Source: Isoetes taiwanensis
Lineage: Eukaryota > Streptophyta > Lycopodiopsida > Isoetales > Isoetaceae
Direction: 5' to 3'
NCBI GenBank assembly: GCA_021234155.1
Contig: JAJEKV010000035.1
Coordinates: forward strand, 6,106,068 to 6,170,067
DNA length: 64,000 bases
Shown here: in pieces, positions 1 to 64,000 of the stretch
Layout of the letters: every line of letters begins with the position of its first letter
Position numbering within the stretch: the first letter of the stretch is position 1
The notes under the pieces: generated by a model
Database searches by the model: none
Told to the model about the DNA's origin: nothing
Seen by the model: only the letters and a program-made list of their open reading frames with translations
Position numbers and translations under genes: made by a program

Positions 1-24
1 GCAGGTGTCGATGATGAGTGAATC
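1..24 (+). pseudogene. 3' tail of a paralogue of the small gene at 500-742
   Basis: The first bases read A-G-V-D-D-E-stop. This matches the tail T-A-V-D-D-E-stop of the ORF ending at 742, and the following bases (gaatc...gttcaac-like) also resemble those after 742. I infer that a tandem paralogue lies mostly left of the window. Only the end is visible, so whether it is intact cannot be told. Confidence 0.45.
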
Positions 25-456
25 GTCGAACACTAGTGTATCTGCCAGGAATATGATAATGATATATGAGCACTTCTATAGTATGTAAGGATGTAATAAG
101 CTTAATCAATGTTATCAGTGATGACTACTGTATCTGTTTATGATATACTAATGGTATAAACTATGTAAGGATGTAATAGCACAATGAATATTGTTTAATG
201 TATCATACCTGAGTGTAGTGTAAGGGTGTGCTCTTCGACTTCCACTATATGTGCAAGCAGTCCCTATTTTCAATCACACCTGAATTACTCAAGCACAAAA
301 ACTTCTACATATTAAAATCCACAAAACATGTTTTAAAAGCATACACATATCCATACGAAAGATGTATTATACTTGTATGTATACAACAGTCTTATACACG
401 CGCAATAATGGCGGTAAAGTCTACCCCAATAATTCATCTCAATAATTCTACTTCGC

Positions 457-464
457 TATAAAAG
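457..464 (+). promoter_or_regulatory. TATA box of the small ORF at 500
   Basis: TATAAAAG stands 36 bases before the ATG at 500. That is the right distance for a plant core promoter with a very short leader. It is the clearest TATA-ATG pairing in the left end and supports the 500 start. Confidence 0.5.
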
Positions 465-499
465 CTTCTCACTTCGGGGCTAAAGTTCATTCATCTCCC

Positions 500-742
500 A
501 TGGATTTTTCGCCTTCATCAGTTCACCACATCGAGGCGATCAAGTGCTCAATGAGCCATTCTGATCTTGTCGGTTGCCTAGACAGGGGTATTCTTCTTGA
601 TCCCTACCTGCGAAGAAAAGCTTTGGGCACTAAGATTCGTTGCCCTGAGCCAATTCGTGTTATGATCCATCTGATTTGGCTTCCTGAGTGCAATAGCTAT
701 GAGATATCAGGGATCACTACTACAGCTGTTGATGATGAATGA
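500..742 (+). CDS. Small hypothetical protein, 80 aa
   Basis: An uninterrupted 80-codon ORF with ATG in a good plant context (cccatgg) and a TATA box upstream. The product is acidic at its end and has no membrane segment; I do not recognise the family. It lies tail to tail with the transposase-like gene on the other strand, and a second copy of its last codons begins the window. It may therefore be a small duplicated gene, or a passenger of the large element. The stretch 743-1049 between the two genes shows nothing else. Function unknown. Confidence 0.4.
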   Translation: MDFSPSSVHHIEAIKCSMSHSDLVGCLDRGILLDPYLRRKALGTKIRCPEPIRVMIHLIWLPECNSYEISGITTTAVDDE

Positions 743-1049
743 ATCACCTGTTCAACATTGTATAGTATAAGAGCTCTTGTGTTAAGATGAAAAATGCAAG
801 ACGTAATGAATAACAAATAGTCTATTGTACCTTGCATATTATATATGCTATAGTAATCATGTAAAAGAACATTGCATACCTCAAGAGTTCTCATCATCCT
901 CGTTAGCTTCTTTAGACACTAATTCTTGCAACTGAGCCCCCACACTATTGCGGGGATCACCACTAACAATGGCTTCGTCTCTACCGCCCAACCGTAGTCT
1001 ATTGTTTTCAAATGTTGGTAGCGTGGCGAATCATTAGGATATTGGGTCT

Positions 1050-3968
1050 CTAATTCTTGCTCCAACAATCCCTATACTGCATTGCATATGAGGTACCCTT
1101 TCTGGCAATAGGCTCAAACCAAGAGACAAACACCTCTTCATAGTGAGGGAGATTAGTGTCCTCTACTGGGTCCTCTTCGGCAAAGGCCATCCACGTCGGG
1201 CAGTTATCATGTGGACTGATCGGCAAGACCATTCCTTTCTTGACATCTTGGTAGGGGTCGAATATTTCAACTGGGTTCTTGGGTCTACCAGAGAAAGGCC
1301 CGACATAATAAGATGCACCAATGTGCTCATCCACGAACACGTTATCGGGTTCTTCCAATGCAATTTGTCTCGTGCTGGGCCAGAAATCCTGAATGACAGC
1401 TCTACCGGGCTGAACGTCCCCAAGCACTCGCAACAAGGTGGACCAGTAGTCAATAACTTCATTCATATATGTGTTAGACCATGAGTTATCGCCGGCTCTC
1501 GAAATAGCTGTCCAGTGCATCATGTACTTGGCAATAGAAGCTCTCAATGCACCTATATCTTTCAAGCTCTCATATGGCTGCATGACCTTAGGTGACCCTC
1601 TCGGAATCATAGGTAAACCTTGGGCATCCTCCTTCCACATTTTGATTCCCTTTTCAGGTAGCCATTCCCTATGCCCTGGCCTCATCTTGTAGAACATTAG
1701 TGGCCATCCATCCTTCATGTAGAACTTGAAGAGTAGAGGTTCCAAATGACCACATAAACAGTCCTTCTTATCAGGGATAAAACCTTTCACGAATTCTTTC
1801 TAGTTGGGAACCTCTGACACAAGGTAGGGTGAAGGAGACTTTGAACTACACTGCCTGAAGAGTTGCATAAACTCTGGAATAGTCAATGCATTTGATCTTC
1901 TCAATAGAGTAGAGTAGTTTCCAAAGAGGGCATCTATGTCATCGTGGGTGTGTCCAACCATCATGAATCCCAGCTGCACCTGATCGAAGACACCTAACCA
2001 GACCAAGTATGACAAGTAAGAGAAAAGATACCTGTTCTTGTTTTGACCTGAGCAATTGTCTAGCTACAAGTAAAGCCTCCTAGGCAACTTCTTCGGTACC
2101 ATAGGGCCCTTGATAGGAGGCATAAAATCATTTCTAGTGCCATTCACCATTTTTGTCCTAAGGGCATCCGTGTTCAAAATTGCTCCACCCCAGCAGCTTC
2201 CAGGATAATCTGTATTTCTCAAATGTCCCCAATTGTCCTCAAATTGATTCTCTAGTGTTTTCAAGGCAAGATTTAAAGATCCCACATGAAAATTCGAATC
2301 ATCAGGCCAGAGGTCCAGCGAAAAGTGGCCCAAGGCACCTACACCATGCCCGTGCATGAGAGCACCAGTAACACTAACCTTCAATCGTTCACCCCTCCAT
2401 ACAGACTTTGCTAGCTTCTCTAGACGAGGAACCATGGTCTTATTCTGATCCATTTTATCATGTATAATGGTTAAGGCATGTTCTGGAGATCGATGAGACA
2501 AAGCTCTCCATGACCAGTATAGACTCCTGCAGGAAAGTTGGGCTGTCATGTGAGATTTCCTTTCCACGGCAAGCTCTCTTCTTTCTCTTGGATCTCTAGT
2601 TTTGGCAAGCTTCTCCTTTATCACAATACAGGTATTAAACTTAGAAAATGCTATCCCTTTAGCGATTGCTACCTCCGAGTGGTTCTCCTTCCACGTTGAC
2701 AAGAAGGACGACGGAGAAACATGTTTTCCTGTCATCTCGTGCACGGTAATATCTACCTCTTGATGTATGTCCTTTTTAGTCAAGATGGAAGGTAATCTCT
2801 TCACATTTTCTCTAGTGCCCCCACTCGTAACCTTTGAGCGGTGTGGCATAGTTTCAGCATTTTCATCTATATACATAGATAGCACAGCACTTCCGGCCAG
2901 TGTATGAGATCTTGTCTTCTTGGATCTGGAGTTTCCGTGCTCCGCAATCCTGTGGCCGCTCAAAAATAGCTTCCTCCATTTGTAAAATGTAGAAACTGGT
3001 ATACCGTAAGCACTATGCCATGCCTTCACACAGACTTGCTTGTTGTTCAGCATTAGCTTTGTCACACTTCCATTCTCTGAACAAAGATCTAACATGTTGT
3101 ACGCAAAAGTTGTACGTTCTGAGCTTTTCATGTTCCAGTAAAAGGTCCTCATGGAGGATACCTCTTTAAATGTGAAATTAGCACAAATAGCGTCAGGTGT
3201 GGTTTTCCTTTCACATTTGTTTGGGGTGGAGCGTGGTCTCGCCCTCCTATTTACCATGTGGTACTGTCTTTTCTTTGGTATTCCAGCCTCCGGCCTGATG
3301 GCATAAGCTTCTTTCTCGACCTCTGTCTCCTTCACGGCCGAAACTAGACTTGAAACTGGAATATTGTCTACTAGAACCAATGCTATTGGCCATCTCACCA
3401 AATCGTGCACCGGTGGCATTTTTGCACAAGCCTGACAGCGCATAGAAATATTTTTGGGCATGGGCAACAAATTCATAACAGAAACCCCTATCCATGTTTC
3501 ACCCAACTTCATGTCAAACACGACATCCTTTGGATCTGCGAAGGCGATGACACCTGAAGCATAAGGCAGGTTGCAGCACTCGTGCAGTAACAAGCATGTC
3601 TTCTCCACTAGTTTATCTCTGCAAATCCCCTGCACTTCAATTGGTTTACTGTTTTCTTCACAACCATTTTCTCGGACTTGCCAATTTATCCGTTTGATCT
3701 GACCAGGTAGTGTGCTAACATCGGGTGCTGCTTGGATTTCATTCTCAAGGTCGCTTTTGGACCAAAGAACGAAGCTACCGATAGCTTCCCCTAGCTTGTT
3801 CAATTCTGGTTCTGGGAACGGCAGTGGTATCTGTCCATCAAAGACAACTACAACAAAAACTACTATCAAATCGTCTGGCACAGGAACGTTGTGGTGGTTT
3901 TTGAAGTTATGCACTCTGCCCTCAGCCACCTTCTTCCCCAACAAGTAGAAAGACTGTAGAGATTCCAT
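1050..3968 (-). pseudogene. DUF7869-type transposase-like gene with two in-frame TAG stops
   Basis: One frame stays open over about 973 codons apart from two TAG codons at 2064-2066 and 1800-1802. Motifs in order: a segment near residues 160-220 resembling the DUF8039 domain of plant transposon proteins (PVHDLVRWP); a helix-turn-helix-like stretch near residues 308-330 (YGIPVSTFYKWRK); an acidic block (SLDLWPDDSNF); then, just after the first stop, LDNCSGQNK; then GHTHDDIDALFGNYS near residue 672. The D-N-C-x-x-x-N-K and GHTHxDID pair is what I know from the DUF7869 family, thought to be RNase H-fold transposases. The C-terminal 245 residues are unassigned. Both stops could come from CAG or TGG by one transition. 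The gene diverges from the ParB-methyltransferase gene, and a GATCGC palindrome sits about 30 bp upstream of its first codon. The start at 3968 is a first ATG; an earlier exon is possible. Confidence 0.75.
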
Positions 3969-3990
3969 CCTAAAAAAAGGTCAACATTGC

Positions 3991-4037
3991 TCGTCAACAT
4001 CGCGAAGGCGATCCTCTGGACCTCATTAGTAAGAAAA
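3991..4037. repeat. Left part of a ~110-bp tandem unit with GATCGC palindrome, split by Helitrons
   Basis: tcaac(a)atcgcgaaggcgatcctctggacc here matches the units at 9465, 9576 and 9683. The unit breaks at 4037 and resumes at 9389, where the matching part (agggcccaacaggtattattttatgag) follows. With the intervening 5351 bp removed, palindrome spacing is 114 bp, against 111 and 107 bp in the intact neighbours. Confidence 0.8.
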
Positions 4038-6237
4038 CTAGTAATGGTGCCCAGCGTTGCTGGGCAAATGTTGGGAACATTTGTGGATGGAAACCTATTC
4101 AGCTCAGACTCATTAACCAAGTCCATCATATCTAGGCTATAAGAGGTTTTTGTGCATTTGATAACCTTCCCTTTGCTCTATCCTGCATATCCTTTTTTCC
4201 TCATTTTCTTACACACTTTCTTTTTTCCCCTTTCTTATTTTTCCTGCACATTTACTTTTCTCCTTCTCTCTCTTTTTTTTTTCTTTTCTTTTTTACCCTC
4301 TTCTCCCTCCTCTTTTCCTTCCTTTTCTCCTTCTCATTTTTCCCTTTCCCTTTCCCTTTTTTGACGGCTTTTTTCCTTCCCTTTTCACCTGTCTCCACCC
4401 TTCCCATTTTTCTCATGCTCTTTTTTCCCTTTCCGCCTCCCTTTTTCTTTTTCCCTTTCCTTCTTTTTTTATCATTTCCCCACCCTTTCCCTTTTTCCCG
4501 TGCCCTTTTCCTCTTTCCTTCCCCCCTTCCTTTTCTCTTTCCCTTTCCTTTTTCCTTTTCCCTTTTTCCCATGTATTTTTCCATTCCCTTTTTTCCACTT
4601 TTTTTTTTTTTTGCATTTTCTTCCGCCTTTCCCTACCCTCTTCCCTTTTCCCGTCCCTATTCCCCTTTTTTTTTTTTTCTTTTCCCTTTCCCTATGCTCT
4701 TTTTCCCTTTATTTTTACCCTTTCCTCACCCTTTCCCTCTTCCGTTTTTTTGCCCTTTTTCCTTCCTCTTTTCCATTTCCCTCCTTATTCCTCATGTTTT
4801 TTTTTTCTTTCCCCTCCCCCCTTCCTTTTCTCTTTCCCTTTCCTTTTTCCTTTTCCCTTTTTCCCATGTATTTTTCCATTCCCTTTTTTCCACTTTTTTT
4901 ACTTGCCTTTTCTTCCGCCTTTCCCTACCCTCTTCCCCTTTTCCATTTTTCTTCTTCCTTTTTTCTCATGCCTTTTTTCCTTTCCTTCCCCCCTTCCGCC
5001 TCCCTTTTTCTTTTTCCCTTTCCTTCTTTTTTTATCATTTCCCCACCCTTTCCCTTTTTCCCGTGCCCTTTTCCTCTTTCCTTCCCCCCTTCCTTTTCTC
5101 TTTCCCTTTCCTTTTTCCTTTTCCCTTTTTCCCATGTATTTTTCCATTCCCTTTTTTCCACTTTTTTTTTACTTGCCTTTTCTTTCGCCTTTCCCTACCC
5201 TCTTCCCCTTTTCCCCGTCCCTATTCCCCTTTTTTTCTTTTTCTTTTCCCTTTCCCCATGCTCTTTTTCCCTTTATTTTTACCCTTTCCTCACCCTTTCC
5301 CTCTTCCAGTTTTTTCTGTGCCCTTTTTCCCTTCCTCTTTTCCATTTTCCCTCCTTATTCCTCATGTTCTTTTTTCTTTCCCTTTTCGCCTCCCATTTCC
5401 TTTTTCCTTTTCCTTCTTTTTTTCATCCTTTTCTCTTTTTCCATGCCCTTTTCCTCTTTTCCCTTTTTTTTTGCTTCTCTCTTTTCCTTTCCATTTTTCC
5501 ACACCTTTTTCCATTCCATTTTCCACCTTTTTCACATGCCCTTTTTCCTCCTTTTCCCACCCTCTTCCCTTTTTCCCTTTTCCTCTTTTCCTATTCCATG
5601 TTTTCTGTTCTCTTTTTGTTTTTCGCTTTTCCCTTTTCCCTTTTTCCATCTCTTTTTCCCTTTCTTTTTTTTCCTTTCCTCACCCTTTTCCTCTTCTCGT
5701 GCCACTTTCTCCCTCTCCCTTTTCCTCATGCCCTTTTCCCTTTTTCGCCTCCTTTTTCCTTTTTCCTTCCCTTTCTATTTTTCCATGCCCTTTTTTCCTT
5801 CTCTCCATCATTCTTATCTTCCCCTTTTTCCTTAATCCACCCTTTCCATCTTCACCTTTTTTCCGTTGCCCTATTTTTCTTCCTTTTCCTCCCTTCCCTT
5901 TTCTTTTTCCTTATTACATCCTCACCCTTTCCCCCTTTTCCTTTTCATAGTGTCCTTTTTTCCTTCCTTTTTCTCCCTTTCTTTTTCTTTCCCTTTTTCG
6001 TGCTCTTTTCCCTTTCCTTTTCCCTTCTCCGTCTTTCCCTTTTACCCGTGCCTTTTTGCCTCTCACTTTGCCCTTTTCTCTGCCATTTTCCCTTTCCTCT
6101 TCAGAGATCAGAGCATGGCCAATCACGGTGGTGGGAAGTTGTGCAATAAATCTCGGCCTTCGAATGCAATCAGACGATCTCAACTATCTAAATTAGGGTT
6201 TGATTGAAGACATACGCTAAAACTTTATAATATAAGA
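4038..6237 (-). mobile_element. Helitron B (non-autonomous, minus strand)
   Basis: Read on the minus strand it begins TCTTATATTATAAAG at 6237 and ends with a 17-base hairpin (GCCCAGCAACGCTGGGC, 4065-4049), a short spacer and CTAG at 4041-4038. These are the TC start, the hairpin and the CTRR end expected of a plant Helitron. The next base is T, as required by insertion between A and T. No Rep/helicase is present, so it is non-autonomous. Most of its body is a pyrimidine tract. Its 5' TC abuts the 3' CTAG of Helitron A with no base between. Confidence 0.8.
4150..6105. repeat. ~2-kb polypyrimidine tract with internal tandem copies
   Basis: The plus strand is nearly all C and T for almost 2 kb. 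Long open frames on both strands are low-complexity products of this composition (Phe/Pro/Leu/Ser one way, Lys/Glu/Arg/Gly the other) and not genes. Larger units recur: blocks around tttttcccatgtatttttcc are at about 4565, 4860 and 5130, and a block around atgctctttttccctttat at about 4695 and 5258. Such mirror-like purine/pyrimidine DNA can form triplex (H-DNA); that is known of the sequence class and not shown here. Confidence 0.9.
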
Positions 6238-9200
6238 CTAGTAAATTGCCCACCGTTGGTGGGCTTTACATGTGATTGTTCACCTTTGTGATCGTTCCAT
6301 GTGATGTCTTGGAAGTGGGCTTAGAGTGAGGAGATGCGTGATTGATGGTATAAGAGTTTTGTTTGTATTAATTTAATGGTCTTAATGTGATCCAAATCAG
6401 ATTAAGTAGTGTCTATTTGTATGTGGTTATTTTGCATATGTTGGGCTTTTATAAAAGATAAACCCATTATGTGTTGTATTTTGAGCACAAAGCCCAAAAG
6501 ATTTTAAGATGTTAAGATAGTACCACATAAGTCCATTACAGCTACATTCTAGAACCCTGGTTATAAGGTTTTAGAAAGCTTCTAAATGGAAATCCCACCT
6601 AACCTTAAACTTGAAGGCCAAAATGAGGAGGACCTCCTGTATCATGATAAATCCCACCTAACAATCAATCCAATCACCGCTCAATCGTGCCTGAGAAGCC
6701 GTCTCATTTTCCTAATCCAGTTTCCTTGTGAAGTAATGGTTTCCAATCATACTGCTATGAAATGCAAAATTGATCAAGACATCCAAACTCTATATGTGCC
6801 ATAGTTGGGAGCAATCCACAATTGTTGTGTTGTTATGTTAGAAATATAAAATGTATTCAACAACTTAGTGAAGCAAAAAATTGTAAACTGGGATTAGGCT
6901 AAAAGGCAAAAACTCTGTAAGGAGCAAAATAAAACCGAAAAATGTCAAGAACACTTTATAGTTTGCAAGGTGATGCTTTGCATATTCTTGCAAAGTGCAT
7001 GGGGACAAAATATAAGGTATTGTTGGGATTTCTTTGGAAGAAGTTGTGCAACAACATTGTGATTCTTGAGACTGAGTTGGTGTGCATTATTAAAAGAGCA
7101 AAATATAGGTATAGGTAATCCATTATCAATTGTGTGGTGCACACATCCTAAATTATGTAGCATGTTATGATGCATGGAGACCATTTTGTTTTATGGTGGT
7201 CTATTTTGTTTTAACAGCTATACTACATTGGCTCCAACACTGAACAGTTTAATGTGTAAATGAAGTCATGAACATACCACTTTATGCATTGATATGGTAA
7301 TATTGATTTTGAATCTGGATCTCTTCTATCAATTGGACTTGTAGTTTCACAAATCTCAACTACTTTGTTTCCATATCTGTAGGACTGAAATGGTTTCACT
7401 CAGTGGGGTTTAACACATCTCAACTACTTTGTTTCCATATCAGTTAGTAGAACATGCCCAACCGTAATAAAAATGATGCACAAACTTTCTATATTGCTAG
7501 ACACCAACATACCTTGTACAACAATAAATTAATTCACTCGGATGACAAATTCTTTCAGATTGTTTCATCATTAGCTAAAGAATTTCTACAATCGTCCGCA
7601 ATGAGAAAAGAAAAATAGTTGTTGTAAATTATCTCTTTGGATCGAATTTTGAAGGATTAAAGCCGGTCAGAGCATGGCACCTATGACAGATTGCACCTAT
7701 GGCATTTGTGAACTTCGATATCCGGATAAAAGCGGTTTGCACGTCACGGCATTTGTGGACTTCAAATATCTCAGTATTTACGGCTTGAAATTTGCAAAGC
7801 TCTCCAATTCATTGGTTACCTCTCGACCGCTTGTATAAGGTGTCTCCTCCTTCTCAAGTAAGCATGCCCTCAATCTTTTGCGATGCAGTGCGGTGCAATC
7901 TCTCCTTATGCATCTTCAAAACTCTGCAGAAAGGTTAAAAATTGCTCATGTAACAAATCCTGAAATTAGAAAATAACTACTCCACTGTTGCAAGTTTTAG
8001 AAAAATTGGGATAGAATTACGGCGACTTCAGATCATGCCTTGACAATCTCCTAAGGAAACAGAGCTAAACATGTGAAACCGTTAAAGCGGATCCATCCAA
8101 TCAACAGTAACAAATATCTTGTTTTACACTTCCATTTGTTTTAACCCTTAGTTTCACCCTCGAGGGAATGTCTTGACTTGATCGTGAGGTTCTCACAGAC
8201 ACGGAAAAAGATGCATAACCTATGAAAATAGTTCATGAACTCTGCTCTGCTGTGAACCACTTGTTTTCTGGTATGTTTGACTCATCTTAGATTGTTCTTC
8301 TTTCCATATAAATATGCTATCCTTTTTTTGCCAATAACTGTGTCTTTCGGAATATGTGCCTTTGAGAATACTTTGTGAAATCTGCAAAGCTCTCCAAGTC
8401 ATTGGTTACCTCTCGACTTGTATAACGTGTCTCCTCCTCGAGTAAGCATGCCCTTAATGTTTTGCAGATGCCTGGTCTGTGCAATCTCTTCTTGCGCATC
8501 TTCAAAACTCTGCAGAAAGGTTAAAAATTGCTCATTTAGTAAATCCTGAAATTAGAAAATAACTACTCCACTGTTGCAAGTTTTAGAAAAAATTGGATAG
8601 AATTCTGACAGCTTCAGGGATCATGCCTTGACAATCTCCTAAGGAAACAGAGCTAAACATGTGAAACCGTTAAAGCAACTGCATCCAACCAACAGGTAAC
8701 AAATATCTTGTTTTACACTTCCATTTGTTTTAACCCTTAGTTTCACCCTACAGGGAATGTGCTGACTTGATCGTGAACCCAAACAGACTGAAGCATGAAG
8801 ATATTCCGGCGCCCAACAGACTGAAGCAACTTAGAAGAATAGCAGCCAAGCAGAATCGTGAATTAATTTGTGTAAATCCATAAGCTTTCAATTCAACTGA
8901 CCTGTGTAAATCATGGCCTGGCATAGCAGACGAATCACAGAACGAATTTGCTTCAACTGACATGTCTAAATCGTGGTCTAGCATAGCAGAAGAAATACAG
9001 AACTGGCTGGATGTCTGGAGGCCATGCTTGGTCCGATGAATGCTCCCAGACACAGCAAGTTCGGCCATGGCAGAACAGAAAGTTTTGAGCTTTGCCATTC
9101 AAACCAGCCTTAAATCAATCCAGCCCGAGCGAGCGGAAAAGAGGGTTGTGAGCTTTGCCATTTTTGGATCAAACTCACCTCCTTGCCGAATCGATGGGCC

Positions 9201-9388
9201 ATAACCAAGCCAAGCTTACGCCAAGCTTAACCTAGAGCACTCCTGCCGCAAACAAAAAAAAAACCCCTAGGAAAGGTAATTAGGAAACGATGCAGATGAT
9301 GCCACGTGGCCTGGCCTGGCGGAATCTCAGCCGCCCAATCTAGGGCGCCATTCAAGACAGACATACACTATAATTTTATAATATAGGA
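6238..9388 (-). mobile_element. Helitron A (non-autonomous, minus strand)
   Basis: On the minus strand it begins TCCTATATTATAAAATTATAG at 9388 (host A before it). It ends with hairpin GCCCACCAACGGTGGGC (6264-6248), AATTTA and CTAG at 6241-6238. The first 30 bases match those of Helitron B with a few changes (both run on to GTATGTC), so the two are one family with different interiors. No helicase ORF. The interior is AT-rich and contains a ~405-bp direct duplication. An ORF at 8748-9098 on the minus strand has no recognisable domain. Confidence 0.8.
7785..8780. repeat. Two direct ~405-bp copies inside Helitron A
   Basis: 7785-8190 and 8376-8780 are near-identical direct copies about 590 bp apart. 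Both run from tgaaat(t/c)tgcaaagctctcc through the cttgcaagttttagaaaaa region to agggaatgt(c/g)(t)tgacttgatcgtga. They differ by scattered substitutions and small indels. The sequence between them (8191-8375) is unique. Confidence 0.8.
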
Positions 9389-9720
9389 TAATGCAAATTA
9401 TTCAAGGGCCCAACAGGTATTATTTTATGAGTTCAGCATGAAGGGACGACATAATACTCAAGAAGATCGCGAAGGCGATCCTCTGGACCACATTGATAAG
9501 AAACTAACAGGGAAAAGACACAGAGGGCCCAGCAAGTATTATTTTATGAGTTCAGCAAGTATAATACGTCAACAAGATCGCGAAGGCGATCCTCTGGACC
9601 ACATTGGTGAGAAACTAACAGGGAAAAGACACAGAGGGCCCAACATTATTTTATGAGTTCAGCAAGTATAATACGTCAACAAGATCGCGAAGGCGATTCT
9701 CTGGACCACTTTGGTAAACA
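9389..9720. repeat. Tandem ~110-bp units with GATCGCGAAGGCGATC palindromes
   Basis: Units centred on palindromes at 9465-9480, 9576-9591 and 9683-9698 share aagatcgcgaaggcgat, cctctggaccacatt, agggcccaac and tattttatgagttcagca. Together with the split unit at 3991-4037 this makes four copies. Two further, more diverged palindromes follow at 9837-9852 (GATCGCAGTCGCGATT) and about 9902-9914. Short open frames here only reflect the repeat. Confidence 0.85.
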
Positions 9721-10408
9721 TCTAGAATCCTTCAAATCTAACTAGAATCTTCCTCTAACCTAACAAACATTCTTCAGCTCTAACTATTTTCTCTGACCAT
9801 TTAAAAAACACTTTCCTTGGCGATTTATCTCCACAAGATCGCAGTCGCGATTAATTCGATGTGAGCTCGCGCCGCGTTATACGTCCTAAGCTCAGGAGGA
9901 ACGCAGTCGCGATTCTTTTAGGCAGAGAACCGAGCTGGTGCAACTGATATTTGAGTAACTCTCGCAAATTAAATGTTAACGTAAATACTAATTGCAACTG
10001 TTATTTCCACAACAATTCTTTGCCTTTTTGTTAATTAGAATAGAGTCTGTCCTGATTTGTCAGCCTGGGAGCAGATCCATTGTTATGTTACAGTGATCTC
10101 CATTAAAAATCTTTGGGTATGCGATGTACTCTCGGGAAGGAGTATTTATGCCCGTTATTAGGATCATCTTCTAGCCTCATTCTTACACTGAGACCGAGCT
10201 GTCTGACCCCCTCATTACTCAATTAGTCGAAGAAATAAACAATTGATTCAGGGCTTGCTTACCAGATTATACACAGCCGTGAACAGCATATACCAAAGAA
10301 GAGATGGTGCTAATACAATAAATTGCATGTTGGTTATGAAAACACTTTTATAACCTATACATAAACAACAAATCAAAAATCACCTCCTGAACCCTGGCAG
10401 CTTAAGAT

Positions 10409-10530
10409 ACTCGAGCGCCTTCAAGATGAGACCTAGCGCCTTCAAGAACAGATCGAGCGCCTTGAAGAACAGATAGGGCGCCCAGACGAGGAGATCGAGC
10501 GCCTTCCAGAACACCTTGAACGAGCGCGAA
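10409..10530 (+). repeat. 21-bp microrepeat coding a heptad-like ERLQEQI pattern
   Basis: Five imperfect 21-base units of the form gagcgccttcaagaacagatc. In one frame they read ERLQDET, (stop)RLQEQI, ERLEEQI, GRPDEEI, ERLPEHL, a heptad-like pattern typical of coiled coils. A stop interrupts it and no start is clear. It could be a decayed exon or a simple repeat in the regulatory space upstream of the methyltransferase gene. Similar gcgccttca words recur in exon 1 at 10950-10975. Flanks 9915-10408 and 10531-10900 show no other gene. Confidence 0.5.
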
Positions 10531-11051
10531 ATTCAGTCTCAAAATTCAAATGCAGTTGTCTTTTTCCGTCCTTCACTCGTCCTCCTGAGGCTTGTACTGT
10601 TTTATTCCGCGGGGCATTTATTACGCGGGGTATTGGTACGGGGGGTTGGTTATATCTCTCCCTCTACGTACAGATTTTGAATCCAGAGGTCCACGTCAAA
10701 AAGTACCTCTTGTCCGGAACATGCCTCAATTAAAATAAATTTGTTGCGTCTCCATAATTAAGGGCACCTGCATTAATAGTGTGTAATTATTAATGACGGC
10801 CGCATTAATGGCAGGCATTTATGGCGCGTCAGATCTCGCACGTGTGATATTAATTTAATACGGCCGGCAGATCACTATTTATTTCCAGAATTCGGGAATT
10901 TTCCTTACGACCAGCGCCATCGATGAGCGCCATCGACGATTTCCGCGCCTTCAGGTCACCCGAGCGCCTTCAACCGCAGACGTATAGAAGCCGCTTTCTG
11001 ATTTCTTCCGGCGCCCGCGATCCATGGCACCTAAAGCCCATTTCCGAGAAG

Positions 11052-11411
11052 GTTAGTTCTAGCCCCCTCAGCTCAAGAAGATCGCGGCCGCGATTTATTT
11101 CGATAATGCATGTTTAATTTTATGGTTCATCTTTCCGTCTTGAAGTAGTCATAAAGAAGTATGGAACTCAACAGGATCACGACTGCGATCTTTTTGAGTG
11201 CTCAGCAGGATCGCGGCCGCGATCTTCATGAGAGCTCAGCATGATCGCCACCGCGATCTTGTAAAGTGCTCGACAGGATCGCGCCCGCGATCTCATGGAG
11301 CACTCAACAAGATCGCGGTCGCGATCATGCTGAGCACTCAAGAAGATCGCGGCCGCGATCTTGTTGATTTCACGGCGGTAGGGATTAATAATACACTTCT
11401 CTTGCTTGCAG
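11052..11411 (+). other. Intron 1 of the ParB-methyltransferase gene, holding seven GATCGC palindromes
   Basis: Donor GTTAGT follows exon 1 and a pyrimidine-rich acceptor (cttctcttgcttgcag) ends at 11411. In between are palindromes at 11080, 11175, 11209, 11243, 11277, 11311 and 11345, the last six spaced exactly 34 bp apart. Exon 1 ends in phase 0, but the frame that carries the protein after the acceptor needs phase 1. Either one splice site is different or a base was gained or lost. Confidence 0.5.
11080..11360. repeat. Array of seven 16-bp palindromes GATCGCNNNNGCGATC
   Basis: Six copies from 11175 onward recur every 34 bp; one lies 95 bp before them. Arms are nearly constant while the 4-bp core varies: GGCC, ACTG (with one arm change), GGCC, CACC, GCCC, GGTC, GGCC. 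Flanks such as caaca(a/g) before and ttgttg or tgctga after extend the dyad. Single related copies lie at 12991-13004 (intron 3), 15202-15216 and 15308-15322, and tandem units lie at 3999 and 9465-9914. Confidence 0.9.
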
Positions 11412-14400
11412 CTCTGGATTTGTTTCGCGGTCCAGACGTTGAGCCTGCGAAGATCATCACACCTTCCAATGAAAGGAAGTGGTGCATTGAAATTGCACAA
11501 GCAATTCCACAGACAAAAGGAGACCGCAGAAAAGACCTATGCTTGTTCCTCAAGACTGGCAAAAAAGCTGAGGACATACAACAGATAGGAATTGTCATTG
11601 CTATGTGGGAAGGAACAAAAAACAATGTCCAAGATGCCATTATATGCAGCGTGGAGGATACACAAAATTTGCAGTTCCTTGAGTACGTTCTTAAATGGAC
11701 AAACTATGATCCCTCACTCATGACAGCTAGCAAGTTAAACAAGCCGGCCACAGGAAAGAATGTTCCGACCAGTGCAAAAGGCTACGACTGGGAGCTGCAG
11801 TCCTATTCAATCTCTGTCTCTGTCCGGAATAACTGGAAATAGGGATATATTGTCTGGTTTCTCGACATGCAGAAAAGGTTTGCTAGCAGATAAGAAACCA
11901 CCCAGCATTGCATTGAAAGCTAAACGAGATGAGAAAATGCCCTCGGTAATGGACACAAACTGGTTAAGAGCTCAGGGGAAGAAAAAACATGTAAAGCCCG
12001 TTTCTTTAGCAGAGGACTCTACCCAGACCAGAGCCCTATCTGTGGAGCCTGTTTCCACTGCCCAGCCTTCTGCTATTATTAATCCTACTCAGCCTTTGGC
12101 TATTTGTGCTCCCCCTATTGTGACGAAAGATACTACGGTCCCAAATAAGATTTCTAAGTTCACGATCAACCTCCGCAAACTGACTACTTCTGACAGCGGA
12201 GAGCCTTCGTCTTCTCGCACGCCCCCTTCCGTCTCAGGTATTTCATCCTCGAAAAGCTTAACATGGCCCGTTGTTTCTGAACTGCCGACGGAGCTTAAAT
12301 TCAATCCTGAGGAAGAACGCAAGTTGGCAGAACAAACTGCACAGAAGCTTGAACAATTTAAACGGTTCTATCCGCTTGGTGTGAACTGGTTTATGAAGGT
12401 CTCTATCTTTGATTGCGAGCCAGCTCTGCTAACCTCACGCATCGAATGCGTTCAAACGACCATGTGCAGACACTCGTGAAGAGCTTCAAGACGTATCCTA
12501 CGGAGGTGCTCACACCGGCCGACGTTGTCCCCTTCGACCCGATTACCAGGTGATTGTTATTGTCCATCATTTCTGTTTTGTGGCTTCCTAACTTATAAGT
12601 GCACATTATTTCAGGAAGAAGATCACGTGGAACACATAAGCTGATTTGAAGGGCAAGAAATGTTGGATAATTTCTGGTAACCACAGTATATGTGCAGCTC
12701 AATTGCTTTGTGGTGTTGTTGGAGAGCTGGAACAGCGGCTAGAGTTTGCTAAAGCCTACGCCAGGAGAAGAACAAGAGTGCTTAATGGAAATTTGACAGA
12801 TAGAGAATATATTGAATTGAGCATTCAGTGCAATGAAGTCATTGCTAACACTGTATACAGAGAACCATTGTTAGAGAAGCTTCAACAGCTGCGGCATCAA
12901 CATAAGGCGTATGGATGTCCTCCGCAAGGTCCTATTGGTACTGCCACAACCTCAACATAGAAGGTATTTTTCTTATCTTAGCTCATGAACATCGCGGCCG
13001 CGATTTTCCTGACCATTTCTTTTGTAGGACTTCCACGAGATAGCTACCACAACTTTTAAGGTGAAGGAGCTAAAAGACGAAAAAGAATTTATTTTTATGG
13101 AGGAGCGGGTCTTCAGAAAATTAATGGAAGTGGCCAACAAATGGGTGAGCAAAAAAATCTGTGATGAACATGGAGATTTTCCTGATAAGCCCACGAAGGA
13201 CTTCTTCAACAAACCTGGTTAAGATCCCTTCGAGGCATGTCTAATGCAGAGGTGTCTCAGCTTCTTGATGAGATTTTGGAAGGAAAAACATACATTAAGG
13301 TGCAAGCCGGATATCATGGCAGGTTTGATTGCAAGCAGCGCGCCATTGACATTAGAAGCTTGACCTTCATGCGGAAAGAGATTTTGTCATACGCTTCCAC
13401 GTTTCTTCAGAAAGAATACACTTTCTGGGAAGAGTTGCTGTCTGATTTTCCTGCTTTCACGGAACAACGGATTCTTGATATATCTGATTCGGATACAGAG
13501 TACGTGAAAGCCAATTACAATAAGGATCATGTTGTGGGTAATTTGCCCGATTTTTAGAACCCATTAGATCGATTTTGAAACCTGATGAGGCTATCAAAAT
13601 CAAAGAAAAGAAAAATGTTGTACATGCTGTGACAAAGGAAGGGATTCCTACCTCCACTCCAGTATCTGAGAATGCAACTTTGGTGTTCATTGACATTAGA
13701 GGATTCTCTACATTATGGATGTGCAAAAAATACATGGAACTCTTTACAAGAATATCCAGCATGACAACTGCTAATATTTATCACCTGGTGATTCTGATGC
13801 GGTCTGTGAACTTGCCAGATTGCTTGTACAGCCAGAAACAGATTCAAGGCGGGTCCCATATTTCTGTAGGCACATATGACGAGCCAGGATAGGTGAACAA
13901 GAAAAGGGTGAAGGAATATCAGTATTACATCACCCATATATGCAGTAACAGAAGCGACTCCAGGGTCAGCTCGATATTGCCAGAACTGGAGCTTCGTTTA
14001 CCACCGGTGAGCACTGCACCAAAAGAACACCCCCTTGCCACCAATGCCTGTCACTGGTAACGAAGAAACTGATGAGAAAATGAGAAAACAATGGCAGACT
14101 TACTTCACGGGTAAACCCAGGTACAAGTTTGTCGGAATGGAAGGTGATCACGTGCTGAAGTGCCAGTTGAAGACATCATATGCTTATAGTTGACAAGCTT
14201 GTGCCCAAGGATGGTTGTGTCCTTGATTTCTTCTCAGCAGGTACTACTTCCCGTGTCGCCTTAATACAGGGAAAGAAAAGTATTGCTTTCGTAAGCCAGG
14301 GTAAAGTATGCCGATTTCTGAGGGCTTTCTTGGATAAGCTCAAAAAAATGGTTTGCCAGGGCACTGGGGAGACAGTTGAAGAGGAGAAGGCAGACACTAT

Positions 14401-15201
14401 AAATGATCCTGACAAGATCAATTTAAATATTACCCAGAGAACAGATATATCTAAGATTGATGAAATCTTGGATCAAATGGATGAGAAAAGCTATGAGGAA
14501 AGGATGCAGGAAACGAAAAGACTTCTGGAGTCTATTGAGAAAGGTATTATTGCGCTAGAGCCCGTGTTTCAAAAATTGGGGGCTTTAAACAAAAAATTTG
14601 ATGCCTACATGCCTTTCTTGACAGGCGGGTCGAATTTCGAATACGTAGGCATGGACATGGATCAAGAGGGTGAGCCATCAGGTACACAAGAGCATCAGGT
14701 TCCAGCCAAGAAAAAGAAGCTCTTCCATGCACCCGATTTTGCCTGTGCTGTGCAGAGTGGCGCATCGATCGAAGGCAGCGCTATGGATACTGAGACTGGA
14801 GGACCGGATCCACATATCCAAGTCCTTGCACAGGCCATGTCTGTAGACATCCCAGATGTAACAGGCTATACTGAGATGGACACAGCAGAGGTTATACAAA
14901 GGGGCCAGGAACATGTTGCTAGGATAGCTGCTGAGATAGGTGTTGTACCTGAGTCAGTATTAGAAACCCAGATGGACTAATTTCTGCCCCTCTGGCAAAG
15001 TAATGTACATTGCTATATTTGAGGAATATAACTTACAAGGCTTTGAAGTTTTCCATATCTTTGAGTTTTCTTATTGTTTGTTTCTTGTCTAAACTTTCCT
15101 TGACTCGATATTTGCTAGCACTTTCTTAGAATTATTGGCTTCTACAAACTTCTTCTAAATTAAGAATTCGAATCAGATGGGTAGCTAAACAGCTCAAAAT
15201 G

Positions 15202-15322
15202 TTCGCCACCGCGATCCTCAATATCACTTTGATTTCTTTTCATCCATGTGTAGATCTTAACGGACTTGTGATATTATATCCATGGGCTAGCTAAGCAGCT
15301 TCAAATCTTCGCCGTCGCGATC
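15202..15322. repeat. Two further GATCGC-type palindromes downstream of the methyltransferase gene
   Basis: ttcgccaccgcgatc (15202-15216) and ttcgccgtcgcgatc (15308-15322) keep the right arm GCGATC; the left arm is TTCGCC/TTCGC. Both follow a 'gctagctaa(g/a)cagct' context, so a ~106-bp unit is duplicated here. They mark sequence on the far side of the methyltransferase gene, possibly near the element's end. Confidence 0.7.
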
Positions 15323-15943
15323 CTGCTGAGTATTTTTACTCTTTCTTGTGGACTGCTCTTACTCATAAAGGAGCTTGGGATAGCCTTATACATGTTAAAG
15401 TCGGATACATCGCTGGTTGTGACAAAAAAACAACGAAAAAAAGGGCAACTTTTACTCTGTTGCAACCACTTACGGTGTTTTATAGACAACCAAGAACCTA
15501 TTTCATGCTAAACGAGAATTCCGAAATTCTCTAATTAATTAATTCGTGCTTTGATCTATTTTGATCCTTTTCGCCATTTGTGATGCATTACGATTTATTA
15601 ATGCATTGCATTATTTTCACTGCTTATATGGCGTTTACTTTCTTATTGTGTTGCATCACATCTTTGCAAGTGGGTTATTTTTTATGAGTTTTTATTTATT
15701 GATTCCACTCTACATTCTTTTCGGATGTGTCATTTTTATTATTTTTCTAGATACAAACATCCATGGGTCCCTTATGTATCTTATTTTGAGATGTTTGAAT
15801 CTGTCCTGGAATGCATATGCAAGAAATGCAATTGCAATATCTATTGCCAAAATAGTACCTTTGCACGTGCTTATTTTGATTTGATTGCATCAATGACATG
15901 ATGTTCTAGATGTGAAGTTGACCCTACTATTTTAATTTGCAGG
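15323..15943. other. Intergenic, no gene seen
   Basis: AT-rich sequence with short hydrophobic open frames and no recognisable domain. The border of the palindrome-bearing element and the 5' end of the next Helitron probably fall here or just beyond, but I could not find terminal motifs. Confidence 0.4.
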
Positions 15944-16452
15944 TATTAGATGCTGCTTTTCTGATTCTTCATTTCATATCCATCCTTCTTGTAGAAACCA
16001 AAACCAAAGCGGTTCTTAATGAACTATCAAGAAGAGAGCAATTATAAATTCGGGCTCTTCCTTGCTCATGTTTCATCACAAAAGTTATGTTTTGAGGTAA
16101 ATAGTTCATCTTCTTTATTGCTATGTCTTATCATGTTTTGTTTTCAAATCTTCTGCAGTCAGGAAGAGATGTTCTATTTTCACAGTCTTCTTGACCAAGA
16201 TTCATCTAGAATGGTGACTTGATTGGCAGTTGATTGTTTTAATAGGTGCATGAGGTATTCTTTGAAGGTTTACTTATTGTTCTTTGATGCCCCTGCTTCT
16301 GCTGTTGGAAATACTCAAGAATTTGCTATTATTGATCATGTCCACCATGATGAGAATGGACGACTTCTATTATTTCTGTAATGAAGTTTTCTAGAGTCTA
16401 TAGATGTGCATCCAGAACACACTCTTGCCTTTCGTGTTGATATGCAGGTCAC
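15944..16452 (+). pseudogene. Exon-like gene fragments, probably captured by a Helitron
   Basis: Coding-looking stretches follow acceptor-like sites: aatttgcag at 15943 then VLDAAFLILHFISILLVET; ttctgcag near 16160 then EEMFYFHSLLDQD. Around 16300-16450 a further stretch reads NTQEFAIIDHVHHDENGR and HPEHTLAFRVDMQ before a possible donor. Stops and frame changes separate them. I do not recognise the protein. The position upstream of a Helitron 3' end suggests transduplicated exons of a host gene. Confidence 0.35.
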
Positions 16453-17907
16453 TTTAGCTATACCTAATAGCCTGTAGGGCTTTCCACTAGAATTTTTAGT
16501 TGCGTGCCTTTTATTAATTGTGCTCCATGGATAGCATGTTCAACTATGCGTTATGGTACTAGCACATAAGGGAGTGACTGGAGAAGATTAAATGCAGTAA
16601 GAATTTGTAATTCCATCTCCATGTTTCATAGGTTTAAACAAACATAATGTCATAGAAAGCTGTCATTGTCATTATACTGAGAAATCTCTTAGTGTCATTA
16701 TACCAAAACGTATGGTTTCTTACTTGAATTTTATTTAGGAATGCCGAAATATTTGGAAATGATGGCCTAACTTGAATGCAGTATTTGGTCATCAAGCATG
16801 TCTAAAGCTATAAACCCAAAATCCTGGCTGGCATCAATCTGGCATGCAGTTCTTGCAAGCTGTCAACAAGAAATAATGTCATTAAGCATCTTTGGAGCTA
16901 CCAAGTGATATGCATTTCTTAGAAGCTGGCAATAGTTAGGCTTCAGGCCCAAATCTATGCTCAAATCTATGCTCAATGTAGCCATTCTCTAATAGATAAA
17001 ATGAAGTATACCACAATTCCAACTATTGTTTGCACAAGTTGTTATATGGATCTCATTGATCTCCCTAAGCAAACAAACAAACTCACGAACGTGTACTTAA
17101 AATTTTGGTATCAATAACAAACAAACAAAAATATACTTAGATTTTGGCATCAATAATAAGATCTCGACACCCATCCCCCTCCCGAATTGCGTAAAACACC
17201 TTATGATCATAAAAGATGGACATTGGCTATAACATGCCAATTCATAATGTGGTTCAATAAGAAGCATAGAAGTTTTTTATAAAATTAAATATTTTATGTG
17301 TTGTTCATGTCGTAGGCACTAGAATTGGCAAGGATATGATGGTATATAGAAAAATATTATTTACACCCACTAGAGTGTTGTCAAATTCGATATCATTTGC
17401 CATGGATGCATATTCCTATACATAGTCACAAAAATGCATTACATATTCTGATCATTTCACCTCAATTGAATTCATGATTTTTGTTGTTCGACATCTTCCA
17501 CAACATTTCCCGAACTATGATCACATTTCAGAATTTTAATCCCATTGTGTATATCAGGATTTCATTAGTTTTTCAAGTCATTGTCCCCCCATAACCCAAA
17601 AAAAAAAAAAAAAATAGATAGTTTAGAACACACAATATATTGCAACAATATATTAATTGCAGGTGATGTGCTTTCACACCCAACCATCCCGCATATTCAC
17701 TCATATGAATAGACATACAAAACATATGAATCGTGCCAGTTAAATCGTCTACTCCCCATTTTATATACACATATTATAGTTTACACGTCCAACATCCATT
17801 CCTTCCATTTTATCCCATCCCATCCCATCCCAATCCCACTCCATTACTTCCATTAAAACCATTCTATTAATTATTGCACCTACCTAATTCATGCATCTAC
17901 GGCTAAT
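16453..17907. other. Helitron C interior / intergenic, no gene seen
   Basis: AT-rich DNA with an A16 run near 17600 and a tandem of 'atcccatccc' words near 17810-17845. No coding signal. Confidence 0.4.
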
Positions 17908-17936
17908 GCCCGGCATCGCCGGGCACACGGTTCTAG
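17908..17936 (+). mobile_element. Helitron 3' terminus (element C)
   Basis: Hairpin GCCCGGCATCGCCGGGC (17908-17924), ACACGGTT, then CTAG followed by T. This is the plant Helitron 3' end in plus orientation. The hairpin closely resembles those of Helitrons A and B. I found no matching 5' TC terminus upstream, so the length is unknown. Confidence 0.7.
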
Positions 17937-18690
17937 TGATGCTTAAAACAACACATGATGCTTAAACAACACATAATCATACAACATGCGAAGGAGATGT
18001 CTGCCGCTCTTAGGTCAGCTGGAGCTATGTTTTTCTATGCATTGACCCAAATGTACTTATCTTCACATGCTTGTGGCTGATATAAGATGGCAAAAGCATC
18101 ACAGAAGGCTGATGATGTAGTGGATGCCATTAAAATACCTACTGGGAAAAGGAAATTTGAAGACGAATGGAGGCATTGTCTGTCCCGTGTTATAGGCCCA
18201 TTCAAGGGTCAAGCCAATTGTTTTTTATTCGAAGCTCTATGAATGTGAAGTTAAAATTATTTCATTAACCATAAATCGATGCTGCAAGGAATGATCATGC
18301 AGTTGATCGGAGGTATGCTTAAGAATCAATTGCGTAAGCGATTGCGATGCACAAGATGGCTCCATAAAACCCTTCAAATGGACTCTTGATATGGCATGCT
18401 ATCCCACCACCCAACCATGAGCCCTCAGCCAAGACACAACTGCTCTAGAGCTCTCCCCCAAGCAACTATATAGCATGCACGCCCCTTCGGTCCCTCTTTG
18501 GACCAAAGCCTCCTTTGGACAAAAGCCCAAAGGTCCCAAAGGCCCACATGGCCCAAAAAGGCCTAAAGCCTTTTGCCACGTCCTTGGTATATATCATTCC
18601 CTCCCTCTTGACATTGCAGCAGTCCTCTGCTGCAAAAATGGTGTTTAAATACCTTTAGCCATCCGAGCATAGTCCTTCCTTGGCCCTCAC
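17937..18690. other. Unassigned sequence beside the Ty3 remnant
   Basis: Contains short direct duplications (gatgcttaaa(a)caacacat twice at 17937-17970) and a G/C-rich stretch with repeated 'aaggcccaaaag' words (18500-18570), which may be part of the LTR or 3' end of the neighbouring retroelement. No LTR pair could be established. Confidence 0.3.
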
Positions 18691-18749
18691 TTAGGCCGAC
18701 TAGTAGAAGCATGTCCTTGGACTTCTTCTTGTCTCTCGGCTTCCTTTGC

Positions 18750-20480
18750 TTTCCGATCTTTATATTCCTTAAGAATATCTGGATAAGCTTTTAAAACATT
18801 GCCACGCACCCATGAAGCGTCCTCCAAAGGTTTTTGAGCAAACTTTACCAAATATTATCTTGAACCACTAGTGGATTTATCCGCCAAAATTGTTTCCGGC
18901 TCTAGAACTTTGGAATCATCAATCAATTCTGGCTCACTTAACCTCCCAAGTTGAGGTTACTCCTTACCATGATAAGCCTTTAGGAATGACACATTCACTA
19001 CATCATGCATTTTCCAACCTTGAGGCAATCTTAATTGATATGCATTCTCATTGACCACTTTAATAACTTGAAATGGTCCATGGAAACGGGGTGCCAACTT
19101 AAGATCCTTCTTGAACGCATCTTTCTTAAAGTGGCCTTTATGGATCCTAATCCATACCCAATCTCCTTCCTTAAAAACCATTGGTTGCCGCAACTTAGAT
19201 GATTTATTTGCAAAAGATGCTTGAGCAATACGAGCTTGAAGCAAGTCTATGAGATCCTTATGCTCAATAACCAAATCATCAGCAGCTGGAACATCCTCAC
19301 ACACTCGAAAGAGTGTCTCCCGTACAGGCTGAGCATAGACCGCCTAAAAAGGGGTCATCTTTATGGTAGATTGATAGGTATTATTATACACAAATTCAGC
19401 AACAGGCAAATACTCTTCCCAATGACCTTGATGTTCATTGACAAATCCCCTTAAGATGGAACAAATAACCTTTTTTACCACCTCGGATTGTCCATCAGTT
19501 TCTGGGTGGAAAGCAGTGGAGAACCTTAACTCTGTTCCCAAATGCATAAATAATGCCTTCCAGAATTTACTAGTAAACTTTGTATCACGATCAGATACAA
19601 TAATCTGTGGCAACCCATGTAGCCTAAATATCTCTTTGATAAAGAGCGTAGTCGCACTGTAAGCCGTCAACTTATCCGAACAAGGATTTAAAACCTGGAA
19701 AGCAAACTGATGATTATGATTCCATTGGAAAGGAACATCTTTTCGTAGCAATAAATATAAATCTGAAGCTAAACGAGCAAAATTCTGTACAAACTTCCTA
19801 TAATAACTGAATAAGCCCAGAAAGGGCAATGCAACAACTGAAGTAGGTACTGGCCAATCCACAATTGCTTGTACCTTACTGGGATCAACTTTAAGACCCT
19901 TAACGCAAACAATATGACCCAAATATTCAATTTTCGATTGGGAAAAGATACTTTTCTTAGGATTAAGAGTAATAGACTCCTCCCTTAACCGACGTAAAAC
20001 CTCCTGCAAATGCAAGTAATGATCTTCCTCGGACTTATTAAAAACCAATATGTCATCAAAGAAAATGACAACATAAGCGCCATGCACATCTTCAAATATT
20101 TGCCCCATTAGCCTCGCAAAAGAAGCTGGCGCATTTGTAAGTCCAAATGGCATGACCAAAAACTCATAATGTCCAAAGGTTGTCCGAAACGCAGTCTTAT
20201 GAACATCTTCAGGCGCAACCTTAAGTTGCCAATACCCTGACTTAAGATCAAGACGGCTAAAAACTGTGGCACCTTGGAGTTGATCAAACAAATCATCAGC
20301 CCTTGGTATAGGAAACCGATTCTTAATGGTTATCTTATTCAAAGCGCGATAATCTATACACATGCGCTCAGAATTATCTTTTTTCTTAACCAACAAGAGG
20401 AGCACCAAAAGGTGAAGAATTATGGCGGATCAATCCAGCTTGAAGTAACTCATCAAGCTGGCATTTGGATCAACTTCAGT
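18750..20480 (-). pseudogene. Ty3-type chromovirus retrotransposon pol remnant
   Basis: From 20408 down: reverse transcriptase with a CIDYRALNKIT block, SRLDLKSGYWQ and catalytic FFDDIL. This passes in frame directly into the integrase core (SDRDTKFTSKFWKAL, then the HPETDGQSE block). RNase H, protease-side sequence and the integrase zinc finger are missing, so a large in-frame deletion lies near 19680. A TAG at 19344-19346 follows MTPF, where Ty3 elements usually have Gln. The next segment (19304-18957) is the integrase C-terminal part with a GPF-like RFHGPFQVI block. A decayed chromodomain-like stretch follows near 18905-18750. The 5' side is cut at about 20480 after a frameshift near 20405. 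No intact LTRs were seen. This is a dead copy. Confidence 0.9.
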
Positions 20481-20911
20481 GGATTCTACTTGGTTAGAAC
20501 CTCCAGGTTGCCTAAGGCAACCAATCTTTGTGGAAAATTTGCAAAATAGCATCAATTACATTAGGACCCTTAAAGCAAAATGAGGTAGTTGCACTCATAT
20601 CTGAATATCTCGAGTTTGCTGATCTTTTTTAAATGAGTTTTGGAAGAACAATCAGAGAAAAATGTGGGAAGAAAATTGGCTCAATTTGGATATGGAATGA
20701 CTGAGAAAACCGGGTTCAAAGTTGGAAGAAAATTTGGCCAGCACACTTCCCTGAGACTAAACAAGATCTGCACATTCAAATGATATATCTTGAGTTTACT
20801 ACACATTTTTAGATTATTTTTGGAATGTCTATAAGAGAAAAGTTGTATGAACATGTTGGATAAAACTTAGAACGATTTGGAACTGGGATGATGGAGAGAA
20901 AGGAGTTCAAA

Positions 20912-21300
20912 GTGGATGATAATTCATTTGGAGGCATAAGCATACCAGAAGAATTGAGCAACTGTATCAGCCTTCCGAGCCTGAGAATTAATGACTGTGA
21001 CTACAAAGGTACACTGCCTTCTTCTCTAGGAAAGCTTTCGCAACTATAAGAATTTACTGTAGCAAACAACATGTTTCATGGGAGCATCTCAAAATCACTA
21101 GGGAATTATACTACTCTGACTAAACTCCGTTTAATGAATATCAGGAAGTATGCCCTCTTCATTTGGGAATTTTTTCAAACTTCAATATCTCTATCTATTC
21201 AACAACCCTCTTAATGGTTCTGTGCCTTCCAGTGTTGGAGCCTGCCGGAACTTGCTTCAGTTAGATCTTCACGACAACAAACTCTCTGGTCAAATCCCTT
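20912..21300 (+). pseudogene. Fragment of LRR receptor-like protein gene
   Basis: The stretch starting at attcatttggaggcataagc matches the end of the LRR ORF at 25188-25270. It continues with LRR-like text (SGSMPSSFGNF and similar) that matches 26250-26540. Frameshifts and stops break it. It is an extra, 5'-truncated copy of the gene family that fills 23.8-28.9 kb. Confidence 0.6.
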
Positions 21301-22461
21301 TTAATTGCAAGTGCATATAATTGCACTTCCATTTACAAGTGCATATAATTGCAACAATATCTTGATGTTTATCCTCATCAATAAGAAATTGAACTTGGTT
21401 CTGCTTCATTTTCCTGTACTAAATTATTATGTAGTAGCCATTCTTTTATTATACAGGACTCTCACAGATTGGTTAGAATAATGATGTGCTTTTTGAAGGC
21501 TGAAGCGATTAAGATCATTTGGTAGTGATATGTCTGCATTGGGTTTGTGGGGTGAGTTTGCAATTGTTGTTTCTATTATTTCTTTCATTGTGGAGTCATG
21601 CATTATTGAAGCTCATAGGTGTTTAGTTAATCTGATGTATTGTCCATTTGTTCTTGATTTCTTGTGGTACATTTTGAGTGTATTTCTAAGGAAAGATGGA
21701 AAGCAATGTGCAATATATATATAAGAATGCATTAAACCCCACAAATTATTACTCCACTCTTATGGTATAATCACATGAAATGCCCCCAAGGTGGGCAATT
21801 TTCTATGATTACATAAGTTTTAGCTGGCTGAAGCGAACTTTGTACAGATCAATCTATATTAGAACTCTAAAAGTTTGATGGCCTAGATTTGGCTTGAAAG
21901 TTGCACAGTCTAGAATCCTAAAAGTTAGACGACCCAGATTTGGCTTGAAAGTTGCACAGTTCAGATAGCTAGTCAGTTTGAACAAGAACTCTAAAAGTCT
22001 GACGGGTCATATGTGACTTAAATGTTCTTAGAGATATTATAGTAGCCACGCTTGGGATACATATATCCAAGAAAATCCATTAAGCCCATCCTTCATCTTT
22101 TGTAATGTTTCATATCTAGTTGACAAGAGGCATACCCACAGGTTTCATATTTTATTTACGCAAACAATTAACAACATCTAGATCTTTCAATTTAGAGCCC
22201 AACTAGAAAATCCAAGAATCTTTAAAGGTAGCTATAGATAAGTGTACAACACGCACTAAATAATGCAATTAATAAATGCCTTCAAAGTCTTACATGGTGT
22301 TTTTCACAACACATCCATAACCACAACACATCCATGTTCATATAAAAGCAGCAAGAGAGAGTGATTGTATAAAATTTGGTAAACAATCTCAACAACTCAT
22401 AGACATGGTGTCACGAAGAAAAAAAAATTTGAGGGCCATCAAAATGGCTCGGGTGTGCGCG
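21301..22461. other. Intergenic, no gene seen
   Basis: AT-rich. Two direct copies of 'aagtt(t/a)ga(t/c)g(g/a)cc(t/c)agatttggcttgaaagttgcacag' lie near 21867 and 21925. An ORF at 21530-21724 is short and hydrophobic, with no family signal. Confidence 0.4.
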
Positions 22462-23905
22462 CATAATTTTTTTTTGAAGTAACACCTGTAGGATAGGGCG
22501 TTATCGCACTTAACACTCTGCCGCGAGAGTTTTGGGCCATCCAATCACCATCAAAATCGCTCAAAATCGTCCATTTGATAACATCCTAGTAACACCCTAG
22601 GATGTTATGAAGTAGCAATGTGTTATGGCTCATAACACTATTGGCCAAGATTGATCTCAACCGTTGGATCACTATAAACTTGAGGGGCAGTGTCTTAAGG
22701 ATTTGTTAATCTAAATAACCTTTGTCTCTTATAATGGCATGATAAAAGATAGTCAACTATGTTATAATGGCATGATAAAAGATACTCAACTATGGGTGTG
22801 GAAATCTTACTCATGAATATAGAGACTATTACTAGATCGTCTAGTTGGCATTGTGTCTAAAGCCTGTTGGTGTGCCTTTTGCTAGTTGCGTCAACGATAA
22901 AAACAAACTCCATTCAATTGGAACAAATATCTTGCGTGGACCAAACTAATAAAAACAAATTCCATTCAATTGTGATGAATATCCTGCATGCACAGCACGA
23001 CTGAAACAATTGCAAACTCACTTTAAAATGTCAAGAGTGTTTTACATTTTCCCAAAATGGCGATATCCATCCCCTATGTTGTTTTGCATCTGCTATCTTA
23101 CTCATTTTTCGGCAGTGGCAGTCCTCCAACAACTCGAGCAGACCCATACGCATAATTTTTTTTTGAAGTAACACCTGTAGGCTAGGGCGTTATCGCACTT
23201 AACACTCTGCCGCGAGAGTTTTGGGCCATCCAACACCATCAAAATCGCTCAAAATCGTCCATTTGATAACATCCTAGTAACACCCTAGGATGTTATGAAG
23301 TAGCAATATGTTATGGCTCATAACACCATTGGCCAAGATTGATCTCAACCGTTGGATCACTATAAACTTGAGGGGCAGTGTCTTAAGGATTTGTTAATCT
23401 AAATAACCTTTGTCTCTTATAATGGCATGATAAAAGATAGTCAACTTATGTTATAATGGCATGATAAAAGATACTCAACTTTGGATCTCAAAAGCTTACT
23501 CATGAATATAGAGACTATTACTAGATCGTCTAGTTGGCGTTGTGTAGACAAATCAACTACCAAGCCTTAACCAATTTGACCTTGCTAAAGCCTTCTGGTG
23601 TGCCTTTTGCTAATTGGGTTGGGTTAAAAAGTTTTCTCACAGAGTGTGTGGATGTGCTTACTTCCTATTCCTAAAGTCTCCGTCAACGATAAAAACAAAC
23701 TCCATTTAATTAATACAAATATCTTGCGTGGACCAAACAAATAAAAACAAATTCCATTCAATTGTGACGAATATCCTGCATCACAGCACGACTGAAACAA
23801 TTGCAAACTCACTTTAAAATGTCAAGAGTGTTTTACATTTTCCCAAAATGGCGATATCCATCCCCTATGTGTTGTTTTGCATCTGCTATCTTACTCATTT
23901 TTTCG
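22462..23905 (+). repeat. Tandem duplication of LRR-gene promoter and start
   Basis: 22462-23130 and 23151-23905 are direct copies beginning 'cataattttttttttgaagtaacacc' and ending in the start of the LRR receptor-like gene (ATGGCGATATCCATCCCC). Copy 1 codes only the first part of the signal peptide, with a frame change, before copy 2 begins. Copy 2 has about 90 extra bases near 23548-23680. The downstream gene's promoter therefore exists twice. Confidence 0.85.
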
Positions 23906-26900
23906 GCAGTGGCGCTATAATACCTCTGCCAATGCATGCAGAGATTTTGCTGTTATTCAAGGCCGGCATAACCGACGATCCTTTTGGTGCGTTAGCAGGT
24001 TGGAGCTATAATACCTCTGCCAATGCATGCAATTGGACAGGGGTTGCATGCACATCTGCTGGTAGAGTCGTGAATTTGACTCTGCCAGAAATGCTTCTGG
24101 CCGGCTCTATTGCACCAGAAATTGGACAGCTTTCGTCTCTCCAATATCTGCACCTGGGCGGCAACAAATTTGAAGGCAGCATTCCTTCCTCTGTTGGTGC
24201 TCTTCAAAGTTTACAGTATATAAATATGTCCGGAAACTATCTCTCCGGTAATATTCCTCCCTCTCTTGGCAATTGTTCATCTCTCATAGGATTGAGGCTG
24301 CATCACAATAATCTAAGTGGCATAATACCTTCGGAGCTGGGAAGTCTTCACAGACTTCAGGTTCTGCTCTTACATTCCAACGACCTGTCAGGAAGTATAC
24401 CATCTCAGTTGGGGAGTCTTCAGAGTTTACAGGTTCTACGCCTAGACACTAATGAGCTAACTGGTGAAGTGCCATTGGAGGTGGGGAGTCTTCAGGGTTT
24501 ACGGTATCTAGTCCTAGACTATAACAATCTCACTGGGAAAATCCCTTGGGAGTTTGGAAATCTTCAAAATCTGGAGGAACTAAGCATGGCTTACAACTAT
24601 CTGAATGGAATTGTTCCAGTTTTCCTTGCCAATTGTTCCTCTCTTCAAAATTTGCGGCTGAACGGAAATAGCTTGACAGGTATGATCCCCCCAGAATTGG
24701 GAAAACTGCTGAACTTGACTGTTCTAGATTTGTCCAACAACAATCTCAGCGGAAGTATTCCCACTACTCTTGGTAACTTGTCATCTCTCACAAATCTATG
24801 GCTGGGTAACAACCCCCCTTTAGTTGGCAGAATTCCAAGCGAGTTAAGGAGGCTCAAACATCTTCAGCGCCTTTCTCTATATGGAAATAATAAATTGCGA
24901 GGACCTCTACCAGAAGACCTTGCAAACTGCACTGAGCTATATTGGGTGGACACTTCTGGAACTCTGCTAAGTGGAAGATTTCCTTACTTCCTTCTCAAGC
25001 TGCCAGAAATATCAACAATTTCCTTGGGTTCATATGACGCCACAGGGCAACAGTTCCCACATGAAATTTGGAATATTACAAAGCTTGAAATTTTTTCCAT
25101 ATCTTTTGCTGGCCTAATTGGTGGCACGATGCCAAAAGAAATTGGAAATTTGACATCTCTTATGGTACTTGAGGTGGATTCTAGTTCATTTGGAGGCATA
25201 AGCATACCAGAAGAATTGACCAACTGTATCAGCCTTCAGCGCTTGAGAATTAGTGGGTGTGACTTCAAAGGTACGCTGCCTTAAACCGCGGTCCTTGCAA
25301 GTTCTATCAATCCGACGAATTTACAGCAAATAACATCAACATGGGTTATTTTCCATAATCATCAGAATATTGTAATGAGTTTTAAAGAATATTCCGTGAT
25401 TATCTTGATAATCTCACGGATATTCTTTTCAACAATGGGAATTTTTCCAAACTTCTATACCTCTATCTGTTCAGCAACTCTCTTAATCAAGTTCTGTGCC
25501 TTCCATATCTGTTTGGAGCCCTGCAGAACTTTGCTTCAGTTAGTGCCCTCGCTTTTGAACCATGTTTTTCCCGGCTGTCAAATGGGCCTTTTTTGTAGCC
25601 TTGGCCCTGGGAAAAAAAATCTGCAAAGAAAGGGCTTTCAATCTTCCATCAAAGCCATGCCCAAAAATGCTATGGTTATGGCTAAGTCTACAATCATCTC
25701 TAGAATAAGATCTTGGCTGATCTGTGGTTGGAAATTTGTGCACAATTACAAAGACTTGATATGATGCGTAAATGCAAAAGCCCAAAGCCTTTCTCCAGTT
25801 GTTTGATTTTGTAGATCCGAGCTAGTTTTTGTTTTTAAGTAACCTGGTAGCGAGGTGCCTCTATCCTTCCAAAATCATCTTCTTCATTTAGACTTTTGAG
25901 AAGAAACTCTGGACCACGTGGAATTGAACCCAAACAGATGCTAAGGAGTATAAACCCACTTGAGAGTAACTTACTTGAAGGACGCTCCATAGCTCCACAT
26001 GGTGATCCATTCAAGTCCCAGCGTTTTGGAAGTAAAAACATGCCATATACAAATGAATTTCCAATGGAAACAACAAATTGGTAGTGAAGAACAAAAAGCT
26101 TTCTTAAGAACTTTCGATAACAAAGATATTTTATATCAAGACATTTTTCTACCCAAAGGTAGATCAGTTGAGCCTTTACCAATGTGCTCAAAACTACTAC
26201 GCTCATTGATTTATCATAATCCCCCGTGGGGGGTTAACCCTCTTTCTTCTCTAGGAAAGCTTTGGCAACTAGAAGAATTTACTGCAAAGAAATAACATGT
26301 TTCATGGGAGCATCCCAGAATCATTAGGGAATTGTACGAGTCCATGACCGATCTCCGTTTAAATAATAATCTGCTCTCAGGAAGCATACCCTCTTCATTT
26401 GGGAATTTTTCCAAACTTCTATACCTCTATCCACTTGTTCAGCAACTCTCTTAATGGTTCTGTGCCTTCCAGTTTTGGAGCCCTGCAGAACTTGCTTCAA
26501 ATAGATCTTCACGATAACCAACTCTCTGGTCAAATCCCTGGTAGCCTTGGCAATTGTACCTCTCTACAACAACTTGCTTTATCTTCCAATAATTTGAGGG
26601 GAGGATCCCCTTCTAAACTCTTAGCAAGTGCTCAAGTCTACAGGTGCTGAGCTTATCTAATAATTCCTTGGAAGGATCTGTACCTGCAAGTCTAGAAATT
26701 TGTGCACAATTACAAAGACTTGATCTAGGGAACAATCTGCTAAGTGGGAAGCTTGAAATCAATTTCACTAAGTTGCAATCCTTACTAGTTGTATCGGTTC
26801 CTCAAAGTAACCTGGTAGGCGAGGTGCCTCTATCTCTGGAGAAATGCTCAAGGTTGCAATTTCTAGACTTGAGAAGGAATAACCTTACTGGAATTATACC

Positions 26901-27680
26901 TTTTGCATTTCTTGGGCAGATGCCAGATCTTAAGGTGCTGAGCTTGAGTTATAACTTACTTGAAGGACGCTTCCCGGCTTGGATAGTGAATATGAAAAAT
27001 CTTCAAGTGCTAAGCGTTATCAAACAACATGCTTCCGGTGAAATTCCTACACATATGGACAAAATGGAAAGTTTAATTTTTAGTGAAGACGAAAAACAGC
27101 TCTGCACGACGTTTCGATAACAAAGATATATTATATCAAGACATTTTTCTACCTAAAGGTAGATCAGTTGAGCCTTTTACATATGTGCTCAAAACTACTA
27201 CGCTCATTGATTTATCAAGCAATAGATTGGTGGGAAAAAAATTCCTCAAGACATTGGAAAGCTCACAGGGTTGCGTTACCTCGGTCTGTCAAATAACAAT
27301 ATCTCTGGCTCTATTCCTACAAGCAATAAACTTGGCCATTTTGGAGACCATGGACCTACACAACAACAAATTGACTGGCGAGAATTCCTAGTGAGCTTGT
27401 TCACATGCGCAGCTTAGCAAACTTTAATGTATCATTCAACCACTTGGACGGGCTTATTCCAACGGGTGGTCAATTCAACACATTTACAAGCTCTAGTTAC
27501 ATAGGTAATGCTGGTTTGTGTGGTTCCCCTTTGCCTAGTTGCAATAAATCATCTACACCACAAGAACCACACAAACAGATGTCGTGGAAAACTCTTGCAG
27601 AAAAGATGTCTATTGTTGCATTTGTACTCGGAAACTTGATAGGCTTATCGCTAGCCCTATATGCAGTTTTGTTGTTCTAG
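23848..27680 (+). pseudogene. LRR receptor-like protein gene (no kinase), disrupted
   Basis: ATG 23848 opens 478 codons. They hold a hydrophobic signal peptide (about residues 1-22), an LRRNT_2-type cap with the paired Cys of ACNWTGVAC, then some 16 extracellular plant LRRs of the LxxLxLxxNxLSGxIPxxLG type (residues about 75-478). The frame ends at 25284. After about 1 kb of scrambled pieces, LRRs resume at 26330-27060. They end in the RLP-type tail: NFSHLDG-like last repeat, YIGNAGLCGSPLPSC cap, and a C-terminal membrane helix with only a few residues after it (27405-27680). No kinase follows, so this would be a surface receptor-like protein that needs a partner kinase. Frameshifts near 26440, 26640, 27100-27230 and 27390 make it a pseudogene. 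The family is typical of immune or developmental receptors. Confidence 0.85.
25285..26329 (+). other. Scrambled LRR-gene pieces between the two halves of the receptor gene
   Basis: Blocks here are copies of later parts of the same gene. 26100-26210 repeats 27110-27200 (cgataacaaagatat...ctactacgctcattgatttatca). 25440-25600 repeats 26400-26560. 25735-25790 resembles 26700-26730. This looks like repeated unequal recombination or template switching within the cluster. No independent gene is visible. Confidence 0.6.
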
Positions 27681-28257
27681 ATCGATAACATCTTTGTATT
27701 TGCTAGAAGCAGTCTAACTAAATAAAAATAAGTTGCTCTACCAAGCTGTAGAATGAAAATAAGTTGCTCTACCAAGCTGTAGAAGATATGGGAGCTCCTT
27801 GATGTTTTTACATATATATATTAAGCATCACTTAGAGTAGGAAATTCAGACTAGCCACCCAAAAATGAGCCAAGCTTATTTTCTCTTTCCACCTCTCCCA
27901 ACTGTGCGTGATAATAAATGAAGTCAATTTTGTGCAATAAAGACTGTCATTCCTCTTTTTTTTCAAAGACAAAATTGTGGGGACTACTACACCGATTTAA
28001 CTAATTGAATACCGTAAAGCATTAGCTTTTGTATTCTGAGTTGGGTCATTGAATGTGCTTCAATTTTGACCTGGGGTTGGATTGCTAAGTCCAATTTAGC
28101 CTTCTGAAGTGCTATGAATTGTATTAACTTGAGAAAAAGGATTTCGATCTTGCAAGAATTGGCTTGTAGTTCCGCTTGTTCGTTTCTGCTTGGCAGAGTC
28201 AAAGGAAGCAAGGCTTTCTAATTGGTGCTTTGAGAGACCAATCCTTCGATTGCTGAA

Positions 28258-28852
28258 TGAGCACATTATATCAAGACATTTTTCTACCTATCAAAGGTAG
28301 ATCACTTGGGCCATTTAAATATGTGCTCGAAACTACTACGCTCAGTGATTTATCGAGCAATAGGTTGGTGGGAAAAATTCCTCAAGATCTTGGAAACCTC
28401 ACAGGGTTATCTCAGTCTGTCTAATAACAATATCTCTGGCTACACAACAATAAATCACTGGAGCAGATGGACCTACACAACAATAAATCACTGGAGAATT
28501 CGTAATGAGCTTGGTCACATGCGCAGCTTATCAAGCTTTAATGTATCATTCAACCACTCAGACGGACATATTCCAACGGGTCCTCAATTCCAACAAATTT
28601 ACAACCTCTAGTTACATAGGTAATGTGGGTTTGTGTGGTCGCCCTTTGCCCATTTGCAATAGAATATCTAGACCAACTGTTGCATCACAAGAACCACACA
28701 AACAGATGTGGTGGAAGACTGTGGAAGAAAAGATATCTATTGATGCATTTGTACTCGAAAACTTGATAGGCTTATCACTAGCCCTATATGCAGTTTTGAT
28801 GTTGTGGATCGACAATAACTTTGTATTTGCTAGAAGCAGTCAAACTAAATAA
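28258..28852 (+). pseudogene. Second copy of the LRR receptor-like protein C-terminal end
   Basis: Runs parallel to 27125-27690, with the same 'agacatttttctacctatcaaaggtagatcac' start, the same last LRRs, YIGNVGLCGRPLPIC and the membrane helix. It ends WIDNNFVFARSSQTK, where the first copy stops after its helix. Frameshifted near 28570. No 5' part is attached, so it is a truncated duplicate. The stretch 27690-28257 holds no gene. Confidence 0.75.
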
Positions 28853-29110
28853 GAATAAGTTCCTCTACCAAGCTGCAGAAGATATGAATGCTACTTGGAC
28901 GTGTTTTTTATGTGTTTACAACATATATGATAAGCATGACTTAGAGTTGGTAATTTAGGCTAAAAAATCAATAAGCAGCAATACTTATGCACTCTCCCTG
29001 TTGATCAAATGAAGTCGTCTTGACACGTGGCACCCACAAAACCGTCACCTTCTCGGTGCAAAAATCTTAGGAGAAACTCTAGGAGAAACTCTTGCATGTT
29101 ACTGTTTTAG

Positions 29111-29490
29111 CACAACAAGAAAAGGGTCATTTAGCGACGCCAATAGCGACGCCCGTCTGCCCGGACGTCGGCCGGCGTCGCTTCGACGTCGCCAGACGTT
29201 CTTGCGCACATCGTCGCATCACGGCGTTAAGCGGCGTCAGCGGGACGTCGCGCAGACGTGACACAGACGTCGCGCAGACGTCGCATGGCACGTGACACGT
29301 GGAATATACACGTGGAATATACACGTGGAACATCACCAAAATCCACGCAGCGTCGTAAAAAGCCCGGTATACGCCGCCGAGCGACGTGACACGTCAAACG
29401 CATTTTTGGAATATACACGTGGAAAATACGAAAATCCGCGTATAGAAAATCCACGTGGCAAAAAAAAGCCACGTGGATACGTCGCATGCG
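29111..29490. mobile_element. CACTA-like terminus with subterminal GACGTCGC / ACGTGG repeats
   Basis: 29111 starts CACAACAAGAAAAGGGTCAT, one base from the common plant CACTA start CACTACAAGAAAA. It is followed by a G/C-rich block dense in gcgacgcc, gacgtcgcgcagacgt (twice) and cacgtggaatatacacgtgg. Clustered short repeats just inside the end are a CACTA hallmark. The other end was not found, and the second T of CACTA is changed to A. Confidence 0.5.
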
Positions 29491-29689
29491 ACGTGTAGGG
29501 GAAAAAATAAAAAAAAAAAAAAAAAAAATATTTATATAAAAAATATATTTATATTTATATAAAAATATTCATATTTTTAAATAGTCACAAAATTATTTTT
29601 ATATTTATATTTTTAAATAATCACAAAAGTGAATTGTATTTATATTTTTAAATAATCACAAAAGACTCGTTAAGAGGAGTATCCACCCT

Positions 29690-31470
29690 TTTAGCCTAGA
29701 GCTACTCTCTCTCAGATTCAGTGGAGTAGTCATCCGAGTACGTAGTTAGAGGACGCCTCAAACCGTCAGCCGCACGGTTGCGATTGGATGGCTCTCCAGC
29801 GACGTTTGCAGATCCCTCGCCGCCCCCGAGCCGCCCCATGTCATGCTCTAGACCTTCATTCATATCCGCCACTGCTTCCTATAAAAACCAAAAGAACATG
29901 GCGTTAATGTAGTTCATAGAATTATAATAATTTTCTACAACGCACCCCCGCATTCCCGCGAAGTGGGAGAGTTCCCTCGTCGTATAACTGTTGATACAGA
30001 TAAACAGCTCCACGTGTACATGCTGCTTGTTAGGGGCAAACCCGTATAGATGTTCCTATGAAAATATAACGAGTATTAGCTAGTGACCTTTAAAGTTCTT
30101 ATTAAAATTAATGTGAACTAATATAGCTCTTACGAATCTATAGAGAAACCCTTTTCGACCGCCGGAGCCCAAATAAGACGCCTTTCGGTCACTTTTAGTT
30201 GCTTTGTCGGTCCGAGCTCTATGTTTGCTTTCTGGATCCTTTGCACGTTCGAATGCAATCTGATTGCAAGGCACACAACATTATCACAAGTTAAAATGAA
30301 CGAATGACAAAAAAAATAAGAAATACCTTGATATCTTCCTTGTGGAGATTAAGTGGTTTAGGGACTTTTGACCAATCGCCTCCTTCTTTTTCGCAAGTCT
30401 GCTTCAGTTCCTTGACCACATGGTGCCTTTGACATAAATCGATAGATCAACGCCATATCAAAATAATAAAAACAAGACTATGACTAGGTCATGTACCTCC
30501 TTTTTCAGATAAGCTTCGCCCATCATCGAAGTGAGCTTCTTCCGGTTAAAAACCTTTGCTTTTTCTATCTCACGGAAACTCTGTTTCATTTTATTTTTGA
30601 CGCTCTCTATTTAGCGTTGGTCATAAAAGCGCCAGCCACTCCCCTATACCGCGGGGAGGCCATAAACGAGAGATATTATTTGTGACCGCGTCCCTCGATG
30701 TAGTATAAAAAAGACACTTCCCTCATCATCCTTCTTAGGAAGAGCGTCCCGAAGCATAAATGGTGGGTATATAAAAGCGTGTTTATGTCTCACCGTCAAT
30801 ATACATATCCCGTCCCGATTAAGAACCTTTTGAGCACTTTACAATGTATTCTAAGTGAAGAGAATGAACAAAACAACAAATTCAGATGACAAAGTACTAA
30901 TATTTAAGGTTGATATCTTAATATGTTCACATAACTTACATCAAAAAATTATTATTAATATGATAGTCGGGTATATTCGGGGCCAAATCACCCGCAGACT
31001 TACGTGTCTAAAACAAAGCGAAATGGACGCTCTTCTTCAGTGACACGTGGACGTCGTCGGGATCCTTCCCTCTCCAAGTCAGGCGAGCGACCATGTTCTT
31101 CGGATCCCGAACCCTGTGATGATCGTCGCGATCTTGAACGTTGTGAGTCTGTTGCTCCACTACTTCTTGACCTGGGAAGTAATGAGAGAATGAGCATCTT
31201 TAACATGCTGCAACCAAAGAAATGTTTGGTACGTAGTGGATATATATTTACCTGTTGAAATCTTCCTCCAAGTTCCTTGCATTAGAAAAATCTGTTCCCG
31301 TCTCTTGCCTAGAATGGGAGTCCATACTACGTCTAGCATTCTCAATATTCTCGCGAGAACGTGGAGGCCGATAATCAACACTATGTCGTTGGGGAATAGG
31401 AGCGGGAGGCTGCACAAGGCCCCCAAAAAAAATACTATTATCAGTTTTATGAATTACTTTTTGTATTAAA
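29690..31470 (-). pseudogene. CACTA ORF1-like (Transposase_24-like) remnant
   Basis: Minus-strand coding fragments in several frames. 31430-31260 carries PPRSRENIENARRSMDSHSR. 31206-31000 is rich in Arg/Ser with acidic residues (SRSRSSGATDSQRSRSRR) and ends in RPFRFVLDT. 30274-30080 carries FERAKDPESKHRARTDKATKSDRK, reminiscent of the N-rich/basic block of plant Transposase_24 proteins. Near 29880-29690 lies an acidic tail. Stops and frame changes abound. The identity rests on order and on the adjacent CACTA-like terminus, not on a firm motif. Confidence 0.4.
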
Positions 31471-31639
31471 CCACTAAAATAAACTAATGTTACTAAGTGG
31501 GTTAATGTGTTGAATAACCGTAGGCAGTTAAATAGTGTGGTTTGTATTTAAGGTTTTTTAACATGGTATATCCATATCGTAAATATCTAGAGTTTTTTAC
31601 TATGGTTTATTGCTATAGTTTCTCGCTATGGTTCTTTCC

Positions 31640-32480
31640 TTGTTTGATGCTATGTGACATGTGGGCCAATCAATAGTATTTGTTATAAATCACTAATGGT
31701 TTTAGCCTTAAAGAATTGTGCAACTCATAGTGTTATCTTAGTCAAGCTCATGAATGTATTGTCACATCAACCATTATTGTTGCATAGAATAATGGCTTCG
31801 AGTTTCTCAATATAAGTTCAACAGTTTATCCATCAAATCAGTAGTGGCTTGTATCTTTGTAGCCCTTTGTGTTGGAAACAAACTAATCATATTTTGGATT
31901 AAACAATTGATGTTAGTTTAGTAAAGAAATTAAGACATTTCATTTATAGACCAATATTAGCTTTTAGCTTTAAGGAATCTGCAATTCATGGTGGTTGTCA
32001 AGTGAAACCATTATTGTTCTATGAGATAAATGGATCAAGTTTATTATCAGAATAGTGAACAAGCTTTCCATCAAAACAGACGTGGTTTTGTGCCTTTAAA
32101 CATATCTTATGCTAGACGCAAACCAATGTTTTATACAATATGATCTAGTGGTGGCTTCATATCTTTAGAGCACCTTGTTTTGGAGGCAGCTCAATTATAC
32201 TTTAGGTAAAGAACTGATCTTAGTTTAGTGAAGAAGCTAAGACATCTCATTTGTAAACCAATAATAGCTTTGACTTTATGGAATTTGGAGTGTATGGTGG
32301 TTGTTCAATGAAACCATTGTTGTTCTATCTTGCTATCTATCTATCTTTCTATGGAATAGATGGTTCAAGTTAATTACCAAAATAGTAAACAAATTTTTCA
32401 TCAAAATAGATGACGACTTTGAGACTTTAAACATATCTTGTGTTTGAAGCAAACCAATATCTTATGTTATGCAATCAATA
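31640..32480. repeat. Three diverged tandem units of ~290 bp, AT-rich
   Basis: Stretches at about 31640-31880, 31885-32115 and 32190-32445 share the order 'gcttt(a)gctttaaggaat(t/c)tgca', 'ggtggttgt', 'aaaccattattgttctat', 'caagttta' and 'cctttaaacatatcttat'. No coding signal. The rest of 31480-33135 is AT-rich with many 'aaaccact/agtggttt' words, which recur inverted at 46080-46250. Confidence 0.55.
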
Positions 32481-33135
32481 TTTAGTATAAAAAAAAATCA
32501 TTTATGGAATTTGCAACTAACCAACCCAGGCTTATGCCTCTTTTGCATATTTGTGTGATCATACAAGTAGTTATGAACCGTACATAAAAACAATGATAAA
32601 GATATATAGATACACGAAGAAAATAAAAACCATTGTCATTTTGAGGAAAAAAAGGTTTCAAAGTGATGCATTATTTCGTGTCTCTTTACCCAACCAATTA
32701 GCATATATTTTTGCCTAAGACCTACCAATGTCCATACTATAAACCATTACGCTTTGTTATAACCAAATATGTAATTGTATTAAACAATGCATAGCTTTCT
32801 TGTGAAAGGTAATGGATTTCCATTAGTTCTAATAAAAACCATTACATCTTTTTATTTCAAAAATATGCATACAAGCTTTAATAAAATGCATGATTTTTCC
32901 GAAATTGGTTTTTGGATGTGGTTTTAGCGTATGCAATTTGGCTGATGATGCTGTTACAAACCTAGAAAAGTAGAAACTCTAGAGGCAATTGATTCACAAT
33001 TTAAGAACATCAAGCATAAAGTTTTATCTCTTCTCATTACAATAATAATCAGAATTGGTTCACAAATAAAAAAATCATGCATGAAGTAGAATGCTCATGT
33101 CTCATACTCATTACAATAATTAGCATTAATTCTAT

Positions 33136-36100
33136 CTAATTCTGCTGCTGGAATGTGACAGTAGTCCTATCAAACTTTTGTGTCCTCCAACCCTCTCTGG
33201 ATATTTGAACCACCTTCAGCTTCACGCACAACAATGCAAAGCGTTTATGTAGTTCATGCCCAGTTAATTTGGACATTTTAGGAAAAGCAGTTTTTTGCTG
33301 ATTATTGAAATTCCTGCAGAATGCTTGTATGGCCTTGCTGCTGATATCTCCAACTTTGTCCTTCCCAAGTGCCACCATGCACACAATCTTATGTTTCGAA
33401 TTAGGCATATGTTCCAATGCTGTCAGAAGCTTCTCATTGACTTCCACCTGTAAAAGAAATCAACCTATCAGTTGTATAATATATAGTTACAAAGATGTGA
33501 AAGATGCAGACATGAGCAAAATATGGCAAAAGGATATGGCATGCTGATACGTACTGCCCAGGTTAGGTTGTGAGAGATCAAACGAAATACTTGACCAAGA
33601 ATTCTAGAAAGGAAAGAGAGTAAATTTTCAGAAACATACTCTCTTTTCAAGATATGAAATGTTACAGGAGGTTATCAAAACTCTTAAGATCAGAGATTGA
33701 CTTGTCTGCCATAGCATTGGCCTCTTGTTTATCGTGTCACATTGTCAGATTTTGATGACTTTTGACAGTCCAGAGCAGAACGTGTAGAACTAAATTGTAA
33801 TCTATTTTTAAGCAGCCCTATAATTCTATGTAGCCTTGTCAAAATCCAGACAGGCAGAGCTGTATCTCAGCAGTTGAATGATGATCTCTGTCTCACTTAA
33901 TTCTCCACTCGCTGCAATCAATCCTCCCTAAGGACCTTGTTGCAGCAGATGTGCCCGTATTGCCCACTAATTTTCTGCTAGGTTCAATGACCCAGCTCTG
34001 ATCATATCAGCTGGAATAACACAACTGGAATAACACTGGCAATCTGTCAACAACAATTAAAATGCCCTAAATCAAAACCAAGATGGAGGCCACAGTACGC
34101 ATGCCTGCTTTGCATATCTAATTCGCATAATTCCAACTGAGGATTTCAGATGACTTCCACATCCTTTCCGCTCAACTTCCACTACCAGCCTTAGAGCAAA
34201 GCAGCACAATATAAAGACGACATACTAAACATCTTAGACATATTGGAACATGTTAAAGCAGGTTCAAGCAGATGGAAACTAGGGATTGACACAAACAACA
34301 TACCCAGTAATAAAGTTACTGTTATTCTTGTCCAGAACAATTTTAAGTGCTTTTCCTACAAGTCTAAGGGAATGTATACATATATGGACATTAATACACT
34401 TACCGCCATTATTACAGCAGATGATAACAGACTTTCTAGTTTTCGTAGAGATGAAGGCGACAACAAAACAAGAGACAGAAAATTTCTAACCAAATGTGCA
34501 TAATACAGGAAAGCATGAAAAGAAAAAAGAAGAAAACTATGAGCTATGATTTACCTCATCGGAACTTTCAAATATTTCTCTTTCTTCACGATGCTTCTTT
34601 CTTTCCTTTGCAAGGGATATCAAATTTTGAGCTTCGTCAATGGAGATGCATTCAAGTGCTGACTTTGGAAAGCGGACAATCCATTGCTTTGTATCTTCTC
34701 CAAGATCCCGATATGTGTTGACTTCATCATTTGGAGGGAAAGGAAGACGGAGACTGCCACAACCATCATGAATGAAATCTATGTTTATAGATACGTTACC
34801 AACTCCAACAGGTACTCCATGGATAAGCTTCATAGGATCACATTGAAAAATCTGACCCACTCCAATTGGTTCAGCTTCATGCATCAAGCACACATGTCGG
34901 CCCGCATAAAATTCCTCTTCCACCTGCGATTTTAATAGTAAGAAGTGAGTTTTCAGTTTTTTAACTTGTGTATGCATCGGAGACAAACCTCTTCGTGACA
35001 TGAACGTTTAGATTTTGTAGAACTTATGCTACAATCACTAACACGTTTTTTGCTTGGTCTATGGAGTGCATCCATCTCGGTGTCCACATTATTACTTGCA
35101 TCTTCCTCGTCTTCATCATCATCAAGAGATGCAAATCCTTTGTCAAAGCCCTTGTCCATCGCGGAGAGCGTGAAGCACTCAGGCCATAACAATTCATCCT
35201 GTTTAAAATATTAATGTAGACATAATAGAAAAAATAGAATTCAGAACACTATAGCTGGGATAATAGAAAAATTAGAATTCATAAACTGGGATATTTTTTA
35301 ACACTCTATTTCTTTAAGCAGTGTGTAAATGAGTATGGAATGCCCAGAGAACAAAGTGGCCCAGATAATGATGGCATTTTAATGGTCAGGAATGATGCTT
35401 GTAGAGCAAAAACATCAACAAAGTTAGTTCAAGCTAGTCTCTCAGCATATGTTACTTGTAGGCCTAAAGAAGGCTTAAGAATGGATTTGAATTGTGCAAT
35501 GATGCAAACGAAATTTGCAACTGCTGAAGCTGCAATTCTTAAGACTGTGAAACGGGAAAGAGTTGTTCAAGAGGATTTGTCTACGAGTATTAGACGTAAG
35601 AGAGAACCTAGACTTTCATGAAATCCCATCATTAATAGGGAAAAACAGATGGTTCCTGAACCAAATGTTCACCGTCCATGCCCTTTCTACAAAAAAATTC
35701 CAGGTAAACATTGCTGTAATTTTTGGAGCATGTGGCAGAAATAATTAATATGTATTTGGTTCCTGAACCAAATGTTCACCGTCCATGCCCTTTCTACAAA
35801 AAAATTCCAGGTAAACATTGCTGTAATTTTTGGAGCATGTGGCAGAAAGAATTAATATGTATTTTGTACATCGGGTACTTCATTTGTCGTGGATGCCTTC
35901 CGACATGGACAAGTTGATGGGTGTACTGGATATTTCTTGACGCACTTCCATTCCAATCACTATGGTGGGCTGACAAGGAGATGGTCAATGTTACGGCTCA
36001 ACGCTTGGACACTTGCTTATCTATTGATGCAAGGTAATCTATAAAAGTGAACCAGAGGTGCTCTCCTTGACTTTTCAGTAACAATGCAATGTCTCAGATG

Positions 36101-37490
36101 GATTTTCCCACTTCACCTTGGAGTTATGAAGGTAGACAAAGGTGTGGAAGTGACACTGCTTGAAGAAAATTGTCCAGAAGCAGCAATCATTTTCTTCAAA
36201 TTACCAAATAAACAGACCGTACTTCATACTGGGGATTTTCGAGCCTCTCGGGACATGCAAAATTATAAGGAGTTTCTTTCTTCCCCGATCAATGTATTGT
36301 TCCTTGATACAACATACTACATAGCAAAAACACTCAAAATTTGAACTTTTTGAAAAAGCACTGGAGTTTCATAACATTAAGAACTTACCTCAATGGAGAG
36401 ATCGCTGATCTTCTGTTGTGATGCTGCTGTACCATTTTCGAAGGGAAGGAAGGCATCTTTTCCATTATTGTTCAAACTTGTAATCTGTATTTGGAGTTTC
36501 TTGTAATCATCTCCTTCAATTACATTTTTAACTTGGGCTGTTCCCACAATAAATTCTGCAGTAGCAAAGAAGTACGGGCGCTCACAACTAGCAGAAAAAA
36601 GCTCCTCAAAGAATCTTAACTCGTGTAACTCAAATGTCTTGGACGAAGCGATCAACATTACTTCAGCATCTTCTTGATAATTTCGTTCATACTGAAAATA
36701 TTCAGACCTTTTCTGTAGCCGTTGTTTCTGCCCTGTAATTATCATACTTATGGTTTCACGAATAAACTTCGCGGGCACTGGATAAGATACACCTGGCCAT
36801 GTTATTGGCTTGATTCTTCCACTCGCCAACAAATTAGTCACTAGTTTATCCCTCTTTTTCCTCCATTCTTTATTTTCTTCTTGTAGCTTAAAACTTGGTA
36901 GAGTAAAAATGGGAAAAGTATCTAAAACAGCGTGACGTATCTCCCTATGGTTTACAACCATTTGCATCCATTGTGCATCATACCCTGTTTTTTTCAGCGC
37001 CCTCTTACCACTTTTTACATCTTCCCCTCTACTCAATAACACAAATACATGGCGAGATTCTGGAACACGGTCACATCGTACCTGACCGAATTGCACAAGC
37101 ATACCAGCTTCACGGGACTTTACAGGCACAATTGATCTTCGCCAATGATCGTGTTAAAGGTGCTCGATAGGGAATTGCTACATGCAATTACTTTAGAAGA
37201 AATCGTGTTGGTCAGTAGGCTGCGATAGACTCATCCTTCTGTTTAATTTCATCTCTAAGTCCTGCAATACCAACCGCGGTGCCTTTTCCAAATCCCAATT
37301 CAATCCAATCAGCAGAAGCATATTGCAAGAATGTCATGCCAAAGACCTCATTCTGGACAATCAAGTCTGTAATTTTTTCAGCAGGAAGAGACGAAAAACG
37401 AGCACAGACATATTGAACAACATCCATAGGCTGCCATCTTGAAACAGTAGCAATTGAAGGTATGCTCACATCCATAATCTACAATAAAAA
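33136..37490 (-). CDS. Multi-exon gene with N-terminal SAM-like domain, function unknown
   Basis: Exons in transcription order: 37483-37212 (or longer), about 37145-36389, 35198-34990, 34925-34553 and 33448-33136 (stop). Acceptors and donors are good: TTATTGTAG before the first, GAG|GTAAGT at 36388, TTTAAACAG at 35199, GAG|GTTTGT, ATCGCAG, GAG|GTAAAT, TTTTACAG. All downstream junctions keep phase 0. Residues about 12-80 look like a SAM domain (W at the start, [27 protein letters not shown]). The middle is basic and helical. Exon 4 ([19 protein letters not shown]) resembles the DUF8039-type domain of plant transposon proteins. An acidic DDDEDEED stretch follows KGFDKGF in exon 3. The join between the first two exons is unclear: the frames differ and a stop lies at 37212. 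A plant transposon-related gene is my best guess. Confidence 0.55.
35335..36345 (+). pseudogene. SNM1/DCLRE1-type metallo-beta-lactamase nuclease gene fragment
   Basis: Pieces of the plant SNM1 family in order. CPFYKKIPG lies at 35668-35703 and, duplicated, at about 35776. Then [20 protein letters not shown] and HSNHYGGLT (35890-35980). After a GT-AG-like intron (about 36033-36079) come [25 protein letters not shown] and LDTTY (up to 36330). SNM1 nucleases act in interstrand cross-link repair, using HxHxDH zinc ligands. Here the motif is HFHSNH (35943-35960), with Asp changed to Asn, and the HCPG motif is reduced to NCPE. The copy is thus inactive and 3'-truncated. It lies wholly inside the intron between exons 2 and 3 of the minus-strand SAM gene, which suggests capture or insertion. 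35335-35620 may be an N-terminal piece; that part is weak. Confidence 0.75.
35651..35864 (+). repeat. 107-bp tandem duplication in the SNM1 fragment
   Basis: ggttcctgaaccaaatgttcacc... to ...aattaatatgtattt occurs at 35651 and again at 35758, almost unchanged. It doubles the end of one exon and its donor (ccag|gtaaac). The near identity suggests a recent event. Confidence 0.9.
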
Positions 37491-37499
37491 AACAGTAAT

Positions 37500-39630
37500 T
37501 GTGAATATCTAGTATTGGCATAGTCATCAGCTGCTAAGTCACCTACTAATCATACATAGAATGCTTCAAATGCTAGGTCATCTTCTAATCACAAATAGAA
37601 TGCTTCAAATGGTTCTGAATTTTTCCAAACAAGTAACATGAAATGCAATCTCGATAGGATTTTATCATTGTAGAGATAACCTCTTCCTTTTATTTGAGCA
37701 AGGAGATGCAAAATGCAGGAGCCTGAAAGGTATTCACTCTGCACCTCTCTAAAAAGTAACGAGCACAAATTCAAAGGTAGAGCATTCAAAATTTGAAACA
37801 ACAGCAGTGCTTAAATTTGGTATTAAGCTGGCTAAAACTTATGAATGAAGCACTGGATTATGAGATACAAGAACAATGGCATACCTGTGATTGGAATAAA
37901 CGATGTAACTGTGACGTTTCTGGACAGAAGCTCTACAGGATCAAAAAATTCGAATGAAAGAAACCCTACAGAATATTGAAACCTGAACAAAAATGGCATT
38001 CTGGCCATGTCTAACGCCTGCAAGAACCGTTTGTGCAGGCCGCCATCATTAGAAGCTCGAGTTCACCCGTAAGTTTTTTTCCCCCCCGTTTTTTTCATTT
38101 TTTTTTCCTTTTTTTCCCTTTTTTTTAGGGGTTGCTCCTAAAGGGCAAGCTTATTATGGTGGGTGGGTATACTCCAGGTATTAGCCAGTATATACCTGAA
38201 TATACCTAACCTATCCACCGGTGCAATGGTAGCTTAAATTGCTAGTGGAGGCCTTCCTATGCTGCAAAAAGTGGCGACAAATGGCCCAAATCCGATGCAT
38301 TTGCTTAATTATTGAGATAACCATGCTGAAACCTGATATAGTCAGCTATGGTGTCTATGTGCTTCACAAGAGATGAAGGGAAATTCTTTGAACTGGAACA
38401 TAATCTTGATATTAGTCCCTTTGCATTGTCATGCGAAATTTCAAGCAAAAATGTCCATCGCTTAGGGCTTCAAAAATGTTTGCCAATGCTTGAAGCAATG
38501 GAGCGAAAGAATGGTTTGCCTCCATTTTTCACACAGCTCGAGCTCTAGGAAAAAATATAGCAGGCAAGATAATATGATTCCTTCTTGACATCTTATATAT
38601 ATTATCCAATACATAGCTCCCTTGTGGAAAGAGAGCCATAACATTATTTTGTATTAATGTGGATGTTGTTCGCAATACAAACTATATCAAGTCTACTTGT
38701 GACCCACTATTAACTTACAAGTAATTGCATCAGAAACTGCAGTTTTATTGCAAAGGGTTATGGCAATGTCACCCTCACATGCATGATGTGAATACAACAT
38801 AATTTGCAAAGTTGTAGTTTAAAGAAAATTTGGAATTATCGCGTAGGAACTTTAGTGTGACTCATCTATCATCATCTCAAATCTACACTCTGAGAACCTT
38901 CTAGACAGTCACAGGGTAGAATGTTAGCATGTCTAAGATTATTAACATTTTGGACATCTAACAATTACCAAACAATTAACAAACTAGAAAGTATTACTGC
39001 AAAGGTCTATGGCAATGACGCCCTCTCTTGCATGATTTAGACAACAAAGAGAGCTCAAACAATTTGTGGAAGCCATTACAATGTTGATCAGTTGTGAGGA
39101 AATCGTTTCAAGTGTTGGATTCCTCGAGGCATAAGTGTTTGAAACAACTCGCAATTTACTTGTTGGGACATGAATAGGGCATTGTTGGGACATGAAGTAG
39201 TGTAAGCTAATATCTAAGATTCCTTCTTATAGATACTATTCAATTCATACCTCTTATTTCTGGAAATTGCACAAATTGCAAAGTTGTAGTTTCAAAAGTT
39301 TTTTTTTTTTTGTATTATAGATTACGAGGAATTCATCGTAATCTATAGCATTATGCATAGATTATGCATAATGCTGGTAGATTATGCATCTATCGTGATC
39401 TCAGATCCACACTTTCAAATCACTCATAAGGCAGGATACAACATGTCTATGATTATTCACGTTTTGGAAACCTAACAATTACCAAACCTACCCATGACCC
39501 AGTATTAATTTACAAAGACTTGCATCACAAACTACAAAGTATTACTGCACTGGTTCCAAAGTTGTCGTGTTCCCAAGATAATTTTTTCAAAGACTTGCCT
39601 CACAAACTACAAAAAGGGGGAATTTGGGGT
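37500..39630. other. Mostly non-coding stretch before the satellite
   Basis: AT-rich, with T-runs near 38080-38130 and a short palindrome cluster of 'atagattatgcat' near 39330-39390. Around 38325-38365 one frame reads KPDIVSYGVYVL, as in pentatricopeptide repeats, but no array follows. 'cttgcatcacaaactacaaagtattactgca' words recur (38985, 39523) and again beyond the satellite (42410, 42877), so the satellite lies inside a repeat of that kind. Confidence 0.4.
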
Positions 39631-39639
39631 TGGCACCTT

Positions 39640-42195
39640 CGCTGCGATGGATGTGCATTTTTTTTTTGAGGATGCTTCATGGGACCGCGATCGACCATTT
39701 TAACGGCGGATTGACAAATGGAGTTGTTTTGGTGCCTCGATGCTTAAACACTATTGAATCCATAGGGTTTAGATTTTGGCAAAGTTGCCCGCCTCAAAGT
39801 GCTCGAGAACTTGCGTCGCGAGGTTCCCTCGAGGCCTCGAAGAATTTGGGGGAAGAGAACACCCTCCCCAGGCATTGGTTCCAAAGTTGTCGTGTTCCCT
39901 GCTGCCCTGCCCCTACGTCGAGAAAGGGGGGAATTTGGGGGTTGGCACCTTCGTGCAGTGGATGTGCGTTTTTTCTTTTTGAGGATGCTTCATGGGACAC
40001 GATCGACCATTTTAACGGTCGGATTGACAAATGGAGTTGTTTTGGTGCCTCGATGCTTAAACCCTATTGAATCCATAGGGTTTAGATTTTGGCAGCCTTG
40101 CCGGCCTCCAAAGTGCTCGAGAACTTGCGTGCAGGGTTCCCTCGAGGCCTCGAAGAGATACCCCTAAAGGGTTCCCTGGCAGTTTGCCCTTCCCCTCGTC
40201 GAAGAACACCCTTTTTTCCTTCATGGGACATTTTTAGGTTCCAAATGTTGTTTTGGTGCGATGTTCCCTATTGAATCCATAGGGTTTAGATTTTGGCCCT
40301 TGCCCCTCAAAGTGCCGAGAACTGCGTGCGTGGGGGGCCTCGAATTTGGGGGTTGGCACCTTCGTGCCATGGGGGAATTTGGGGGGGTTTAGATTTTTAG
40401 CTTGGATGTCGCGGGAAGGAAGAGAACACCCTTTTTTCTTTTGATGTGCGTTTTTTTTCTTTTTGAGGATGCTTCATGGGACACGATCGACCATTTTAAC
40501 GGCCGGATTGACAAATGGAGTTGTTTTGGTGCCTCGATGCTTAAACCCTATTGAATCCATAGGGTTTAGATTTTGGCAGCCTTGCCTGCCTCCAAAGTGC
40601 TCGAGAACTTGCGTGCAGGGTTCCCTCGAGGCCTCGAAGAGATACCCCAAGGGGAAGGAAGAGAACACCCTCCCCAGGCACTGGTTCCAAAGTTGTCGTG
40701 TTCCCTGCTGCCCTGCCCCTACGTCGAGAAAGGGGGGAATTTGGGGGTTGGCACCTTCGTGCAGTGGATGTGCGTTTTTTCTTTTTGAGGATGCTTCATG
40801 GGACACGATCGACCATTTTAACGGTCGGATTGACAAATGGAGTTGTTTTGGTGCCTCGATGCTTAAACCCTATTGAATCCATAGGGTTTAGATTTTTGGC
40901 AGCGACCTTGCCGCCTCCAAAGTGCTCGAGAACTTGCGTGCAGGGTTCCCTCGAGGCCTCGAAGAGATACCCCAAGGGGAAGGAAGAGAACACCCTCCCC
41001 AGGCACTGGTTCCAAAGTTGTCGTGTTCCCTGCTGCCCTGCCCCTACGTCGAGAAAGGGGGGAATTTGGGGGTTGGCACCTTTTTGGATGTCGTTTTTTT
41101 CTTTTTGAGGATGCTTCATGGGACACGATCGACCATTTTAATGGTCGGATTGACAAATGGAGTTGTTTTGGTGCCTCGATGCTTAAACCCTATCCATAGG
41201 GTTTAATTTTTTTGACCTAGGGTTTAGATTTCCCTGGGCCTCGAGAGATACCCCTAGGGGAAGGAAGAGAACACCCTCCCGGGCCTTCCAAAGTTGTCTG
41301 TTCCCTGAACTTGCGTTGGGGGTTGAGGGGGAATTTTTCTTTTGGGGTTCCCTTTAGGAGGCCTTTTTTTTTTTTGAGGATGCTTCATGGGACCCCCATT
41401 TTAGGGAAGGAAAATGGACACCCTGCCCCTATTGAATCCATAGGGTTTAGATTTTGTTGCCGCCTCAAAGTGCTTCGAGAACTTGCGTCGCGAGGGTTCC
41501 CTCGAGGCCTCGAAGAAGATACCCCAGGGGAAGGAAGAGAACACCCTCCCGGGCATTGGTTCCAAAGTTGTGCACCGCCCTCTTCCCTCGAAAAGGGGAA
41601 TTTGGGGGTTGGCACCTTCGTGCGGTGGATGTCGTTTTTTCTTTTGAGGATGCTTCATGGGACCGCGATCGACCATTTTAACGGTCGGATTGACAAATGG
41701 AGTTGTTTTGGTGCCTCGATGCTTAAACCCTATTGAATCCATAGGGTTTAGATTTTGCGCCTTGCTTGCCTTGCCTCCCTCGAGGCCTCGAAGTGCTTTC
41801 GAGAACTTGCGTCGTTTGGGGTTCCCTCGAGGCCTCGAAGAGATACCCCAAATGGGGGAAGGAAAGAACACCCTCCCGGCCTCCAAAGTGCTTTCGAGAA
41901 CTTGCGTCATGGTTCCAAAGTTGTCGTTTCCTGCGCCCTGCCCCCCTACGTCGAGAAAGGGGGGAATTTGGGGGTTGGCACCTTCGTGCAGTGGATGTGC
42001 ATTTTTTCTTTTTGAGGATGCTTCATGGGACACGATCGACCATTTTAACGGCCGGATTGACAAATGGAGTTGTTTTGGTGCCTCGATGCTTAAACCCTAT
42101 TGAATCCATAGGGTTTAGATTTTGGCAGCCTTGCCTGCCTCCAAAGTGCTCGAGAAGTTGCGTGCAGGGTTCTCTCGAGGCCTCGAAGAGAACTC
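39640..42195. repeat. Satellite of ~310-320-bp units with inverted telo-box motifs
   Basis: Units begin near gaggatgcttcatgggac at 39668, 39980, 40466, 40788, 41108, 41376, 41646 and 42016, with shorter, scrambled copies near 40200 and 41200. Each full unit has aaaccctattgaatccatag followed by ggttta, i.e. AAACCCTA and TAGGGTTT facing each other. It also has a Xho/Stu-like palindrome (ccctcgaggcctcgaag) and g-runs. Open frames in all directions with shared text arise from the repeats and are not genes. Copies 40788 and 41108 are almost identical over 300 bp, so turnover is recent. Confidence 0.9.
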
Positions 42196-42991
42196 CTGTT
42201 CATGATTCCGAGGGCCATGCTTATGCATGCGTGTTGGGTTCCTCGAGGCATGACTGTTTCAAACATCTCGCAGTTTACATGTTGGGACATGAATAGTGCC
42301 TTGTTGGGACATGAAGTAGCATAAGCTAATATCGTATAGGAACACTAGTGTGGTTCTGGTCATCTATCATGACCTCAAATCCACACTTTCAAATTACCAA
42401 ACTTACAAAGACTTGCATCACAAACTATAAAATATTACTGCAAAGCGTAATAATGGTTTCATGTTCACTTGTTGGGACATGAATAGAGCCTTGTCGGTGA
42501 AACACTACCGTGGCTCACGGCAATTTTATTGTAAAGGGTAAAATGATAGCTCAGCTAAAATAATACAATACGCAAATCATGAAGGCACTCGTAGGGCAAC
42601 GTGTTAACACATACTACAATTAATGCACATTTTATCTAGATATTATTAGATATCATATTAGATACAAATTATTTAGATATCTAACAACATGTGGAAGTTA
42701 TGCGAATATGGTTTCACATGTTGGGTTCCTCGAGGCATTGGATGATTCGAATGTGGAGAAATGTATCAGATTAAGGTCATAGAGTGCCTCAACCCTCCTT
42801 GGGCACCGGTTTCAAGCTTGCCCGATTGCATATATCCAAGAGAAAGTTTCGCAAATCACCAAACTTACAAAGACTTGCACCACAAACTATAAAGTATTAC
42901 TGCAAAGCATTATGGCAATGCGCCCTCTCGTGCATGATCTAGACAGCAAAGAGAGCTCAAACAATTTGTAAGTCATTACAATGGTGAACAG

Positions 42992-44020
42992 TTGAGAGGT
43001 ATTTATTTTCTATTTTCTAAAATCTATCGTATGAAGGCATTAGATAGCGATGGAATGTTGCCTTACGAACGTGCTGATGCATGGTTTAAAGCAGTATTGA
43101 GTCATGTTGAGCAAAATAATATGTCTACAGGTGTTCTTTGTGCAAAGTCTCAAACCACGGCTATGGATATGTGGGCTGCTTACATGAGATATGGAATGAC
43201 GGATTGGAGAGAATCAATTTCAAAAAAAGGTGTACTCATAGGATATGGGGAGAAAAGAGAGTGCATACAAGAAGAGGCGATTGCATTGCAAAATGCTTAC
43301 AATTTGTCAGAATTGCCAAAAAGTGAAGTTTTAGAATATCGGGCAATTATGCTCAAGGGATCAATCTTTAGAAGGGGTGACACGATGGTAGTCTGCAATG
43401 AAAATGTAAGTGATGGCCAATGGTATGGGAAGATGAGGTATATTTTTACCCATAAACAGGGGCTTGAAACCAATGTCTTCTTTGCAGCTGACTATTATAG
43501 ATATTGTTGTGTGGCGGATGGAATCCAAGTTGACGAGTCAAGTGGGATGCCTATCCTAGCAGAAGGAATGGAGCCTTTTGACCATGAATCAATCTTGCCT
43601 GTTCGGCACATTCTTCGAGAGGTATGCATGCTGCCACTAAGGGAAGGCACACATAAGAGGACTATTGCGTTTGAAACTATGACCAATAAACTACCAGAGA
43701 GACTTTTACAGTTACATAAAGTTGGGAACATTCCAGTTTGGCCTTTAGAAGGTGATGTGGTTGCAGTTCAAGCAGTGAAACATGGCATTGCTCCTCATTT
43801 AAGTTCACATGATGGTTGCTGGTATGCTATAGTTGCTGCAGTCAATGAAGTAGATAGAAAGGTGAAATTAACATGGCTGAAATCATCAAACAAGAAAAGA
43901 CAAGAATGTTTTGAGATTTCTTACGATGAGAGACGATGGCAATCTTGGGATTGTCTCTTAAGAGTAGTGAACTGTAGAAAGGAAGGACATGGCCGTAAAG
44001 TACGTTATTTTTGTGTTTAA
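42992..44020 (+). CDS. Hypothetical protein, transposon-protein-like, 342 aa ORF intact
   Basis: The longest clean non-repetitive ORF of the right half. Residues about 125-210 (ERGD-like start GSIFRRGDTMVVC, then YGKMRYIF, FFAADYYRYCCVADG, a proline-rich ILPVRHILREVCMLP) resemble the C-terminal beta-rich domain found after TNP2-type transposases. A second segment (GDVVAVQAVKHG...CWYAIVAAVNEVDRKVKLTWL) looks like a Tudor/BAH-like barrel. ATG 42992 may lie within an intron; ATG 43034 (MKALDSDGMLPYERAD) is the better start. A possible donor GTACGT near 43999 means an exon could end there. No disabling change is seen. Role unknown; chromatin reading or a transposase accessory domain are guesses. 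Confidence 0.5.
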   Translation: MRGIYFLFSKIYRMKALDSDGMLPYERADAWFKAVLSHVEQNNMSTGVLCAKSQTTAMDMWAAYMRYGMTDWRESISKKGVLIGYGEKRECIQEEAIALQNAYNLSELPKSEVLEYRAIMLKGSIFRRGDTMVVCNENVSDGQWYGKMRYIFTHKQGLETNVFFAADYYRYCCVADGIQVDESSGMPILAEGMEPFDHESILPVRHILREVCMLPLREGTHKRTIAFETMTNKLPERLLQLHKVGNIPVWPLEGDVVAVQAVKHGIAPHLSSHDGCWYAIVAAVNEVDRKVKLTWLKSSNKKRQECFEISYDERRWQSWDCLLRVVNCRKEGHGRKVRYFCV

Positions 44021-46289
44021 AGCCACTTCATTCATAGAATCTACTGCAGAGATATTTCAGTCATTAGAGGATTGTTTTGTGAGACTTATGCATTATCTTG
44101 AGATTGATTCAAGCTTGTATTTCAGATATTTTTTACATCTCTTGGTCCCCCTGGATAGGGATCTGGTTTGCCACATTCATCTTTTTACACAATTCACTTG
44201 CATCACTTGGATCCATTATTGTGCCATTGTTTGTTATAGCAGGTTTATTTTCAACACATAACTATTCGTACAGATCCTTGTTCATCAACAAGAAGTAAGT
44301 CCTGGATCCTTTTTAATATGTTAATGCTATGTTTCTTTTGTCAAACCAGTGGACATGCACCTCCACTGGCAAATTCAGGAAGACATGCACAATGACAGGC
44401 ATTATATAAGTTACTTATACTGCATAAACTTGTGATGCTATAATCTTACTTCTAAGTCTTGTCTAAATAGTATATTGAGTTGTGATGCTATAATCTAGCG
44501 TGCATAACTGTGCATAAAACTAAGGCTACACATGAACCAAAGGTAGATCTAAAGCCAATTAGGCTTGCTATTGGAACCATAAAAGGGTCATTTTTGCATG
44601 ATTTATGATAGAATTTTGAAAGAATAATTCATGTTATATTAACAGGTTTTGCAGTCAATGGGGAGATTAAATTCAGAAATGTAAAAAGATTGGATATCGG
44701 AGCTGTACACGGATAGATACATGCATACAGGCTATAGACTGTGAATGAAGTAGTGTGAATGTGAACAAGTAACCTAAGGTAAAAATTTTGTGAGTTCTGC
44801 CTAGGTTATTTACACTGAATAAACACAAGCACAAAACCTATATGAAAATTTTGCTTTTGGGCATGCTACAATGGTTCAACCACATTAAGCCATAGACGAT
44901 CAGATATTAGAAAGTACAATCTCAATGGCCGATGAAATTAAGAATGCAGAATTCTATACATAGGAGCAAACCAATGAATTGAGGGACTATTGGGAATGGT
45001 GCCTGGTAATCGAGGTCGAGATTTGAAGCTTATTTTGATGTATTCAGGTCAAAGAATCTACAGTGGTTTTGTCAAATGTTGTATGAATAGTGAATATATT
45101 CCTCAATATTTGAATCAAAATAATTGCGTATTGAAATGAAAAGGTTGTGAAGGTTGAAAAAATGTATCTGATTGCTTAAAGTTCCATTTTCCTTTCAAAT
45201 TTGACATTGTTATTGTACCACAAATTTGCCTATAATAGAGTGAACAATGATTAGGCCTAATGGTTCTATGGCAATGAAGATTCAAATTCCCAAGGCCAGA
45301 TTCATAAAAATTGTCACAATTGGAGGTTTATGGAGCATGCAAATACAGTGCTTCTAAAGATAGGTGCTTCTATACATATCGTGCTACCATACATATGATA
45401 TGTCTAAAGACAACATATCCTTTAATGGCGTGCCAACTTTGTCCTTTCTGAGTTAAATATACTAAAATACCAAATATATTGAACATATGGAAAAGAAAAG
45501 AAAATAGACTTCATACAAATGAGATTAGCATTTAATACGAGGGCCATGAACTCTTACTGCTTTAATCAATGTTGATTTACTGATAAGAAGTTAATGTTCT
45601 TAAAATTTACCTTAATCAGATAAGGACCTTGGATAAATTTCAGAAGACCCATTTATTCTCAAGTAAAATTGTTGACTTAATCACATGGAGATATTCTCCA
45701 ATAAATTGCTTAAAATGGTCATAAAGTGTCCGATATAGTTTTGATTACATACATAATGCATAAAGTTTGGAACCTAACAATTACTGCGGCAAAATGCCCC
45801 AAGTGAAGGAAAAAAACGTGCCATTGCCCCATTTTTACGGAATCTGGCCAGAATCTATTGAAGAACGTCCTGCCTATAGATATGATGAGTCATGGTTTTA
45901 GTCTTGTTTGGCTTTGATCAACCATTGAGCTAGATAGTTGTTGATACACTATGAAACAAAATATAATAACGCTTAGGTATACATTTGTGATTGCAAGGAG
46001 CATATTGTCGTGGTTCTTGAACACGATGAATTAATTTCTAAACCATTACGTTATTCATTTAGAGGTCTTAAGAAAATGTTAGTAGTTTTAGTAAACCAAT
46101 ATTAATTTTAGTTCATATTGAAATGGCCCCATAAACTACTACTAGTTTTAACAAACCACTATCCTATTAGTAATTGACATAAATAACTATGTTGTAAACC
46201 ACTATTCATTTAGACAAACCACTATAGGATGTGGTTTTCTGCTATCAAATAAATTGTTGTATAAAAAACCATGTCTATCATGGTTTTTA
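44021..46289. other. No gene seen
   Basis: AT-rich. A frame at 44098-44298 encodes a hydrophobic stretch (WSPWIGIWFATFIFL, GSIIVPLFVIAGLF) that could be a captured membrane-protein exon, but it is too short to assign. 46080-46250 has repeated 'aaaccacta' words like those near 31470-31560 in inverted order, possibly the two ends of the insert that separates the ORF1-like pieces. Confidence 0.4.
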
Positions 46290-46762
46290 GATTATATGAT
46301 ACTATTTTTATATGGTAGTTCATTTTTGGGTGCCTTGTACTGCCTAACTGGCGTTGGTGTCAAAGAGGCAAAATATGCTGCAATTTGGTCTCTCTCGGCG
46401 GGAGACATGTTTGCGAGGAAGGCGGGGAGCGGCGGAGGAGCTGCAGAAGCACAAATATCATGCAAAAAACAATTCATTTATTTATTATTTTTATAAAAAG
46501 CTATCTTAATACCCAAACCTGCTGGTGTAGTGATAGGTGGAGGTTGGCGTCTTGGAGGAACATCAGCACGATTGCCCCTACCTCGTGGAGTCCTCCTCCT
46601 ATTTTCTCTAAACTCGTCCCTTTCCTCTACACAACAAATTAAAACTCCATGCATAAACTCACATACCTAATTAGAGGGTAAAGCGTATAATAAAAACTAT
46701 ATAAATACTTACCTTCGTCTTGCTCATTCTCCTCGATGCGATTGCGATTACCTCTATTCATC
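46290..46762 (-). pseudogene. 5' exons of a CACTA ORF1-like gene
   Basis: On the minus strand ATG 46762 opens NRGNRNRIEENEQDEG, then donor GTAAGT. Acceptor GTGTAG near 46628 leads to ERDEFRENRRRTPRGR and a proline-rich stretch to TTPAG, then GT. Acceptor TTCTGCAG near 46448 leads to PPPLPAFLANMSPAERDQIA. The reading frame then runs out in inserted AT-rich DNA near 46290. Basic/proline-rich starts with small introns are common in plant CACTA ORF1 genes. The ORF1-like remnant at 31470 on the same strand could be its continuation across the ~15-kb insert. Confidence 0.45.
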
Positions 46763-47209
46763 GCCGAGAAAAGAGCACACCTAGATCAAAAAAGAAATTG
46801 TGAGAGAAACATTTGATAACCATGAATGATATTGGTTGCAATAATAGAATGATACTTACAAACCATAGAGATGAAAAATAGTATTTTTATGGTTGAAATG
46901 TGCCACTAATGATCCCCGTGGGACTTATCGCGCCTTGACCGTCTTGACCGGGGCGGAGGGGGGAGACGATAATGCCATGAATATTGCATCAACGAAAGAG
47001 GGCCACAATGAGGAAAACCGCTAAGAATTGAGCCTCGCCATGACTATATATATTAATTTGAACATAACGAGAATTAGCGAGAGAAAAGCTTTGAACAAGT
47101 GTCTTTGAATAAATACCTAAATTTATATTCTTATCTTCTTATTTATATTAGAAAAGTATCTCGTATATATGTATGGGGTGCATATCGAACTCTAGGTTGC
47201 CATATTATC

Positions 47210-47475
47210 AGGCCATGTATCATGTCATACACCAACCCTAAATTATCCCACGTGGCATTTTTTAGTGCCACATCATGAAACCCCCTACGTTGCGTGTGGC
47301 ACATCATCAAACCCTAGGTTGTGTCACGTCGCGACTTCCTATTGCCACATCATAGTAAGTGCCATGTCATCAAACCCTAGCTTGCGTGTGCCACATCATC
47401 AAACCCTAGATTGTGCCACATGGCATTTACAATCTAGGGTTTGATGATGTAGCACACAAAACCTAGGGTTTGACG
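47210..47475. repeat. Short repeats 'cacatcatcaaaccctag' with telo-box core
   Basis: At least five copies of (t)catcaaaccctag or its inverse (ctagggtttgatgat), mixed with 'gtgccacgtggcat' palindromes. AAACCCTA is the plant telo-box, bound by Myb/TRB proteins (known of the motif). The cluster lies about 500 bp upstream of the ORF1-like start at 46762, as subterminal repeats of a CACTA would. 46800-47200 shows nothing else. Confidence 0.6.
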
Positions 47476-47633
47476 TCTATAGCGACACTTTATCTACAAG
47501 TTATGATTAATAATTTATTTACCATTAATAATAATTTTTTTGATTAATAAATTACTTTTTTCATTAGTAATTTTGACTAAAAAACATTTATTGGTTGCAA
47601 CAAGCCTCAAATAGGAAGACAAAATTATATTAA

Positions 47634-49163
47634 TCACTTCTTGCAAGCATTTAACAATAGCTTAGCCATCTCAAGTGGATCACCACACTTCATATGTCGT
47701 CTCTCTCTCACAACTATATCAGAAGAAAGCCCTGCTGTTTTGAACACATCGATGACGCGAGCAATAGATGGGCGATCCATGTGCACCAGCTCTCTATCCA
47801 TCATCATTTGGACCTTCATATATTGGATGATGTCCAATGTGCTAGAGTATCGGTCGGTTGGGTTTATCTCAACACACAACCCCATAAGCCGCATTGCCTG
47901 GACAAAATCAAGGAGCATCTCGTAAATGTAGCCCAGGGAATATATGTCAGATATCTCATGCCCCCATGATGCTTGGTCATCTGATGATGATGTAAAAACT
48001 CTCTTCTCCCACCAAGGATATCGCACCGTTCCATCTTGTAGTGTATAACGGCTCTTCAATATGGGCATTCGCTCCTTGCAAAAAAAACGGAGGGCCGTGT
48101 CCCAATCACCAATAGCCACCCACACATTTGTAAGGGAGTCATCAAAATGGAGTTTGACCCTTTTGCAATTGAGCTTTGTGTGTGTCCAACCTGGAGCGTG
48201 GATGGCATAGACTCCTTCTGCAAGAGCGAGAGCTATTTCGGGGCGTACTTATACGAGTCTCATTTTGGCTTTCCACTCCGCACTTATCTTCATATCAGCC
48301 CTTCTTGGAGCACTATGCATTGCATTTGACCATCTCCTATAAGAAGAGAATTGGCTCGGAAGATGGTCAAGTAATTCTGCAAAGGTTCCTCCATTCATGA
48401 ATGGCAGGACTACCATTGGTCCCTGTGGCTCATCTCCACAAAAGACCTCAGGGGCAAGTCCAAGGGGTGTGGCCAATGCTGGACTTGGGCTCTTGAAACG
48501 GATATACTTGTCAGCCAACAACCATGATGCAGCTCTATCTTGGCCTCTCCACACAATGCCAGTATAATAATCATCTTGATTAAAGTACAGGGTTCCCAAG
48601 ATCTGGATTTGGTATATTTGGCAGTCTTGTTTACTACCAATGCACTTTACAACTCCAACAGCATCCACAGGAATGCTGTCAATAAATGCAGCACATTTAT
48701 CATGAGCATGTAATGATAATCTAGCCCCTGCACCAATAGAGCTCCCACCATGGATAAGACTATCTAACTCCTTCACCTGCTCATCATTGAGACTGCTACT
48801 GGCCATCTTGTGATCTTTGCGTCGAACCTTTGCACTTCGCCACGAATTAGCCCATCGTCCCACGTATGCCTCAGCATAGGGGCTCATAAGTGGCACTTTA
48901 TACTTAAGTAGCATCCTCAATTCTGGCTCAGGATTGCAAACCCAAGACTTTAAGTTCTTTCTCATCATATCTTCCAACTTCGGACTCATGCTCTCGCCAC
49001 CTCCCACATAATTGAGACCGACATTCTTTCTCAAGCGATGCTACAAAGCGGTTAATTCGATCATCGGTTTGCATATGTCGTTCAAGGGTCGATCTGTGCG
49101 CATATTTGATTGATGAGGATCGCCTAATTTCACTAAGCATCTCTGTCCTTCTTGAGGCCATTT
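47634..49163 (-). pseudogene. Pseudokinase-like gene with one stop and one frameshift
   Basis: ATG 49163 follows an acceptor-like TTTGTAG and opens MASRRTEMLSEIRRSSSIKY. The frame shifts by one near 49034, then runs to a TAA at 48249-48251 and on in the same frame to 47634. The C-terminal half has kinase-like order: PMVVLPFMNGGTFAELLDHL (hinge and alphaD region), AEWKAKMRL, ALALAEGVYAIHAPGWTHTKLN (catalytic-loop position), IGDWDTA (DFG position), DIYSLGYIYEMLLD (subdomain IX), GLCVEINPTDRYSS (subdomain XI). The HRD Asp and DFG are not kept, so the ancestral product was already a pseudokinase or a very divergent kinase. No glycine loop or VAxK lysine is clear. The TAA could be a mutated CAA. 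Nothing shows its role; its place between transposons hints at a captured or transposon-borne gene. Confidence 0.6.
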
Positions 49164-49269
49164 TATGCCTACAAACAAAACAAAATAATGAATACAAAAG
49201 CCAAGCATGCACAAAAGTAAATGCAACATAATCGACAATATCAAACATGTATCTGGACCATATAATCAT

Positions 49270-49790
49270 TACTTATAACACGCCCTATGGCGACTAATAC
49301 CTTATCAGGCCCCCAAAAAAAAGCAAGAAAAAAAAAGAAGAAACAAGAAAAACTAAATAGGTTAGATTAGGGTATTGGACCCACGGTCAATTTACATTCG
49401 TATTACTAGTTAATTAGTTAGCAGATAGTCCCAAAATTTAGTTAACTTTTTTAACCAAAAACACTACCTAAACTTATCTTAGCACCTTGTTAGGATTAGT
49501 TAGCAAAATTAACGAAAAATTAACTAAATTAGAAATTAGCACTATAGAGGTCACTTTAAGTTTAGTTAATTGTACATATAATTTTTATGCCTTTGGCTAA
49601 CTTAACTAGACATGTTCGAAATAATTTAGTTAATTAGTTAAGTTATTTTTTTACCAACGCTTTTAGTGCGAATTAGTACTACATTAAGTTAGCCTAACCT
49701 ATTTTTTTTTTAACTAGCACGGGTGTGAAGGGAATCATCCAGTTACTGTTAACTTAACCTAGCCCTAGCTACCTCTAGCTAAAGCCCGAC
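49270..49790. other. Intergenic, no gene seen
   Basis: AT-rich with many 'gttagttaa' words from local tandem drift. No coding signal. Confidence 0.4.
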
Positions 49791-49800
49791 AATAAGCGTG

Positions 49801-50188
49801 AACTAAGGCCCGAACACCTGTCCTCCCCACTTTCGCGGTGGGAGCCGACCATGTCCTTGCCGTAGCCACATCTACCTAAGAATGAGAAGAAAAGTGGACT
49901 TGGACCCGGACACCTAGTCCTCTCCACGCAAGGTGGAGCCGACCGTGACCTTGAACAAGCCACTACAATTTTATTTTAAACCTAAAAAATAACAAGTGGA
50001 ACTGGAAGTGGACTTGAACCCGGGTACGTGGTCCTCTCCACTCTAGGTGGAGCCGACCGTGCCCTTGAACAAGCCACTCATTAACCTAGGAAACATTTAT
50101 GATTGTAGTGAAAGTGGACTTCGAACCCGGGTACATGGTCCTCCCCACTCTAGGTGGAGCCGACCCGTGCCCTTGAACAAGCCACTCC
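49801..50188 (-). repeat. Four tRNA-like ~72-nt units in tandem
   Basis: Copies at about 49801-49877, 49892-49963, 50007-50077 and 50111-50188, spaced 105-115 bp. Read on the minus strand each starts AGTGGCTTGTTCAAGG, has a hairpin CTCCAC-loop-GTGGAG in the anticodon-arm position, and ends with GGGTTCAAGTCCACTT. That end carries a B-box-like GGTTCAAGTCC and pairs its CCACT with the initial AGTGG. The length is that of a tRNA but a proper D-arm is not evident, so these look like tRNA-derived (SINE-like) units and not working tRNA genes. Confidence 0.45.
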
Positions 50189-50329
50189 ATCAATTTTTTT
50201 AACCTACTTAAAACTATAAAAATAAAATGCAAGTCACGATCAACTACTTACCAAAATAAGGACGCTGCGTGTACAAGATCCCAATCGGGTCCAAATCGTA
50301 ATAGAAAGGCTGCAAATAGTAACAAAGCA

Positions 50330-51175
50330 TTAGAGGAATAAGAACAAAGAAGAAAAAGATCGAAGAAGAAAAAGAAAGGAAAAAAAAAGGGGGGATAGAA
50401 AACAAGAGATAGAAATAAAACAAGAGAAAGAAATAAGAGAATAGAAGGGAAGAAATAAGGATAGAATAGAGAAGAAATAAGAGAAGAAACAAGAAAAGAA
50501 TGAAGAAAAATAAGAGGAAATAAGAGAAGGGAAGGGAATAGAATGGAAGGAAGAAATAAGGAAGGGAAAGAAAAGGATCGAATGGAAAGTGAGGAAGAAA
50601 TGTGAAGAATAAGAAACAAATGAAGAATGAAGAAATGAAATTAAAAAGAATGAAGAATAAGAAATGAAAAAAATGAAGAATAAGGAAGGGAAGAGAAGAA
50701 AGAAATGAGGGAGGGAGGGAAAAAGAATTAGGAATGAGAAAGCATGAGAAAGAATGGAAATGAGAAACAAATGAGAAAGCATGAGAAAAGAAATGAAAAG
50801 AAATGAGAAAGCGTGAGAAAAGAAGCCAGGTGACCAAAAATGAGAAAGCAAGAAATGAGAAAGAATGAGGAAGAATGAGAAAGAGTGAGGAATAAAGAAT
50901 GAGAAAACATGAGGAAGAAAGAAATGAGAAAGAATGAGGAAGAAAGAATGAGAAAGAAATGAGGAAAATTCAAAATATGGGAAGAAAAAGAATGAGGAAA
51001 GAATGAAGCATGGAAGAAGGAGGAAGAAATGAAGCATGAGGAAGAATGAGGAAGAAATGAAGCATGAGAAAGAAAGAAGGAGGAAGAAAAATGAATGAGG
51101 CATGGAAGAATGGGAAGAAAAAAAAAATCAAGAACAAAGAAGAAGAGGAAGGAAAGGAAACCAAAAAAGAGGAAG
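50330..51175. repeat. Purine-rich (GA) tract
   Basis: About 850 bp in which the plus strand is almost only A and G, built from 'aagaatgagaaagaaatgagg' type words. Open frames on the minus strand (Phe/Ser/Leu-rich) are compositional. Like the pyrimidine tract at 4.15-6.1 kb it is strand-asymmetric, but the words differ. Confidence 0.85.
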
Positions 51176-51240
51176 GTTGGGCATGCACCATTCAATCCAA
51201 AAACCTATTCAATCTAAAAAACATGATATACTAACCTTAG

Positions 51241-54200
51241 AATAAAACCTTGCGGGTAGACAAGTTACTAATCCATGTCAAATAGCCCAAGAACCTCGAA
51301 AAAGTAGGGCAAAAACCCTTCTAAGTTCCGGAAAAAGCCGGGTTTCGTCAGTTCAAAAAATTACCAAGTATAGCGTCGCATGCGGCGTCAACCCCAAGTA
51401 CAACTTGTCCCACAAACTATTTCAAATTAGCTAACCCTTTGACCTAGACCTTCTCGGCGTATTTTGTTATAGCGGCGTTATTGTTTTGGATTAGGATCTT
51501 TTTTTTTGTGAAGCTTATTTTTCATTTGTCCCTAGGCTTATTTGAACAAAACGCCCCAGGATCCTTGAGCGGAGAGGGCAGGATTCAAACTCGAATATAT
51601 AGGGTTCCCCTTGCTCCATATTCTCGGGTGTTCTTCGGCCAGGTCCCATCCCAGTTCCGGTGCAAGGACGGCCCCCTCGAGAAACCCTTTTGAACGTCTC
51701 CCGGGGGTTTACGTTTTGGACTCTCCCTCTCTTGGTGGCCATTCAAAGTGACCTTGTTTGACTTGGGGAAGGGTGCGGTCATGCTTGGACCCAAAAATCC
51801 CCGGCTGCTGCTTGACCGTTTCCTCTCCCCAAGGCCACGGGGGGCCTCCCTCGGACCTTATCCGAAAATTTTGGAAATTTTCGGCGTTGCCCTTTGGTGA
51901 TGACCATAGAAGCCAGCTGACCCCAAAACCATAATTTAATTCCATGCCATGCATTAACTACGAATTTATAAACCATAAATGCAATAAAATGCATAACTAA
52001 AAAGAGTGCATCGAAAAAAGGCGAGTCTTTGACCGGGGGGCAACAAAGGCGGTTGCTTGCGGACACATTAAAAAATTTTCACTTGGAAACTATGAAGCAA
52101 TCTTTCATCAAAACATTCTACAATTGTTTTGATCTTTGAGAAACAAAACCATCATCAAGCAACCAAATTCATTACAAGTTAGTTATGCCATCCATGTCAA
52201 ATAGCTTTAGGGAAGCGAGTAAAACCAAAACAAAAACCCTTCTAGAATTCATTCTAAGTCCATGGGGTTTATATTCTCAATGCAATCTTAGACCAAGTAT
52301 AACGTCCAGTGAGCCAAAGGTCAACCCCAAGTACAACGATCCCACAAACTCCATTCCTTTGACCTTAGCTAACCCTTTGACCTAGACCTTCTCAGAAAAT
52401 TTGAAAATTGGGTTGTGTCTTGGAGATGGGTTAGGAATCCAGTAACAAAAAAATCAGAATTTATTTTAGGTACAATGCATTAATTAGCGAATTTATGAAT
52501 GTCTTGCCAGCTGCAAAAGCCCCCGACTTCTACTTGCCACATCGGGAGGAGGACAGACCCAAACTCCGCTCGTCGGTTCCCCTTGCTCCGTATTCTCGGC
52601 TGCGGCTTCTCGGCAGGTCCCAAGTGCAGCAGACCAAGTCTCGGCCCCAAAATGCAAACCCTTCTAGAACACGGCAACCCACGGGGTTTCGTTTTGGAGG
52701 CCCTCTCCTTGTCGGATTTGGGCGGGACCTTGCGCCCGTGACTTGGCGTGGAGTGGGGGTGTTGATGCTAAACCGCGGACCCTAAAATCCCCGGAGTCTT
52801 TGCCCGAATTTCCCTCCCCAAGGCCACAGGGGCCGGGGCGGGCGACCTCCCCTCTCGGAATCGCGATTTGACTCTGCCAATGGACTCGGAACGTCGGCGT
52901 TGCCCTAGGGACCAAGTTACGTGGCGAAGACCAAAACTTCGGCCCCAAAACAAAAACCCTTCTAGAATCGGCAAGTCCACGGGGTTTTACGTTTTGGAGG
53001 CCCTCTCCTGTCGGATTTGGTGGGACCTTGCACCGTATCTTGACATGGAGTGGGGGTGTTGGCGCTTGAGCTGGGACCCTAAACTCCCGGGAAGTTGCTT
53101 GCCCCGAATTGATTCATTACAAGTTAATTATGCCATCCATGTCAAATAGCTTTAGGGGCGGTCCGTTGAACAAGGGCATTCTCTCTATCCATATGCCTTG
53201 ATCTTTGAAACACAACCATCATCACAAGCAACCAAATCTAACCCCCAACCGCACTAGTCTTTTTGCTTTTACGTAATCATTTATCTTCATTCTAGTAGTT
53301 ATGATGCTTTTACGTAATCATTTATCTTCATTCTAATAGTTATGATGCTTATATTCTCAATGCAATCTTAGACCAAGTATAGCGTCCAAATGAGCCAAGG
53401 TCAACCCCAAGTACAACGATCCCACAAACTCCATTCCTTTGACCTTAGCTAACCCTTTGACCTAGACCTTCTCAGAAAATTTGAAAATTGGGTTGTGTCT
53501 TTGGAGATGGGTTAGGAATCCGGTGGCAAAAAATCAGAATTTATTTTCGTACAATGCATTAATTGCGAATTTATGAATGTCTTGCCACTCCAAAAAGCCC
53601 CCGACTTCTACTTGCCACATCGGGAGGAGGACGGGCCCAAACTCCAGCTCCGTCAGTTCCCCTTGCTCCGTATTCACCGGCTTCGGCTTCTCGGCCAGTC
53701 CCAAGTGCAGCAGACCAAGTCTCGGCCCCAAAATGCAAACCCTTCTAGAACACGGCAGCCCACGGGGTTTTCGTTTTGGAGGCCCTCTCCTTGTCGGTTG
53801 GCGGGACCTTGCGCCCGTGACTTGGCGTGGAGTGGGGGTGTTGGCTAGAAACCGCGGACCCTAAAATCCCCGGCTGCTTGCCCCGAATTTCCTCTCCCCA
53901 AGGCCACGGGGCCGGGCCAGGCGACCTCCCTCTCGGAATCTGCGATTTGACTCTGCCAATGGACTCGAGCATCGGCGTTGCCCAGGGACCAAGTTACGTG
54001 GCGAAGACCAAAACTTCGGCCCCCAAAACAAAAACCCTTCTAGAATCGGCAAGTCCGCGGGGTTTCGTTTGGAGGCCCTCTCCTTGTCATATTTGGTGGG
54101 ACCTTGCACCAGTATCTTGACATGGAGTGGGGGTGTTGGCCTTGAGCTGGGACCCTAAACTCCCCGGAAGTTGCTTGCCCCGAATTGAGTTCATTACAAG

Positions 54201-55840
54201 TTAATTATGCCATCCATGTCAAATAGCTTTAGGGGCGATCCGTTGAACAAGGGCATTCTCTCTATCCATATGCCTTGATCTTTGAAACACAACCATCATC
54301 ACAAGCAACCAAATCTAACCCCCCCAACCCGCACTAGTCTTTTGCTTTTACGTAATCATTTATCTTCATTCTAGTAGTTATGATGCTTTTCTGTAATCAT
54401 TTATCTTCATTCTAATAGTTATGATGCTTATATTCTCAATGCAATCTTAGACCAAGTATAACGTCCAGCGAGCCAAGGTCAACCCCAAGTACAACGATCC
54501 CACAAACTCCATTCCTTTGACCTTAGCTAACCCTTTGACCTAGACCTTCTCCGAAAATTTCGAAAATTGGGTTGTGTCTTTGGAGATGGGTTAGGAATCC
54601 AGTGGCAAAAATCAGAATTTATTTTCGTACAATGCATTAATTGCGAATTTATGAATGTCTTGCCACTCCAAAAGCGCCCCCCGACTTCTACTTGCCACAT
54701 CGGGAGGAGGACAGGCCCAAACTCCGCTCCGTCATTTCCCCTTGCTCCGTATTCTCGGCTGCAGCTTCTCGGCCAGGTCCCAAGTGCAACAGACCAAGTC
54801 TCGGCCCCCAAAATGCAAACCCTTCTAGAACCTGGCAACCCACAGGGTTTACGTTTTGGAGGCCCTCTCCTTGTCAGATTCGGGCGGGACCTTGCGCCGT
54901 GACTTGACGTGGAGTGGGGGTGTTGATGCTAGAGCACGGACCCTAAAATCCCGGAAGCTGCTTGCCCGATTTCCTCTCCCCAAGGCCACAGGGGCGGGGC
55001 GGGCGACCTCCCCTCTCCGGAATCTGCGATTTGACTCTGCCAATGGACTCGGAGCGTCGGCGTTGCCCTAGGGACCAAGTTACGTGGCGAAGAAGAAAAC
55101 TTCGGCCCCCAAAACAAAAACCCTTCTAGAATCGGCAAGTCCGCGGGGTTTTACGTTTGGGAGGCCCTCTCCTTGTCATATTTGGTGGGACCTTGCAAGT
55201 ATCTTGACATGGAGTGGGGGTGTTGGCCTTGAGCTGGGACCCTAAACTCCCCAGGAAGTTGCTTGCCCAATTGATTCATTACAAGTTAATTATGCCATCC
55301 ATGTCAAATAGCTTTAGGGGCGATCCGTTGAACAAGGGCATTCTCTCTATCCATATGCCTTGATCTTTGAAACACAACCATCATCACAAACAACCAAATC
55401 TAACCCCCCCAACCCGCACTAGTCTTTTGCTTTTACGTAATCATTTATCTTCATTCTAGTAGTTATGATGCTTTTACGTAATCATTTATCTTCATTCTAA
55501 TAGTTATGATGCTTATATTCTCAATGCAATCTTAGACCAAGTATAACGTCCAAACAGCCAAGGTCAACCCCAAGTACAACGATCCCACAAACTCCATTCC
55601 TTTGACCTTAGCTAACCCTTTGAGCTAGACCTTCTCAGAAAATTTAGAAAATTGGGTTGTGTCTTTGGAGATGGGTTAGGAATCCAGTGGCAAAAATCAG
55701 AATTTATTTTCGTACAATGCATTAATTGTGAATTTATGAATGTCTTGCCAGCGCAAAAGCGCCCCCCGACTTCTACTTGCCACATCGGAGGAGGACAGAC
55801 CCAAACTCAAGCTCCGTCCAGTTCCCCTTGCTCCGTATTC
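51241..55840. repeat. 1.08-kb tandem repeat, about four and a half copies
   Basis: The word ggttgtgtct(t)tggagatggg recurs at 52411, 53491, 54570 and 55655, i.e. every 1080, 1079 and 1085 bp. A diverged partial copy precedes it (51241-52380). Within a unit two ~300-bp halves are related (both with cccttctaga, cacggggttt and ggaggccctctcc), and a 40-bp piece (tttacgtaatcatttatcttcattcta) is doubled near 53270, 54350 and 55435. All open frames here are repeats of each other without family signals. The last unit is cut at 55840 by the CACTA insertion. Confidence 0.9.
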
Positions 55841-55850
55841 CACTAGGGAT

Positions 55851-57035
55851 GCGTCGGCGTCCAACGGCGTCAGCGTCGTCGATATGAAACGCCCGGACCG
55901 TCGTCGTTGATCAACGACATCGTCGTTAGCGGCGACAGCGTCGTTCGGCGTCGTTCAACGGCCGGTCATCGAGTGGCCCGTTAATGCGGCTGCGTGGCAT
56001 GGATGCTAACGCCGTGGCGGGGCCTTAAGTATCAAACCGTCGGCTAGCGTCGTTCAGCGGCGGTCATCAAGACTGGCGTCGCTTCCGGGTTATGCAAGGG
56101 AAATGGAAGTTGCCAAAATTTGGCGACTTTCGCGTGTCAAGGCAGCGGTACGTCTTGCGTGGATTGAGCGGCGTCGCTGCTTGGTGGCGTGTCACGTCAC
56201 CACGCCTCGTGGCATGAATGGCGGTGCCAAGCTGGCTGCTGCGTCAATCAAGATACGTCGGCTTAAGCGTCGTTTAGGCGTCCGCAGCGAAGGAATTTTT
56301 TTGCCAAATAAAAGCCTAGCCTAACCTAACCTACATCCACGTTATAAGTGGATCCATCGATAGGTAGCATTATTATTCTTTTTTTGAGTGTTCTTCCCCA
56401 TCTTGCTATAATGGTCCCGCGGTTGAAGACCACCCCGCAGCGATATGTTCCTTCTAGCGATAATCCTCCTCCTCCAAGGAAGACAACTCCGGCAACCCCG
56501 CTTCTCCGTGAGAACCCTCCTTCACCATCGTGGCAAAGATGAGTGAAAAGGAGCTTCGATTGCACTAACATCCGGGCGTTCCATGCGGGGAACGGTGAGT
56601 AGAATGGCTCCACCGAGGCAAACAAAGAGAAAACGACATTAATGGTGCGGATAATGATGCAAATGGTTGCATCAAACCGCCACGCGTCTCGATGGACATA
56701 AGTAATGTATAAGCTTTTTTTTTTATGAATGGAAACAATAAGTTTTTTATCTATTTGTGTTGTCGTTGTATAAGCTTATTTTATGAATAGGAACAATCAA
56801 ATTATTTTTATTTATTTGTGTTATTTGTATTGTATGTTGTTTTACGTTATGTTAAACAATCACGGTTGGTGGTTTTACGGCGTTATGATCATTTGGCGTC
56901 GTTAAACGGCGCTATGATCATCGGCGTGGCATATGAGGGGCATCGACGGCGCCAAGCTGATGTGGCATGCCTGGGTGTCGGTCGGCGTCGGCTTGGCGTC
57001 GTTAACGGCGTCTCCTGAGGCGTCGATAAACAACG
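55851..57035. repeat. Subterminal CGTCG/GGCGTC repeats of the CACTA element
   Basis: Dense ggcgtc, cgtcgtt, aacggcgtc and aacgac words on both strands in 55851-56290, and again at 56870-57035 after an AT-rich gap. Related words recur at 63425-63545 (gacgccgctgaacg, aaacgacgctcg). In CACTA elements such motifs bind the accessory protein TNPA; that is family knowledge. The high CpG content contrasts with the flanks. Confidence 0.7.
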
Positions 57036-57483
57036 TCACATATGGCGGAACCCTTCCGGGTTATTTACTTTTATTTTCACTTCGTTTGTTTTGATTTTTT
57101 GCGCCGTGGGTCTTCATAAGGTAAGATCTCTGCTTTAATCTTTGTGTTAGAGTTAAACACCTCCAAATGCTAATAGATTAGAAGATTGAATCTTGAAAGT
57201 ATGTTAAAAAACTTGAGGGATGCATGATCAAAGTATCGGGTCGGTTCCATCCCGAATGGAGAAGACTAAATGTATCGGGTTTATGCACTCGAACGAAGTT
57301 TCAATCTTCATAGATTACAAAAGATTTGAAAGGTTGCGTGAATATAAAGTGTTTGGTCGCATTTCAAATGGAAGGACTAGATGTATCGGGTTCGGGCACC
57401 CTTCAATCAAATGCTTTTAAATATCATAAACGTTGTATGAATCGAATCTTAAGAATAAACATTTGATAAAATCATGAAAAAAC

Positions 57484-58900
57484 ATGGATATTTATAATTA
57501 TTATATTATTACATGGTTTTTATTAATATTTTTATTGTTTACTAGAAAAACAACATGGACGAACGTCGAGAAGGAATTTGAACGTAGTGAGAGAGGCGAA
57601 GCTTTGAGAAAGTTACATGGCGACTTGCGCAAGAATGTTACCCCAACAATTGCCACAAATAGTCCAATTAGACCCAGTGGACCTAGTCTTCCTAGAGGCT
57701 GGGGTGGTGTGCATGAAATGAATGCCGCCGATGTATGTACCATAAACATGTTTCGAATGATTAGTTAACTTTATATCTTGATGTTATTTTTTTTTTTGAC
57801 TTGTAATTTTGATTTAGAGCTACGAATTGTTAGATGTGCAAAGGACAAATAAAACGGATGAGAAAGCATCCTCGACCATGTTGAGAAATATGGTGAATGC
57901 GGAGACAAATCCAAATGATTAGGGCCTTTATGTGGGGGTATTCCAACGGTATAATACACGAATCTTATGAACGATAATCAACGGCCTTTCATGTACTTGA
58001 ATCGATGTCTTAACTTAGTTTGCTTGTATTTTTGTTAGGAAGAAATTGAGAATGAAGTGAGCTCGGCGCGATATATAGATTTTTGGGGTTATGTTGTCAT
58101 TGGAAGTAGATGATGTTGATACTATGAATGCGTTCATAGAAAACCCCTACAAAAAAAAAGCCATCAACTTCCTCAAAAGAGTATCCCATTACGTGATAGA
58201 ACTTCGTCGTGCAATAGCCGTTGCCAAGATTGGAGGAATGACAATGTTCATCAAAAATGGAATGTACTAGATCATGTCGAAGAAAAATAATCTTCCACCT
58301 TCACTAGTCCATTTGGTCCAGCCCTTCTGAGGATAAAAGATGCGAAGAAATTCAATGCATGGCCTAGAGGCAAGCCAATTATTTATGGGGAGCAATTTAC
58401 ATATTGGGGCAGGGGCATACATGATTAAAATAGTCCGTCCCGGTGCTGGCTCGATTATATATTATGACTAGTGTGAAAGTCAAAGATGGTAACAACGTCC
58501 TTTAATGCCATATGTAGGTCCCGAATATAACCTCCGGACACTTGGCATAAATTGAGTAAGCATCGATGGCGCATGCTCATCTATGGCCTAAATTCAAATG
58601 CACCCAACAATATCCAAGCCCGGTGACTCACGCATAAGCTTCACATATATTGATGGTCGCCCTCGCTTGCATGGAAACCTTTGTCGCTTTTATTAATAGT
58701 TTCTATCGAGAATCCTGAAGTACCAATTGTGAATTTGTCGAGGCAAACAAAGACCAAGAAGATTTTTTAGCGTAAAATTGACGGGAGATATATCATGGTT
58801 TATGCTAAAAAACTTTGTGTATTGGTGATGAATTGTTCATTGAATATGAATACGGTGAGACCAATACCGGAGGTCCTTTGATGATGTACTCAAATTACTC
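57484..58900 (+). pseudogene. CACTA upstream ORF with a SET-domain-like stretch
   Basis: 57548-57736 codes TWTNVEKEFERSERGEALRK and onward to HEMNAAD, followed by a donor GTATGT and an acceptor near 57820. 58640-58890 holds, across three one-base frame changes and a stop, SFTYIDGRPRLHGNLCRF, INSF, TNCEFVEAN, DGRYIMVYAKK and IGDELFIEYEYGE. This order (GN-x-x-RFINS, NCEF, a-K-x-x-x-IGDEL-x-x-x-Y) is that of the SET lysine-methyltransferase core: GNxxRFINHS ... NxEF ... ixxGEELxxDYG. The SET start region (GxG) is not clear. I do not know a CACTA family with SET, so this may be a captured host exon set. Unrecognised text fills 57960-58600. Confidence 0.45.
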
Positions 58901-59354
58901 ATATAATTTTTGTCGGAATGCACCATTTTCTTCTTCTTCTTGAATTCTTCTTCTTCTTCTCTTGGAATGAGATTGCACATATTGAAAGATAAATGTGTAT
59001 TATATCTTCAATATATGCTTTGATTATGACATAAAATTTATATTTAGCTTCGTTATTAAATGCTTAAAATTTAACAAACACGGGCTCTCAATGTATGTAT
59101 CAATCACGCATATATTTCGCTTTACCGGACGCGGGGTAGGCAAGTGGATATAAGACCACATCCAAGCCGCATGAATTGGCGACATCAAAAGTCATTCGGA
59201 TAGCGAAATTAGAATACATTGAGCAAATGGTACAAACACATGGCACAACGCATAATGAAGAGTACAATGATGAAGATGAACATGAATAATGATGATGAAG
59301 ATGATGACAATGCTCCTATGGGCGACTTCATGGAAGTTGAAGAACCCATAGTTC

Positions 59355-62250
59355 CACATGTTAGATGCATTTGGCCCAATCTTCGACAACGGCCTAGATG
59401 ACTATATAAATACTCTAACGCATGGTCATGAAGATCCGCTTTTATTGAGGAGGCATAAGCATTATATCGGTGCAAGCATATCTAGATTAGCTGACATCTT
59501 TATTGATATTAAACCTTCAAGCCAAATTCAAATGGAGCAATGCCGGTTTATCTGGCTTTGTTAGAGTAAAGTACAATTGCAATCACTTGACTTTGAATTT
59601 GTTGAAGTTGAATGTATCGTAAAGTAGTCTACATTTTATATCTATTTGTGCAAGAAAATACACCCTGAGGGAACACTATGCCAAAAAAAGTCGCGACCGA
59701 ATAAAAAATATATTGGCAGCTCTTTGGTTTAGGCTACCATAAGATTCACGCTTGTCCAAAATGATTGCATGGTATATTATCGGATGACATCTACAAGAAC
59801 ACGTAAACATGCCCTAAAATGTGGTGCCTCTAGGTACAATCACGGTGCCAAAGGAAAGACCCGTCAGATGAAGGTGGTTAAGCTACTTTCCATTGATCCT
59901 AAGCATAAGGCTATTGTTTTATATGTGAATCTCTAACTTACTCATGGGTTGGTGTGCGCTAATGCGCCGGTGACAATGTACTCGTGGTTAGTATTTGCAG
60001 CAATGGGTATATTGATGAAACATGGCGGAATTTGGAAGAGAGCCACGAAATCTCGTGATTAGGGTTGGCAGCGGATGGTGTTAATCCTTATGGGCGTCAA
60101 TCAGCCGCGTGGTCAACTTGGCGCTAGTGTTGATCAACTATAATTTACCACAGTAGTTACTCATGAAGACTAGCCATTTAATGGTAGTACTATTAGTTCG
60201 AGGACGAAGAAGTCGAAAGTCTAGATCCATATCCGAAAATAGTTATTGATGAGGCTTTTGACATTGTGGGTGAAGGTATTGAAGTTTACGATGTCTCAAG
60301 AGAACTTTCTTGCTGAGCGAATTTACCTTGAGAGCAATCTTAATGTGGACAACGATTGTAACTGGTTTGTATGAACTCTCTGGACTCAAGTGCGGATATG
60401 TACATGTCTTTGTAGGTTTGAACAGTTGAACTCTCGCCCGGTCCAACGGCATTGCACAAAACTATGCAAACTTCAAGAGATATCGCCAATGGAAAAATCG
60501 ACTTGACACGTAGGTCCAAGAGGAAAAACCTTTGAAAAGAGCCTCCCAAAAGGTTGACAATGAGAGATTAGGGTAACATGTGGGATGCCGTGGAAGGAAA
60601 TAAGGTTAAGGAATGAAGTGAAAGCATCCTTCTTCCTTCTACCCTATTGGACCGTAATTGAAGATTCATCATCTTCTTGATCCCATGCACATCTTTAAAA
60701 ACGTTTAGTATTTGGAAGCATGTCACGGGACGTAGGACACAGTCTTGCAGTACGAGAAGATCTACAAGAAGCTGGATCAAAATCTAAAAGCATAGTTAAA
60801 TGTGAAGAAGGAAAAAGGCCACAAGTGGATTGGATCGTGCCTAGAAAATGTATGAAACCCGTTCGAGAAGTTTATCAAGGCAATAAAGACTCGGCGGGAT
60901 ATATGCATTATCTCGCGTATTGTTTCCAACGGTGGGAGTTAAGCCGGGTTGAAATCTCATGATTGGCATAAAGATGTTGCAGTTTGCTTATTATTACAGG
61001 GCCGATCTAGCCGAGCGGTCCACTACATGCAATATAGGTCTCCTATCAGAGTTTTCCTGGTTCGTGCGGGTTTAGAAAACACTCGATGCTGAACTCTCAC
61101 TTAACTTTTTTTTCTTAAATCATATTTAGATGGATTACAAGGAAGGAGAATCTACAACAAATGAAATTCTTGGACATACGCGAACCAGGTCGTTGAGGCA
61201 TGTTGTAGGCTAGAGAAAGAATTCCCAACAAGTTTCTGGACATACAAACTCACTTACTAGTGCATTTAGTGGATCTAAGTAGAACTGCGAATAACAACAA
61301 ATCCTAGATGGATGTTTTTATAAACGCTTTGAAGGTCCTCAAAGCACTTGCATTGCCGGAAGGCGCGCAGGGTTACTATCGTAGGGTTGGCCAGCACGCG
61401 AGAGTCGCCATTCTATGTCACCGGTTCTTGGTCGATTCACAACTCTAATGCGTTCCACGAGTGATTATGGACCTATAGCCGATAAATTCCCAACCGGTAG
61501 TTGGAGAAGTTCCCCGGCGAAGACCACGTAAGAAATTGTTCACACCGAAGAACGTGCGCAAAGTCAATAAGTTTCATCTACAACCCACCCCTACGGAGAA
61601 TGGATGGCGTCGCCATACATATGCCACTTCTACCCAACCACCGCACCCCAAATCCAGGTCCCGCCATGAGATAAACAATAAATGGCTGCTCAATCAACTA
61701 GAGATGGTAGCGCAACGTGGCTTAACATGTTTAGCTATAACCGTGATATGCTAAAGGCGTTGTCACCATTTGTGGCGCACCGAATAGCACATATAATTCA
61801 CGATGCTTCATTATTTTGAACATTTGTTCCTTTACTTCTGCAGTGGGCACCATATGCACCAATATATTCTCCGGTGCTCACTTTCTCGACGCATTGCAAG
61901 TGTGGATCATGGCAAAATCCATCCGCGACAGTGGTATATCAGCAAAGTTTAGGCGCCGGGCGCACAACGCGCGTGACCCAAACCCGGAACGAGGCAATGT
62001 TGGAATGGACGGTACCATGCTGACCGACGGTTACGTCGGTAGTGCATTCAAAACACCGGGTGTTGTTTGATGTCGAATGGTTTGATCTTTGTGTGTATCG
62101 GTGCTCATGCCACGATACACGCGAAGATCTATCTCACCAGATCCAACTCGTCGGTATCGTGGGTCAAGACACACCTCGCGAGGGCTGGTTGCAAACGCTA
62201 CGTTTACTTCACGTACAAAATTTATATATATGTCATTAACAAAGGAACCA
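59355..62250 (+). pseudogene. TNP2-type CACTA transposase, heavily frameshifted
   Basis: Motifs occur in TNP2 order. HEDPLLLRR and IGASISRLADIFIDI (59425-59515), then PEGTL with KKSRDRIKNIL (near 59665-59710; usually PEGNxLPxS...KKIL), then CGASRY (59822). Next GVNPYG (60077-60094; usually GFNPFG), YNLPQ near 60140, and YANFKRYRQWKN near 60465-60500 (the YxxHRRFLP position). Then LDPMHIFKNV (60676-60703; usually HNLDVMHIEKNV) and GLKSHDWHK (60946-60972). The DUF4218-like downstream domain shows FLDIQTHLLVHLVD (61233-61274) and RWMF-like text. A DUF4216-like strand DVEWFDL with VQNLYICH lies near 62070-62240. TNP2 is the DDE-type transposase acting on the CACTA ends. More than a dozen indels and stops separate the pieces. 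Confidence 0.85.
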
Positions 62251-62259
62251 ATGTAATAG

Positions 62260-64000
62260 AGGTTTGTAGGTCACCTTCACCGCCGCACCTCAGCGGATCG
62301 CTGGTGGTTCGTGAAGTCCCGGAGCTGTAAGGCTCAAGCCCCACCATACGGAAGCGGGGTGAAGAAGAGATGGCGGCCTAATGAGGGGAGGTTAAAGGGC
62401 AGACTATTGTCATGATAGAAGACTACCATCGATTGAACCTCATTGCCTTCATTATATTTGCTATATTTTCCCACATGAAATGCGAACATTTCGGCATGAA
62501 TTTGTGCAATACCACAAACCATGGCGCTTTAAAGTAACATTTTCGCAACTTCAAGTTATCATAGACATTTACGCCGTTAATTTGGCATCCTATGGACCGG
62601 CGGTTTGCGTTACCGACGCGGCGCTTCACATACGGGGCTGAGTTACGCATCGCTTAAGCTTAATAACGGCAAAATGTGAAGATTCCCCTTCAAACGCGCG
62701 CGACCATGCATATTAAAAATCTCATGGCGTATATTCCTCCAAAATACAAAAATTCATATAAAACCCATATTACTACCCCAAATATGTCCGGACAAAGTGG
62801 ATGCCGCCAGCCATCTAGTGGGGGTATATATCAAGATTCAGTAGGATCCACCAGTTCTGGCGGTGCCGACGGTGATTTTCTCTAATTCCGCCCGTAAGCT
62901 CCGGCGATGTGAAACCTCGTCTCCGGCAGGTGTTCCGGCACTCATGCACAGTACTTCCGCGATGCTCCCATGGTTCAGGTAATCTTTAGGAGCCAAGAAT
63001 AAAGCTTTCTTCCCAGTTCTATCCTTCTAGGCATACGCCAGCGAACGAAGTTCACCAGTACTTTCAGGCACCCGGAGTCTGGGGATAGAGGGAAGGTTCC
63101 GCCCAGTACGCGCGAAGCCGAGGTCTTTCTTTGCCCCTATCATGCGCCATGGCGGGCTTTGCGTTTGAATTCCCGCCTCTCTTTGAAAGTTAGTTCGTTT
63201 CAGCCACCGACCGGAGGCGCCTGTGTTCGAAGCTTCCCACGCCTTCCGGTGCGGCATCGCGGGTACGCACTGGTGGAGAAGCCGCCACGGCGCATGTAGG
63301 GCAGGATTCACCGGCGAGAGCAGGAGCAGTCGAGCGCGCAGAGCGGCAGGACGGAGGGAAGCGCCAGAAGCTGAGGACTAATGGCGTAATATGGCATCTC
63401 CATACTTAAAACAAACGAAATTTACCGATGCCAAGATAGCCGTTAATCTGCCTATGCGAGAGAGACGCCGCTGAACGAGTCTTAAACGTCAGTTAAACGA
63501 TGCCATACGTCAAACGACGCTCGTTTGCGTCATCGTCGGCTTTTTTCCTATTTCGCGGATTTGAGTACGCGACCATCCTGACCAGTTTTTCGCTGTAAAG
63601 CATGTGGAGTTTTTTTCTTTGGCTGTTTTGGTTAAAGTACGGCCATGGAAGGGTATGCTTCACGCTGAACGCATCGCAGGAGGAGGGATCGCAGCGCAGA
63701 GGATATGGAACCGGTTTCTCATTAAGTAGTGCCAGCACCTGAAGCCATGTAAGGGCACTTCCGGCTGTGGCCTATCTATTTTCAACCTATAGCTGGCGGA
63801 GCCTGCCGAGGCGGTGAGAAGGGTATGGAATCCTCCGCGAACCCCCTCTCCTCCCCACTCTTCAAGATAAGAGGACGAGAACAACCCACCATCGGATGCA
63901 GCGCAGAAGAAGTGCGACCGGTAGAAGGTGGTCGTACCGGAATTAAGGCAGGTTCCGTGCTAATACGTAACTTGTAACCAAAGCATACCGATTTTTTGCG
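62260..64000. other. 3' part of the CACTA element or insert, no gene recognised
   Basis: CpG-richer than the left flank, with short open frames only (for example 63027-63311 minus) and no domain I know. 63425-63545 again has aacgacg/cgtcgtt-like words as in the 5' subterminal zone, so the right end may be near, but rc of CACTAGGGATGCG is absent. Confidence 0.4.

Follow-up and report, generated by a model that had tools for sequence, protein, structure and literature searches.

A DUF7869 transposon family of Isoetes taiwanensis with a divergent methyltransferase-like gene and a palindrome array

Background

The Arabidopsis DNA transposon VANDAL21 encodes, besides its transposase, the accessory protein VANC, and as far as the available text of that report describes it, a short motif is enriched in its non-coding sequence, where it precedes the transposase gene and also occurs within introns, in many cases as tandem repeats (PMC5735166). 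Fungal DNA transposons of several superfamilies likewise carry an accessory gene related to DNA modification, in their case for TET/JBP dioxygenases, which oxidize methylated cytosine; the available text of that report mentions no palindrome array (PMC12730594). Here we analyzed a window of 64 kb from the lycophyte Isoetes taiwanensis and its related copies in the same genome. Like VANDAL21, the element in this window combines a transposase-like gene with an accessory gene, and its non-coding parts are enriched in a motif. It differs in having DUF7869 as the presumed transposase and 4-bp target duplications, in an accessory protein that is methyltransferase-like, whereas VANC contains DUF1985/DUF287, and in a motif that is a 16–30-bp dyad in place of the 9-base YAGTATTAY (PMC5735166, available part).

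Results

Ends and extent of the element

Both ends were found in nine of the 17 regions examined, the other eight being without one or both in the fetched stretch. All nine two-ended copies have common terminal inverted repeats (TIRs) of ~25 bp, with 0–5 mismatches against the 25-bp pattern, and a perfect 4-bp target site duplication (TSD); for 9/9 copies, the chance calculated from base composition is 1.5e-21. With TIRs and a TSD of constant length, the element is a DNA transposon family of 9–11 kb. The Sola superfamily also has TSDs of 4 bp. The copy in the window begins 493 bp before window base 1 and ends at base 15551, a total of 16,044 bp including an inserted Helitron, and is larger than first assigned; its left TIR, AAGCATGATTTCATTAATTGGAGAA (in L023), lies beyond the left edge of the window. 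Helitrons begin with TC, end in CTRR and insert between A and T, and the insertion in the window copy has such ends and such a junction, while copy C81 retains the uninterrupted insertion site. The 80-aa ORF at the left end of the element matched no Pfam family.

Table 1. Positions of the transposon features in the window
Feature	Position	Strand	Remarks
Transposon portion within the window	1..15551	.	TIRs and TSD TGAT/TGAT; left end at G000:C1040:6105575
Small ORF, 80 aa	500..739	+	second of two tandem ORFs at the left end, of which the first straddles the left edge of the window
DUF7869 transposase-like gene	1050..3980	-	977 codons, of which two internal ones and the last are TAG
Palindrome, 1 mismatch	3998..4013	.	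directly upstream of the DUF7869 gene
Helitron insertion, foreign to the transposon	4038..9388	-	TC...CTAG ends, between A and T
Five palindromes, 0–2 mismatches	9465..9914	.	intergenic region
Methyltransferase-like accessory gene (MT)	11024..14980	+	frameshifted pseudogene in this copy, three frames; homologous copies found
MT exons, by eye (GT...AG)	11024-11051, 11412-12549, 12615-12963, 13028-14980	+	frameshifts present
Seven palindromes	11080..11360	.	inferred intron 1 of MT; 5/6 steps are 34 bp
Palindrome, 2 mismatches	12990..13005	.	inferred MT intron 12964-13027
Stretch with presumed motif IV position	13551..13740	+	VFIDIRGF, not DPPY
Motif X/I/II-like stretch of MT (...DGCVLDFFSAGTTSRVALIQGKKSIAF...)	14186..14350	+	based on homologous copies
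Two palindromes, 1 and 2 mismatches	15201..15322	.	separated by 106 bp, close to the right end
Right TIR, TTCTCTAATTAATTAATTCGTGCTT	15527..15551	.	followed by TSD TGAT at 15552-15555

Association of the two genes

Among 16 fetched palindrome clusters, 15 contain both genes, divergent in every case, and in C68 one short piece of MT was found. When ten loci were chosen by DUF7869 alone, the second gene was in place in eight of them, again always divergent; at the other two (C1084 and C1037) it was absent from the 3-kb stretch fetched, and when C1084 was extended, its 6.8 kb contained no second gene and no right end. The distance matrices of DUF7869 and MT are congruent (Spearman 0.69 for 118 pairs from 16 copies), with none of 2000 permutations reaching as high a value. 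In the window copy, ~1.6 kb separates the right edge of the insertion from the inferred start codon of the second gene. The initial annotation had assigned both genes and the palindromes to one transposon, with the genes divergent at this spacing, and had proposed to look in other copies for TIRs, TSDs and both genes between the same ends. The nine two-ended copies display these features, and in none of the copies examined does each gene lie in an element of its own with its own ends, the observation that was to refute the initial annotation.

The DUF7869 gene

The first gene, read through its TAG codons, matched Pfam PF25273 with an E-value of 7.2e-42 and 143.6 bits (curated cut-off, 26), and copy C1034 scored 142 bits, so that on its sequence the protein certainly belongs to DUF7869, as initially annotated. 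Fifteen PF25273 proteins, including P0001 (33% identical over 98%), represent the same family and come from contigs of 2.3–6.8 kb; the element described here differs in being known with its partner gene, ends and target duplication. We infer that DUF7869 is the transposase of the element because of the family to which it belongs, the aspartates that are invariant in it and the constancy with which it accompanies these ends. A weak match to the helix-turn-helix-like HTH_23 was detected (E 0.05–0.09), the DUF7869 profile had no match in the PDB, and the literature search found no paper naming DUF7869. Viral contigs with DUF7869 yielded 14 pattern stretches, with no relative among them.

For both genes, dN/dS was below 1 in 34/34 pairs with finite dS (median 0.415 for DUF7869 and 0.33 for MT), values that are biased downwards, with dS saturated in 23/57 and 75/109 pairs, respectively, and poorly aligned stretches omitted.

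The second gene and its resemblance to methyltransferases

The second gene had been annotated as a beta-class amino-methyltransferase with a ParB-like part. Its C-terminal half bears some resemblance to such enzymes, with all methyltransferase matches below the curated cut-offs; the part before motif I has none, and the DPPY motif is absent. In the Pfam searches, N6_N4_Mtase (PF01555) was matched below threshold by five of nine MT members (best E 0.014; 15.1 bits against a cut-off of 26.7), and by the other four, including L048, not even at E 1. L048, whose frame is the longest of all single-exon copies fetched, matched Cas9_PI better (E 0.0022). We treated Cas9_PI (1/9), DUF713 (2/9) and the other weak families as chance matches because each occurred in one or two MT members. 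The positions given for the first member's other weak family matches fall after motif I.

A tblastn search of phages with MT returned eight weak records (best E 0.06), six of which match the motif I stretch, five of these six being annotated as DNA methylase; some of the records are closely related, and they are therefore not independent. Alignment of the MT profile with nine phage methylases in hhalign gave a score of 44.7 and a probability of 71.5, in comparison to 25.4 and 2.2 for the best of 100 column shuffles, and no similarity for the part before motif I (probability 0.1). In the PDB list, RsrI came only fifth, behind four unrelated chains. MT shares with the beta-class enzymes, such as those of PF01555 and RsrI, the order of presumed motif IV followed by X, I and II, and a 56-column profile match in the motif X-I-II region; it differs in its length of ~1100 aa with long extra parts and in a glycine-rich motif I that is one residue short. 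The catalytic motif IV of N6/N4 methyltransferases reads (D/N/S)PP(Y/F/W). At the corresponding position of MT, presumed from order and spacing, 7/7 open copies have D[IM][RH]x[FM], with the aspartate kept, and DPPY is also absent from the rows listed of the 16-copy alignment. Taken together, the sequence similarities weakly support descent of MT, in its C-terminal half only, from a beta-class DNA amino-methyltransferase.

Searches of 5.8 billion proteins, in which scoring was limited, for each query, to the 8000 candidates with the most words in common, returned no MT homologue at E ≤10 for the degraded composite from the window or at E ≤1 for alignment A2. The degraded composite had no Pfam match at E ≤1, a single weak and irrelevant match in NCBIfam, irrelevant matches in the PDB and four weak matches in PHROG, with no methyltransferase among them. 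The AlphaFold model of the MT region had a mean pLDDT of 40.3 and was not used as evidence. Neither DUF1985 nor DUF287 appeared in the Pfam scans, which gave no sign of homology to VANC. No Pfam family of ParB was detected at E ≤10 or, in another scan, at E ≤1, and tblastn with the ParB-like segment gave no phage match and seven weak plasmid matches (E 2–5), none annotated as ParB; the proposed ParB homology is thus unsupported by profile or sequence searches.

The palindromes

The palindrome GATCGCNNNNGCGATC has 16 matches (≤2 mismatches) in the 64 kb, in comparison to 1.02 expected and a maximum of four in 100 shuffles, and all of them fall within 3998-15322. Genome-wide, exact matches number 1716, whereas the reversed control pattern has 11. 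The extended dyad reads TCnnnAAGATCGCnnnnGCGATCYTnnnGA. Across nine copies we counted 89 palindromes, with none in ~29.5 kb of flank. For eight of these copies (80 palindromes, none in 27.7 kb of flank), 60 lie between the genes, 14 to the right of MT, six over MT and none in or to the left of DUF7869; the ninth has nine inside and none outside. In 9/9 complete copies, the mapped DUF7869 gene has a palindrome ≤300 bp upstream of it, and a right-end pair, 106–117 bp apart, is present in eight of nine, C103 being the copy without it. The densest arrays are in the inferred intron 1 of MT. Overall, the palindromes lie next to the 5′ ends of both genes, within introns and close to the right end. 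This placement agrees with the initial annotation (upstream of DUF7869, between the genes, in MT introns and beyond MT), and the enrichment in non-coding parts is of the kind described for VANC.

Discussion

We consider it about an even chance that the element, as a whole, has a VANDAL21/VANC-like layout, with DUF7869 as transposase and, as the binder of the palindromes, a methyltransferase derivative that is probably inactive. DUF7869 would act as the transposase of the 9–11 kb TIR element, and the divergent gene would encode an accessory protein descended from a beta-class DNA amino-methyltransferase, in which methyl transfer was probably lost, judging from the altered motif IV. This gene appears to be kept alongside the transposase under purifying selection, as dN/dS and congruence indicate. 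The palindromes may be bound by a dimer that the element encodes, the accessory protein being the most likely one, and binding next to the 5′ ends of both genes, within introns and close to the right end could control expression or counter host silencing, by analogy with VANC.

Of the other explanations, the most serious is that the palindromes are sites for the DUF7869 transposase, in transposition or autoregulation, and that the second protein has another role. The regular palindrome upstream of DUF7869, the right-end pair, the weak HTH_23 match and the three palindromes that C1084 retains beside DUF7869 without a second gene are all in its favor. The left end and the region left of DUF7869 are free of palindromes in nine copies, however, so they do not mark both ends, and the arrays are densest in the inferred intron 1 of the second gene; we regard this explanation as unlikely. 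Less likely still, and fairly improbable in our estimate, is an amino-methyltransferase that, though atypical, is active and marks the palindromes, e.g., at GATC adenines, to label or protect the element. The ancestry signal, the conserved aspartate and the GATC contained in the palindromes are consistent with such an enzyme, but the shortened motif I and the loss of DPPY argue against it. Since motif IV is altered in all seven open copies, the self-marking that was first proposed is unlikely to occur by canonical methylation.

The initial annotation had also envisaged that the element partitions its own DNA. A GNHS stretch of MT resembles, by eye, the GxHR motif of ParB, and GNH is found in 8/12 of the alignment rows listed and in C1034. 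Nevertheless, with ParB homology unsupported, partition is unsupported as well, and an integrated transposon has no need of it, which makes a ParB-like system very improbable. Finally, the idea that two unrelated elements came to lie inside or next to each other in the window by chance can practically be dismissed: nesting does occur in the window copy, in the form of the Helitron, but this explanation is already refuted by the nine two-gene copies with common TIRs and TSDs and by the congruent divergence of the two genes.

Returning to the VANC-like layout, the methyltransferase-like protein and the palindrome array suggest a self-recognition system. More tentatively, and with somewhat less than an even chance, this may be an anti-silencing or self-recognition system that arose independently of VANC, in which a captured bacterial-type DNA amino-methyltransferase became a probably non-catalytic but sequence-specific binder of a palindrome spread through the promoters and introns of the element. 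The family is a candidate for a second plant transposon, beside Arabidopsis VANDAL, in which an accessory gene goes together with a self-specific array of motifs. Because many open-frame copies exist in one genome, the link between protein and motif can be tested directly. Should the accessory protein be a repurposed methyltransferase, it would illustrate how elements can turn a modifying enzyme into a reader.

Two divergent genes within one transposon

Exact matches to the palindrome number 1716 in 1,658,258,908 bases (1110 contigs) of the Isoetes taiwanensis genome, versus 11 for the reversed pattern. From the first 50 of these places, 18 stretches were fetched and yielded 16 clusters; six isolated places lay outside this fetch (contigs C2, C44, C72 and C89, the second place on C68 and the last on C103), and a 3-kb cut at C2 contains pieces of the second gene. 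Analysis by tblastn revealed both genes in 15 of the 16 clusters, divergent in all 15; the cluster on C68 has, of the two genes, only a short piece of the second. Comparison of the copies gave a sharp right end, through whose inverted form the left end was located. Both ends were present in 8 of the 16 oriented regions examined, each with a perfect 4-bp duplication (TGAT in the window, AGCT, AAAT, TGTA, TTAC, GTAT, AGTA and ATAT), while in the other eight one or both ends were missing, either because the fetch or the contig stopped short or because of strong divergence. On C1034, a ninth copy is flanked on both sides by AAAG. The terminal inverted repeats and perfect 4-bp target duplications that were looked for are present in 9/9 copies with both ends. 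Relative to the 25-bp pattern, these repeats carry 0–5 mismatches. Complete copies measure 9.2–11.1 kb, and the window copy reaches 16.0 kb because of a Helitron inserted into it. Right ends of diverged subfamilies (stretches L011, L006 and L018), whose aligned DNA is only about 64–74% identical to the window, keep a recognisable terminal sequence and the paired right-end palindromes.

Since sampling by palindromes could favour copies with both genes, 10 loci were taken from a search with DUF7869 only (at least 51 matches; rows 2–12, leaving out row 1, the window, and row 5, C1028, where the second gene was already known). The second gene lay at the expected place within the 3 kb fetched in 8 of the 10, on the divergent strand in all eight, and was not found in that 3 kb on C1084 and C1037. 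On C1084, neither the second gene nor the right end occurs in the 6.8 kb examined, and three palindromes adjoin DUF7869. The proposal of the initial annotation that the two genes belong to one element is supported.

Features of the window
Feature	Position	Strand	Remarks
Small ORF	500–739		80 codons; tandem partner across the left edge (2780–3000 of fetched stretch L023, into the window)
DUF7869 gene	1050–3980	minus	PF25273, E 7.2e-42, TAG read through
Helitron insertion	4038–9388		
Low-complexity stretch	4190–6150		long, pyrimidine-rich on one strand; within the Helitron insertion
Second gene	about 11024–14980	plus	decayed here, with stops and frame changes
Inferred second-gene intron	12964–13027		contains a palindrome
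Right end of element	15551		
Open frame	19344–20429		reverse-transcriptase and integrase-like stretches; presumably a Ty3/Gypsy-type element, by motifs
Leucine-rich-repeat receptor-like gene	23818–27120		interrupted (by eye)
Repeated related stretches	39582–42296		open frames in several frames
Low-complexity stretch	50244–51204		long, pyrimidine-rich on one strand

Genes of the element

A profile search upheld the transposase-like assignment of the first gene, which by its sequence is certainly DUF7869. P0001, a relative from a public contig, is 33% identical to the window protein over 98% of the length. The DUF7869 frame of copy C1034 is open for 1019 codons, with the last aligned residues (935–975) in a different frame. 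Protein distances of the two genes correlate (Spearman 0.69; 118 pairs, 16 copies), a value reached by 0 of 2000 label permutations. Pairwise dN/dS was below 1 in 34/34 finite-dS pairs for each gene, with medians of 0.415 (DUF7869) and 0.33 (second gene). No finite dS resulted for 23 of 57 pairs of the DUF7869 gene (from 12 copies) and for 75 of the 109 of the second gene (from 16); the comparison was limited to pairs of at least 300 codons, and stretches below 40% local identity were dropped, which together bias the ratio downwards. The small left-end ORF was detected by tblastn in 10/10 left ends examined and in C1034, as a tandem pair in many (members of 80 aa, 39% identical) and singly in some; it matched no Pfam family above chance.

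The string DUF7869 was not found in the literature searched, nor was any paper combining Isoetes, a DNA transposon, a transposase, a methyltransferase and a palindrome. The transposase superfamily may already be named, e.g., in Repbase or Dfam; Sola elements also have 4-bp target duplications. We call the element a terminal-inverted-repeat transposon that combines an accessory gene with a self-specific motif array and whose proteins are unfamiliar.

Likeness of the second protein to methyltransferases

The last exon of the second gene is open for 630 codons in C1034, with frame changes further upstream. Used as a genome query, the last exon of the C6 copy gave at least 93 matches, with 87 of the 4238 candidates being scored. 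Roughly one third of the matches are stop-free across the matched part, so that the family is not only fossil.

The initial annotation described this protein as a ParB-like amino-methyltransferase. The ParB part found no support: Pfam yielded no ParB family even at E 10. Searched by tblastn, the segment bearing the GNH stretch (present in 8 of the 12 aligned rows listed) matched no phage sequence, and its seven plasmid matches were weak, with ParB annotated in none of them. As for the methyltransferase part, nothing rose above any curated cut-off in the searches made. N6_N4_Mtase matched at the profile's end (E 0.022) and, among the nine sequences of the A5 set, matched five (best E 0.014). 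Against the methyltransferase reading, the other four were unmatched at E 1, and the member from L048 matched Cas9_PI (E 0.0022). PHROG 3008, a DNA methyltransferase, reached E 0.0095, and 3/9 members in the member-wise scan (best 0.018), while RsrI methylase (E 0.55) ranked below four unrelated chains. Eight phage records, some closely related to one another, were weakly similar (best E 0.06), six aligning at the motif I stretch (five annotated DNA methylase, one unannotated). Cas9_PI apart, these weak matches point in one direction, to DNA methyltransferases. Profile comparison with nine phage methylases gave a probability of 71.5 (score 44.7, 56 columns), whereas none of 100 column shuffles exceeded 2.2 or a score of 25.4. 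With the whole protein the probability was 53.9, with the reversed stretch 0.3 and with the motif I stretch removed 0.1, so that the likeness is supported for the X-I-II half only. The expected motif IV position, placed by order and spacing and not by profile match, reads D[IM][RH]x[FM] in all seven open copies, which were selected for absence of stops, and DPPY in none. The second protein is probably a derived, inactive methyltransferase.

Palindromes and comparison with VANDAL21

The claim of a shared palindrome family within the element held, as the eight complete copies contain 80 sites at up to two mismatches and their 27.7 kb of flank none; C1034 adds nine, with none outside the element. 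Mapping by tblastn placed 60 sites between the genes (including second-gene intron 1), 14 right of the second gene, 3 in its introns and 3 in sequence labelled exon; none lay within the DUF7869 gene or to its left in these eight copies. Since the window's one exon-labelled site falls in the inferred intron 12964–13027, we take the exon label to be match overrun. The core of the dyad is nearly invariant, partly from the choice of matches, and conserved flank bases (T at -7 in 73/80, C at -6 in 65/80, G at +21 in 52/80 and A at +22 in 64/80) extend the dyad to about 30 bp. Several copies have arrays at 34-bp steps, and 8 of 9 have a right-end palindrome pair spaced 106–117 bp.

According to PMC5735166, the motif bound by VANC21 in Arabidopsis sits in the non-coding sequence of VANDAL21: upstream of VANA21 and within introns of VANC21 and VANB21, frequently repeated in tandem. 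VANC causes DNA methylation to be lost. The Isoetes layout is strikingly parallel: palindromes stand upstream of the gene for the transposase and in inferred accessory-gene introns, partly in 34-bp tandem arrays. The main rival explanation is that the transposase, and not the accessory protein, binds the palindromes; C1084, with palindromes beside DUF7869 and no second gene found, fits either binder. The analogy with VANC favours the accessory protein as the likely palindrome binder, and we infer that the effect of such binding would be anti-silencing or self-regulation of the element.
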